Part shown: piece by piece, positions 1 to 64,000 of the stretch
Layout: each line of letters starts with the position of its first letter
Numbering within the stretch: position 1 is the first letter of the stretch
NCBI RefSeq assembly: GCF_037975245.1
Contig: NC_092564.1
Location: forward strand, 5,384,484 to 5,448,483
From: Apostichopus japonicus
Lineage: Eukaryota > Echinodermata > Holothuroidea > Aspidochirotida > Stichopodidae
DNA: 64,000 bases
Direction of reading: 5' to 3'
Made by a program: the position numbers and the translations under genes
The notes under the pieces: model-generated
What the model was told of the DNA's origin: nothing
The model's database searches: none
Seen by the model: only the letters and a program-made list of their open reading frames with translations

Positions 1-674
1 TCCCTGCATTTGAGAAAGGTACAATCAATTTAAATGCTTGAATTCTTAGTCAAGAAAAGACATTGCTAGTTAAACTGTATTTAGGTAGGCACTGTTATAT
101 AGGTAATGTATATGTACCACAATGGGTATATTGATCATAATATTGAACATTAGATTGAACATAAGGTTGAACATAAGATTGAAATAAGCCATTTACAAAT
201 ATTTCTTATGTGACACTACTGTATAAGGATGACCATAATGCAACGCAGTATATTTGCTGTATACCTCACTCTCAGACCATTCCTTGTACACTCTACAATA
301 CATCTTGAGATGGGAGGTAAGAATAATTATACAACTACATGGGTATATCCTTTAAGATGCGCATTAAACCATTTATGTCACGGTTGGGCACCAAATAGAA
401 TATATGGAACAGTCGCAGTGAAACTTTGTACCCAATTCACTGGCCACAGCAAGTAAGAGTTTTACCTTCCATACACTTGAATGTTACATAATACAGTAAA
501 ATGTACAGAATTCTGAGATCGTTAAAACAGTACAGCTGATGCAATCTAGCACCGATATGACAGAACTCTCTGTTCAAATGGTGGAGAGTCACATTGGATC
601 TGCCGTTTAATCGACCCTAAAATACATCCTTTCCAAACAGAGATCAAAAAGCGGAAAGAGTTACGAGTATTTAC

Positions 675-860
675 CTTGATGTTACTGGTATGAGGGATCT
701 CTATCAATTTGTCATGGTTGTCAAAAAGTTTGAAAGGGGAGCAGGCGATATCCCAGACAGCTGGAGCAAGCCCGCAATCGGGGCCATCTATAGGACCACC
801 TCTGTAGGGTAGATGTTCCCAGCTAGTACTCCTGGTCTCGGTGAAACTCTCCAGTTGATA
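675..860 (-). CDS. SSUH2: SSUH2 copy B exon 6
   Basis: 186 nt, TTTCCACAG acceptor and GTAAAT donor; encodes YQLESFTETRSTSWEHLPY. One residue differs from copy A (Asn for Thr in FDxHDK). Confidence 0.92.
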
Positions 861-3800
861 CTGTGGAAAGAGATTTCAATGCCTAGTATTAGTTTGGTTT
901 TTGGTTTTCTCTTTTTTCATTTTTAGATGAAGTATATAGTGCTAGAACATGATTAGAACATAAGTCACTGGCAAAATGCTACCAATGTCGTACCATGTAA
1001 TATTCATACAAAATTGGATATAGCTGTATCTCACTGAAAGATCTATGTGGTTAAACAACTGCTTTGTTGCTCCTGACACCAGAGTTAGAAATCACAGAGC
1101 CTCACACAGAAACAATTGTCTGCAACAATTGAAATGCAATGAATAAATATTTCTTTCTTTCTTGTTTTATTTTGTCCTCATTTATTCATTTCTGGATTAA
1201 TTCTGTGTAAGTTTTTCGAATTAATTTTCCAACAACTGAGGTGGCATATGATACCAAAGTTCCATTTTGGAAATGAGTTTGATTCCCAAAGAACCCTAAC
1301 GACAAGTATGTCTATATTTCAACATGCACCATATGCTGACAAAAATGCAACAAAAATGGTTTTCTTTTAGTTGAACTGTGAATTGTGGCAAGTTGATCAA
1401 ATAGAGGAAAAACGAGTGTTGATCAAACTAAACCAAATGATGATATTATCTCACATATTTAATCTGAAAAAACTGGTGGAAATATGAATTTTGAATTTGA
1501 CTGCCTCTGAGTCGACAAACAGACATCTGCTCACTTCAATAAGAACTTGATGTGATAGATCGAAATGCTCAGCGATGAATTTATGTTCTGCTTTTTTTCT
1601 GCATGTTCTGTTTTTTGTTTTGCTATATTTTTCATTGTTTGGTGTAGGCTCCTTAAGTCCACATATATTGACACTGCACATCAAGAAAGTATTGCTTTAC
1701 ATTTATTCATCACAACATTTATTTTACGGTAATGCGTTTTGCAATGTTTCGAGATCTAAATTACTGAACCTTTTAAGTCTTAACATGAGCTTAATGATGG
1801 TTCAGTGTCAGCACTGGTAACATTCTATCTTGAAAGTATGACAACCAAAGAGAAAGTTAACAGTTTCAGATCCTAATTGCATTGATGACATCACAGATTT
1901 ACAACATCACAGCTCCCAGGCATGTCTTGTAAACTAGGATATCTTCCAAAATGGAACAACATTTGCCTTGGCAGGTGTATGGGTGAGTTGTTGTTCTTCA
2001 CAAAGATCTCTGTCCTATTAGATTATAGAGGAATCGTTGGGTTTGTATACCCTTCAATTTTCAATGCTTTCTAACATTTTCATTCTATTGACTGCTTATT
2101 TTCTGACACTTACATGAAGTCCGCCGCTTGGGTCCATTTTTTCAAATACCATTCTCTCCGCAGCACCGGTGCCATAGCAACATTGCTTGTCAGCGTAAGC
2201 ACAGATTGCGTCTCGTACCTGCTGCACATTCATAGTTCCGACACTAATAGGGGAATAAAAATATTTTAAAAATTCACGTTTATTGACGCTGCTTATTAAA
2301 ATAAATAAAAAACAGCTTTCAGTTTCATCCACTAAGCATATTAAAAAAAAATTTTAAATGTGTTGTTTTATTCACTAAGATTATTAAAAAAAATATAGGA
2401 AGGTAAATTTCTCTTTGTTCTAGGTGAATTTGGACAAATTTATTGCTTAAGAGGTAATGCTTTAATTGCATCGAAAGCTGAAGACCATAAAATCCCATTC
2501 AACCCTTCTTTTCCTAGTTTCCATATATATTATACTCCTTCGAAGACTTATAATCCAACAGAAAGATTCCACTGTGAGGGTAACAACAGACAGATATGGC
2601 AATGACTTCCCCGGCTTGTTTATAAGTTTGACATTTACTCATTAACAATACTAATTTACAAGTTCAGAAGACTAGACTGCCAATTAATAAGGACCCTTGT
2701 CATAGTGGAGAAATATAGCAGCATACTGGAACCAGGCAATCTTAAATCCCCTTAATATCTATTTTCCAGAAATTTTGTCATCCTTACCCTGTAAATGTTT
2801 GCATGGGGCTGCTAGCTTCGTCTGGTGGTTGGTAGGCTGGTGGTGGTAATGGAGCTCCTGTTAATTGTTAAAAAGACATCCAACAGGTCAATCACAGCTG
2901 TTTTACTATAGAGGGTGAATTGTCATGCACTAATAAGGCGCTGTAAATATGTACCTAATGATCAGCAGAAGGTATTCTGTGAAACAATCATGTCACATGG
3001 AATGATGGTTTCACAACATGCAACATGGAATGATGGTGTCACAACATGCCATATGGAATGATGGTGTCACAACATGCCACATGGAATGATGATGTCACAA
3101 CATGCCATTGCCATTAAGGTGACTCTTAGGTATTCTGTGAAACAGTGATGCTACATGGAATGATGGTGTCGCAACATGCCATTGCCATTAAGGTGACTCT
3201 TAGGTATTCTGTGTAAACAGTCATGCCATATGGAATGATGGTGTCACAACATGCCACATGGAATGATGGTGTCACAACATGCCATTGCCATTAAGGTGAC
3301 TCGTAGGTATTCTGTGAAACAGTGATGCTACATGGAATGATGGTGTCCCAACATGCCATTGCAATTAAGGTCACTCTTAGGTATTCTGTGTTAACAGTCA
3401 TGCTTCATGGAATGATGGTGTCAAAACATGCCACGGCAATTAAGGTGACATTTAACCAAATTGTCACAATGGTGTGGGCAATAAGAGAGTAAGGTGTCTC
3501 ATATTTCTGTCACAACATCCAGGGACACATAATTGCTGACCTTACCCACCTCCCCCCCCCCACCTCTCACCCCCACAATATTGATATCAAAGTTAGTACC
3601 TACACTGTCCATTGAAAGGAAAGGGTTGACATTTTACAGACCTCTCAGTGTTTTGGACCTGGTGCTTCTATGTTTCAAGGGTCATGGTCAAATGCCTAAG
3701 TTTGGAACAAGTATTTTTAGATGAAAATGTAACTAGAAGTCTGATTATTCTTCACTAAATACAAACATGATGCTTTTCATGTAAATTATAATGAATTTTA

Positions 3801-6800
3801 TGAATTTGGTAACCTCTATGTGCAAGCCAAGAATAAATATTTAAGTTTGCAGTCGTAAAGAGGGCCGATGGGGTGCCCAGAAATGAAGACATCACAGATG
3901 ATCTCATCCCCTGATGTAAAATGACAATGTTTATGTGTGGAGTAGCAATGTATTAAACAATACACTTACACCTTCACCAATTCAAAAATGTAAAACGACA
4001 CAGCGGTATCAAGGTTGTGGGGAGACAGGTAAGCGAGGAACGAAGTAAATATCAAGCAACTTCATTCACCAGAAACAACTTGTAAAATTAAATCCAACAA
4101 CTATATGAAGCACTTGCTATATATCTGGTAGAAAATAAAAACATAAATATAATACTCCAGTTGCACGTGGACAGAGAATACTTGGCTGTGGATGTACTAT
4201 GTAAAACATCAATATAATTACACAGAAGATGTTATATTTACACTGGGTCTATCATTAACGTGTGTGAGACACACAGTATGAACCATTACTGTTGTTATTA
4301 ATATATCATACAGGATGTAGCTTCTGTAGTGTCAACAAAACAGAGTTCATGGTTTCGAGCTATATTATTGCCTTCATTGTTAGCTACCCATGATTGCCGA
4401 CACACCAACCAACTTAACTACCATCTACCTTACCAGCAGCGACGCCCGATTGTTCGTAACCGGGTGGAGCCTCAAAGGAATTAACGTCCGGGGGTGGAAG
4501 GTTGCTTGGTGGAGCCTCATCGTCATCATTATCCTCTGGGTCAGTATCGTGTATATCATTACCCTGGTAGCTGGGACCAGCGTCGGATGCATGATTTGGC
4601 TGCCAAGCTGGAGAAATCATGAATGAGCAACGTAACCTGAATATTTGCTTAATTGTATTCAAGAGCAACACTGTCCACAGATAAAAGGGCTTGTGGTTTT
4701 CCTATTTTGGTGATATAATACGGCACTTATCTTTGATGGAAATAGTGTTGCTTTTTATTGTAGATGTCCAACATTATGTGGTCACCTAACATTCTGTCAA
4801 TTATCTACAGTATCAAAAAATAACTTTGAATTGAAATTGCTCAATAATAACTAAAACATGCTTTGATACCCCAACCGTACCAATTAATCCGCCAAAGACG
4901 TTTTAACCAGGTCAGGCCCTGACAAGAATCTGTCCTTCTGTTTATATTTCTCTAGCTTTCCTAAACTAAATTATGAAAATGATTTACAACATTCTTTGTA
5001 CCCCTCCATATTTTCTAGTGTACCCTAGACCCCACAGCGGCATCCCTGCTGACAAACCCTTGGTCTCCACCCTAATATGTTTTCAAATGCAATGCAACAT
5101 ACAGCTAACTGCACAACCCTTCAGAATATCAAATTGCAAGATATTAAACTTTTCAAATCTTTAAAGCATTATGACAAGTCAGAATATCAAACATGGAAAT
5201 AGTGACACAAACTGAACCCAAGATATGATATAAATGATGAAAAGTAACAGAATAATATTTCTACTATGATATATATGATACTTAATGTTATACTTGACTG
5301 TTTCTAACATGTATTGATATTACAGTGATGACCTTATACAATGGACCTAGTGCAGAGAGATACACAGACGTGTCTGTTATTTAATGAATCATTGATTTCC
5401 TTATGTACGGAGTGTTTGATGGGTACTTACGAGTAAATGCCTGTTGATCCGCTGTCCCGTATGGTTGAGGGGGCATCGCCATTGCCTCTTGTCCTAGAAC
5501 AAAGACCACAAAGTTGTCATAAATAAAATCTTACATGTCCAGCAGCTTTGTTTATAAAGTAACATTAATAAACCGGTCGACACAAGCATTGTAACAAGTC
5601 ATGCATTGAGTCACTATATATATTTCACATGTCAATTGACTTGAATGCAGAGAATGAAGCATCCTTTTGCTAGCAGCAGAAGTGTCATGTCTTATAGGTA
5701 AAGGAAGTAAATTCCTATGAGCTGAGCCAAATTTACAGAAAGTACATCCCCATAGGACTGTAGAATGACAAGGATATTTGAAATGTAATAAGGAAGATGT
5801 GTGGGAAGTTGGCAGGAAGGGGAAGTTCATTGATATTTACATGACTGAAACAAAGACAAAAGCAATTTGAGCTCTGATATTCAACTGATACAGTCTTGCG
5901 CTTCTTTGTCATAACATACAGGAAATACTCAAGTGTTCACATTTTGCTTAGGAATTGTGAAGGCTCTAAATTTTGTCTATATTGGAATACACTGTTTTAT
6001 TTTTTGCATGTACAAAGTTGTGTGAATGTTGTACTGGCTAAATAATACCCTCATAAAGGCTTGACCTACTGATGGAGGTATATAATTCAAAGCAATGTTT
6101 TTGAAAAAAAATCATCATTTCAAGCAGTGAATTTAAAGCAAAAGTAGATATTAATTGTCTATGAATTATATCACTGAACATTGAGAAGATAACAATGTTG
6201 GGATGTTCTATCTTGTTAGCATATTTTTTTTTCCATTTCATGTTTCGTTCCCCAACTTTGACTACTTATTCAGGGTTTCAGTCAGCTTCTGAAAGGCATA
6301 CATAGAACATACATAGTGCATACATAGAACATACATAGTGCATAAACAACACAGACAATATCAATAATGAGTATGCTAGATGACTAGACAAAACCAAAAA
6401 TAAAATGTTACAGTGTACTTTTGAATTTCACTTCTGAAAAGATGGCAGAACTTTTTAAACTAAAATTTCTAACAACACCATTACTGAAAAATTTGAAATG
6501 AAAGAGAAGAAACCACTTTTCTTTTTACAATGTTCAATCTTACAAAGACAACAAGAGCCATGTGATTTATTTCAGTTCATATATTTTACATCATAATAGG
6601 AAGACATCTTATAAACATTAAAGTGATTCAGAAAGATACAAAGAAAAGAAAGAGAATCCAAGAAAGTGGTAGCCTGTCAGAAGCAGATCAACCGATGAAA
6701 TCAATAATGGTTTACAAAAAATAAGGGGCAACTGGGAAAACAACATACAAGCAGAAAGCAAAATATTTAATTCTTAATAAATGCAGTGTTCTTGTTCAAT

Positions 6801-7351
6801 TTGACAGTGGAAAACAAACCCTGCATTGTTCTTTAAGTCCAAAACATAAACTTGTACATAACATAAGTACCAAAGATAAGTACATAACATTTAAGTACAA
6901 AACATAAGGATTTCCGATATTTTCATCGACTTTATTATCGAATTACACTTACAGCACTGACCTTTGAGTTTAGTTTTGCTAATTGTGCCTCTGAATAATT
7001 TAATGAGTAAACAGCCCAAAGAACCATTACTTGAAGAGCAAAGACTGTCTCTTGTTTATAATGGGCCATTTACAACATTCACAATTCTCTGTCAGGTTCC
7101 TATAGCTGTGATTATTCGATGAGCATACAAGAGAATATATTTGTATTTAACCAAACCTTGGTAGTAAGGAGGAGGTGCAGAGGGTTGTGCTGCCATCTGC
7201 CCATAGCGTGGTTGCTGGTCTAATACAAACCCTATCTGCACTGGTGCAGCACCCTGCTGTTCAGGAGGGTAGGAAGACTCTGGTTGACTCATTTGGTAAG
7301 GACACAGAGACACTCGGATGACGATTTAGCAGAAACAGTATTAAAACAAGC
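675..7351 (-). CDS. SSUH2: SSUH2-like gene, copy B (5' six coding exons; rest beyond left edge)
   Basis: Paralogue of copy A in the same orientation, with coding exons 7157-7292, 5431-5493, 4434-4607, 2788-2857, 2114-2243 and 675-860. All six have the same length and phase as in copy A and none has a stop or frameshift, so the gene looks functional over this part. By eye about 15 of 253 residues differ from copy A, mostly in the proline-rich N-terminal half; the LESFTETRS exon differs by one residue. The next exon (first zinc half-sites) would lie about 80 bp left of the window start if intron length is conserved. Whether copy B is complete cannot be judged here. Role as for copy A: unknown, with PPxY motifs and an expected zinc-binding domain. 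Confidence 0.88.
2114..2243 (-). CDS. SSUH2: SSUH2 copy B exon 5
   Basis: 130 nt, CCTATTAG acceptor and GTAAGT donor; encodes VRDAICAYADKQCCYG. Two residues differ from copy A. Confidence 0.9.
2788..2857 (-). CDS. SSUH2: SSUH2 copy B exon 4
   Basis: 70 nt, ATTAACAG acceptor and GTAAGG donor; one residue (Arg to Ser near 141) differs from copy A. Confidence 0.83.
2994..3440. repeat. Minisatellite in intron 3 of SSUH2 copy B
   Basis: Degenerate repeats of CATGGAATGATGGTGTCACA joined to blocks ending GGTGACTCTTAGGTATTCTG. The homologous array in copy A is longer, showing copy-number change since duplication. Confidence 0.85.
4434..4607 (-). CDS. SSUH2: SSUH2 copy B exon 3
   Basis: 174 nt, TTTCTCCAG acceptor and GTAAGG donor; encodes the acidic DTDPEDNDDDE run and PPGY. 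Five residues differ from copy A. Confidence 0.87.
5431..5493 (-). CDS. SSUH2: SSUH2 copy B exon 2
   Basis: 63 nt, CTAG acceptor and GTAAGT donor; encodes MAMPPQPYGTADQQ. Three residues differ from copy A. Confidence 0.85.
7157..7351 (-). CDS. SSUH2: SSUH2 copy B exon 1
   Basis: ATG at 7292-7290 (MSQPESSYPP), donor GTTTGG after 7157. The 5'UTR part runs to a TTTCTTTCAG acceptor near 7351. Differs from copy A at residues 5, 11 and 29. Confidence 0.83.
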
Positions 7352-8011
7352 CTGAAAGAAATAAGAATTCAAGTTCGATGAAACACTGTGATCTCAAATG
7401 TATTTAATTATATGACCAGTGCCCTTCACATGTTCTTAGGTAACTTTTTTAAATTGTCCAAAAAATTTTACTCATGATGTTCGGCATAGTTTTTTCCTGT
7501 TAGGACGTGAAGACATTTCTAGGTATAAAAATCCATCTCACTGTAAGTAGTATCCAATCAAACAATTATGGGCAAGAAAAAGTAGTTGAAGGATTAAATT
7601 GGTACAGTGTTAGACCATCAGAACCCTTCTCCTGTTCAAGAACATCTTGGCTATTAGCACTGTGATGTTACCACATACCATCATAGTTGTGTATGTACAC
7701 TAAACATACCTGTTAGTTTCTCGTGGATAGACTTGTAAACAGCCAATATATGTGCCATTGAGTGTCAGATTGTATGCTTATATCAAATCCAAGTTAACTT
7801 ACAGTGAATGAGAAATGTAAACTGAGTATGCATGAGAATGAAACACCTTTCTGGTTTGGTGGAGAAAAAAAGTCTTTAATTAATGAAAAATCTACAATAA
7901 AGAAAATATGTTCACACTGTACTACAAATTTGTGGGCACCCTAGTTTTTCATATTAAAGTATCTACAGTTAAGTCAAGAGACCTACAGGATTATGACATG
8001 GTGCCTATATT

Positions 8012-8577
8012 CAGAGGGGGTCTAGGGGGTCCGGACCCCCCACCCCCTGCCAAAAAAAAAGAGAAAAAAAGAGAGAGAGGTGCTTTGCATGGCTTAATTA
8101 AGGGGGGTTCCCTTTTGTACTTAAATATCCAAGAATTTCACAATGGTTAGAGGGAAACCCACTCCCCTTAGACCCTAGGACCACTGGAGGCCAAACCTCT
8201 CACCCTTCCAGAATCCTGGATCCGGCCCTGCATCAAACAGTGTTGACGGAACGGGAGGGGGATTGGGGGCTAAAGGCATTATGATTTTTGTATCATCTCA
8301 ACTCATCTGATATGTATTACCATATTTCATAGATTGTTTTTTTCTCATCAATTGAGAAATTGCAGACATGAGATCCATATTTTCAGGCTAGGTACATGCA
8401 GCTTAGAATACTCGGGAAGTGCCGTTTCCGGCCATCTGGGGGGTTTGTAAAGCCAAAAATTTTCTGGTACGCTCCGCGCCAACCGATGGTGGCGCTCCGC
8501 TTAGATAGTCTTACGTTCAGGCGCGGCTGGACCAGTCAGACACCCCCCCCATGTCACAAATCCTGCATCCGCCCCTG
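8012..8577. mobile_element. Non-autonomous DNA transposon-like insertion, 566 bp
   Basis: Begins CAGAGGGGGTC and ends GCCCCTG, flanked on both sides by ATATT (8007-8011, 8578-8582). Copy A has the uninterrupted site at about 32,650 (GCCTATTTTCCTAT), so the element inserted after the duplication. Poly-C/poly-G arms; no coding capacity seen. Its right half (about 8399-8515) is nearly identical, inverted, to the left arm of the element at 59,724. Termini resemble hAT-type elements (inference). Confidence 0.8.
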
Positions 8578-9119
8578 ATATTCCTATAAAGATGAATTTT
8601 TTAATTCATGATTTCACCAAGTACAACCTGTAGCAACAGGAAATAAACCGACCTGGAAGTGTGTCAATATTTGCACTGCAAGGTTCAAATTATCACTATC
8701 CTGTAACATTGTGTACTTTAGTTTCCTTCATCCAGCCCAACTATTAAGTGCTTGTGTTCAATGGCCAGAATAAAAGGAAGTGTGCAGACTATGATTTCTA
8801 CACCTTTCTTAATTGTATCTACATCATTCCTATTAATACAAACGAGAGAATTTGTAATCAATTGAGGGAACACGTACTCAAGTAGACATAATAGGTTTCG
8901 AAAACTGCGCCATTATTAGCAAAAGGTTTTCTACACAGAAATTGCCACAATTTTCATCAATAGTGCTTTCAAAGTAAGATATATGTTTAAGAACACATGT
9001 AGCTAAGACATTGCAAAAGCAACATTTATCATCGAAATATGTTGAAAACTAAATCAATGAAATGCCAAGTTTTGACATATGAGTATCTTGAAATTACATA
9101 CTATCAAAAGTAGTTTGTG

Positions 9120-9151
9120 CAGTGGCGTTCTTTCGTCCGAGAACGCCACTG
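9120..9151. repeat. Perfect 12-bp inverted repeat (hairpin)
   Basis: CAGTGGCGTTCT, an 8-base spacer, then AGAACGCCACTG. It lies 100 bp right of the duplication breakpoint at 9020, in sequence not shared with the other copy's flank. Confidence 0.8.
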
Positions 9152-9301
9152 ATAGTTCTAGTGGAAGGTTTTGGATAACTATTTGCATATTCTGTCAAAT
9201 ACAGAAATATACTTCCGTACTGAGATATATTGTATAGGATGGACAATCAATCAATATCAATGTTAATTGCGATGAAAGCATGTTTAGGATTGTTCCTATT
9301 T

Positions 9302-9375
9302 TATCTCTTCTCCCTCTCCCTCTCCTTCCCTTTCTCCTAATTCTCTCTCCCCTTTCCATCTTCCCCCCCCCCCCA
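9302..9375. repeat. Polypyrimidine tract
   Basis: Almost pure C/T, with CTCCCT repeats and a poly-C run at 9363-9374. Similar C-rich tracts occur at about 9840-9870, 9940-9965, 10,080-10,095 and 10,635-10,660. Confidence 0.75.
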
Positions 9376-12300
9376 ACCCTTCTCCGGTCTGAAAGGAAAA
9401 ATATTCACCTGGGCATTGCAATATCTTCAGTGGATTCTCTTTGTTGACCGGGGTGTTGAAATCTGTGAATGAATTAGCAAAACGTTTTCTGAAGCGGATG
9501 AGTTAAGACACACAATGTTAAGTTATATAGTTTTCATTGTGAAACTATAACAAGAAGGAAACTCCTAAGAGATGTTTGAAATTTGCTTTAGCCGTGTGAT
9601 TTGTCTTTGGTTGGCTTCATCGTCTTTATAGGAGAGCCATTTATTTCGTGCTTAGCAGCAGTCTTGTGACGATTGCTTAGAATAAGTATCGACAAGTACC
9701 ATCTATAGCCCATTCTGTTATGAAAAAAACGACAACCTGTTGTAAAGCACAACTATATGCAATAAAGATTAAGCAACCTTCTCCCAATCCACTTCATATT
9801 CCCAATCTAAAATCCAGGCATCGATTCAGAGCACAAGTTCCCCCCCCCCTCTCCCCATTCACTCCTTCCTCTGCCTTCACCCCACCTCTTGTCCCATCTA
9901 GACACAAAACCTCGTTATCCGGACTCAGAACAATCCTTCCACCCCCCCCCCACCCCCACCTTCCCCTCTTTGTTCATGATATCTATCTGAACCGTAAAAA
10001 ATAATGTGAAAAGAAAATAGTATAATAACAAATGGCTTATAAAATAATATTATAACAAATAAAAGTTGATTATTCCGTGTGCCCCCCCCCCCCCCTTCCC
10101 CGAATATCTGCATTTCCTCCCCAGATGGTGTTGGAGCCCAATTCTGTACAATATTCTAAGCATCTTTTACTGAGTCATTTCTTCGGCACCATTCTTGCAC
10201 ACGTTCGGAAGTTCGCACTTGAGGTAATGTTTGTCCAATTTAAAATGCGACGTTTATAATGCTGTATCGGTTTGTAATTTTGAATGATTTTATATTTTTT
10301 ATATTGATATCAGCCTAATTGATTTATAAACTTACCTTATAGGATCAATTCGCCTCGCACCAACACATCTTAAAGCTAAGAGGGATCGAGTTGTTGAGCA
10401 CAAGGTAGCCATGATCTATTATCCGCGATTTGTTTCTGCCCATTCACATTTCTCGTAAAACTCCGACTAATGGGTATTAATATCGTATTGACAGAGATGA
10501 CTAACTGTTTGAATGAACTTTGTTCTTAGGGTCAATAGAAAGAACCGCATACACCAAGCAAGTTGATAGCTATTTGGTAGTTTATTACGTGTGTCCGTAT
10601 ATAACCAAGCTATAATTTGAATATTATTCGGTATCCCCCACCCCCTCCCCCACCCGTCCCCAATATAAATGATAAACGAAGACTCAAAAGAGTAGAGAAC
10701 GGCAGAGAAAGCTGCACTAAACTTAAAACTTGTATCGTTAAAATACAACATTGTGAATCGACTTTGCCACAGTCCGGCGAAGTTGAGTGCACAGGATTTC
10801 AAAGGTGTGTGGGAGACGGGGTGTTTGGGGACGGGAGGGGAGGTGGATCCAAATTCTAAACTCCCAATTAATGTAGATATGGGTATGAAACTTCATGGGA
10901 AGGCCATATGTGAATCAAATACTTTATGAAGGATGGGGTGGACCCGAGATTGTTGAAGCCAACTCCCATGTAGGGTTGCTTCATCAGGAATACCTTCCAG
11001 AAACCAAAAATAGACGTTTAGACGGCAAATGGTGCATAAATTAGGTCTATCATTAGATCTATACTGTTCTAATTAACACACACACACACACATATTTTTG
11101 TGTGAAGTTTCATAAAGCGGCGGTGCAGGGGTGCAGGATGATCTGCCAGTAAGGGGGAGGGGGTGCTGTGGCCCCCACACATTGAGTAAACTTAAGGAAC
11201 TGAAATAAAATGTTGGTATCAGATGCCGTATCAAAAATTACACAAACTGTTTACTCAATAATTTGCCAGTTGTGTATAGCTAAACGATATCACTGCATCT
11301 TGCTATTCAGAGACACGATTGGCCATGTTTAGATATGATCGTTTAGATATCAGTATTTCATATTGCTTACTTTCAATTTGAAATCTCATTATACTATAAA
11401 AGCCGATCAAAGTCCAGGTATATTCCTGACCACGCAGAACGTTATCATATAATGATAAATATAAACTTTACACAGGGGCAACCTTGACCCCTTGTCTCTT
11501 TATAATCCAAATGATATTTATGAATATGCAAAGAGTGTTCGAGCTGCCACTCATCTTACATTACAACACGGTGTTAAGGATTTACCCGAAGATATATTTT
11601 AATGTTTTGGAAACAATAGGTAATTTTGATTTTCTGGTAAAATAATAGGTGTAATTGTTTGCCATTACTCTTGTTAGTCCGGTTAATGCAGTCATTTGAT
11701 CTTGTTCAAGTTCTGCATCTCAGTATGCATTTCATAAAAAAATACATCTGAAGCGCTACCTTTCTCATTATTTTCTTCTTCAAACAACCGAACTGTTTGG
11801 TTCTTGTATTCACTTAAAGGCATTGACGACTCGCCCCAAACCTCATGCCGCCCTCCGAAAAAAGTTAACTTTCCGTCGCTTGCAAGTGAAGTTTTTTCTT
11901 GACGCTACAAAATGCAGACAGTAATGTAACGTGATACCGTGTTATCTTTTATCTGGACCTGAGATGTCCATCGCTGCAATGTACACTGTGTTGTGGGTAT
12001 TGACCGTAGCTGCATGTATTGACTGTACACTAGTGTCTAATTACCGACGGTAGCAAGCTGTGTGTATTTTCTGGGATCGATGGTGGTGTCTAACACTTCT
12101 GTTACACCTCATTCGAACTAGGTCAGATTACCGGCATGAGACGTTTCTTTGTGCGCGAGTCTTCACTCCCTTTACTTAGTTGGATCCACATGTAACGAGA
12201 TGGAACTCATCCAAACTTTGGTTTTGACTTTTGAAGCTATCGACTTCGCAAGGTTGACAGGCTTTGACCTCCCGTGACATTTGACCTATACGCAAAACAA

Positions 12301-14919
12301 CTGGGCTTTTCAACTAAGGGTAGACCGACACGCCAAGTATTGAATTTATCAACTTTGTTTGTAGAGTTATATCTACAAGAGGTTCAAACGTTGACCTCTA
12401 TCGACCTATACCGGATACAGTTTTCGTCTTTGGTGGATCCAGATTCCACCGTGTTCTTTTTTCAGTTCGTGTTTCACAATCATGACGTCATAAACATACA
12501 CACATATAGAGGTATCGATTCATTTACAAACTTGAATTGTCAGATTGGCATATTTATGAACTGTGTAATAGCATTTATCTTTTGAATTTTGGATACTGTC
12601 CACTTAAACAGTAAAAACAGGAAATAGAATCAAAAGAAAGAAAACACAATATTTATGTTACTATGTCACTAATGTTTAATGCAATACAAAATATAAGTTG
12701 AAAAAGGGAATGAAATTTGTAAAACATCAGGCAGTAAAAAGTCTGAAAGGTAAAATTATAACTTAGAAACATACACTATATCTTCAACACATTCAGTCAA
12801 GCATCTTTGGTGACTTTCACATGAAATATTTCCACAAGTACTAGTATTGTAACAAGGTGAATCGGTGACTCGAATTCAATTCATACATGCATGAAAGGCC
12901 TGGCGAGAGGGAGTGAGAAGGACACAGCCCTGGGCGCATGTCAACTAGGGAGGGGGGGGGGGGGGTTATGGGATAAAGAATAATTTATTCTCATTTCCAT
13001 AATATACAATTCACTCACCCCAACTGTATATGTATCTTATAACATACTTAACTTTAACAACTACAATCCACTAAGTCTTTACTTTGACTAACAATTTTGC
13101 CATCTGATTACCACAGACAGACAAATTGATAATAGTGACATAACCTTCAAACAGTCGCATTTTAATAAGAATCCATTCACGATTGTTCCTGTGGAAAATC
13201 GGCAGCTTTAAAATTGAATGTAAGTTTTTACAAAAATATCTCATTTGAACTCTCATCATGAATCGTGTTGAATGGTGTGGAATGGTGTTGACTCGACTTG
13301 TCCAGGTGCTTGACTTGCCTTGTTGTAGTAGTGAAATGACTTGGCTAGATGTGGAACTATTCCCAAGAGCTGACATTAATCACTTCCACCCTGATTCCTT
13401 CATGCAATTACAGATAGGGCTATAGGTTAATCTGCATATGAAGTACTGTTTCTGGAGGCATCAGGTGTCAGGTATGACATCAAAACTTAATGCAAAACTT
13501 AAAGCTAGCAACAAAACTTTCTTGTGCATTTGAGCGGAGACAATACATTGAATAAGAGGGTCCTGCTTCAGGTATGAAATATAAAAACCAAATCATTGAT
13601 ATAACATACAGAGCAGTCAATTCCGCTGGTTACAGGTAAGTACAGTCTTACCATATATACAGAAACTCACAAAAGACTTTGCACATGTTACAACTTGTGA
13701 CATACTTGTGTGATACCATTGAATTAACTCTTAGTGTTCGATAGCATTACAGTATCTCATTTGTAACCCTTCCGATGCAAATGGAACTGGATGGGGGGGG
13801 GGCCTTCACCTCCCTTTCAGTTTTCAAGAAAGTGGTCAGATGCTAAGGTAGACACTGGTCCGTGGGATGGGGGAATGGGTGCAGCAACTACACGCCTGCC
13901 TCTTAACTCTGAGAACACTCACTGAAAGGAGAAGGCTTGGTATATGCCAGTGTTCACCTAATGATCATCACATGGATCGGGATGTCACTGGTGTTCTGTT
14001 GCCTTGATAACCCTTGGGAAATACTAAACTCATATCAAACCTACTCTTCCTTTCCATGGGTATTCAAAATACCAAGCAAGGCATGTCATTTTGCCACCCC
14101 TGCCCCTTTTCCTGCTAACAGAATGGCCATTTAATGCCCCATCATAACGGTCATAATTCGAGGGGGTGGACACTCTTACCTTCCCTGACAGGGTATGTCA
14201 ATACACAAAGGCAGTAATAGCATCACTCAGATGATAAAATTAACACAAGCTTTTTTGTTCACAGAATATACCAAAACAAAAAGTTGCCGAAAGCCTCTGG
14301 CAGGTAAAACGTTTGTGCGATAATGTCAGTAGTTTGCCCTGCCCTTGTTGAAATGAAACCCTAATATAATATAAAATAAAATAATATTATGATTTTTAAA
14401 GTCATGGAATCTACACATTAAAAAAGTTCAAAAATCCACTGGCAGGAAAAATGATTTTTGCATAATCACCATGCTCTAAATAAAAAAGAAAGAAAAAAAA
14501 GGAAATATATGCATAGGCTAAAGTTTACCCTGTTACCATATACAATTGCATGCAGGACCAATTTAAAATGCTAATGTATTGATATGCAGGTTACAGATTT
14601 ACTCCTCAGTTATCATGCCAATCAGGTCACATTTTAAATTCTAATAAGTATCGTTACTAGATACACATTTATGCTGTTACTATAATTAAATGACGGTTAC
14701 ACAATTAAAAACATAATATCTAGATATGACGGTTACACATTTACTCCTCCATTATCACGCCATGTAGGTAACATTTTTTAGTCTTACAAGTATATGTATA
14801 AGCTACACATCTACTCCACTTTAATTCAATGACCTGCAAGTGACAAAGCCATTTCAGCTGCTAATATATAGATATGTAGGCTATGAGATTTTACTAAGTT
14901 GCTTGGAGATATTTACAGG
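9376..14919. other. Gene-poor interval between SSUH2 copies
   Basis: No exon of a known family seen on either strand. It holds poly-C tracts, a short CA repeat near 11,080 and poly-G runs near 12,952 and 13,794. A 103-codon plus-strand open frame at 12,274-12,585 resembles nothing I recognise. The upstream control region of copy B, if any, and the downstream end of copy A transcripts should lie here. Confidence 0.6.
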
Positions 14920-15890
14920 CTAAAAAGTTAAAAAGCTACTTCTACCACATAGATACTACAACTACTAGTAAAGAGTATTTTTATTTTTAAAGGATAGTGC
15001 AACCCCAGCAACACTGTTTTGGGTATTCAGGAAGCATAGATACTACTACTACTAGTAAACAGTATTTTTTTATAAAGGATAGTGCAACCCCAGCAACAAT
15101 GTTGTGGGTATTCAGTAAACTACTTCTATCACATATATACTACTACAACTAGTAAACAGTATTTTTATCTTCAAGGATAGTGCAACCCCAGCAACACTGT
15201 TGAAGGGATCCAGGAAGCTACTTCTACCACATAGATACTACTACTACTACTAGTAAATAGTATTTTTATTTGAAAGGATAGTGCAACCCCAGCAACACTG
15301 TTGTGGGTATTCAGTTAGCTACTTCTACCACATAGATACTACTAGTAAACAGTATTTTTATTTTAAAGGATAGTGCAACAACAGCAACACTGTTGTGGGT
15401 ATTCAGTTAGCTACTTCTACCACATAGATACTACTAGTAAACAGTATTTTTATTTTTAAAGGATAGTGCAACCCCAGCAACACTGTTGTGGGTATTCAGT
15501 TAGCTACTTCTACCACATAGATACTACTACTACTAGTAAACAGTATTTTTATTTGAAAGGATAGTGCAACCCCAGCAACACTGTTGTGGGTATTCAGTTA
15601 GCTACTTCTACCACATAGATACTACTAGTAAAGAGTATTTTTATTTTTAAAGGATAGTGCAACCCCAGCAACACTGTTGTGGGTATTCAGGAAGCTACTC
15701 CTACCACATAGATACTACTACTACTATAAAACAGTATTTTTATTTTTAAAGGATAGTGCAACCCCAGCAACACTGTTGTGGGTATTCAGGAAGCTACTTC
15801 TACCACTTAAATACTACTACTTCAAGTAAACAGTATTTTTATTTTAAAGGATAGTGCAACCCCAGCAACACTGTTGTGGGTATTCAGGAC
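14920..15890 (-). repeat. Tandem array made from the SSUH2-A stop-codon segment (10 units)
   Basis: Ten copies of a unit of roughly 85-106 bp, recognisable by GGATAGTGCAA near 14991, 15078, 15174, 15280, 15368, 15462, 15558, 15650, 15751 and 15850. The 15850 copy is the real end of the SSUH2-A coding sequence. On the minus strand most units read the codons for EYPQQCCWGCTIL, a TAA and an AATAAA, followed by a spacer with a TAGTAGTATC triplet-like stretch. One unit (near 15368) has CAACAACAG in place of CAACCCCAG. One unit (near 15174) has an altered codon stretch. Confidence 0.93.
15838..15843 (-). promoter_or_regulatory. AATAAA poly(A) signal abutting the SSUH2-A stop codon
   Basis: On the minus strand the bases directly after TAA read AATAAA. 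A signal this close would give an almost absent 3'UTR. The same stop-plus-AATAAA arrangement recurs in the array units downstream, so which one is used cannot be told from sequence. Confidence 0.5.
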
Positions 15891-15990
15891 AGTGTACTTC
15901 ATGTTCATTGCCATAGACCCAGAAACGACCTCCTTCTTGCTTGTACATATACTTCACCTCCGTTATTGGTACGGATCGTAAAATCTGCCT
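15844..15990 (-). CDS. SSUH2: SSUH2 copy A exon 12 (C terminus and stop)
   Basis: 147 nt after a TATGTACAG acceptor. Encodes RQILRSVPITEVKYMYKQ, then FWVYG, and ends with CCWGCTIL and TAA at 15846-15844. The last 17 or so codons are repeated in the downstream tandem array. CTIL fits CaaX with X = Leu, a geranylgeranylation-type signal (inference). Confidence 0.9.
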   Translation of the reverse strand, partial: RQILRSVPITEVKYMYKQEGGRFWVYGNEHEVHCPEYPQQCCWGCTIL

Positions 15991-18900
15991 CTGTACATAG
16001 AATGAAAAATAGATTCAAGGAGTTTGAAACCATCTTACAAAGTAAAGCCTCATATATCTGTTGCAAACTTGAACACTCAGGATGTATTCTCAGAATTAAT
16101 TCCTCACCACACTTGATGCATAACATGTTACGATGGAACCCCCACCCCACTCCCTCACAATATCTACGGAAAACATGGAACCTGGAACATGGAAAACATG
16201 GAGCCCCCCCCCACACTTTACAATATCTATTGAAAACATGAACATGCAGGATTTATAAATGGTTTAGTAATAGGTTTGGTATGTAACATAATACAAAAGA
16301 AACCATTTCACAAAGTACAAACTCATAATCTATGGGAAACTTGAATACTCAGGATTTAAAAACTCTTTACCAGGTTGATAAGAAACATATTTAAAAAGAA
16401 GACCCACCCCCCCTCTCCTTAACAGGTTTGTTTTAATCCATGGAAACCAAATTAGAAAGTACACACTCAATTGCAAACTTGAACACCAGATTTGAGACAT
16501 AACATAAAGTAGCCCTCCTCCCCTGACCCCCTCCCCCCCAAAAAAATATATATAATATATATATATATATATATTAAATATATATATCACATATAATGGT
16601 GGCCAGCTGTTATCGCGCTGTTGCCATGGCAACCGTAAACACACACGCCTGAAACCGAGATAGCCCGTGTTGATCAGTTCAGTTGCCTGATGATCAGTAT
16701 GCGAGCCTTACCCGTGAAACTCCAAGTAGCAGTATGATGGTATTTTAGTTACCAAGATTTGATTGATATGTTTCGTATCATGTTTCAAAAGAAACCATTT
16801 TACAAAGTACACATCAAAATAACTATGGACAGATTAACACAGGCATCATTCCTAAGCTGCATGTCAGTCTTGGCCACTCATATGTTTAAAAAAGGTTTGG
16901 GACATAAACAAGTTAAGAATTGTAACTGAAATAAATTTCTTTTCATATGTATTTAGGCCTGTGATGAAATATTGATTTATCAAATACGTTAAATGTTATA
17001 TTTGTAAAAACTTTTAGGGTGAAAGAATAAAGTTCCAGTAATGACACTAAGAAACAGTATATTTTTAATACAGACATGTTTAGGACCATGGTTAGTTTAA
17101 AATTGGCACTAAACTTGCTAAATATACTAAATTGCCAAACTTCAAACCTAAGTTTCTGCTATGTTATTCCTTTGTTTTCACAACCTTTGTTTCAGGGACA
17201 CTGCACACAGGTTCTTGGCCTAAGGCGATTTCTTGAAATATTTTATTGTCTTCATTGAAAAGAGGAACATCACATTATTCAAATTATATATGTGGGCTTG
17301 TAATTACGGGTTTACTTATTCAGAGCTAAAATAAGAAATTTTGACAAGCGCAACACTCTACACGTCATAATTTGCACATATTTAATGAGATTTATTAAAA
17401 CTTCAAATGTGTATATCTTGGAAAAAAAAGAGCTTGTCAAAAAAATGTCAACAGATTTTGAATGCGACTATCACACACTACAAATGTACTGAATATGGGG
17501 CGGCAATTTGGCCAGGTCTCCGTAGAACTTTAAGTAAACGGTCTTACCTGTTGTAATAGCTTAGACTCAGGCCAAGCATTCCTATGTCTTTCCACAATCC
17601 TGAAAGAATTCTCATTTATCTCAGGAACTTCATACTGAGAAATCGGCCACACCTGGAGAAGAAAAAAGAATATATAAACAGACGACTGGACTTAAAAAAT
17701 ATGTTTGAACAAATATTTGATGCATATCAAATCATTGCAGTTTTCATGGCAACCTAGTGATGTTCAGACTAGACAAATATATGGCTAGATGTTATCAGTT
17801 ACAGTTGCACTTGCAGTAATCACAGTAAATTAGCATATATACGTACAATGTTAGGGTTACTCCTCTAGAACCAGTCTGACCAACTGTAGTTCTAAAAATT
17901 ATAAAATAAATTCCAATTTTAAATTTTGACTAGTACAAGATTTGAACCAGTGTTGTCTGGGTATGCAAGCCCTGAAGTTGATTTATGTGAGCAAAAATCA
18001 AGTCCCGAGTTTTTGGCCATCTGCATATATTTATTTCTCGGCATGAGGACGGATGGATGAAGGATGGGGTGCCAGTCAGCTAGTGTCACCCCAAGGTCAC
18101 CCGGTTGAAACCCCATTCTAGCCAGCATTACTTTGCTTTGTTTCAAGTTTTTTTTCTTTTTTCTTAGTCAGTTTTCCGTTGTTGTAAAGTAGATTCTTCC
18201 TTCTGCCTTTAAATAAAGAGGTAAATCTATGAAACTTTCCTTTATATCTAACTTATTTTCTCTTTCAGTATATACAAAGAGCAGAAGAACTGAAAGTCTC
18301 CACTTACATACGGAAGCGTTTGTTCAAAGACTGATTTCCCGGAGACGTCACGAATCAGTTCGTCTGGTAGATCTGAAGGTTCATGTATAAAGTCCTCCAC
18401 ATTATTAATGCTGGAAAAAAATCAATACAAAGTGAAAACTTTTCTTTATGCAATGCCTTTTAACAACACACAAACATAAAACAAGCACCTCTGTTATACC
18501 AACTTACACGTATACACTTAACCAGCATCGACATCTTCCAATTAATATTATTTAAAAAAAGCATCCGGATATTAGACACTGCAATTTACAACCGAAAACT
18601 CCATAATGTGCAAGCCATTCATCTAAAAGATGATAATCAATTTTTTTATTCACATATTCATGAAGGACATCATACTTTAGAGAAAATCAATGACCTTAAT
18701 AAAACAAACACATTTTAAATTTTTAAGGGGGAAACAAAAACACAAAAAAGAAAACAAATATTTTGCAGAAAACTTCATCCCATTGGCAAAAGGCATTCCA
18801 AGTATGTCCTTAAAGGTAACTGAATCATTGAGAAGTTCTAAACCCAATTACGAGAGACTTTAACCATATTATCTCCACCTGTCAAACAGAGATAAATTAT

Positions 18901-21900
18901 AGTGAGAAATTGAGAAAGTGAGAATTTCATCTAACTATGAAAAGTCAAGAGTCTCTTGTTCATTCCACTGACCCTCTAATTGATCAATTCAGATGACAGA
19001 TGTCTGAGATCACTGTGGACACCCAAATGCTGGTACTATGGTACCCGGATCATCCAAAATATCTATCTTATGCACTATATGATACATGAAGATTTAACCT
19101 AATATAACTATGAATAACCCTAGCCCTACTAAAAGTAAGGCTGCTACTGATGATGCAAGCCCTGCTTACAACAGAGCACAAGAGCAGAAACCGATCTAGC
19201 TTGGTCTCTGAACCAAAGTGAAATTCATACCCATCGGCCTGTTTGACAAACTCGGTCAATTATCCATGTTCGACCAATGAGGATTAAAATAGCTAAAAAC
19301 CGGGCGAACACAAAAAGAAAGGCCTAATTCCTTCTGTGATAGTCACATGCTATGACTTTCGGGAATTCCCCAAAACAATCACCGCGGGATTCATCCACAT
19401 AAAGTGACGTCTGATGGTGGGACCCCCTACCCCAAACTTCAACAATATATATATAATAAGAGATAAGTTATAATTAGTTATTTCATTCCTGGTACATGGG
19501 TATCTTCTAAAATGGCCATATACCTTTTGTAGAGGTCAACTGTTAACATGAAAATCTACATATCAACAAGGGTTCTTTGGACAGAGTTAACAACTTCAAT
19601 TTTTATTTGCTATTATAAAGTGCCAAAAGCCTTACAGCTTTTGGGGAGGAAGACTACTGCAATAAAAAGCTATGAATATAAACTGTAATCTGAAATTGAG
19701 CAAGTTAAACATCTCTCATGCTTGATGTGTGTTGCAATAATATTTACAGCAAACATAGTTCCACTCCCTCCTACCCTACCCCCCCCCCCTGCCACTCTTA
19801 TGTTATTGTAGATCTATGTTACACAGTATCTTCTACTTTCATATAAATGAGTTAAAGAATGACAACAATCTAGAATGAAAGGGACCAAAAAGATCAACAT
19901 TTAAATGAACAATTTGGTGTTATTAACACCACTTTACTACTTACTATTGCACCTTAAGTTGTATGTACCATCGCAGCTTGGCGAAACCCTCGCATATGGG
20001 ACAAGTGATCCTCCCATCGCCTCCACATCTGCCACATCTGCAAATCAAAGCAAACACTCCCTCATTGATTTAACCGGGGGGACATTAGGCTTAGTTAGAA
20101 GTTCCCTTGGATTTTCATTGAAATGGTAAAGCAACCACAGGAATTTTCAAAACTTGGAGAGGCATTTTCTTCCAAAGACGATAGGTACAGAAGCAACAGC
20201 CAAACAGGAATACTAACATAAATGCAATAGTCATAGACCAAGTGAGTAATAGCGCAACACATGCAATGCATCGGTAATGACAAATATGAGAACAACGGAT
20301 CAAATCATACAGTAACGCTGCTGTTAGAAGTTCACGGAAATGGAGAGGTGTTAATCGGGGATGTAGAAAAGAAATCACGGAAATCTGTGAATTCGCAGAA
20401 AAAGGTCATGCCTGATAAATGCATACATAGATGCATATGTAATGCAAACATAAATGCATACATAAATGCATAAGTAAATGCATACATAGATGCATATGTA
20501 AATGCAAACATAAATGCATACATCAATGCATATGTACATGCATACATAGATGCATACATAGATGCATATATAAATGCATACATAAATGCATACATAGATG
20601 CATATATAAATGCATACATAAATGCATACATAGATGCATATATAGATGCATACATAGATGCATATATAAATGCATACATAAATGCATACATAGATGCATA
20701 CATAAATGCATACATAGATGCATACATAGATGCATATATAAATGCATACATAAATGCATACTTGGATGCATATATAAATGCATACATAGATGCATACATA
20801 GATGCATACATAGATGCATATATAGATGCATACATAAATGCATACATAGATGCATACATAAATGCATACATAGATGCATACATAGATGCATACATAGATT
20901 CATACATACATGTATAGATAGATGCATATATAAATGCATACATAGATGCATACATAAATGTATAAATAGATGCATACATAAATGCATACTATTTAGTTTG
21001 ATATTGAAGATTTGATTGAGATTAATCTGGGGGCACCCCAGCTTCAAATTTACCTAGCTGTCATCTAATTTATCAGTCATATAATCGATGCCTAATTAAA
21101 TAAAAGCTTAATTTAAAGTGTACACAAACCCTCAAAATGGGAATTGATGATTGTTTCAATTTTTTTAATATTTTTTGACCACTTAGAAAACAATCAACTT
21201 ACATCAGTGATTCATTCAAAGTTATTCAACAACTGCCAAAAAATGGATGATAAAAGCTAAGGAAAAAAAGGGAAATTTGATAATTGAATAGGAAAAAGTT
21301 AAGATGACCAATCCAAACAAGAAACTTGAACCTATGATTGCTTCAAAAGTTTTAGTCTACCACTCGTGTTTAAAAAAAAATTATTTTTATAATTTTTGCA
21401 AAAGCTGGAATCAATACTTGCTTCAAAAAGATTACTAGTATAACCTCAGGGAGAAATAGAAAGTTGAATCTATACCTATACAAGTTTTTAGTCCACCACT
21501 CAGAAAGATGTTGGTAACTATTGCCATAATTGCAAGATTTTAGCAGTTGTAAATTGAAGTTGTGTAAAAGTAAGTTGGCCTGACGTTTCGATCCAAGCAG
21601 GATCTTCTTCAAAGGCTAAATGACAAGTAACAGTAACAGAAGGGACAGAAACACACACAGAAAACAGACAGGTTAATGAGCATGGTGAACACAAAGAAAT
21701 GGATGTAAGGGTATTAGTAGACAAGGGATGGAGAGAAGAAAGAAAGAAAAAAAAATTGAAGTTACCAGTAGAGGAGTTCACTCACCTTTTCTTGCCGCTA
21801 CCGTGACAGGAAAAGCAGGTTCTTCTTTCCGTCTTTCCTTGGGAATGATGGGTTCTATGGCCGCTTCCATGACAAGATGAACAACGAACCTGGTTCAACA

Positions 21901-24900
21901 AAAGCAAACAAGCAACTAATGAGAAGAAAGAGACCCTTGAGTGACACTTTTCAAAGTTGCTCTCACAGCTATATTTCTGTAACGTTTCTGGAAACAATAG
22001 CTACTGAACCATTTAAAGGACCCCGGATATGTTGAATAACTTTAACACCACCACGTTCTTCTTTGTACCAGATTGTCTCAGGAAATTGCTTCTCCACTCT
22101 GCCATTTCCAATGCCCTGTCGGTCTCCCCCACCCTCCCCTGCCCCCCCACCCAAAAAAAACCCAAGAAGACACTTACAAACACTTTTAATATCAGATAAT
22201 CAGAACTTTCAACGTCTGTAACTTTTCGTCACTATTCAAAGTGAAACGTGACATGTCAATCTAATTGACCTGCATTTTCACAGGATATTAGTGTTAGACA
22301 AATAGAATCCAAAGAACACACAGGCAACCCTGACCACAAAGGATTGTCCTCTAAACGTAAAGGAGGAATACAGTATGAGAATCATACAACTTACAGGGAT
22401 GTGCCCACGCTGGGCGGCGCTGGGCAGCCCCGCCCAGCACTAAAAATTACCGCCCAGCACTGTCTTCAAAATCGTGAATCCAGCCCAGCACTATTTTCAT
22501 CTAAAATCCTGACATTCCAAACAATATATTCAACATAAATTGGGCCTAGCCTATGCCAAAATCATAGACTAATAATGCATTAGTAACGCATACGAGAAAC
22601 ATTACTAACGGCTCTCAATTGGTCCCTTGTAAAATCTCTTTGAAACAAACTAAAAACTTTACCAGGTACGTAATAAATTTCACTAAAAAAAATATTAAAA
22701 AGTGTAAATTGTTAGCAAAACTAGTGTATGTGCTTAAAAAGCTACTAAAGTGACAGCATTTGGCATCTGAGCACCTTCAAAAATCGAAAAATTTCTCAAA
22801 GGGGAAGGGGACACCCCCTTACACCCCTCCCCCAGGATGGCAATCAGTATACCCGGCACTCAGGAAATCCTGGGCACATCCCTGAACTTAGGAAACCTCT
22901 TCAAGATATAGCTTACCCTTCCTCGACCGTGACAACGAGGACATCGTACAAAGCCACATCCAGTACAGTTATGGCAAACCTATAATACGAGGAGAAAAAA
23001 TAAATAAATATTCAACGATAAAATGAGACTTGTAAGAAAACTAAATACATGTATACACCATACTTAATCCTTCATTCGTTTTCTTTCCTGCAATCAATTT
23101 AAATGCTTGTATTCTTAGTCAAGAAAAGACATTGCTAGTAAAATTGTATTTAGGTAGGCACTGTTACATAGGTAATGTATATTTACCACTAGTATGGGTA
23201 TTGAACATAATATTGAACATTAGATTGAACATAAGATTGAAATAAGCCATTTACAAATATTTCTTATGTGACACTACTGTATAAGGATGACCATAATGCA
23301 ACGCAGTATATTTGCTGTATACCTCACTCTCAGACCATTCCTTGTACACTCTACAATACATCTTGAGATGGAAGGTAAGAATAATTATACAACTACATGG
23401 GTATATCCTTTAAGATGCGCATTAAACCATTTATGTTACGGTTGGGCACCAAATGGAATATTGCCGGTCGCAGTGAAACTTTGTACCCAATTCACCGGCC
23501 ACAACAATTAAGGGCTTTACCTTCCATACACTTGAATGTTACATAATACAGTCAAATGTACAGAATTCTGAGATCGTTAAAACAGTACAGACGACACAAC
23601 TTAGCACGGATATGACAGAACCCTCTGTTCAAATGGTGGAGAGTCACACTGGATCTGCCGTTTAATCGATCCTAAAATACATCCTTTCCAAACAGAGATC
23701 AAAAAGCTGAAAGAAGGAGGTTACGAGTATTTACCTTGATGTTACTGGTATGAGGGATCTCTATCAACTTGTCATGGGTGTCAAAAAGTTTGAAAGGGGA
23801 ACAGGCGATATCCCAGACAGCTGGAGCAAGCCCGCAATCAGGGCCATCTATAGGACCACCTCTGTAGGGTAGATGTTCCCAGCTAGTACTCCTGGTCTCG
23901 GTGAAACTCTCCAGTTGATACTGTGGAAAGAGATTTCAATGCCTAGTATTGTTTTGGTTTTTTTTTTTCATTTTTCGATTGAAGTATACATTACTAGAAC
24001 ATGATTAGAACATAAGTCACTGGCAAAATGCTACCAATGTCGTACCATGTAATATTCATACAAAATTGGATATAGCTGTATCTCGCTGAAAGATCTATGT
24101 GGTTAAACAACTGCTTGGCTGCTATTGACACCAGACTTAGAAATCACAGAGCCTCACACAGAAACAATTATTGTCTGCAACAATTGAAATGCAATAACTA
24201 AATATTCCTTTCTTTCTTGTTTTATATTTTCCTCATTTAATCATTTCTGGATTAATTCTGTTTAAGTTTGTTGAATTAATTTTCCAATAACTGTGGTGGC
24301 ATATGATACCAAAGTTCCATTTTGGAAATGAGTTTGATTCCCAAAGAACCCTGATGACAAGTATGTCTATATTTCAACATGCACCATATGCTGACAAAAA
24401 TGCAACAAAAATGGTTTTCTTTCAGTTGAAACTGTGAATTGTGGCAAGTTGATCAAATGGAGGAAAAAACGAGTGTTGATAAAACTAAACCAAATGATGA
24501 TATTATCTCACATATTTAATCTGAAAAAAACTGGTGGAAATATGAATTTTGAATTTGACTGCCCTTGAGTCAACAAACAGACATCTGCTTGCGTCAATAA
24601 GAACTTGATGTGATAGACCGAAATGCTCAGCGATGAATTTAAGTTCTGTTTTTTTGTTTCTGCGTGTTTTGTTTTTTGCTTTTCTTTATTTTTCATTGTT
24701 TGGTCTAGGCACCTTTAGTCCACATCGATTGACACTGCACATCAAGTAAGAATTGTTTTACATTTATTCATCACAACAATTATTTTTGCTGTTACTGAAA
24801 TGCGTTTTGCAATGTTTCGAGATCTAAATTACTGAACCTCTTAAGTCTTAACATGAGCTTAATGATGGTTCAGTGTCAGCACTGTTAACATTCTATCTTG

Positions 24901-27900
24901 AAAGTTATGAAAACCAAAGAGAAAGTAAACAGTTTCAGATCCTTATTGCATTGATGACATCACAGATTTACAACATCACAGCTCCCAGGCATGTCTTGTA
25001 AACTAGGATATCTTCCAAAATGGAACAACATTTGCCTTAATAGCAGGTGTATGGGTGAGTTGTTCTTCTTTACAAAGATCTCTGTCATATTAGCTGCAAG
25101 ATGAATGGTTGGGTTTGTATACCCTTCAATTTTCAATCCTCTCTAACATCATGTCAGCGAGGCCGATCACCGTAAACGTAGAGTTAGGTAGGATACAAAA
25201 ATATACTATGTACAACACTAGGAACCGTGCGTAACATATATTTAATCAAAGTACTATGTACAACACTTCCTTGTAACACCTTGTGGCCAACCCAACAAGC
25301 CTTCTCCACCAGCAAGCAAGGGCTCGCTGACAGCGAATATGCATGAGTGAACATAAAGATTAACTATTGTTACAAAAATAAAAGGGCATCATTCCTATAT
25401 TGTCTTAGCATTTCGGATATACACATGAGGGATAAAGGTTAAGGGTGAGAGCTAACTATACAATTGAATACAGTCGTTTGTTATTTCATTAAAAATATAG
25501 TGGGCCTTCAGTTTTTATTATAAGATGTTACATCGCTACATTTTCATTCCATGGACTGCTTATTTTCTGACACTTACATGAAGTCCGCCGCTTGGGTCCA
25601 TTTTTTCGAAAACCATTCTCTCCGCAGCACCGGTGCCATAGCAACATTGCTTGTCAGCGAAAGCACAGATTGCGTCTCGTACCTGCTGCTCATTCATAGT
25701 TCCGACACTAATAGGGGAATAAAAAATATTTTAAAATTCACGTTTATTGACGCTGCTTATTAAAATTTTAATAAAACAGCTTTCAGTTTTAGCCACTAAG
25801 CATATTAAACTTTTAAAAAAAAATGTTCAGTTTTATTCACTAAGATAATTAAACAAAAAAAAATTGTAGGAAAGTAAATTTCTCTTTGTTCTAGGTGAAT
25901 TCCGACAAATTAATTGCTTAAGAGGCAATGTGTTAATTGCATCGAAAGCTGAAGACCATAAAATTCCATTCAACCCTTCTTTTTCTAGTTTCCATATATA
26001 TTATACTCCTTCGAAAGACTTAAAATCACACAGAAAGATTCCACTGCGTAAACAGATATGGAAATGACTTCCTGGGCTTGTTTATAAGCTTGAAAGTCAC
26101 ACATCAACAATACTAATTTACAAGTTCAGAAGACTAGGCTGCTAATTTAGGATTCTTGTCAAAGTGGAGAAATGTATAGCAGCACACTGAAACCAAGCAA
26201 TCTTCAATCCCATTTATATCTATTTTCCAGACTTTTGCCATCCTTACCCTGTAAATGTTTGCATGGGTCTGCTAGCTTCGTCTGGTGGTTGGTAGGCTGG
26301 TGGCGGTAATGGAGCTCCTGTTTTTGTGAAAAAGACATCCAACAATCACAGCTGTTTACTATAGAGGGTGAATTGCTCACACACTAATAAGGCGCTGTTA
26401 CAATGTACCTAATGATCAGCAGAAGGTATTCTGTGAAACAGTCATGCCACATGGAATGATGGTATCACAACATGCCGTATGGAATGATGGTGTCACAACA
26501 TGCCACATGGAATGATGGTGTCACAACATGCCACATGGAATGATGGTGTCACAACATGCCACATGGAATGATGGTGTCACAACATGCCATTACAAATAAG
26601 GTGACACTTAGGTATTCTGTGAAATAGTCATGCTACATGGAATGATGGTGTCACAACATGCCATTGCAATTAAGGTGACTCTTAGGTATTCTGTGAAATA
26701 GTCATGCTACATGGAATGATGGTGTCACAACATGCCATTGCAATTAAGGTGACTCTTAGGTATTCTGTGAAATAGTCATGCTACATGGAATGATGGTGTC
26801 ACAACATGCCATTGCAATTAAGGTGACTCTTAGATATTCTGTGAAACAGTCATGCTACAACATGCCATTGCAATTAAGGTGACTCTTAGATATTCTGTGA
26901 AACAGTCATGCTACAACATGCCATTGCAATTAAGGTGATTCTTAGGTATGCTGTGTTAACAGTCATGCTACATGGAATGATGGTGTCACAACATGCCATT
27001 GCAATTAAGGTGACTCTTAGATACTCTGTGAAACAGTCATGCCACATGGAATGATCATGGTGTCACAACATGCCATTGCCAATAAGGTGACTCTTAGGTA
27101 TTCTGTGTTAACAGTCATGCTACATGGAATGATGGTGTCACAGCACGCCACTACAATTAAGGTGACACTTAACCAAATTTTTGTCACAATAGTGTGGGCA
27201 AGAAGAGAGTAAGGTGTCTCATATTTTTGTCACAACATCCAGGGACACATAATTACTGACCTTATCCACCTCTCCCCCCACCCCACCCCACCCCCACAAT
27301 GTTGATATCAATGGGTAGTACCTACACTGTCCACTGAAAGGAAAGGGTTGACATTTTACAGACCTCTCAGTGATTTGGACCTGGTACTTCTATGTTTCAA
27401 GGGTCATGGTCAAATGCCTAAGTTTGGAATATGTGTTTTAGATCAAAATGTAACTATAAGTCTGGTTATTCTTCACTAAATACAAACATGATGCTTTTCA
27501 TGTGAATTATAGGCTTTGATAATTATTTAACGAATTTGGTAACCTCTATGTGCAAGCCAAGAATAAATATTTACGTTTGCAGTCGTAAACAGGGCCGATG
27601 GGGGGCCCAGAAATGATGACATCCTCTTCAGTCAATGACAATGTTTATGTGTGGAGTAGCGATGTATTAAACAATACACTTACACCTTTACCAATTCAAT
27701 AATGTAAAATGACACAGCGATATCAAGGTTGTGGGGAGACAGGTAAGCTAGGACAAAGTAAATATCAAGCAACGTCATTCTTCAGACACAACCTGTAAAA
27801 TTAAATCCAACAACTATATGAAGCACTTGCTACTGTATAACGGTTGAAAATAAAAACATAATATTATACTTCAGTTGCACGTGGACAAGAATACTTGGCT

Positions 27901-30900
27901 GTGGATGTACTGTGTAAACATCAATATAATTACACAGAAGATGTGTTTATTTATATGAGCGAGAGGCAATCAAAATTTCCAAAATGTTCATAAAATCTGT
28001 GTTTAGCCTTTTGGAAAAGATATTCAAGTGAGAAGTGAGACACAATGGGTCTATCATTAACGTGTGTGCCACAAACAGAATGAACCATTACTGTTGTTGT
28101 TATTATTATTTAATACAGAATGTAAGTTCTGTAGTGTCAACGAAACAGAGTTTGTGGTTTCAAGCTATATTATTGCCTTCATTGTTAGCTACCCATGATA
28201 TGAATACACACCAACCGACCTAACTAACATCTACCTTACCAGCAGCGGCGCCTGATTGTTCGTAACCCGGTGGAGCCTCAAAGGAATTAATGTCCGGGGG
28301 TGGAAGGTTGCTTGGAGGAGCCTCATCGTCATCATTATCCTCTGGGTCAGTATCGGGTATATCATCGCCCTGGTAGCTGGGACCAGCGTCGGATGCCTGA
28401 TTCGGCTGCCAGGCTGGAGAAATCAGGAATAAGCAACTTAACATGATTATTTGCTTAATCGTATTCAAGAACAACACTGTCCACAGATAAAAGGGCTTGT
28501 GGTTTTCCTATTTTGGTGATATAATAGTCCCTTAGCTTTGATAGTGTTGCTTTTTATTGTAGATGTCCAACATTATGTTCGGATACTTAACTTATGTGGT
28601 CACATAACATTCTGTCAATTATCTATCAAAAAATAACTTTGAATTGAAAAATAAGCTCAAAAATAACTTAAAACATGGTTTGATACCCTAACTGTACCAT
28701 TCCATCCGCCAAAGACGTTTTAACTAGGTTAGGCCCTGACAAGAATCTGTCATTCTGTTAGATTTTTCCAGTTTTCCTAAAGTTTATTATGAAAATGATT
28801 TACAACACCCTAGACCTAGACTCTTGACCCCACAGCAGCATCCCTGCTGACAAACCCCTGGTCTCCACCCTGATACGTTGTTTTCCAAATGTAATGCAAC
28901 ATACAGCTAACTACACAACCCTTCAGAATATTAAATTGCAAGATATTAAACTTTTCAAATCTTTAAAGATTTATGACATATCAGAATATCAAACATGGAA
29001 ATAGTGACACAAACTGAACCCAAGATATGATATAAATGATAAAAAATAACAGACCTAATATTTCTACTTTTATATATACTTAATGTAATACTTGACTGTT
29101 TCTAGCATGTATTGATATTACAGTGATGACCTCATACAATAGACCTAGTGCAGAGAGATTCACAACATGCAGATGTGTGTGATATTTATGAATCATTGAT
29201 TTCCTTATGTACAGAGTGTTCGATGGGTACTTACGAGTAAATGCCTGTTGATCCGCTGCCCCGTTTGGTTGAGGGGGCATCGCCATTGCCGCTTGTCCTA
29301 GAAAAAAGACAACAAAGTTGTCATATATTAAATGTTACAAGTCCAGCAGCTTTGTTTATAAAGTGACATTAATAAACCGGTCAACACAAGCATTGTAACA
29401 AGTCATGCAATGAGTCACTATATACTGTAGATTTGTAACAAGTCATGTATTGAGTCACTATATAGATTTCACATGTCAATTGACTTGAATGTAGAGTATG
29501 AAGCATCCTTTTGCCTATAGGGATACTATGTTGTACATTGTTACTTCAGTCAACGGCTGGAATATTTTATTTCTTCAAAATTTCAAAACTGAACCAGCTC
29601 CTTTACTGTTTACATAATGATATGCGAGAATGTACTATTAAAAGTCACCGTTTCTCAGTTGGACTATGATAATAATAATGATAATCATAATAATGATGAT
29701 AATTATGATGATAATGATAATTAATGATAAAAATAATGAATTTATAGGGCGCTAACAACAACTCCAGTAGAGCAACCATCTTAAGCGTTTCAAAAACACA
29801 AACTAAATTTCTAGTAAAAAATACAAAAAGGCCTGACTAAAATCAATTTTCTCCAATTTGGATTTGAAGCTAGCAACAGAAGTGTCATTTCTTATAGACA
29901 AAGGAAGTAAATTCCTATGAGCTGAGCCAAATTTACAGAAAGAACAATCCCCATAGGACTGTAGGAATGACAAGGATATTTGTAATATAATAAGGAAGAT
30001 GTTTGGGAAGTTGGCAGGAAGGGGAAGTTCATTGATATTTACATGACTGAAACATAGACAAAAGCAATTAGCGCTCTGATATTCAACTGGTACAGTCTTG
30101 CGTTTCCTTGTCAGAACATACAGGAAATACTCAAGTGTTCAAATTTTGCTGGGAATTGTGAAGGCTCTCAATTTTGTCTATATTGGTGTCATATTGTATG
30201 TTCCGGAAGACGTCAATATAATGAAGGAAAAGTTATTCTTGATTCTTGAACGTATATTTCACGTAACGTAAATAACCATAAACAATGACGTGTAGGGTAT
30301 ATACGTAAGGAGTAGCAGCAAGCATGGAGAGTGATTATAGAGTAGCGTGCATGAGTATTTATACTTACATACTTAATGAGATAACATGGGATGTAATTGG
30401 CTAACCAGCATCTTATCTGATTGGCCTATAATATAACAGTGTGATTGGTTATATGACAATTAGACTTATGACGTCACATCACAATTGGAATACACTGTTT
30501 TTTTTTTTGTACACAAAGTTGCTATGTACACATCTTTGCACCAGCACCTTACAATCTGACAATATAACATAGATTTGTTTTGTGAATGTTGTACTGGATA
30601 AATAATTCCCTGATAAAAGCTTGACCTACTGATGGAGGTATATAATTCAAAGCAATGTTTCTTGAAAAAAAGTCATCATTCAAGCAGTGAATTTGAAGCA
30701 AAAGTAGATATTAATTGTCTATGAATTATGTTACTGTTGAGAAGATAACAATGTTGGTATGTTCTATCTTGTTAGCTTTTTTTATTCCATTTCATGTTTC
30801 GTTCCCTAACTTTGACTACTTAAGGTATTCAGTCAGCTTCTGAAGGCATACATAGTATATACATAGTACATACATAGTACGTACATAGTACAGACAATAT

Positions 30901-31892
30901 CAATAATGAGTATGCTAGATGACTGTAGACAAAACACAACAAAATGTTCCAGTGTACTTTTTGTTACTTCTGAAAAGATGGCAGAACTTTTTTAACTAAA
31001 ATTTCTAACAACACCATTACTGAGAATTTTGAAATGAAAGAGAAGAAACCACTTTTCTTTTTACAATGTTCAATCTTACAAAGAGAAGACATCAGTCATG
31101 TGATTTATTTCAGTTCATTTATTTTACATCATAATAGGAAGACATCTTAATCTTATAAACATTTAAGTGATTCAATATGATACAAAGAAAAGACGGAGAA
31201 TCCAAGAAAGTGGAAGCCTGTCAAAAGCAGATCAACCAATGAGAAATCAATAATGGTTTTAAAAAAAATTGGCAACTGGGAAAACAAAAATACAAGCAGA
31301 AAGCAAAATATTTAATTCTTAACAAATGGGGTTTTCTTGTTTTATTTGACAGTGGGAAACAAACCCTGGATTGTTCTTTAAGTACAAAACATAAGTACAT
31401 AACATTAGAACCAAAGATAAGTACATTTAACATAAAGTACAAAACATAAGGATTTCCGATATTTTCATCAACATTATTATTGAATTACACTTACAACACT
31501 GACCTTTGAGTTTAGTTTTGCTAGTATGCCTCTGAATAATTTAATGAGTAAACAGCTCAAAGAACCATTACTTGGAGAGCAAAGACTGTCTCTTTTTTAT
31601 TATGGGCCATTTACAACATTCACAATTCTCTGTCAGGTTCCTATAGCTGTGATTATTCGATGAGCATACAAGAGAATATATTTGTATTTAACCAAACCTT
31701 GGTAGTAAGGAGGAGGTGCAGAGGGTTGTGCTGCCATCTGCCCATAGCCTGGTTGCTGGTCTAATACAAACCCTATCTGCACTGGTGCAGCACCCTGCTG
31801 TGCAGGAGGGTAGGAAGACTGTGGTTGACTCATTTGGTAAGGACACAGAGACCCTCGGATGACGATTTAGCAGAAACAGTATTAAAACAAAC
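15844..31892 (-). CDS. SSUH2: SSUH2-like gene, copy A (complete, 12 coding exons, 457 aa)
   Basis: Spliced by eye from twelve exons whose phases all agree: 31698-31833, 29235-29297, 28240-28413, 26248-26317, 25578-25707, 23735-23920, 22917-22979, 21786-21889, 19945-20037, 18308-18410, 17548-17652 and 15844-15990 (1,374 nt with stop). Residues 1-148 are proline-rich with three PPxY motifs (PPPY 40-43, PPGY 114-117, PPAY 130-133) and an acidic run near 87-97. Residues 149-253 hold the CCYG and LESFTETRS blocks typical of SSUH2. Residues 255-324 carry six CxxC half-sites in the style of the DnaJ cysteine-rich zinc domain. Residues 331-440 match the SSUH2 C-terminal region (PITEVKY, FWVYG). The protein ends CTIL, a possible CAAX prenylation box, preceded by CC at 450-451. 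SSUH2 is poorly characterised; the human gene has been linked to tooth development. The PPxY motifs suggest WW-domain partners (inference). The span includes a 59-nt 5'UTR part of exon 1. Confidence 0.92.
16020..16835. repeat. Degenerate repeats in SSUH2-A intron 11
   Basis: Four diverged copies of a block reading GAAACCAT, ACAAAGTA, then AAACTTGAAnACTCAGGAT, near 16,025, 16,300, 16,445 and 16,790. C-rich tracts lie between them. Confidence 0.6.
16543..16588. repeat. TA microsatellite
   Basis: Alternating T/A with minor interruptions, in SSUH2-A intron 11. Confidence 0.85.
17548..17652 (-). CDS. SSUH2: SSUH2 copy A exon 11
   Basis: 105 nt, phase 0 to 0, TTCTCCAG acceptor and GTAAGA donor, residues 375-409. 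Encodes VWPISQYEVPEINE and ends KLLQQ, as in vertebrate SSUH2. Confidence 0.9.
17915..18165. repeat. Possible tRNA-derived SINE fragments in SSUH2-A intron 10
   Basis: The minus strand at about 17,935-17,950 contains GGTTCAAATC and the plus strand at about 18,098-18,110 contains CGGTTGAAACCCC. Both resemble the RNA polymerase III B box. No matching A box was confirmed. Confidence 0.3.
18308..18410 (-). CDS. SSUH2: SSUH2 copy A exon 10
   Basis: 103 nt, TTTTCCAG acceptor and GTAAGT donor, residues 340-374. Encodes INNVEDFIHEPSDLPDE and VSGKSVF, matching the family's VSG segment. Confidence 0.9.
18411..19944. other. SSUH2: SSUH2-A intron 9
   Basis: AT-rich intron; a C-rich run near 19,780. No repeat or gene recognised. 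Confidence 0.6.
19945..20037 (-). CDS. SSUH2: SSUH2 copy A exon 9 (zinc half-sites 5-6)
   Basis: 93 nt, ATTTGCAG acceptor, residues 309-339 plus two bases. Encodes CGRCGGDG and CPICEGFA, then RWYIQLKVQ. The donor is GTAAGT at 19944; an earlier GTGCAA donor would break the frame into exon 10. Confidence 0.9.
20415..20988. repeat. 12-bp tandem repeat, about 570 bp, in SSUH2-A intron 8
   Basis: Near-perfect repeats of ATGCATACATAG/A with occasional ATGCATATATAA variants. The period of 12 keeps two minus-strand frames open (MYASMYAF and CMHLCMHL patterns); these are by-products, not genes. Confidence 0.95.
20989..21785. other. SSUH2: Rest of SSUH2-A intron 8
   Basis: AT-rich; two similar short blocks near 21,350 and 21,480 (TTTTAGTC CACCACTC type). 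No gene recognised. Confidence 0.5.
21786..21889 (-). CDS. SSUH2: SSUH2 copy A exon 8 (zinc half-sites 3-4)
   Basis: 104 nt, GAACCAG acceptor and GTGAGT donor, residues 275-308 plus two bases. Encodes CSSCHGSG and CFSCHGSG. Confidence 0.92.
22394..22884. mobile_element. Non-autonomous DNA transposon, 491 bp, 14-bp TIRs
   Basis: Perfect terminal inverted repeats CAGGGATGTGCCCA and TGGGCACATCCCTG, flanked by the direct repeat AACTTA (22388-22393, 22885-22890). Lies in SSUH2-A intron 7. The GCCCAGCACT motif is repeated internally. No transposase seen. The CAGGG ends suggest a hAT-like family, though a 6-bp target duplication is shorter than the usual 8. Confidence 0.88.
22917..22979 (-). CDS. 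SSUH2: SSUH2 copy A exon 7 (zinc half-sites 1-2)
   Basis: 63 nt, phase 0 to 0, ATTATAG acceptor and GTAAGC donor, residues 254-274. Encodes CHNCTGCG and CPRCHGRG, two CxxC half-sites. Copy B's version would lie just left of the window. Confidence 0.92.
22980..23734. other. SSUH2: SSUH2-A intron 6
   Basis: Alignable with positions 1-674 in copy B. A plus-strand 74-75 codon frame is present in both copies but only because the intron was duplicated. Confidence 0.6.
23735..23920 (-). CDS. SSUH2: SSUH2 copy A exon 6
   Basis: 186 nt (62 codons, phase 0 to 0), TTTCCACAG acceptor and GTAAAT donor, residues 192-253. Encodes YQLESFTETRSTSWEHLPY, the most recognisable SSUH2 signature. Confidence 0.94.
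25150..25537. mobile_element. 388-bp insertion in copy A intron 5, absent from copy B
   Basis: Flanked by ACAT (25146-25149, 25538-25541). Removing one ACAT and the insert restores the copy B sequence CTAACATTTTCATTC near 2070. On the minus strand an offset reading has TGTAG to GACA ends, which would resemble a solo LTR, but that reading does not restore the site cleanly. Type unresolved. Confidence 0.7.
25578..25707 (-). CDS. SSUH2: SSUH2 copy A exon 5
   Basis: 130 nt, CCTATTAG acceptor and GTAAGT donor, residues 148-191, leaves phase 0. Encodes VRDAICAFADKQCCYG, a block diagnostic of SSUH2 proteins. Confidence 0.92.
26248..26317 (-). CDS. SSUH2: SSUH2 copy A exon 4
   Basis: 70 nt, AAAAACAG acceptor and GTAAGG donor, residues 125-147. 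Proline-rich, with PPPAY and YQPPDEAS. Confidence 0.85.
26430..27165. repeat. Minisatellite in intron 3 of SSUH2 copy A
   Basis: Same composite unit as at 2994-3440 (CATGGAATGATGGTGTCACA plus GCAATTAAGGTGACTC blocks), with more copies. Some units lack the first half. Confidence 0.88.
28240..28413 (-). CDS. SSUH2: SSUH2 copy A exon 3
   Basis: 174 nt from a TTTCTCCAG acceptor to a GTAAGG donor, residues 67-124. Encodes the acidic DTDPEDNDDDE run and the PPGY motif. The donor was chosen over a GTAGAT six bases on because only it keeps the frame into exon 4. Confidence 0.9.
28414..29234. other. SSUH2: SSUH2-A intron 2
   Basis: Alignable with copy B intron 2 (4608-5430); small indels only. Nothing else seen. 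Confidence 0.6.
29235..29297 (-). CDS. SSUH2: SSUH2 copy A exon 2
   Basis: 63 nt between a TTTTCTAG acceptor and a GTAAGT donor, residues 46-66, enters phase 1 and leaves phase 1. Encodes MAMPPQPNGAAD. Its counterpart in copy B is intact, which supports the exon. Confidence 0.88.
29635..30110. mobile_element. Old dispersed repeat in SSUH2-A intron 1
   Basis: Contains TTATAGGGCGCTAACAAC near 29,740 and AGTAAATTCCTATGAGCTGA near 29,907, a layout I associate with short dispersed repeats of marine invertebrates. Copy B keeps only the later part (about 5,668-5,930), so the element predates the duplication and copy B lost its front. A GAT/AAT microsatellite (29,668-29,736) sits at its start. Confidence 0.45.
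30187..30483. mobile_element. 297-bp solo-LTR-like insertion in copy A intron 1
   Basis: Starts TGTCATATTG and ends CATCACA (TG...CA ends), flanked by ATTGG on both sides (30182-30186, 30484-30488). Copy B has the empty site TATATTGGAATACAC near 5,980. A 5-bp target duplication and TG/CA ends fit a solo LTR; orientation is unknown. Confidence 0.75.
31698..31892 (-). CDS. SSUH2: SSUH2 copy A exon 1 (5'UTR part plus codons 1-45)
   Basis: ATG at 31833-31831 begins MSQPQSSYPP. The coding part ends at 31698 before a GTTTGG donor, phase 1. A TTTCTTTCAG acceptor just above 31892 implies at least one upstream non-coding exon, so 31834-31892 is 5'UTR. PPPYY lies at residues 40-44. Confidence 0.85.
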
Positions 31893-33096
31893 CTGAAAGA
31901 AATAAGAATTCAAGTTCGATAAAACACAGCGATCTCAAATGTATTTAATTATATGGTGCCCTTCACATGATCCTACGTAGGTAACTTCAAGTACTGTGTT
32001 AAACATGTGTAGTTGCCTGTTCACACTGATAGACACTGCACATAAACTTTGCATTTATTTGAATGTTCTTTGTAACATCTATAAGTAACCACTTTTGGAT
32101 CACAAACTGAAAACAGCTATAAGAGGCTAAGAGCAGAACAAGAAAACATCTATTTTTCTTCTCAAGCAACTTCACAAACTGTTTTCACCCATAATTTTTT
32201 TAAATTGTCCAACAAAATTTATTCATGATGTTCGGAAAGTTTTTCCCTGTTTGGGCATGAAGACATTTCCAGGTATAAATCCATCTCACTGTGTTAGTAG
32301 TATCCAATCAAACAATCCTGGGCAAGAAAATGTAGTTGAAGGATTTAACTGGTACAGTGTTAGATCATCAGTACCCTTTTCCTGTTAAAGTAAATCTCGG
32401 CTATCAGCACTGTGATGTTACTGCATACCATCATACTAGTGTACACTAATCCTACCTGTTAGTGTCTCGTGGATAGTTCTGTGCCATTGAGTGTCAGATT
32501 GTATGATATTATCAAATCATAGAGAAATGTTAACTGAATAACTAGAATAAAGAAAATATGTTCACACTGTACAAATTGGTGGGCACCCTAGTCTTTCATA
32601 TTTAGGTATGTACAGTTAAGTCAAGAGACCTACAGGATTATGGCATGGTGCCTATTTTCCTATAAAGATGAATTTTTTTAATTCATGATTTTACCAAAAA
32701 CAACCTGTAGCAACAGAATATAAACCAACCTGGAAGTGTGTCAAAATTTGCACTGCAAGGTTCAAATTACCACTATCCGATAACATTGTGCACTTAAGTT
32801 TCCTTCTTCCAGCCCAACTGTTAAGGGTTGTGTTCAATGGCCAGAATAAAAGGAAGTTTGCAGACTATTATTTCTACACCTTTCTTTATAGTATCTACAT
32901 CATTCCTATTAATACAAAGGAGAGTATTTGTAATCAATTGAGGTAACACGTACTCAAGTAGACATAATAGGTATCGAAAACTGCGCCATTATTAGCAAAC
33001 GGTTTTCTACACAGAAATTGCCACAATTTTCATCAATAGTTTATTCAAAGTAAGATATTTGTTTAAATACACATGTTGCTAAGACATTGCAAAAGC
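31893..33096. other. SSUH2: 5' region of SSUH2 copy A shared with copy B
   Basis: Alignable with 7352-9020. A minus-strand donor-like site follows CACTAACAG near 32,456 (GTAGGA) and AACTAACAG near 7,708 in copy B (GTATGT). It is a candidate end of an upstream non-coding exon; no start site identified. Confidence 0.35.
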
Positions 33097-35548
33097 TAGA
33101 ATATTTAAGAGAAATTTATATACATGGCAAATTGACAATGAATACAATTATAATTTATATATATTTTATATTATATATAATTTGGATCCACCATAATTCA
33201 GACATTACATGTTAAACATGACCATGTTAAACATTGATCTTTAATCAAGATGGCAATCTATTGTCACTATTGTTACATCTCTGGTCACAAATTATGTTTG
33301 TAAGGAAGTATTTTTTCTAATTTTTATAAGTTATGTCTGCCAAAGGAAGCGATTACTGCTGCAACAGTTAATGATTTATGAAGTAAAATCTACCCTATCC
33401 TACGGAGAAGAAGGGGCTCTACATAAGCCAGAAACGACTGCCTGCCCCAGTTTTCACAAGCCCATTGACAGTTCAGCCCATGGGCTCTGTGAGTTAACAT
33501 TATCATACTTCAGTATCTTCAAGTGTAGAGGCCAGGTGGGAGAAAGAGAGACAGTCAAAGAAGACATGACAAAACCAGAGTCAGAGCTGAACTGCCTTGT
33601 ATTTTAAATTTAAGTTTCATGCCACACCCGGTGTACTGTAGCAGTACCACCTTTACATTCTATCTACATTAAAACATAGCAAGAATGTATATAGAACAAT
33701 TACATAATACACATTCCACATATACAGATGTACCTCTACACAAGGACTAGTTTCACGACAACAGTTAACATCGTTTGGCCTACTTGGACCAGATCTAGCC
33801 TACACTACGCTATGGTTGCTAAGCTTCATTGAACTTCGTTCCCACATGAAGCTCGAAAGTCTCAGTTAGTAGAGCTTTAATCACTACCTGACGACAAAGA
33901 GACCAATAAAAATTATGATATAGGCTTATATATCGATTATCAACTTCGAAATGCAACTTACGAAAAACCGACAAATTGCTGTGGTTTACTTGTGTTGATC
34001 AGCGGCCCAACCCGTCACACAGCTAGTGGAATACTGTCATTGTGTGGACCGTTCACACTGTCATTCCATCACACCAAAGGGCACACCCATAGAGCAGGAT
34101 ATAAGAACACGGGCGCGGAAATTGCGCAAGATTTGAACGTCGTCTGCTCACTGTTTACGTTCTAGTTGACTTTTTCGAGCGAGGCTGTGGCTCTGGTGGG
34201 GGCGGTTAATGGGGACGAAAATTTGGCTTTGTCTGCCCCCACCCTCCCCCCCCCCCAAGAAAAAAAGCTGGCCACTCCCTGAAGTGAATAACATTGATGT
34301 AATTTTCGCTATGGATAAAAGAAAGCAGTCACCATTTTGTCTGAGAAGAATCAAGGGTCTTGACCGTTAAGTACATAACAAATGATGTCAAGGAAATTGG
34401 AATGAGGATTATCCATGTTGTACTTTTTCTGGATCAAAATGTGTGTGTCACTGAAAATGAAAGATCTTGATTGTGAAAAGTACACGACTAATTATTTCAT
34501 GTGGAATTTAATTTCGCGAAATGTGCATGAAACAGCCGCAGTGTATGGTGTGTTTCATGCGGAGCAAGAAGTCGCTATTGCCTATTGGATTAAAAGAAAA
34601 TGGAAGATCTTAAGTTGACCGTAAAGTATAACTAATTATGCCATGGACAATTTCTATGAGGATCATTTTCTTGAACAAAAGTGGATTATCGGGCAATATG
34701 TTAGGCTATAGCCTAATTTGATTTATTCTGTGCACGAATCAAGGAGATTTAACAACGTGCGTGTCGATCATCATTAATTTCCATGCCGGATTTACTTCTG
34801 TAGGAAACTTAGCACAGATTTGGGGAAGTGAAGATAGGATAAAGGTCGTTGCTTTAATATTTGAAGACTCGGGAGGATTTCTTCTACTTATTTTGGCATT
34901 TTTAGGGAAGATACGTGATAAGTAACCCCCCAAATTTGTTTAAGCTAGCTTATAATACAACTTGTAAACGGCGGCTTTGCGTTAGCGGTATTACGATTCC
35001 GCCCTTTACTGTTGGAGCAAAGTTAATTCTGTCAACATATAACATTTCAGAATAAACAGGTATATATTTCTCTGCTACTGTAAAATTATATAACGTTAGA
35101 TGCGTATAGTCGAAATTATAACAAGTCTATAAATACATTATGAACATATAAATGAAGGAGACAAACTGATCAGCTTTGACAAACACTTCAACCAAAGGGA
35201 GGAACATTTACCTCTGGTAATAAGCCTATCCTCACAGTTGATTGTATAGGCTCAGCCTCGAGTTACCACTTACCGGATACCAGATGGGAAAATTTATAAT
35301 TCACAGTGCTGGGCCGGGCGGTGGTGTAATAGACCTATATGTATCGACGAAACGGACCGTACAAGAGTTATCGCCTTTTCAGTTACAGTGTTGCTCAAGA
35401 ATGAGCGTCGCTCAAGTGTACGATGAAGGTATAAAGGTACTTGCAATCATTCATGCATGCTGCGAAAACTAAAAACTTGTCATATTTACACCACGTCATG
35501 CATTCTTGACAATTGCAACAGTGCCAAGTCGATCTTAAAAATGGAGCC
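33097..35548. other. Interval upstream of SSUH2 copy A
   Basis: Not duplicated. Begins with an AT-rich patch (33,150-33,185) and has a C-rich tract near 34,237. No exon recognised. Copy A's native promoter may lie here. Confidence 0.5.
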
Positions 35549-36267
35549 GAATTCAGCTTAGTCTTACACCCATGAACGTAAGGGTAATAAGGAAATGAAT
35601 AGATAAAACACATCCGTTTAGTTCACACCAATGTGTCAACATCTCTTTCAATTCAGTTAATATTTGGAAAACAAAATTTACTAGGGGCTCTCCCTTTGGA
35701 CCCAACAGGAATTTCAGTGAAATACAATCCACTGGGATTGAAAGCCCTCTAAAATGTATTTCTTTATCTTAAAAGCGCTTCAAGAAACCACAAATTATCT
35801 GCAAACACTGCGGCCCCACCAAGGCTTAGGACGCATTCCGGGGGAGGAAGGGGGTCAGATGTCATGAGAAATTTAGGGTCGATCGGAGGGTGTTCAGATG
35901 CAAAAAGCTGAATTCAGCTTGGTCTTACACCCATGAACGTAAGGTTAATAAGGAAATGAATAGAGAAAACACATCCGTTCTGTTCACACCGATGTGTCAA
36001 CATCTCTTTCAATTCAGTTAATATTTGGAAAACAAAATTTACTAGGGGCTCTCCCTTTGGACCCCAACAGGGATTTCAGTGAAATACAATCCACTGGGAT
36101 TGAAAGCCCTCTTAAATGTATTTCTTTATCTTAAAAGTGCTTCAACCACAAATTATCTGCAAACACTGCGGCCCTACCAAGGCTTAGGACGCATTCCACG
36201 GGAGGGAGGGGGTCAGATGTCATGAGAAATTGAGGGTCAATTGGAAGGTGTTCAGATGTAAAAAGGT
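35549..36267. repeat. 361-bp tandem duplication (2 units)
   Basis: Units 35549-35909 and 35910-36267, both beginning GAATTCAGCTT and containing TTAGGACGCATTCC, are over 90 percent alike by eye. No open frame spans them. Confidence 0.92.
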
Positions 36268-39089
36268 GCTATATATTGCAACAGCTTTAATTTACAATTG
36301 TTTAGTTTGTACTTTGCATAGGCTACATATTGCATATAAACTATTTATGCATTGTGCACTAAAAACATCTTGGGGGGGGGGGGGGGTAAAATACTGTCTG
36401 CCAGTGGGGAAGGACCCCACTCTTGATTTTGTTCTGGGCTAACGACCTCACACTTAAAAGTAAACGTGGTTGCACACCTGTCTGCCACAGGGATCTGAGA
36501 TGCCAGAGAAATTTTAGGGTAATTCCTTCCGACAAGTACTTTTCTTTTCTTTCTGAAAAAAGCTGCAGCTTCCAGGGGTTCTTCCAAACCCCCCCGTACT
36601 CCTAGCTAGTTGTACCTAATTAATCAAATCGCCACTTTCGTTGTTTTAGTTAGTTTCAAAACCTTGCTCGGCCAGTCACTGCAGTCAGTTTCGAAATCAC
36701 CTTCATGGTGAAAGGAAGCCCTGAATGGACTTACCGTTTATACCTTCCGTACATAGAAAAAAAATAATACATAAAAGATTCTTTTTGTTTTCTGTTTTTT
36801 ATTATTTTCATCAGTCTTCATTTATGTCATAGTTACCAAAATTAACTTTTAAATCATCTATCACTTTGTCCAAACACTTTGTCGAACGATAAATAATCCA
36901 TTCACTTAATAAACCACTTCAGGACTGGCACGAAATTTAAAATAGGGTGGATCACATGCAGTAAAAGCAGGTAGGATCGTTAGAATAGGATATCATCATT
37001 TATGGTGAAGATACTTCTTATAGAAAGCAAAAGGCACTGTCAAAGGAGATGAGATACAGAGAGATTGTTCTCAACATATACTTAGGTGTGAACTGTTGTA
37101 GAAAAATGAATCCGAAACGAAAAACCATGTATTGCAAAATAGGTATTCTAGCCTGGGAAATAGTTGACGTTGTTTAAGCTCATCCGAGGTGAAACAGTGC
37201 AAAAACCTCATGTCCTAATTCCATATTCTTGAATCTTTGAATCACAACCCAAGTAACATTGCAACACTTCCTTTTGGTAGTGCTAAATGAGCTCAAAAAT
37301 GCAAAGAAAGGCCAAGCGCCAATAGCAATCCTGCTCTGAATTCTACGTATTACTAATACTTCCAGGTTCAAAACTGAGCGTGAATGTCATTGCTATTGGC
37401 CATAACAAAAAGCATGCTAGAACATTTGCTTGAAACTTAAGCCGTACCCAAATTACTCCCGATGTTTTAGAGGAGAAAATTACAGTAGCACGCTGAACAA
37501 TTTACTTGAAGAAAACCTCACAAGATATCCAGACTTAGAGGAAGGTGTGAAGTACTCAGTTTGGCGTGTCAGGTACGTGGCGAATCAAGATAGGCCTTGT
37601 TTTCCATTTCTAGCTAGCTTGGTACCAGTAAGGCCTATGATAGCCTGAATTTTAGTGGTACCATGGTACTACTTCGATATTTCAAAACACTAAATTTTCC
37701 TCTTCTGGAGGACGTCGGACCCATTTCAGCACACGTTTATTTTGATGTTAGAACAAGCCTAGCATTGTACTCGTGAGGTGGGGAAGGGATATTAACAACG
37801 AACCAGGTAAACCTCCTTTTTCTGTACACCTGTACATAAAGGTAAAATAACTAAATGGTACTTGTGACTAAATGTGACCACTTCGGTGTCTCAGTATACA
37901 GCGACACGAGTGACGACAAAAGAACCGAATTCCTACAACAATTTTGGAAAATTAAGAATCATGTTTTTTTTGGGGGTAACAATTTATGATTCTGGAAATA
38001 AAAATATAAAAATAAAGGTGCGGACAAAAAACCATATAACATTTCGTTCATTCTCTTTTCTTTCCCATTTTTTTTTTTTTTTTTTTTTTGCAGTTGGCAG
38101 TTAAGGCAACAATAATTATAAGTAATGAATGCTAATGATAATTACTACATGGAAGCAACTACTTTCACATGACTCTTCAGACAGACAGTAGAAAAAGCAA
38201 AAAACACATTTAGACTGTCTGATTCTGAACAATTACATAATACTCTTTGTTTTTTTGTCTTTATCGGTCAGTTCCACCACACAGTTAACTTACTGATACC
38301 AAACAGTTACAGTATCCATCTTACCTAAGGCAAGCTCTCTCTACTGCAATAGGCCATAATTTTTTTAAATCGCTAACTGAACAATGTTTTTAAACGACTC
38401 TTAACCACCTTGGTAATAAAGAACACACCTGTCATCCAACTTGCATATGAAGACCATATTTAAAGATATCTCTCTTCCATTCACCCTTATTTTCCCCTTC
38501 TTTTTAAAGTGACAATTTTCACCCCTAAACTGCACAATATTTCTTTCACCTATTCCATCGTCATGACTGATCTATAGAAAAGGACAGTCATTTTTGCCAT
38601 GATTCAGTAAATAACATGAATAGGCACTATTTCTGCACCATACCATGGCAAAATAAAGCTTTCTACCTGCTTCTTCCTTCAGAGAGTGATTTAAAATCCT
38701 ACAGACTTTCACAGATATCGATAAGCCTCCACTGTTGGAGAAAACCAGCGACCATGTCACTTCCATGTCAAATTTGAGCTTAAACCCATCATTAAATCCA
38801 TATGACACTGTCACAAATGTTATAGTGGTACATACACAACACCTTTACACATTACACAAACAAAACTTTCCTTTTCACAACACCAGGCATTAATCAATTC
38901 TTCCCATTTTCAAAAGCAGACAAAACGTGGCCATATTTCTCCTCGTGAATACGTGTATAAATTATGTTAAGTACAAAACATAGCTTTCTTGATGATGTAT
39001 TCAAAATTAATGACACATTAAACCGGTGCTTACCTAAACTTCAAAACTTCTGCTGAAGGGCAAACTACACACTGAAGTGTAGAACAAGT
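36268..39089. other. Interval downstream of cyclin T, including its 3'UTR
   Basis: Holds a poly-G run at 36,372-36,386 and a 20-plus T run near 38,069-38,090. Minus-strand AATAAA occurs at 37,736-37,741 and near 36,797, possible poly(A) signals 1.3-2.3 kb past the cyclin T stop. No gene recognised. Confidence 0.5.
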
Positions 39090-42050
39090 TCAAGAATAAG
39101 GAGGCGGTCGAGGTTGTTTCTGACCCCTGTGCTGCGACCCTGACTTGGATGAGCTCTGCACGTTGCCGTTTCCATGGGGCATCGAGTTAGGGTATGTGAA
39201 GTACTGATTACCATATGCATACGGATCCATCGGCATGGAGTCCATGGATGGCAATGCAGTCACCGTCGTGAGTGGTGAGCTGGTATCTCTCCCAGGGGGA
39301 GGGGGCGGTGGTGGGGGAGGGGGTGGAGGTGGTGGCGGTGAGTCTTTACCAGATGTTGGTGGCGGGGGAGGCGGTGGAATGGTATTCTTTCTATGTTTCT
39401 GTTTGCCAGTGGAATGCTTAGACGGTGATACCTTCTTAGGATCTGGGGGAGGCATTGGCAGACTGAGTAAGGATCCAGGTAACTCTGAGTGTGCCACCCT
39501 ACCCTCTCCATCCGGAGCCATCCTCTTCTTTGCTGGTGAGGGAGCTCCTTGTCCCAGGGGGCTCAGACTCCTCTTTCTACTCTGGCCCTCGCCGTCCTTT
39601 CGATGGCTCTTGACCTTGCCATGCTTGTGTCGGTGTTTGTGTCCCTTATCTTTTCCTGAGTTTGGTGAAGCATCCTTCAAGGACAAATGTCCGGCACTGT
39701 TACTCAATTGTTCAGACTTTGCGGGTTCGCCGGGGCTGCTGCCAGAGAACGAACTCGAGAGTCCCTTAATCTTAAGTTTGATCCCTCCTGACGTTGTCAA
39801 TATTGAGGTGGATTCTACATTTGGCGACCCAGTGATGCTTTCAACTGGCTTCTCCTGGCGGTGTTTCTTATGCTTTTTCTTATCTTTGTGTTTATGTTTA
39901 TGTTTTGGTGACTGTTGGACACCCTGTTGCCCCCCGGAGACAGGAGTCACAGTCGAAATATTGTCTCCCTTTCTCAGCGGTGGCAAGCTATCCTTGGACA
40001 ATACAGATTCCGAACCACCTGTAACTACCCTTTCAGATGACACTTTTTCACGTTTCACTTGTGTACTGTTCAACATTTGACCTGCAATAATGGAAGTTTG
40101 ATTTGATTGTGGTTCTACCACCGCACGACTGGACTCAACCTTCCTAGATTCTTTCTTTAAGCTAAGTCCTTCAGGAATAGATGGCGACGACAATGTTTCT
40201 GTAATTTTAGTTTGCATATCACTTTTAAATTTTCTCTCATGGATGATGGGAGAAGTACTAATTTCCCCTTCTTCCATTTCGTAAGACCAGTCCTTCTCGG
40301 CAGTAGTCTCCTCAGAGTGATCGGGAGTAACGGCAGTCTTACCTGGTAAATCTGCCTTTGACGTCAAATTGCTAGCATTCAATACCAACTCTGTCTTTGA
40401 AACCATCGACGCATCACCACCCACACGTAAATGTTTGAGCGGTCCATTGGGTTTTTCCTGTTTCGAAACGCGGGGTGTGCTAGCCTTTTTCAATGCATCA
40501 ACCGACTGTGACACATGTGACTGTGACAGTCCCCCCAAGTCCAAAGCTTGCTTCTTTGTCAAAGGAGATTCACTCTTAGATAATAATAAAGGACTCGTAG
40601 TAGTACTTTTAGGTGCCTCTCGCTTTACTTTCACAGGCGATTTCAATTTCTTCACTGGAGAATGTGGAAAGCTAGCAGAAGGTGCTTGATCGTGTCCAAT
40701 TTTGCTCCCCCCCTCCTTGACTTTAACTGGGGGTTTTAAGTCCATACCTTCACCACCGACTCTACTGCCAGAAGCCATGCTGGCAGCTACACTTGAATGT
40801 TGCTTGCTCTCCATCCCCGATTTCTTTAAATGCATCAATTCTTCCCTAGCAACTTGTCGGAGGTTATCCAACGAGTTTCTCCTCTTCTCCACAGCAGATG
40901 GAGGAGGCGGAGGTGGATGAGACTGATTTTCACGTGTCACTGAAATGGCATCGTACTCTAATTCCTTCATGATTTCATCTCTTATGTCAGACAATTCGTC
41001 GTTAAGTCTTTGGTCTTCGTCTCTCTGGGCTAGTGCCTTCTCTTGTATAAGCTGCGTTTTGTGAAGCAATGACGCTCCCGATTCACTCTTATTAACAGGC
41101 TCTTTTTTGAGTTGATGCTTTTGCAGTTGCGGAGAACTGTGTAATTTCTTAGTTTCGGAGTGAGGTTTAAAATTACTACTAGTTTTACTCTTTGCTGGAT
41201 CAGGGACCTTTCTGTCCTCTACTCTCTCCGTCTTGATTGGTAAAGCAGGCTTAGAATGGTGATGTTCCCTATTGTGGGGGTGTCTGGAGGAATCCTTTCC
41301 ATGGACAGAGGGAGGCATAGGAGGTGGTCTTTTATTATGGAGTGGTTGCCTGCTGCTACTGCCACCTTCCACCAAATTGATAGGAACAGGTCTATGCCTC
41401 TTGTCTTTATCAGAGGTTAAAGCATGTTCCTTCGGATGCCTCCCATGTTGGTCCCCCCCGGCTTCCAGTTTGATCTTGCTGGAGGGGTGTGTAGGCCGCT
41501 CCCCGTGCAGATGTCGTACCATAGCCTGAGAATGCTGCTGATCATGTTTACCTGGTACTTGAGGCATCTTTGGTCTGACTTTGCCCTCGTCTCTCAACAA
41601 CTGCTCCTCGTACGCTTTCCTCTTCTCCTGTTTCATCTTGGATTGCCTCATTCTCTCGTCTTTCATCTTTTGTTCCTGCCGCGCCCTATCCTCCTTCATC
41701 TTCTGCTCTTGTACCTTCCTTTTTTTTTCCTTTTCCAGTCTGTACTCCCCAAGGGTCTTCTTGGTAGGCTGAGGATTTTCTGCCAGATCTACCTTACCAG
41801 GAACTCTCCCGGACTGGCCTGACGTTCCTGCGGGTTCCCCGATGCCCTTCTCCCCGTCTTTAGATGGCTTTGTCAGCCACGGTGACCCCACGTGTGGAGG
41901 AAGCAGATGAAATTTAGAAGGATCGTCGAGTTCAGCGATGCCGCTGTCAATCGACGACTGAGATCCGGGTTTACCTCCAAGACTGGCAAAGGGCCCATCT
42001 TCGATACCTCCTCCATCTTTCTTGTTCTTTTTTGCAGCTATCGTTTGTTC
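39090..42050 (-). CDS. CCNT1: Cyclin T exon 10 (large C-terminal exon)
   Basis: 2,961 nt, one uninterrupted frame after a TCTCATCAG acceptor, residues 257-1242 and TAA. Low-complexity and disordered: a Lys/Glu helix, several SPVKK and SPLTKK proline-directed sites, a His/Lys run, proline runs. In human cyclin T1 the His-rich part supports phase separation and CTD hyperphosphorylation; the same role here is inference. Confidence 0.95.
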   Translation of the reverse strand, partial: EQTIAAKKNKKDGGGIEDGPFASLGGKPGSQSSIDSGIAELDDPSKFHLLPPHVGSPWLTKPSKDGEKGIGEPAGTSGQSGRVPGKVDLAENPQPTKKTLGEYRLEKEKKRKVQEQKMKEDRARQEQKMKDERMRQSKMKQEKRKAYEEQLLRDEGKVRPKMPQVPGKHDQQHSQAMVRHLHGERPTHPSSKIKLEAGGDQHGRHPKEHALTSDKDKRHRPVPINLVEGGSSSRQPLHNKRPPPMPPSVHGKDSSRHPHNREHHHSKPALPIKTERVEDRKVPDPAKSKTSSNFKPHSETKKLHSSPQLQKHQLKKEPVNKSESGASLLHKTQLIQEKALAQRDEDQRLNDELSDIRDEIMKELEYDAISVTRENQSHPPPPPPSAVEKRRNSLDNLRQVAREELMHLKKSGMESKQHSSVAASMASGSRVGGEGMDLKPPVKVKEGGSKIGHDQAPSASFPHSPVKKLKSPVKVKREAPKSTTTSPLLLSKSESPLTKKQALDLGGLSQSHVSQSVDALKKASTPRVSKQEKPNGPLKHLRVGGDASMVSKTELVLNASNLTSKADLPGKTAVTPDHSEETTAEKDWSYEMEEGEISTSPIIHERKFKSDMQTKITETLSSPSIPEGLSLKKESRKVESSRAVVEPQSNQTSIIAGQMLNSTQVKREKVSSERVVTGGSESVLSKDSLPPLRKGDNISTVTPVSGGQQGVQQSPKHKHKHKDKKKHKKHRQEKPVESITGSPNVESTSILTTSGGIKLKIKGLSSSFSGSSPGEPAKSEQLSNSAGHLSLKDASPNSGKDKGHKHRHKHGKVKSHRKDGEGQSRKRSLSPLGQGAPSPAKKRMAPDGEGRVAHSELPGSLLSLPMPPPDPKKVSPSKHSTGKQKHRKNTIPPPPPPPTSGKDSPPPPPPPPPPPPPPPGRDTSSPLTTVTALPSMDSMPMDPYAYGNQYFTYPNSMPHGNGNVQSSSKSGSQHRGQKQPRPPPYS

Positions 42051-45000
42051 CTGATGAGAAAACCAGACAGAGCAAAACGTAAGATACTGGAGTAGTGGTT
42101 GATCATGTTTCATTACTGAATTACACAGGCCGTACCATATTCCGATTTTTAATCATCACTAAATTTGGATGAATTATCTACTGCAATCGGTACTCTCAGA
42201 TGTAAGCAAATAAACTGTATATTTGTGTGACAAGATGCTATACGCTGCAAAGGGCTACAATGTATTTTGAAGTCCGTTTTGAAATCTGTATTGAAATCTG
42301 TGTTGAAGTATGTGTTGAAGTCTAGAGAGCAAAGTCTGCAAATATGGTGAATTAATTACAGACATAATTTATAAGCACATTTTTGAAGACCACCAAGCAC
42401 ATAATCCGGGATAATGTTAACATGGTATGGGATAGGTAATTGCTGGGTGCAAACATGGGCAAATTCCTACAAACAGGATGAGTGGTACAGAAGCTTTGCG
42501 TAGAAAGGACCTCAGAGTTTCAAAGTTGTTTGTAATGACTGCTGTCATTCAAAAATGTCCACGTCGTGAAAGTACTAAATTAGCCATAGCATTCTCTTAT
42601 CTGAATGACTTGGAGATGACAATTATTATCACTTTATGTTGGCACATTTACAGACTGATCCTAATGTGAAGATGCCAAGCTTGGAAACTACATTTAAAGA
42701 GACAACAAAATGAGTGTTTTATACACAAAATGTCTGGTTCTGTCGTCTTGTCCTGGTACTGTCTTTTTTTCATAATATTTCCACAGCTTAAAGTTACATG
42801 TTTTCATTCAACCTTCAATTATGTCATAAATTTGTTCCTAAATTACCTTTGCAATACAAAAGTTGGGTTATTTTACACTTATTTCTTCACAAAGAATTTC
42901 ACAAAAATGCAGATAATCAGCTAAATTAGCCACCTGTGAAGTTGATTAGTTATGATTCTTCAGCTTCGAGGATTTTCACAGTTTGACCAATGCTGACCTT
43001 TAACTCCCACTTAGAACAACAGAGACCATGTTAATCCTTGTTAATCTCCCGTTCCTTCCGTTATCATGTTAATAAGTTAGCACGTTACCGCTATCCCCCC
43101 GTCACACACACACATACAAACAAACGTGCCAACTTGAATGCAAACATTACTTGCCTGCTAATAGCAAGTAACCAAAAGGTGCTAAGGGATCTCACCTTGT
43201 GAATTGTTATTCTTCTCTTCAGACGGTTAGGGCAGGCCTCGATAATTTGCAAAAACTCCATGGTTAGTTCTGGAAAAGAAACAAACAAGACTACACATGA
43301 TCAATTGACCTTAAAAGTTATGTAAAAAAAACTGGCAAAAACTTGGTGCTACAAAGACTCATTATTTGTTGCAAGAAAAAAAAAAATGTTTAACAACAAA
43401 ATCTACAGAGAAAGAAAAGGCTTGACGATGCAACTTACGGTCCAATAAAGCTACTGTCACATTAGGATCAACATACTCCCACCAGTAGTTGCCGTCACTC
43501 GACTTTGGAATCTGAAGGAAGAAGACGATCATTTTTTTTCTTGATGAAATAGTGCTTTACTTAATGTTAATAACTGCAGAACAATCGGGTGGTAACAATT
43601 TGTGCTTCTGCTGACCCACACCCCCTTGGTCATCTACAGTTATGTCTTCTCCATACCGATAGTATGTATACACAAGCCTACGGATGCAAACGTCTTGTAA
43701 AATACTGTAACAGGTCTGGGAGCAATACTCTGGTACTAACTTGTTCTCTCTTGAACATAAATGTGGATCATTTGACTCACCTCATACTGAGACCATTTAC
43801 AGGCAAGATGTACACACACACAGGCCACGATGGTTGGTTTGTATTGGAGGCAGAATGTCGTCAAGTGGAGGCTGCAAACAAGTACAAAATACAGTCAATA
43901 CACAGAGCAAAACGAAACTTTCAGCCTTACTCAAGGAAAGGTGGAGCAAAAATTGTTGTACCTACTGAACCTCTTTTCCTTCAGCAAACTCTTTAATTTA
44001 AACTTGGGAGGAAACATAGATGCAGTTAACCTGTAAAAGGCTGACATGGATGACATAATTGTAGCAGCCTGCAATTCATTATGTCTTCTCCGATTGTTTT
44101 TATTTAAATCAATGCTGTTCATTACTTTTTTTAGTATGAAGGACATTGAAAACCTTGCTTGCACTACCCTGGAAATTGCCTGTTATTGCACAGAATGGAA
44201 ACATTACTTGTGCATTACCGGCCATCTATTTATGCAAAATGGCAGTCTTTTCTGCTTTAAACTTTTCTATCCTCATGGGAGGGGGGGGCATGATTCAAAT
44301 CAGGTTCAAATATTGTTTAGCAGTTTTGAAGGCTCAAGAGTTTTGTCTCTTGTAAAATCTCAGATCACACATGCTGCAAATAGATCAAAGGTTTCATAAC
44401 ATGAGCTTTTGCAGCATCACTATATTTGGTAAACAAAAATTTGATAACAATTATAATCACTTTCTATCTCTTTCTGTTTATCCTGTTTTGGGAGTTTTTC
44501 ATGGGAGGAAGATGATCGTTCTCAATACATATCAGTTTATTCATATGAAACACACAAAAAACAGTACATGTTCAATACAGTTCATTAATGCTCATAGTGT
44601 AACCCTGGTACACCTGGAAGCATGTTTATGAAGAGTCATTATTTAGGCCCATCCAATGCTGGAAGAAACACAACTTAGTGTCTCCCTGTTGGGGCCAAAT
44701 CCTTTGATGCCAACCAATCTCTCATTTCACTTTCAGTATCCATAACAGTAACAAATCAACATTCTGTACCATAGCCAACTAGGACATAGCAAACTCTGGA
44801 CAGTCCAGAAAGCTACGAATAAATAAGTCACAATACAGATTTTATTTTGAAATTTTTCCCCCCCCGAAATATTTGACAACACCTCAGGTACAACTGTGCA
44901 TTACTCTGTATTAACTCTAACAGACCTAAAGATCAATACCATTGCAAGTCTTCAGAAGCCATTAGTGGGCAATATTAATTAACCATTCCCTCAAATGCAG

Positions 45001-48000
45001 TTCTTGTCAGCTAATTTCTGAAATCTTCCATCATGAAATTAACACTGTATCACAGAGGGCATGCTGAAAAACCTTCAACAACACCCATTTTCTTTTTTAA
45101 AGTTCTAAATAAAACACACTAAACGTGCTATATATGCCTTAACAAGGTTTTCAGAATTTGACCTCCAATAAACTTTGCCCCCCCCCCCCCTACAAACTAA
45201 CTTTCACAGCCTTAGATGGGAGCTTCATACCAAGCATTAAGTCCATACAAGCTTTACTTCTAGAGTTCTTGCACTTAAAAAAGCAAAAACAAAACTGGAA
45301 AATGATTCCTTCTCAGTTTTGGGCTTGGGTGAGTCTTATTATTTCTTGTGACTCCTTCAACTGGCTATCCACCTGTGCTGCTTGTTTCCAGCATGTATAC
45401 AAGCCAAATCTGTGATGTGCTTGAGCAACACCTACAGATTCCACCATTTCAGAAGCATGTACACATGAAGCTACCACACAACAATCCTGGTCAAGTTCAC
45501 AGAAACATTTGCCCACACCTTCAGTAGTCATACCTGAATACTGCACAGTTGTAAAATCAAAACCTGTCAAAAATCTGCATAATGAAGGATATCACACCCA
45601 TCAAAACTACATTATGAGTGCGACATATATTTGTTCTGTGCTTCTAAAGGACAAACAAACCCAAAGTACTTTTAGGAGGTAATACAAAGAAACGAACAGG
45701 TGACGAATTCACCAAAGGTATATGAGTTGCAGCTCAGAAGTAGAGGAAGAATTCTACGCTGAAGTTTGAACAAATTCTTCTCGTCTTTCAATCTTGGTAT
45801 TAAACCAAAAAAGGTTTGCATTTGTTTGTCCTTTAAAGGGAGCTGAGAAATGTCCCCAACATTAAATAACATACAATCTCAATATCAATGCTAAGGGAAA
45901 GGAAAATCCTTGCACATCTGTAATGTAGTTTTGATAGACACATCATTTAACTCGTGTTTTGAGAGAAAGGTACCAGCAATATCAAAGTACATAGGTTCCA
46001 ACCTGTTGGTGGCCATGAAATAAGAAGTCTGAGCAAGATCCTTGCTGGCTGCTCTCGGCCAAAGGGCAGTTCAAGAGTTGGTGATGGAAACCAGGTCGGG
46101 TCAAAGGTGACAACCAGGTCGGGTCACATCAGATGATGAAAGATCAGATGAGGTGAGACCCGGCCAGGTGGCAACGTGGAAAGTAAAAGCAGGAGACCAT
46201 TAGAAACGGCCTCGTACATATACATACATGTTCAACACAAAAGTACATCACAGATTAAATGAATATAAGAAACTCCCCCCCCCCCCTTTTTTTAATACAA
46301 AATATTGACCAATCATATCCAAGTGAAACACATCTAATGAATATCATGTTCCACACATCTTTTTTTTCCAACTGCTCGCCCTGTGTTTTGACCTTGAACA
46401 GTGACCTGTAAAGACTCACCTGATACGTATTGCAGCTGTATGTGCAATTGAAATAGTAACACAAACTAATCAACAGAAGACTATTACGATCAAGATACGG
46501 TAGAATGGGGAAAATGACCTGAGATTCATTCATTCCATGATCAATGAGTGTGGAACACTTGCATTGATACCTGCCCAAGTTAGACAGTTGGTAATGCTTT
46601 ACTCTTGAGAAATTAAATGACCACTTTTGACCGTCTTGGGTATTTGATTTATTCAGTAAATCGCATCACCACAGACATTTCAGGGATTTTTGGCTTTTTA
46701 CTTTGTTGTAAGTGTTGTTACAGCAGCTTTTAAGGCTGCACAAAACAATTAACATTTAGGCTAATGATCTTTATTTCAGTCTTCATTTTCCCTAGATTCC
46801 CAGGTGACCATGGCCCTTCCCTTTTAATTCATAAAATGAGGACAACGTAAGAACCAACTTTTTCATCGTGTATTTATTTCTCAACTTCCATGCAGGCTCA
46901 AAATGATAATACACCACAAGTGGAAGGGTTAAAGATGTTTCAATGGGACAGTTCAAACATAGGTTAGGACAGTATTTCACAACACAGAATTACTTGTCAA
47001 CACATTAAAACCAATTTCACAATATATATGGATTGGATTTAATTGTTTTTGTTTTTATTTCATAACACTGTGTCAACAGTGACGGACAAATATGGCCACA
47101 TTCCTAAACACACAGTACATGCTGAAGACTGAGTAAGACTATTTTATTTGTAGTCAAAATTTGAAAGAGTTCTGTCATATCTTTAACAAACAATGCAAGA
47201 AAGAGATCAGCTTTGAGATCACAACAACCACGACAAAACAATCATCTTGTGTGATCACTTTTGATTACGACACTACCTACTTGATGACGTTAGTAGAATC
47301 AAGCTAGGATTGCCAGTAGTAGCAAAAGGCACTTTGATTTTTCTGCAATAACACCATAACCATTTGATAAGTTGATGAACAATTGCCAGTCAAGGCATTG
47401 GAATGATTTCTGTTACCTCACAAAAGCTTGTTTGTGCTTATTATCAGCAATTTGTCTTCGGCTGATCTCATAAGCCTGTACAATAAACTGATGTGTATTG
47501 TAATTCAGGAAAATACCAGTGAGAGCTTGATTTTAGGCAGAAGATTTTCTTTTAGCATTGTTGAGGCCAGTCAAGTTGAATTTAGAATAATCACTAAATT
47601 ACAGTACATGAGTACAGCAACATCACAGACTGCAAAAGTGAACTTTCCTCACTTCTTCCACTGCAAGGGAATCATCTAAGTGTTCAAATTGTGTAGCAGT
47701 CCTAATCTCTGAATTTCGAAACTCAGAATTTTGTATCTTAGTAATACTAGTGTTTACACGGGTCCAAAAATCCGGAACCGGGTACCCCAAGAGCCGTTAC
47801 TCGTCAGGTATCCTATTGGATGAGACCTAATAAATATCAAACTTAGCTCTTAAACACTATCTACTATCTATTGTGCAGGCCCAGGGTTTGCATTAGCCGC
47901 GGGATTGCGCAATTCCCGTAATTTGATCGCATTTGGAATAAACGTTTAGTAAAAAGCCACTTGCGATTATTATTTTGTAGTTACCCCGTCTAGAATCTAG

Positions 48001-51000
48001 TAACATCTCGTAAATTTTCTTGTCAGTCTTGCCTTCTATGAAATAAACGAATGAAAAAAATAATATTTGTAAGAATTCTTTCAATTTCTTCCACGTGGTA
48101 GCCTAACACCACACTAATTTAAAATCTAGTCTAACCATCTGTTTAGTCGCTGAAATTGTGACGCAGTTATAAGATATCTATGGATACTTTCATTATTGCT
48201 GTTATCTTTGACCACATGGTAGCCTAACAGCACACTAAGTCCATGGGGAAATCTAGGCTAACCATCTGTTTATTCACTGAAATTGTGACGCAGTTATAAG
48301 ATATCCATGGAATACTTTCATAACTGCTGTTATCTCACATGGTAGCCCAATACCACACTTAAGTCAATGGGAAAATCTTGCCTAACCATCAGTTTGCAAA
48401 AAAAAAGAAAATCACACTTTGCGTAGGATTTGGGTAATTATTAGGAACCGGCAAGTATCGGGTCGGGTGGGTACCCGGCTACCTGGAAACCCTGTGCAAA
48501 CACTAGTTACTATGGTTCCTGTGTAACAAGTGCTATATACATCTTTGCATATGCATAGCAATTGAACCATTTTGCACAGCATTTTGCAATGCAATACCAG
48601 ATACATTATTCCGTCTTCATTTTACTAGACCACGCTTGTACTGTAGCCTCACATATAATCTCCTATCAATGAATGAACTGTCCCCCTGAAACATCAACAT
48701 TCTCCTCCCCTTTCTACATATTAACATTTTCTACATGTTAACAATGTAAGAAACAGAATACTACAATATTTATCATTTTCACAGAGGGCACATCACGATC
48801 GAAACCAAAGATGAAACAGGTGAAAAGGTGTTTTCAAGTACATCAGGAAATAAGGATATGTAATGCTTTCTTGAGAGTTCTTATAGACATGACAATGACT
48901 CGTCTGTTTGGTGTAATTCATCAAACAATGTTTGTGCATATGACTTTCAGGCCTACGTCTGAAATCACTGCTTTGTAGTAACAGCATTACCCTTATCCAT
49001 TATCTTTGATTCAATTGCGATATGCTACTGTTAAACAACGACTAATGCAAATGTTGGAAATTCCAAACATAAGTGAAAACTATTTTCGTGGAAATTTGAG
49101 AGAAAGCGAGCTAGATTACCATCAAAACCCCTAGGAAACTTCACTAACCTCTGATCATCTGTGTACATTTGACCACATGGGTATGGGGATGACTGACTGC
49201 CACATCAAAGGCTGAAAAGTGAAAAAAAGATGTAACATAATTTAAAGGATTGAAGCTGCTCAATTACTTGCATTTTTCAGATCAAGTAAGAGGCTTTGAA
49301 TTTTCTCACCTGCCCCAGCTACCAGTAACAAACCAAAAAACACCCCCCCCAAAAAAAAATCCCTTTTCATTCTTTCAGCAAGGGAGTAAACAACATTGCA
49401 GGCAAATTCAAGCAGCATAAAGGAAGCCCATGAGCATCAAAAGTGCAATTTTCCTTCAAAACCCAGCATTCGCATCTATCTCCAGTTATGATGTGTACAG
49501 TAGGTACATACAAGACAGCATAGCTGTACATTAGTAACTAGTCACTATACAGTAAAGTATGCTTGAAACACTACTCCCTATATTGCTTGCGAGCCACAAG
49601 TTAAACATTAGAGCCTTAAATTTTCCATTATTAAATTTGAAAGAAAAGTGAAACATCACCTGCCAAGTTTCCTTTTGCTAAATTGTCAGCAAATCTTTTG
49701 GTACTCCAAAAATATGTTACAAAATAAGTTCTTGATCAGGAGTAACTCATCGTCTTAATTCGTTTTGCATTTTATTTTGTACGTTGAACTGGGCAGGATT
49801 TCAACTATATCCCAAGTGGGTGAACCCATGCAAGATACCAATGAAAGTGGTTAATTTGTGTAACGATGTATGGTACTTCACAAAGTAAAAAATTTGGATG
49901 CAAACTGTTAAGTAGTACAAAACAGTTTTGTGTATCTTTGACAACAAATCTGGGTTGATTCAAGTCAATTGGTGCAAAGAAACAAGAATTTAGGACCTGA
50001 ATTCAAACTTTCAAGCCAATGGTTCAATCATTTTCGTCTTTAGGGGTTCAAATCTTCTGGTATACTATTGTTAATCATTCAACTTACCAAATGTCTGCAA
50101 AATGATGCTTTCATTGATGACAAGTTCCTGACTCTGCTGCATGTAACTCTGTGTTCAGAATGAAATATAAAATATTTGTATGAAATAATGTGTGCAATAT
50201 ACACAGTTCATACTGTAACAGGCATACTAAATACTACACGAACAGTGACATTGTAAAACTACAAAACTGTGGATGATCATTTGGATGTGGACTCCCTTCA
50301 GATAGGACCAACTAACCTATCACACAAAAGAAACATTATGTTAAACGGAAATAATGGAACTGGGCTCCCACCATGGGCGCAAAATGGGCAGGCAACAGGG
50401 ACTTGACTGACCTTCAGAACACAAATTGAGAGATGTATTGTTCAAAACAAACAATACACCCTTTCATATAAGTATACTTATAAGTATATTGCCTTTATTT
50501 TCATGAGCTATCTTTATTCTCATGAGCTATCCTTATTTTCAAGAGCTATCTTTATTCTCATAAGCTATCCTTATTTTCAAGAGCTATCTTTATTTTCATC
50601 AGCTATCTTTATTTTCATGAGCTATCTTTATTTTCAAGAGCTATCTTTATTCTCATAATCTATCCTTATTTTCATGAGCTATCCTTATTTTCAAGAGCTA
50701 TCTTTATTCTCATGAGCTATCCTTATTTTCAAGAGCTATCTTTATTCTCATAAGCTATCCTTATTTTCAAGAGCTATCTTTATTTTCATCAGCTATCTTT
50801 ATTTTCATGAGCTATCTTTATTTTCATGAGCTATCTTTATTCTCATGAGCTATCCTTATTTTCAAGAGCTATCTTTATTTTCATCAGCTATCTTTATTTT
50901 CATGAGCTATCTTGATTTCCATGAGCCATCTTGATTTTCATGAGCTATCTTGACAATTGAGAAACATTTTAGTGATTCAGTTAGACGTAACTGGAATGGA

Positions 51001-54000
51001 TCTCTTCTTTTCTTAACAATTACCAGTTGTGGATATCTGTCCTACACGCATGCTCTACTTTTCATCTTCTCCTGTGATCGTAATGGAATCGCATAGAAAA
51101 AACAGAAACCACTCCACATTGCTATTCGCTTTGTGACATTTTCAGCAGCAGTAACACAGGTCATCTCTTTGTATTTCCTGCAATTGTATCATTCTGTACC
51201 CTTCCGTGTGACAAGACAAAGCTTTAATGTTCTGTTCTTGTTCCAAAAGCTGTATTGCACTCTTAATATTGTGTAAATTCAACACTGATGACTCTCCAGT
51301 GTTATTTACTACACAGCTGGTGAAATAATGCATTTAATTAAGAGTGATGCTAGGGAAAACTGGTTGAAATTAAATCATTTTGCAAGTAGAATTTTGCTGA
51401 AACTCACATCACTTTTTGGATCCAAAGGTGGTGCCCCTCGGTGGAGACAAAGATGAGCAACTTTCAAGACATGTTCAAGTTTGTGGGGTTGTTCTTCCAC
51501 TTTTGCAGCTAAAAATAAGCAAGCAGCTGAAATACTCTGTAGAAGAAACGAGAGAGAACTTGGAAAATTAAAGAATACTTTCTAGCAACGTGCAAAAGCT
51601 GACATCAAAATCATCCCCAGGTAGCAAAGGGGCAATATAAAACAATTGGTATCCCCAAAACTTGTATTGAAACTGATAACATTACGCTTGAATATGAATC
51701 CAGTTACAACTGTAGTATGGATGATCATCACAATGTCACAAATTTAATATCTGTTGTTATATCTTACATGTTAATCTGATCACATTTCAGTTTGACGGCA
51801 ACTCATAAAAAAGAACCTTGTCTTTTGGACTGAGACACATCAGCAAGATAGAGCTATTACAGTGAAGTAAACATTTACCTACGAAGGAACAAAACTCATT
51901 TTGATCCTAACAACTTTAGTTCAAGCTGGAATTGAAATGCTGACCAACGTAATTTACCTAACGTAAGGGCCAATGTAGAATTCAAGTTGGAGTAACATTT
52001 GAACCAAAAGCTTCATTTTCAAACTGATGCAAGATTAACTTTGCAAAAATGAACGTTACTTCATTTTACCAGTCCAAGTTAACATACTGATTATTATCTT
52101 TGTAGATTGTCAGTACTTTTACAAACTTGAGCTTCGCATGCATAATTAATATTCACTTTAGCTTCACTGGATCATACTGACCAAACTACTACACTTTCAT
52201 ACTTACATTTCTTGGAAAACGTGTGAACGGTTGAAACATGTAGAACCTGTGCATATACACAATTGCAGTATTAATACACAGCTGATTACTGTTTTATTAG
52301 GTCAAGGATGAATGTGCAGGTGAATAATAAAATTAACAAATACACTTGATATTAGTGATGGGAACGGGTACCCGACCACAAAAATTACTACCCAACCAAG
52401 CCGTTACTACCAGATATTCGTCACTAACATCATTTTCTATTTCAGTTACATTTTGTTGCAAAGATATGAAGGGAAAAAATCATTTGTATTCTTCGTAATT
52501 TCGTCATTTGGTGATATTCCCTACTTATCTTGATGTTATAAAGTGTAAAATGTGGTGAATTATATTTTTCTATTTCCACAAAACTGGAGAACGATTTAGA
52601 AGGTTGAACTACAAACTTCTCTAAAATCTGTTGATTTGATATGGAATGCCCCATATCGCCTATTGTTGTATAGAACCATGACTTGCAGTATCTGGGAAAG
52701 AAATAAACTTCATAAACCTCATTACTGCAATACAATAAGAACAGTAAATTATTCCCTGATCATAGATGCAAACTATGTTGTTTTCATAAGACCATGAAGG
52801 AAAGCGTGTATGGTATGGACTTTGCCTCGTGTTTTCATAGGGAATAGTTAGCTTTGTTCTTGCTAAGGAGTCAGTTGGCTTGAGGTGTGCTTTACTTACC
52901 TAAATGTTACACTGATAATTGACCTACTTTTCTTGAACGTCTATGATAATAGTTTGCATAACTTTGCAGATCCTTTAATGACTGACCTAATTAATTCTAG
53001 AGTGGAGCCAGAACAGTTTACTCCATGGAACTTTCCCTGGAAATGTGCCAAAAATGTTAGGCAGAGGACGAGCTCAGTTGTTTGGCAAGGTACCTGGGAA
53101 AATTTACAGCACATATACCATAGTCTGTTGGGGTAGGGTTAAGCACTGCAGTTGTGATATACCTATAATGCACGCTATTCTTTGTTAGTCAGTCTAGAAA
53201 CGGAGCTTTGCCAAACGATGTTTGTTTTACGATATCGGTTTAGTTTTGTAAGTTAACCTTTTTAAAGATTGTCGAAGAGATTAAATCTCTTTTCATTTTA
53301 TAACATAATATAAACTTGTAATTTTAATATTTTCATCAGTTTCCACACAATATGAAATCAAAAAGTACTTCACATCAGCAACTGCAATTTTTTTTAACGG
53401 CAATCACTCAAATATACCAAAATAATTTGGGGGGCCTTCACCCCCTGGTCCACCACAAGGGTTCCACCATTGACCCCACCGGGGCCCTTAGACAGGCCCC
53501 TGTATGCCACCCCATTGTGGTCGCACCCTATGTGTTCTCGTGTGTTCACTGGACGAACACCGGAGGCAAATAAATAGTTGTTTGAAAAGTGTTCACGGAA
53601 AATTACACAAGGTTAAAAACTGGGTTAACATTTAACTTTTTAAATGCGTAAACACCTAGGCCTACAACAGCTATGTTTAAGTCTTTCTGGAAAAGCTTGA
53701 CAGGAAGCTTCTCACATTAATTACGGTATGTGCTACTGAAGGTTTTGCCTGAATTTACATTTGTTACAAATGCAAAGTTTAATGTGTCAACTGTAACGTA
53801 AAACTTTGACTCGATGAAGTGTTACTGTTCGACCAGTCTAGGCTTGAGAAGTTAGGGCATACTACTATTTCACTTGCAAGGTACAGTATCAACTGGAGAA
53901 GCCGGTAGTTATGTCGCAATCAAAAGCTGGGGAGAAACATTAGACATGTATGGGTGTTTGTTTTCCCAAAAACAAAATGGCGCACACTGTTCATGATCTA

Positions 54001-54501
54001 AATGAACAACTTTCAAGAATAGGTCTAACAGTAACATTAGGCCTAACCTACCACAACCAACTGACATAGTTCCATTTCAGTTGCTCTGAAGTGACACATA
54101 TTTGGAAATGGTGGATGGTTTGCTACAGTACTAGGCACATTCGGCAAAGAAATACCGTTATTGTTTTGAATAGCAATACATAGTATACTAGTTAGCATTA
54201 GCCTACTGTACGTATAATGTACAAGTTCGGGTTAAAACACTGCGTGATAAGCCTACACACGCCATGGTGTGAATGCACATGTTGTATTGCAGTGCACTAA
54301 CGTAAGAACAGCCATGTTGGATTTTAATATCCATAGGTTTGGCAAAGGATACACCTGCAGACGCTGACCCATATCTTGAATTAAATTTGCAGATTGCTGC
54401 CGATAGGACAGTTCTTTCTCGGGCTCCACACCACATTTTCGAGAAGGGGTATTTTGAAGTTGTTCACGTGTAAAATGCCAGCGATCAGAACGTGCCGCCA
54501 T
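39090..54501 (-). CDS. CCNT1: Cyclin T (P-TEFb subunit), complete, 10 coding exons, 1,242 aa
   Basis: Cyclin T binds CDK9 to form P-TEFb, the kinase that releases paused RNA polymerase II in the nucleus. Exons: 54353-54501, 52207-52288, 51408-51536, 50088-50148, 49149-49211, 46003-46048, 43781-43871, 43439-43511, 43196-43269 and 39090-42050; all phases join (3,729 nt with stop). Residues 1-256 form the two cyclin boxes and match the family closely: [69 protein letters not shown] and PNRLKR. The last exon carries LGEYR near 356 (cf. LKEYR in the human protein), a charged helix, a His/Lys-rich run near 972-990, long proline runs near 1,150-1,180 and the C-terminal PRPPPYS. It is larger than human CCNT1 (726 aa). 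The start is the only in-frame ATG ahead of the cyclin box. Vertebrate CCNT1 and CCNT2 both descend from one such gene, so the symbol is approximate. Confidence 0.95.
42051..43195. other. CCNT1: Cyclin T intron 9
   Basis: Short CTGTATTGAAATCTG-type repeats near 42,275-42,325; otherwise nothing recognised. Confidence 0.6.
43196..43269 (-). CDS. CCNT1: Cyclin T exon 9
   Basis: 74 nt, TTTTCCAG acceptor and GTGAGA donor, residues 232-256. Encodes [15 protein letters not shown], the end of the cyclin fold. Confidence 0.92.
43439..43511 (-). CDS. CCNT1: Cyclin T exon 8
   Basis: 73 nt, CCTTCAG acceptor and GTAAGT donor, residues 208-231. Encodes [11 protein letters not shown]. Confidence 0.92.
43781..43871 (-). 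CDS. CCNT1: Cyclin T exon 7
   Basis: 91 nt, TTTGCAG acceptor and GTGAGT donor, residues 177-207. Encodes [10 protein letters not shown] and VHLACKW, second cyclin box. Confidence 0.93.
43872..46002. other. CCNT1: Cyclin T intron 6
   Basis: A C-run near 45,179 and a minus-strand 85-codon frame at 45,313-45,570 with protein-like composition but no recognised family. No exon of cyclin T is missing here, since exons 6 and 7 join in phase. Confidence 0.5.
46003..46048 (-). CDS. CCNT1: Cyclin T exon 6 (micro-exon)
   Basis: 46 nt, GAGAGCAG acceptor and GTTGGA donor, residues 162-176. Encodes [14 protein letters not shown]. Too short to be found as an open frame; fixed by homology and phase. Confidence 0.9.
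46049..47743. other. CCNT1: Cyclin T intron 5, first part
   Basis: Repeated ACCAGGTCGGGTCA motifs near 46,090-46,130 and a C-run at 46,276. Nothing else recognised. Confidence 0.5.
47744..48513. mobile_element. TIR element, about 770 bp, in cyclin T intron 5
   Basis: Left end near CTAGTGTTTACACGGGT and right end near ACCCTGTGCAAACACTAG are imperfect inverted repeats of about 17 bp. Inside, a block of about 125 bp (GGTAGCCTAACAnCACACT to TTATAAGATATC) is repeated about 2.5 times at 48,093-48,395. GGGTACCC-type motifs occur at both ends. The target duplication was not resolved. hAT-like by style only. Confidence 0.6.
49149..49211 (-). CDS. CCNT1: Cyclin T exon 5
   Basis: 63 nt, CTTTTCAG acceptor and GTTAGT donor, residues 141-161. 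Encodes [14 protein letters not shown]. Confidence 0.92.
50088..50148 (-). CDS. CCNT1: Cyclin T exon 4
   Basis: 61 nt, AACACAG acceptor and GTAAGT donor, residues 121-140. Encodes ESIILQTF. Confidence 0.92.
50486..50955. repeat. 19-bp tandem repeat in cyclin T intron 3
   Basis: About 25 copies of TATCTTTATTTTCATGAGC with variants (TATCC, TCAAG, CATCAG). Higher-order pattern: a run of variants near 50,545-50,640 recurs near 50,740-50,830. Confidence 0.93.
51408..51536 (-). CDS. CCNT1: Cyclin T exon 3
   Basis: 129 nt, TTCTACAG acceptor and GTGAGT donor, residues 78-120. Encodes [17 protein letters not shown]. Confidence 0.94.
51537..52206. other. CCNT1: Cyclin T intron 2
   Basis: AT-rich; nothing recognised. 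Confidence 0.6.
52207..52288 (-). CDS. CCNT1: Cyclin T exon 2
   Basis: 82 nt, AAAACAG acceptor and GTAAGT donor, residues 50-77. Encodes [12 protein letters not shown], nearly invariant in cyclin T. Confidence 0.93.
52353..52426. mobile_element. Small TIR remnant (74 bp)
   Basis: TAGTGATGGGAACGGGTACC at the left and CGTCACTA at the right. The GGGTACC motif and CCGTTACT match the ends of the 47,744 element, so they may be one family. No clear target duplication. Confidence 0.45.
52427..54352. other. CCNT1: Cyclin T intron 1, first part
   Basis: Nothing recognised apart from a GC-rich block near 53,430-53,570. Confidence 0.5.
54353..54501 (-). CDS. CCNT1: Cyclin T exon 1
   Basis: ATG at 54501-54499 ([14 protein letters not shown]), residues 1-49 plus two bases. 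The donor is GTATCC at 54352; using a GTGTAT donor two bases earlier would drop the conserved V-x-Q link to exon 2. Confidence 0.92.
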
Positions 54502-54550
54502 GAATTTTTTAGCGACCAACCGAGGCTAGAAAGACGCCTGCGCAGATGGA
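54494..54550. promoter_or_regulatory. Cyclin T promoter edge: YY1-like and NRF1-like motifs
   Basis: GCCGCCAT at 54494-54501 covers the cyclin T start codon and matches the YY1 core, though the flank differs from consensus. ACGCCTGCGCA at 54534-54544 matches the NRF1 pattern on the minus strand (TGCGCAGGCGT). Both are typical of TATA-less housekeeping promoters. Confidence 0.45.
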
Positions 54551-54949
54551 AATGACTTTCGTTGAACTCGAAGCATGACGTAACATCTTCCAGATGCATC
54601 ATGGGAATGCAAAATCTCAACACAACAAATGCCCCGAAACGGATAATATTTTCACACCAAACGTCTGGCTTCATTTTAGAAAATGTCGATAAGATACTGG
54701 TAGTGACAGTAATCAGCAAATCTTCTGACACGACGAAAATGGATTTGATGGCATGCGTTGGAAAAGCTTCGGAGGGCCTAGGTTGCCTTCGTATAGGTCT
54801 GCTGTGCACGGGGTTCTTATTGATACTGCTCAAGATCGCCTTTACATTATTATAATATAGGATAGTATATGAAATGAGCATACACTAACGTACTATACAT
54901 GCTTTGCACTATACACTGGTTTTGTACACATGTAATGTAGGCTATTCAG

Positions 54950-54960
54950 ACGCATGCGCA
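54950..54960. promoter_or_regulatory. NRF1-like palindrome
   Basis: ACGCATGCGCA lies about 450 bp from the cyclin T start, on the side facing KANSL2. It is a good NRF1 match and a candidate element for divergent transcription. Confidence 0.45.
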
Positions 54961-57679
54961 ACGGCCATCAGGTTCATAAATGACAACCGTTCGCGTATTG
55001 TATGACCAGAGAATTGATATTCATTGGTATGAGGACAACATAACAAACCGTTGACATCATGAAAGTATGGTTACATCTCCCTGGGTCAGGGTGGTGCGCC
55101 TACAGAGGGCTGGACCTGGATTACGGGGTGAGAGGGATACAGTTTCTGGCAATTAAGAATAATTCTAAATTGTGACTGAAATATTATACATACAAGGCGT
55201 CGCGGGAGAACACTGCATACCAGTACAAAAGAAAGTATGTTCCTCGTGTGGGTCAACTTCAAGGCTAGAGGTGGGGGGGGGGGTGGGTGGACCGACAAAT
55301 CGAGTCATGGCACATCGAATTGGATCGCAGTTTCAACTTCAACAAAGGTTTGATTCGTGGGAACATGCATGAATAACATTTCATGATCTAGCCGATAGAT
55401 GATACCCATATCCTGTCACACACCTGCTCACGTTTAATATGCAGTATTTTAATCCCTAACTGCGTCAGTTTTAACCTGTCGTTTGCACATGACTTACTCT
55501 TGTTTTTGATTCAATTGTTGGTCACGAGGTCTTTGTCCGACAACAGGTTTGGGGAAGTAAAATAGGTTTGACAAGCATATATAACGGTTATCAGTTTAGT
55601 TTAGTAAATCCTAAGGTCATATAAGTCGAAAGCCTGTCCATGACAGGATTGTAGATGCATACTAGCTAGTTTATCCCAAATCTTTCTTTGCGACGAGTGT
55701 TCACTGAGAATGCGTGTATTTGTCACATCCATTCCTACTCCAAGGGAGCCCCATTTAACGTCCCCGTCCGACGGACGATAGTGCACCTTAGCTTTAGTCA
55801 TATTTATTGACCAATTTTTGCAAAACTAAGGGAGTTGAATAAGGTGCCCCAATGCGATCATCATCACTGCAGTGCAGCTCTGGTGAACTAACTTGAAGTT
55901 AATTGTTTCGAAACCATTGACAACTTCGGCAAACCAACGAACCGGCCCGGTTGCCAATTCGCAAACATAATGTACCAAATATCAATATACCAGCTCAAGT
56001 AAGTGCTAGCTGCAATGTTAAATAGGTCAGTCAAGGTAGCATCTACCATGATTGCCATGATTCATGATGAGGATTTGAACAGGGAATCGAGATATTGTGA
56101 GTCGGACATTAATTATATGTATTCTTAGTGTTATGCGCCTTGAGCACCGTTGTCGGTGGATTTGTCTGCGCTTTATTAATCCTCAATATTATTATTATTA
56201 TTAATAGTGCTCAATATGCACGTCAAAGGACCAAAGGCATATAAGCTGCACGTGCTTACCACTTCGAACTGTCGGCGGCCGAAACTACGTTTTTACAGTC
56301 ATGTTTCCTATGTAATACTCACGTGATTCTACATGATACTACCGTATACCTACTTACGTTGTACTTAACATTTATTTTTTGGCTGTATGGAAGTATCAAT
56401 ATCGTCAGAAATCAACTAAATGTAACATGCCCGACTTACAATGCAGTGCCTAATTAGGTAAACGTGATCATCAGTTACGTAACGTAAGGTTTACTTCTAA
56501 TATATACATACATATATCTTCATACAAGAACGCTAAATAATTGAAAATAATAAGAAACCGTAACCAAGAGAGTCGGCTATCACATCTTTGATACCAGGCG
56601 CGGATCCAGGGGTGGTGTTACAACCGCCCCTCCCTCCCCCTGTATTCAACCCTTTACTAAAATAGGGTTACTGATATTGTATAACACATTTTACTCATGC
56701 CTTTATTATACGTTTACATCCATTTTTAACCTCAGAGGCTTAGGCTTTTTAATCTTAACACACTAGAAGTTAGGCAGTTGCAGGGGGTTTCCTTCATAGG
56801 GTCCTTGATGGGGATTTTTTTATCCTTCTGATCTTTATTTAAATAAGCTTGGTACCGGAGATTCAAGTCTCTTGGTTTGACCCGAGTCCTTGGCTGACTC
56901 GCGTCAGGTTAAGGCCGGAGTCCGAGTGAGGTATAAATTCATTTTTGTTGTTAGGTCATGTGAGTTGCCGACTCAAGTCAAGTTAAATCACCAAAATGGG
57001 ACAGTGATTTGAATTGTTGTTTCATATTTATTGTAAATTTATCATGTAACCGATAGAAGATTAGGAAAGTATAAGGCAAACATTTAAAATTGGCGTTCCA
57101 CAGTGGGCGCTGCATGTACATTGCATCGCGTATACGCTACTCACTACACTGACTGACTATGCTCACACTGTACTACGAACATCATGCATATTTGTCTCCT
57201 GTGTGGAGTAATGTCACAACAACAGCCCAGTTATGATTCTTTGTTTAGCCTAACTGAAAGAAGAGAACTTTACAACAACACCCTTACAGCCACTCTGTCG
57301 AATGCTTAATCAAGGCTTCTTTCAGTTGCATTTCTAAGCTAGTTTCAAATTTTCCAAATGTCAGAAGTAAGTTTTGATAACGAGCACAAACGTTAGGCCT
57401 AACTTAGCCTAACACAACAGAAACACAGCAACATTTAGGCCTATAACCTGAAACTTTAAATCCATGGTTCATATTCATACAGTACTTTAGGCCTGATAAC
57501 AATTGCTATAATCAGTTGTGCCAACAATCAGTGACAATTTTTCCAAATGTGACTTCAGAATGATCAACATTGCCTAGGACACCCCACAAGCATTGTTTGG
57601 TGCTGTCACATCTGATCGGGCAGAATCAAATGCCTTGATTGGGCAGTTTTTATCAGGTTTAGCATATTGCTAGTTAGTA
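54961..57679. other. Interval between cyclin T and KANSL2
   Basis: Should contain the KANSL2 first exon. A GGCGCGGATCCAGGGG fragment near 56,597 looks like a worn transposon end. A poly-G run sits at 55,272. No coding exon recognised. Confidence 0.5.
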
Positions 57680-57824
57680 GTTGTAACATACAACTTAGTT
57701 GTAACATACAACTTAGTTGTAACATACAACTTAGTTGTAACATACAACTTAGTTGTAACATACAACTTAGTTGTAACATACAACTTAGTTGTAACATACA
57801 ACTTCGTTGTAACATACAACTTAG
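57680..57824. repeat. 18-bp tandem repeat with internal dyad (8 units)
   Basis: Eight almost identical copies of GTTGTAACATACAACTTA, in which GTTGTA and TACAAC are complementary, so each unit can fold. It lies about 215 bp upstream of the first recognised KANSL2 coding exon. Confidence 0.95.
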
Positions 57825-58037
57825 TTAAGTTGATAAAGGTACCAGTGCATATTTTTGCTTCAAGTATAAATCCCTTTTTAATTTTGGTGATCTCACTTGT
57901 CCCCAATGCCCTTTCACTGTCCATCATTAAATACAGTTAACTCTTGTTATCTTGTAGAAGGCTCATTATAAAATTGTTTGGACCACTCGTCCACTTTCAG
58001 ACAGCCATACTGTAGCTCTGTATCTATTTTTTTACAG

Positions 58038-58287
58038 TGTCAAAGCCTTATCGTCAAAGATCCAGTGCTGTCTTAAGGAAGAGCCAGCATGGAAAATCTC
58101 AACTGGATGGGTCTTTTTGCAGATATGCTCATCGTATCTGTATGCAGGATAGATTAGATGGATTTGATTTCTGCATCGACCACATTCTGCAAGACAAGAA
58201 TGCTCCTTTCAAGCCGTGCAACTTTGTATCTGCAAAAAGTGGCGCAAAATGCACAAAGGCAGCACCTAGAGGGGACAAAAAGGATGG
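58038..58287 (+). CDS. KANSL2: KANSL2 exon with first zinc domain
   Basis: 250 nt, TTTTTACAG acceptor and GTAAGA donor. No in-frame ATG before the zinc cysteines, so translation must begin upstream or at a split A|TG. Ends KKDG. Confidence 0.9.
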
Positions 58288-61200
58288 GTAAGAATGCTCT
58301 GTTTTACAGCAACCATGTTAACATTCTTTAAAGTTGTACAGAAATATGTAAATTGTGAACAATGAAATACTTCCCCAAAAGCACTGTAATTTTGCTTTAT
58401 AGCCACTCAGATCACACAGACCTTTTTACAGCACACATAGATACTGTGTTGTGCCATCTGGATGACTTGTTACACTTCTGACACAATTTCAAGCAATTTG
58501 AATCCAAACTAACATTTTTGACAACCTCAACATTGCCGTTACATGCATTAGCTATGAAAACATGTTTCTGAATATGACATATTTAGGAAACAAGCCATCT
58601 ACAATGAGAAGCAATCCAGAAATACATGTAAAACGTAACGCTCTGCCTTCAAAACTTTGAATAAGAAGTAATACAAGTTTTCAATTAGCAACTTTTACAA
58701 ATTGACTATATATATTATATTCATTTCAAATCAGCTTATTGCAATTTATAATATTTTGATCATATTTGAAGGTTAGGTATGTTCATTTTTCTTCCTTGTA
58801 ATTAACAACAGCCATATGACTAATTTTCTTCTTTCATTCTTTATCCCAGATATTGTAAACAGCATACCAGACGAGCAAGTGTATTAAGATATAAGGCCAG
58901 CCTTAAGTCAAAGCCTAAAGATCCTGCCCAGCTGGTATTAGATGAATTAGATTACTATGCTGCAGGATCAACTAAAGGGTTTCCTAGTGGTCCAGTTTCA
59001 AGTATCAGCAAGACATTTGGTACGTTGAATCAGTAAACAATTTTAATACTCACAGCTTCATTCTTTTGCACTGTGTTTTTTATTCCCCCTTTTCAAAGCA
59101 TTTCATTTTAAAGAAAACCTCCAAAACTTGGAAGTGACTTTCACGCACAGACCAGAAATGGTGCCACACACTTTGTGTACAGACTGAATCTTTCTTTGCT
59201 GTGTGTTTATGAATGGGGTAGCTCTCCACCCTTTCATGCCCCTCCCCCCCCATATTTCTTTTAAATAACAGTATGTCTTGGATACAACATGGACACATCT
59301 CTTTGAAAGAGTTGATATGCCATTTTGGCATTCTACGATATGTGCAACCAAATTATACTTTTCCATCTCTGCAATGAAAAGTGTAAGCTCAGTACATTAC
59401 ACTGTTACACCTATGTAAAAAATGTGGATTATTAATTAGGTGATGAAGATCTATTTTAGCATATGAGTTTATCTTGCATGCACTAATGGAGACTAATTTT
59501 GCATCCAGTGTGGTTTCCATTCTGACTGTTGTCTTCTGTTTCCATAGTTACAGTATGTCTTGGACACAACATGGACACATCTATTGAAGTGTCTCCAGAA
59601 AACTTGGTATGCCATTTTGGCATTCTACTAAGTGTGCAACATAACCAAAATAAGTACAAATTATATCTTATTCATCACTGCAATGAAAAGTCAAAGCTCA
59701 GTACATGACACTGTTACCCCTATCAGGGTTCTGCCCAGGGTGGATTGAGTGCCGGCAGGACTATCTAAGCGGAGCGCCACCATCGGTTGGCGCGGAGCGT
59801 ACAAGAAAATTTTGGGTTTTGGAAACCCCCCAGATGGCCGGAAACGGCCCTTCCCGAGTATTCTGAGCCACATGTAGACAGCTTTGAAATGAGATCTCAT
59901 GTCTGGAATTTTTCATAATTAATGAAAAAAGTTAGGACAAATATCTGGAGCACCAGAGTACAGACCAGCCGGTGGTGCCTATTAAATAAATGATTAACTC
60001 AATGCTAAATATTGTTTCCATGTTCTTGTAGAAAACGTAAACTCCGCAAAATACAATTAGTTGTGATTCTGTAGTTACGTGAGATCCGTTATAACCGCCG
60101 AGGTGGTTAGGCTATTTGCTATACACTTAACTATGGTAGGATATTATTTTTTCGGTATTTTTGGAAATGCTAGAAAATACTTTCTTTTCCCCCCGCTTAA
60201 CACCAGATGTGGTCTTACGGTATATTCATAAATGGATGCACTAGAGCTTTGTTTACATGACATTAGTTGCATTTAGTACGATATGCAAGTTTGGCGTGAA
60301 TTTTTCGAAAGTGCTTTGCTCGATCTTTCGTAAAATTTGAAAGGTGTAGCCTACCACCTTTCCGTACACAATTGATTTTCAGTTTTTTTTCTCTATACGG
60401 TCAAGTGAATAAGTTGTACATTGAGTATAAACTCATCGCGAATGCAAAAAACGATGTGGGGATTTCCAGCAGACAAATGTTTTCTTTGCGGGATTACTGA
60501 GTCAGTTGAAGGGAATCCCGCACCTTAGTGGGAACACTGAACTGAAGTCAAATTCATACGAAAGAAAATGTTTACTAACCAACATACAATACAAATATAA
60601 AAGAACGTGGAATGGCAATATTGTTCAAAACATTTCCCGCGAGGCTGATTTATTACAGCAACCTTCCCGCGCTGGACCGTGGGTGTCCGTGTGACACGTA
60701 TACCCTGAAGCTTGCGAAATAGCCATTGTAAGTGGGTTGGGGACACATCATTACTCGTTGGTATTGTGACTAAAATTGAGAGCACGCTCTCTGAACATTT
60801 TCCTTTTGTTTCTGAAACTTTTCTTGTGAAATTTTACTTCTTTTTTTTTTATAGATGTACTTATTTGTCCTTTGTGTTTTTTGTTTTTGTTTTTCGTCCC
60901 GTTTTTTTTTCTATTTTTTTTTTTTGTCCGATTTTTTTTTTTCGCCAGCCGGGCTAGATTTCCCGCGTGCATCGCGGATTTCCCGCGAACCTGGTTAGGA
61001 CGGTTCGCAAGGTTTTCCAGCCCTTGTCACTCGTGCCTTATGCAATATGATGTAAATTCACCCGCTACGAAGGTTAACGGCCGTATGTGTACTAGCTAGC
61101 TGGATAGTGCCTGTGTCTCGCGCGATAAAAATATATATAAATGAAACTATCAAAAGTACGATCGGGAGTTGGAAACGGAAAACAGTCATTGGTCTGGAAT

Positions 61201-63263
61201 GCGGAACTCTGGTAATTTTTACTAAGTATGACACTGTGATGTGTTGGATATTTTGAACAGTTATGAACTGGATTTTCCCTAGTCTCAAACAGATTGTTTC
61301 TGTACGTTCGACCCTCCGGCTATGGAGCTGTTTTTTGGAGTTCCTATCGAAAATAAGTGCCGGTCGGAAAAGTCACTCAGGCAGATTGTGGCGGTCGGTA
61401 ATTCAGCGTGCTGGTCGGGCCCGACCGGCGCCGACCGGCAGCGGCAGAACCCTGCCCTATGTAAATAATAATTGATGGATAGATAGATATTTATTCAGAT
61501 AAATATATATGTAGCTTAGGTTATGAAGGTGTACTTCAGAAGATCAGGTGGTAGTTTAGTAGCTACCTGGCATGCACTAATGAAGACTTAACTTTGCATC
61601 CTATTTGGTTTCTGTACTGACTGTTGTCTTTCTACTACTGGGCAGATTATGGCAGTGGAAGTGACAGTGACATTGAACCTCCACAACTAGACCAAACCTA
61701 CCAGTGTGACCAAGACAGCGATGCTGAGAGTGTTGACAGTGAGCCGGAAGACTTGCTCAAGTATGGAGCTTTGTATTTTATTTAATGTCCGTAACGGTCA
61801 TGAAAAGACCATCAAGGCAGTCAGTGTCTCGTGCATAATCAATCATCTGGAATTCAAAACACACATTTGTTAAAGGTTTAAGAATGGTTTTTTTTTTTGG
61901 GGGGGGGGGAGAGGGTTGCAGTGAAATTCACTGGAAAGCAGGACAATGAGTTGGAGTACCATATTTTTAATGTTCCTCATGTTTGTGGTCAAATATTCAA
62001 TAAATGTAACTAAACTCAGTAAGTCTGCATGGAAGCATCATAGTCAGAGAGCCAGAAAAAACTTGTACTGTGTTATCAATTTTTGCTGTCATGGAACGTA
62101 AACAAAACCATAGGGAAAGTAACGTTTTTTAAGAATTTCGTGAAAGGGTAGGGCATGCCATGTCAATACACTTGAAAATTGAAATTCTGGGCACAATGTG
62201 GAAAGTGAAAAGTTTCCTTAGTCAATCAATTCTTTTTCCCCCTCCTAAGGATTTGTGAAATTAATAAGTCTTTAGTTCATTTATTATTATTTCTAACCTC
62301 CCTCTATAATCGTCAGGTATGCAGAAGTTTACACAGCAGAAGAAGTGGCCCTCATCACCAGAGATAAGCTGATCAGGCTGCAGTCACTGTACATCAACCA
62401 GTTCAAGCGACTACAGTATCTCATGAAAGAGAAGAGAAGAGAATATCTATCCGGTCTCCGGAAGGAAATTCCATTATATGGTGAGACCCCCATACAGTAT
62501 TTCAAGTTTTGCTTCTTATTCAATTTTTTTATACATTAGTTCAATGTTAAGCTACTTCATGTATTGTCTTTTGTCAGGCTGATGGCACCTAATGACAATG
62601 GTTGTAGCAATGATTGTTGTACAAAGTACAAAGAGAGTGTACTTCATATACAGAACTAGGTTAGTTTTAGGATGACCCTGCATGGAGGTCTTGATGAATA
62701 GTACTGAAGAAATTCAACTCTGTTTTTAATGGAAATGTATTTTTCATGTATGATATGCTGTTGTTAACTATAATTATTATTTGGAATTTTGAAATTATAC
62801 CTAATATTTTTTTCATGTTCTGAGAGGGAAGGGGGGGGGGCAAATTTCCTTTAAGCAATGAACTGCTTGGTGAATATGACTGAATGTTTATCAGTTGATC
62901 TGATCAGAGTTGAAAAAAAAATTCAAAGTCATAAAATCAATGAGAACCAGATGAGCAATCCAAACAAACAATGAGGCATACTGTTTGATATTGTGATGCA
63001 ACTGTCAACAGGTCCCAACCTCGGAAGAATGTCAGATACAAAGGAGAAAAAGAGGTTGAGAAAACTGAAAGCTATGATGTCATATAGAAAAAGGAAAGGC
63101 CTGTGCGCTCTCCTGCACAGGAAGTCGAAGAACCGACGGATTCAGGTGACGCACGATTACGACGGACCCGTGAAGGAGACGAAGCTGCCCGTCTGTTCAT
63201 TTTCAGAAGGAGAAGAAAAATGTGACAGACCTTGTGTCCCTCTCGTCAAGTTTTGCATGGACC
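58038..63263 (+). CDS. KANSL2: KANSL2 (NSL complex subunit 2), partial: 5 coding exons
   Basis: KANSL2 is a subunit of the nuclear NSL complex with the KAT8/MOF histone H4 acetyltransferase. Exons 58038-58287, 58850-59019, 61646-61760, 62317-62480 and 63012-63263 join in phase. The first zf-C3HC3H domain is complete ([24 protein letters not shown], then KC and YCKQH across the first splice). Next come an acidic stretch ([13 protein letters not shown]) and [10 protein letters not shown] with [17 protein letters not shown], almost identical to human KANSL2. The last exon starts the second C3HC3H domain ([15 protein letters not shown]) and must continue beyond the window, since the expected His follows the splice. 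The start is unresolved: exon 58038 opens with TG after an acceptor, so an upstream exon ending in A would create ATG across the intron. INO80D is the related alternative but lacks the YTAEEVAL block. Confidence 0.93.
58288..58849. other. KANSL2: KANSL2 intron
   Basis: 562 bp, AT-rich; nothing recognised. Confidence 0.6.
58850..59019 (+). CDS. KANSL2: KANSL2 next exon
   Basis: 170 nt, TATCCCAG acceptor and GTACGT donor. Begins [10 protein letters not shown], giving the last Cys and His of the zinc domain. Confidence 0.9.
59267..61640. repeat. Tandemly duplicated intronic segment (about 280-370 bp), second unit split by a transposon
   Basis: Unit 1 at 59,267-59,546 and unit 2 at 59,548-59,723 plus 61,455-61,640. 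Shared landmarks: CAGTATGTCTTGGA, TATGCCATTTTGGCATTCTA, TGCAATGAAAAGT, GCTCAGTACAT, ATGCACTAATG and GACTGTTGTCTT. Unit 2 runs up to the acceptor of the exon at 61,646. Confidence 0.85.
59724..61454. mobile_element. Non-autonomous DNA transposon, 1,731 bp, in KANSL2 intron
   Basis: Termini CAGGGTTCTGCC and GGCAGAACCCTG are perfect 12-bp inverted repeats, flanked by CCCTAT (59718-59723, 61455-61460). The duplicated unit at about 59,407 has the empty site (TTACACCTATGTAAA). The left arm shares about 120 bp, inverted, with 8,399-8,515. Poly-T tracts near 60,840-60,945 and GC-rich right arm. No transposase frame. Confidence 0.87.
61646..61760 (+). CDS. KANSL2: KANSL2 acidic exon
   Basis: 115 nt, TGGGCAG acceptor and GTATGG donor. 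Asp/Glu/Ser-rich ([14 protein letters not shown]), matching the human VDQTW region. It joins exons on both sides in phase. Confidence 0.88.
61761..62316. other. KANSL2: KANSL2 intron
   Basis: A T/G run near 61,890-61,910; nothing else recognised. Confidence 0.6.
62317..62480 (+). CDS. KANSL2: KANSL2 YTAEEVAL exon
   Basis: 164 nt, ATCGTCAG acceptor and GTGAGA donor. Encodes [10 protein letters not shown] and [16 protein letters not shown]. Confidence 0.94.
62481..63011. other. KANSL2: KANSL2 intron
   Basis: A poly-G run near 62,832; nothing else recognised. Confidence 0.6.
63012..63263 (+). CDS. KANSL2: KANSL2 exon with start of second zinc domain
   Basis: 252 nt, GTCAACAG acceptor and GTATCC donor. 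Encodes basic [11 protein letters not shown] and then [11 protein letters not shown] and FCMD. The open frame continues to 63,394, but the sequence after 63,263 has no family resemblance. Confidence 0.87.
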
Positions 63264-63449
63264 GTATCCTTATCTCAAACCACAAATATGGAAATATTAA
63301 AGACAGTTCTGGAAAGATTAAGGCAACTTTTGCAAGGTTAAGAGAGAAACCTAAGTTCAGAGTACTACCTATTGTTATAGCTTATAGAATATAAGTAGAA
63401 TGAAGCTTCATCAGCACTGTCATGAAAAGGTCAAAGATGAAGTTATTGT

Positions 63450-63560
63450 ATATGGTCATATGAACAACAGCCCATGATAACAAATGCATTGAAGCCTTAC
63501 AATCTTGGAGGTTGTGGGTTCGAGCTCTGACCAGCTGAATTAAGGTTGAAATTACCTCCA
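63450..63560 (+). repeat. Possible tRNA-derived SINE remnant
   Basis: CTTGGAGGTTGTGGGTTCGA at 63,504-63,523 looks like the T-arm and B box of a tRNA (GGTTCGA core). No convincing A box or tRNA fold was seen, so a worn SINE is likelier than a tRNA gene. Confidence 0.4.
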
Positions 63561-64000
63561 GGACCCTGTCCTGTAATGTTCTTCCAGATAAACCTGAGAA
63601 CAATTTTAGCGTTCAAAAGTTTGAGTCACAGTCTTGAAGGCCCACTGCTTGTCAGATATAATATAATATGGTTTTCTGTGTACAATAACACCTTTACAAT
63701 TGTGCGCTTGTGTAGCAATTTGCTCAGTTTTCATAGCAGTTTGTGATGCGATAGGGGAAATCCCTGAGATTGGTTACACAAATCTAATGTAATCTACAAA
63801 CCCTTTGCTAGATTTCTTTGAAGTTCCTTACTAAAAAGCCTGGAGCAAAACAGTGTTGTTATTTGTTGATTAGTTAGAATAAATTTTGCATTGTAAAATT
63901 TAATTTGCAAGAAATTCACTTTCTTTTGCAAGCAAACATTACCTCCTAACTTTGGCTGACAACACTATTCATTGCAGATTTACCTAGTCCTACATAGCTA
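63561..64000. other. KANSL2: Right end of window, KANSL2 intron
   Basis: No further KANSL2 exon recognised. An acceptor-like TTCATTGCAG ends at 63,977 but what follows reaches a stop within a few codons in the required phase. Confidence 0.45.

Follow-up and report, generated by a model that had tools for sequence, protein, structure and literature searches.

A tandem array behind gene X3 of Apostichopus japonicus whose unit holds the gene's last codons, stop codon and polyadenylation signal

Gene X3 lies on the minus strand of the window (the whole 64-kb stretch of Apostichopus japonicus DNA analysed here) and is followed by a tandem array, the first unit of which is the end of the gene itself. 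With a probability of roughly 85%, we regard this array as a minisatellite that derived from the gene 3' end by duplication, grew by unequal exchange or slippage, was in place before the locus was triplicated and consists of copies in neutral decay. The seed is unusual and the mechanism that of an ordinary minisatellite; functional readings are not needed, though an exchange between gene and array left its trace.

Gene X3 and the units of its array

Eight exons, E2 to E9, were joined between window positions 25706 and 15844 into a single open frame of 309 residues (Table 1); the splice sites were taken from a reading of the sequence and the 5' edge of E2 and the join to E1 are provisional. The name SSUH2-like comes from the first-pass annotation and is kept here provisionally, consistent with features of the family. 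In the SSUH2 family, a DnaJ-type region rich in cysteine (CxxCxGxG) precedes a conserved C-terminal part; the CxxCxGxG exons of X3 are E4 to E6. Pfam DnaJ_CXXCXGXG scored 21.2 bits with E5 alone and 12.4 bits with the joined protein, both below the cut-off of 32.7. The match to the BSD2 cysteine-rich domain was weak (E 0.01, 16.5 bits, under a cut-off of 27), and a PDB search retrieved BSD2 chains at E 1.7e-4. The C-terminus, CCWGCTIL, is presumably a CAAX-like, lipidation-type motif. The stop codon TAA occupies positions 15846-15844 and is directly abutted by AATAAA.

Tandem repeats were reported by TRF at 14934-15887 (10.0 copies, score 1253), a second row with a period of 290 bp scoring 1485. 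Because of these large scores and of matching arrays at two sibling genes, a chance origin is not a serious option. The array is composed of ten units of 85-101 bp (92-99 bp in eight of them) spanning 14935-15888 on the minus strand, in agreement with the head-to-tail units of about 10-100 bp that define minisatellites. The repeat starts at the 14th-last codon of the gene. The ten-copy array described by the first-pass annotation as built from the end of the last exon was thus recovered, except that unit 1 is the gene and only nine copies are extra. Its statement that most units are intact goes too far: AATAAA was present in 8/10 units (not in units 8 and 9), the peptide was intact in 6/10 (units 1-5 and 7) and TAA was found in 6/10 (units 1-3, 5, 6 and 10). 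All three occurred together in 4/10 (units 1, 2, 3 and 5).

Table 1. Positions in the window of the X3 exons, of the array units and of the triplication copy containing them
Feature	Position	Strand	Characteristics
Third triplication copy	9015..33096	.	holds X3 and its array
Open frame containing exon E1	28223..28507	-	
Exon E2	25578..25706	-	5' edge provisional
Exon E3	23735..23920	-	
Exon E4	22917..22979	-	CxxCxGxG type
Exon E5	21786..21889	-	CxxCxGxG type
Exon E6	19945..20037	-	CxxCxGxG type
Exon E7	18308..18410	-	
Exon E8	17548..17652	-	
Exon E9	15844..15990	-	last coding exon; ends ...EYPQQCCWGCTIL; AG acceptor; frame open to E2-E8
Unit 1	15791..15888	-	true C-terminal codons, stop, AATAAA (15843-15838), spacer
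Unit 2	15692..15790	-	peptide, TAA and AATAAA all intact; tail type recurs in X1 unit 1
Unit 3	15599..15691	-	peptide, TAA and AATAAA all intact
Unit 4	15501..15598	-	peptide intact; TAA to TCA; AATAAA kept
Unit 5	15408..15500	-	peptide, TAA and AATAAA all intact
Unit 6	15316..15407	-	peptide CCWGC to CCCCC; TAA and AATAAA kept
Unit 7	15215..15315	-	peptide intact; TAA to TCA; AATAAA kept
Unit 8	15117..15214	-	peptide EYP to GSL; without TAA and AATAAA
Unit 9	15032..15116	-	85 bp, tail deletion; peptide Q to H; without TAA and AATAAA
Unit 10	14935..15031	-	outermost unit of the array; peptide Q to K; TAA and AATAAA kept

Other interpretations of the repeat were considered. A continuous extended reading frame was rejected because unit length is a multiple of three in only 3/10 units and in-frame stops occur in 9/10. 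Unit 1, the sole unit folded, gave -22.5 kcal/mol (z -1.24 versus shuffles), which is unremarkable for a structured RNA. The sequence CAACAG, located just ahead of TGT TGC and in the frame of E8, is a candidate cryptic splice acceptor; by eye, the tract preceding it displays no pyrimidine richness.

Two further features of X3 were recorded. Exon E5 displayed 84-86% identity to its X1 and X2 counterparts over 99 aligned bases, as against 94.6-100% for the other seven tested exons, with many amino-acid changes within the CxxCxGxG region and more diverged flanking DNA as well; this pattern suggests mosaic conversion between triplication copies around this exon. Intron 5 contains a 12-bp array (ATAGATGCATAC, positions 20415-20989) of 48 copies, the counterparts of which in X1 and X2 comprise 19 and 18.5 copies.

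Sibling arrays and the border between gene and array

X3 is the third gene of a head-to-tail tandem triplication with a period of 22-24 kb and a local divergence of 1-8%, the copy borders being located near C4:5349419, 5371448, 5393498 and 5417579. Window positions 1-9020 belong to the 5' part of copy X2, whose gene end lies left of the window. The same array was found at both sibling gene ends, with six units at X1 and 11 at X2, against ten at X3; triplication copy 2 (X2) is presumably the "copy B" of the first-pass annotation. A fourth gene at C4:5303146 displayed a last exon with 74% amino-acid identity to E9 of X3, and two C20 paralogs reached 44%; no array was detected in the 3-4 kb around each of these three gene ends. 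A dispersed satellite was rejected, since DNA matches, in a search that skips common words, occurred at the three sibling genes only (four matches, three places). The 28 protein matches listed corresponded to real last exons (6), array units (19) and weak places elsewhere (3).

Beside the arrays, two differences between the triplication copies were noted. The splice acceptor of E7 in X2, left of the window, reads CTG in place of the CAG of X1 and X3, and X2 may be impaired or spliced at another E7 acceptor. Upstream of E2, all three copies contain a compound minisatellite with 28- and 74-bp periods (28/74 bp; positions 2984-3446 and 26443-27171), which differs in length among them.

Unit order is partly shared among the arrays. 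The alignment of X3 with X2 had a cost of 34 compared with a shuffle mean of 49, and none of 2000 shuffles of X2 was as good; for X3 and X1 the cost was 34 against 45 (2/2000 as good), while the X2-X1 alignment was not significant (52 against 54, 309/2000 as good). The nearest relative of the 27 units was located in another array for 22, in their own array for one, and was tied for four. Since 22/27 units are nearest to a unit of another array, the arrays lack homogenisation, with no sign of it being ongoing. The same count and the partly shared order make an origin in the X1-X3 lineage before the triplication the simplest reading. Tandem arrays are generally error-prone in assembly, but a collapsed or mis-joined repeat is barely credible for three arrays of 6, 10 and 11 units, with many distinguishable units in a partly shared order, embedded in triplicated DNA of 1-8% local divergence.

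Traces of growth were also visible within the arrays. Judged by eye on the unit alignment, X2 units 7-9 duplicate the types of X2 units 4-6 as a three-unit block, X2 unit 10 is a mosaic of types 6, 7 and 8, and X2 unit 11 is a hybrid joining a unit-9 front to a unit-10 tail. At X1, unit 1 is a hybrid as well: it occupies the place of unit 1 and displays a unit-2 tail, with two differences to unit 2 of X3 and eight to the closest unit within the X1 array. Variant units, and arrays that lengthen or shorten through unequal exchange or slippage, are the second hallmark of minisatellites and are represented here by arrays of 6, 11 and 10 units, by the hybrids and by the duplicated block, the size differences being those between paralogous loci of one assembly and not between alleles. 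The suggestion of simple slippage in the first-pass annotation, to which unequal exchange should be added, is supported by the partly shared sibling order, the duplicated block and the hybrid units.

Unit 1 of X1 is at the same time the end of a gene, and since it carries the tail of X3 unit 2, gene and array exchange. At the sequence level, the gene/array border is shown to have moved at least once, by recombination, and this is visible at X1. Such an exchange is also what would be expected if the array were a donor bank for gene conversion, keeping or renewing the C-terminal motif CCWGCTIL, a template role already raised by the first-pass annotation. That proposal keeps the X1 gene end in its favour and loses the ongoing homogenisation that it would call for. 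In addition, the X3 units would be a poor template, with a damaged peptide in 4/10 and TAA missing in 4/10, and the fourth gene keeps CCWGCTIL without any array, so that we consider a donor bank highly improbable. A gene end buffered by its own array has a somewhat better, if still low, likelihood: because the unit bundles C-terminal motif, stop codon and polyadenylation signal, recombination could keep swapping an array unit into the gene end harmlessly, in which case the terminus would turn over and the protein would not. The X1 gene end with its unit-2 tail would then be a captured instance of this process.

Divergence of codons and polyadenylation signals

According to the first-pass annotation, the coding part is nearly identical among units and the spacer varies. 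Nucleotide diversity in the X3 array amounted to 0.039 for the codons (column 1 left out), 0.088 for the stop/poly(A) part, 0.061 for the TAG tract and 0.091 for the tail; indels affected 26 columns of the X3 alignment, none of them within the codons. The roughly twofold lower codon diversity and the absence of codon indels thus speak for this description. Against it, the share of variable columns did not differ significantly between codons and other parts (8/41 versus 17/60 in the X3 array, Fisher p 0.36; 12/41 versus 20/60 for all 27 units, p 0.83), and a column permutation for lower codon diversity in the X3 array, with the TAG tract left out, was borderline (one-sided p 0.042). Many of the indels affected the A-run and the TAG microsatellite, tracts that are indel-prone for reasons of their own; one larger event is the tail deletion of unit 9.

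Rates were compared in nine pairs hand-chosen from tail types, which used 18 of the 27 units; units 1-3 of X1, 7-11 of X2 and 2 of X3 were omitted because they were hybrids or local duplicates or lacked a partner. All nine pairs were recovered by the subsequent order alignment, which proposed seven others (four involving X3 and three linking X2 to X1). Changes were found at 9/378 codon positions and 7/477 positions elsewhere (Fisher p 0.45). This is the uniform divergence along the unit that the first-pass annotation, together with a single transcript end, had named as making a function beyond tandem duplication unnecessary. Split by array, the six X2-X3 pairs displayed 0/252 in codons versus 3/323 in the rest, and the X1-X3 pairs 9/126 versus 4/154. 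Inclusion of the four further X3 pairs gave 14/546 versus 8/687 (p 0.08) and that of all seven 19/672 versus 10/843 (p 0.02); in both of these counts, which reuse units, the codons had changed more than the rest.

Codons 2-14 of the non-first units displayed eight nonsynonymous and four synonymous distinct changes, which is near neutral (expected nonsynonymous share 0.76-0.82 for the extra units; binomial test against 0.75, p 0.51) in a small sample of 12 where shared variants were counted as single events. The real last exons E9 differed by 0 nonsynonymous and 1-3 synonymous substitutions in the three sibling pairs. Because of this contrast, the gene end looks constrained and the extra copies do not. 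Selection on the codons of the extra units is unsupported by the paired-unit and substitution counts, against which stands the borderline diversity value (p 0.042). The codons of the units may nevertheless be under weak constraint, since diversity is about twofold lower in codons and no codon change separates the X2-X3 pairs.

The first-pass annotation had further considered a bank of poly(A) signals. With an AATAAA and a GU-rich stretch (GTGG) in most units, a read-through RNA polymerase would be cut and released near-certainly, or several nearby ends might be used. In favour of such a bank, AATAAA occurred in 24/27 units (8/10 in X3, 11/11 in X2, 5/6 in X1), neighbouring hexamers within arrays were spaced by 92-102 nt in 18/21 cases, GTGG was found in 22/27 units (8/10, 10/11 and 4/6, respectively), and the first AATAAA begins 0-1 nt past the stop in all three array-bearing genes. 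The six hexamer columns also showed lower variability than the remainder of their segment (0.038 versus 0.085 over 27 units) and were invariant in X2. Yet, their variability was close to that of the codons (0.038 versus 0.039, 27 units), for which no constraint was apparent, and was higher in X1 (0.125); over the 27 units, base changes affected 2/6 hexamer columns and gaps two more. Moreover, unit 1 already holds a complete signal, and the array-less fourth gene manages without AATAAA in the 1600 nt past its stop, ATTAAA occurring only from 943 on. Altogether, a termination bank appears quite unlikely. The C20 paralogs displayed AATAAA or ATTAAA 13-14 nt past the stop.

Proposed origin and related repeats

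The segment that was duplicated head to tail begins at the 14th-last codon, takes in the stop and AATAAA and extends to about 50 bp downstream. Judging by eye from the little homology at the junction, the founding duplication was probably an end-joining or template-switch event. Further units would have been added by in-register unequal exchange or replication slippage, as the hybrids and the duplicated three-unit block suggest. This growth would have preceded the 22-24 kb triplication, which then spread the array to three genes, a sequence of events consistent with the shared unit order. Since the triplication, the nine extra units appear to have decayed without detectable coding constraint, unit 1 staying intact. 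Because the unit carries codons together with stop and poly(A) signal, the gene can retain a functional end when a unit beside it is gained or lost in register, and the array would thereby be tolerable to the gene.

X3 can be compared with known types of repeats. Coding minisatellites are tandem repeats inside a reading frame; the X3 unit likewise contains codons, but its array forms no extended frame. Some satellite and repeat families derive from gene fragments, and at X3 a gene piece similarly became a tandem repeat; in contrast to these families, the X1-X3 arrays were found at the parent genes only, comprise at most 11 units and keep the parent end as their first unit. Minisatellites or VNTRs also occur next to gene 3' ends, an example being the human 3' APOB VNTR, placed 75 bp past the second polyadenylation signal (PMC1939985). 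As in that case, short units are repeated in tandem right after a gene end at X3; here, the unit includes the last codons of the gene with its stop and poly(A) signal, and the gene itself forms unit 1. Among the literature matches listed (titles and abstract openings), no array with such a unit was described, which leaves its absence from print unproven; passages of PMC2686159 and PMC2235864 deal with other topics.

X3 is a clear case of a minisatellite that started from a functional gene end, and the three sibling arrays allow its growth and loss, and its exchange with the gene, to be followed unit by unit. It also illustrates that coding-looking repeats can remain recognisable in the absence of detectable selection. 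Should gene ends turn over via arrays of this kind, stop codons and poly(A) sites would be easier to replace than is commonly assumed.

Further repeats were present in the window. Positions 50493-50951 contain a 19-bp array of 24 copies with a higher-order period of 95 bp, and positions 57678-57826 contain 8.3 copies (98% matches) of the 18-bp unit TAGTTGTAACATACAACT, which is nearly an inverted repeat.
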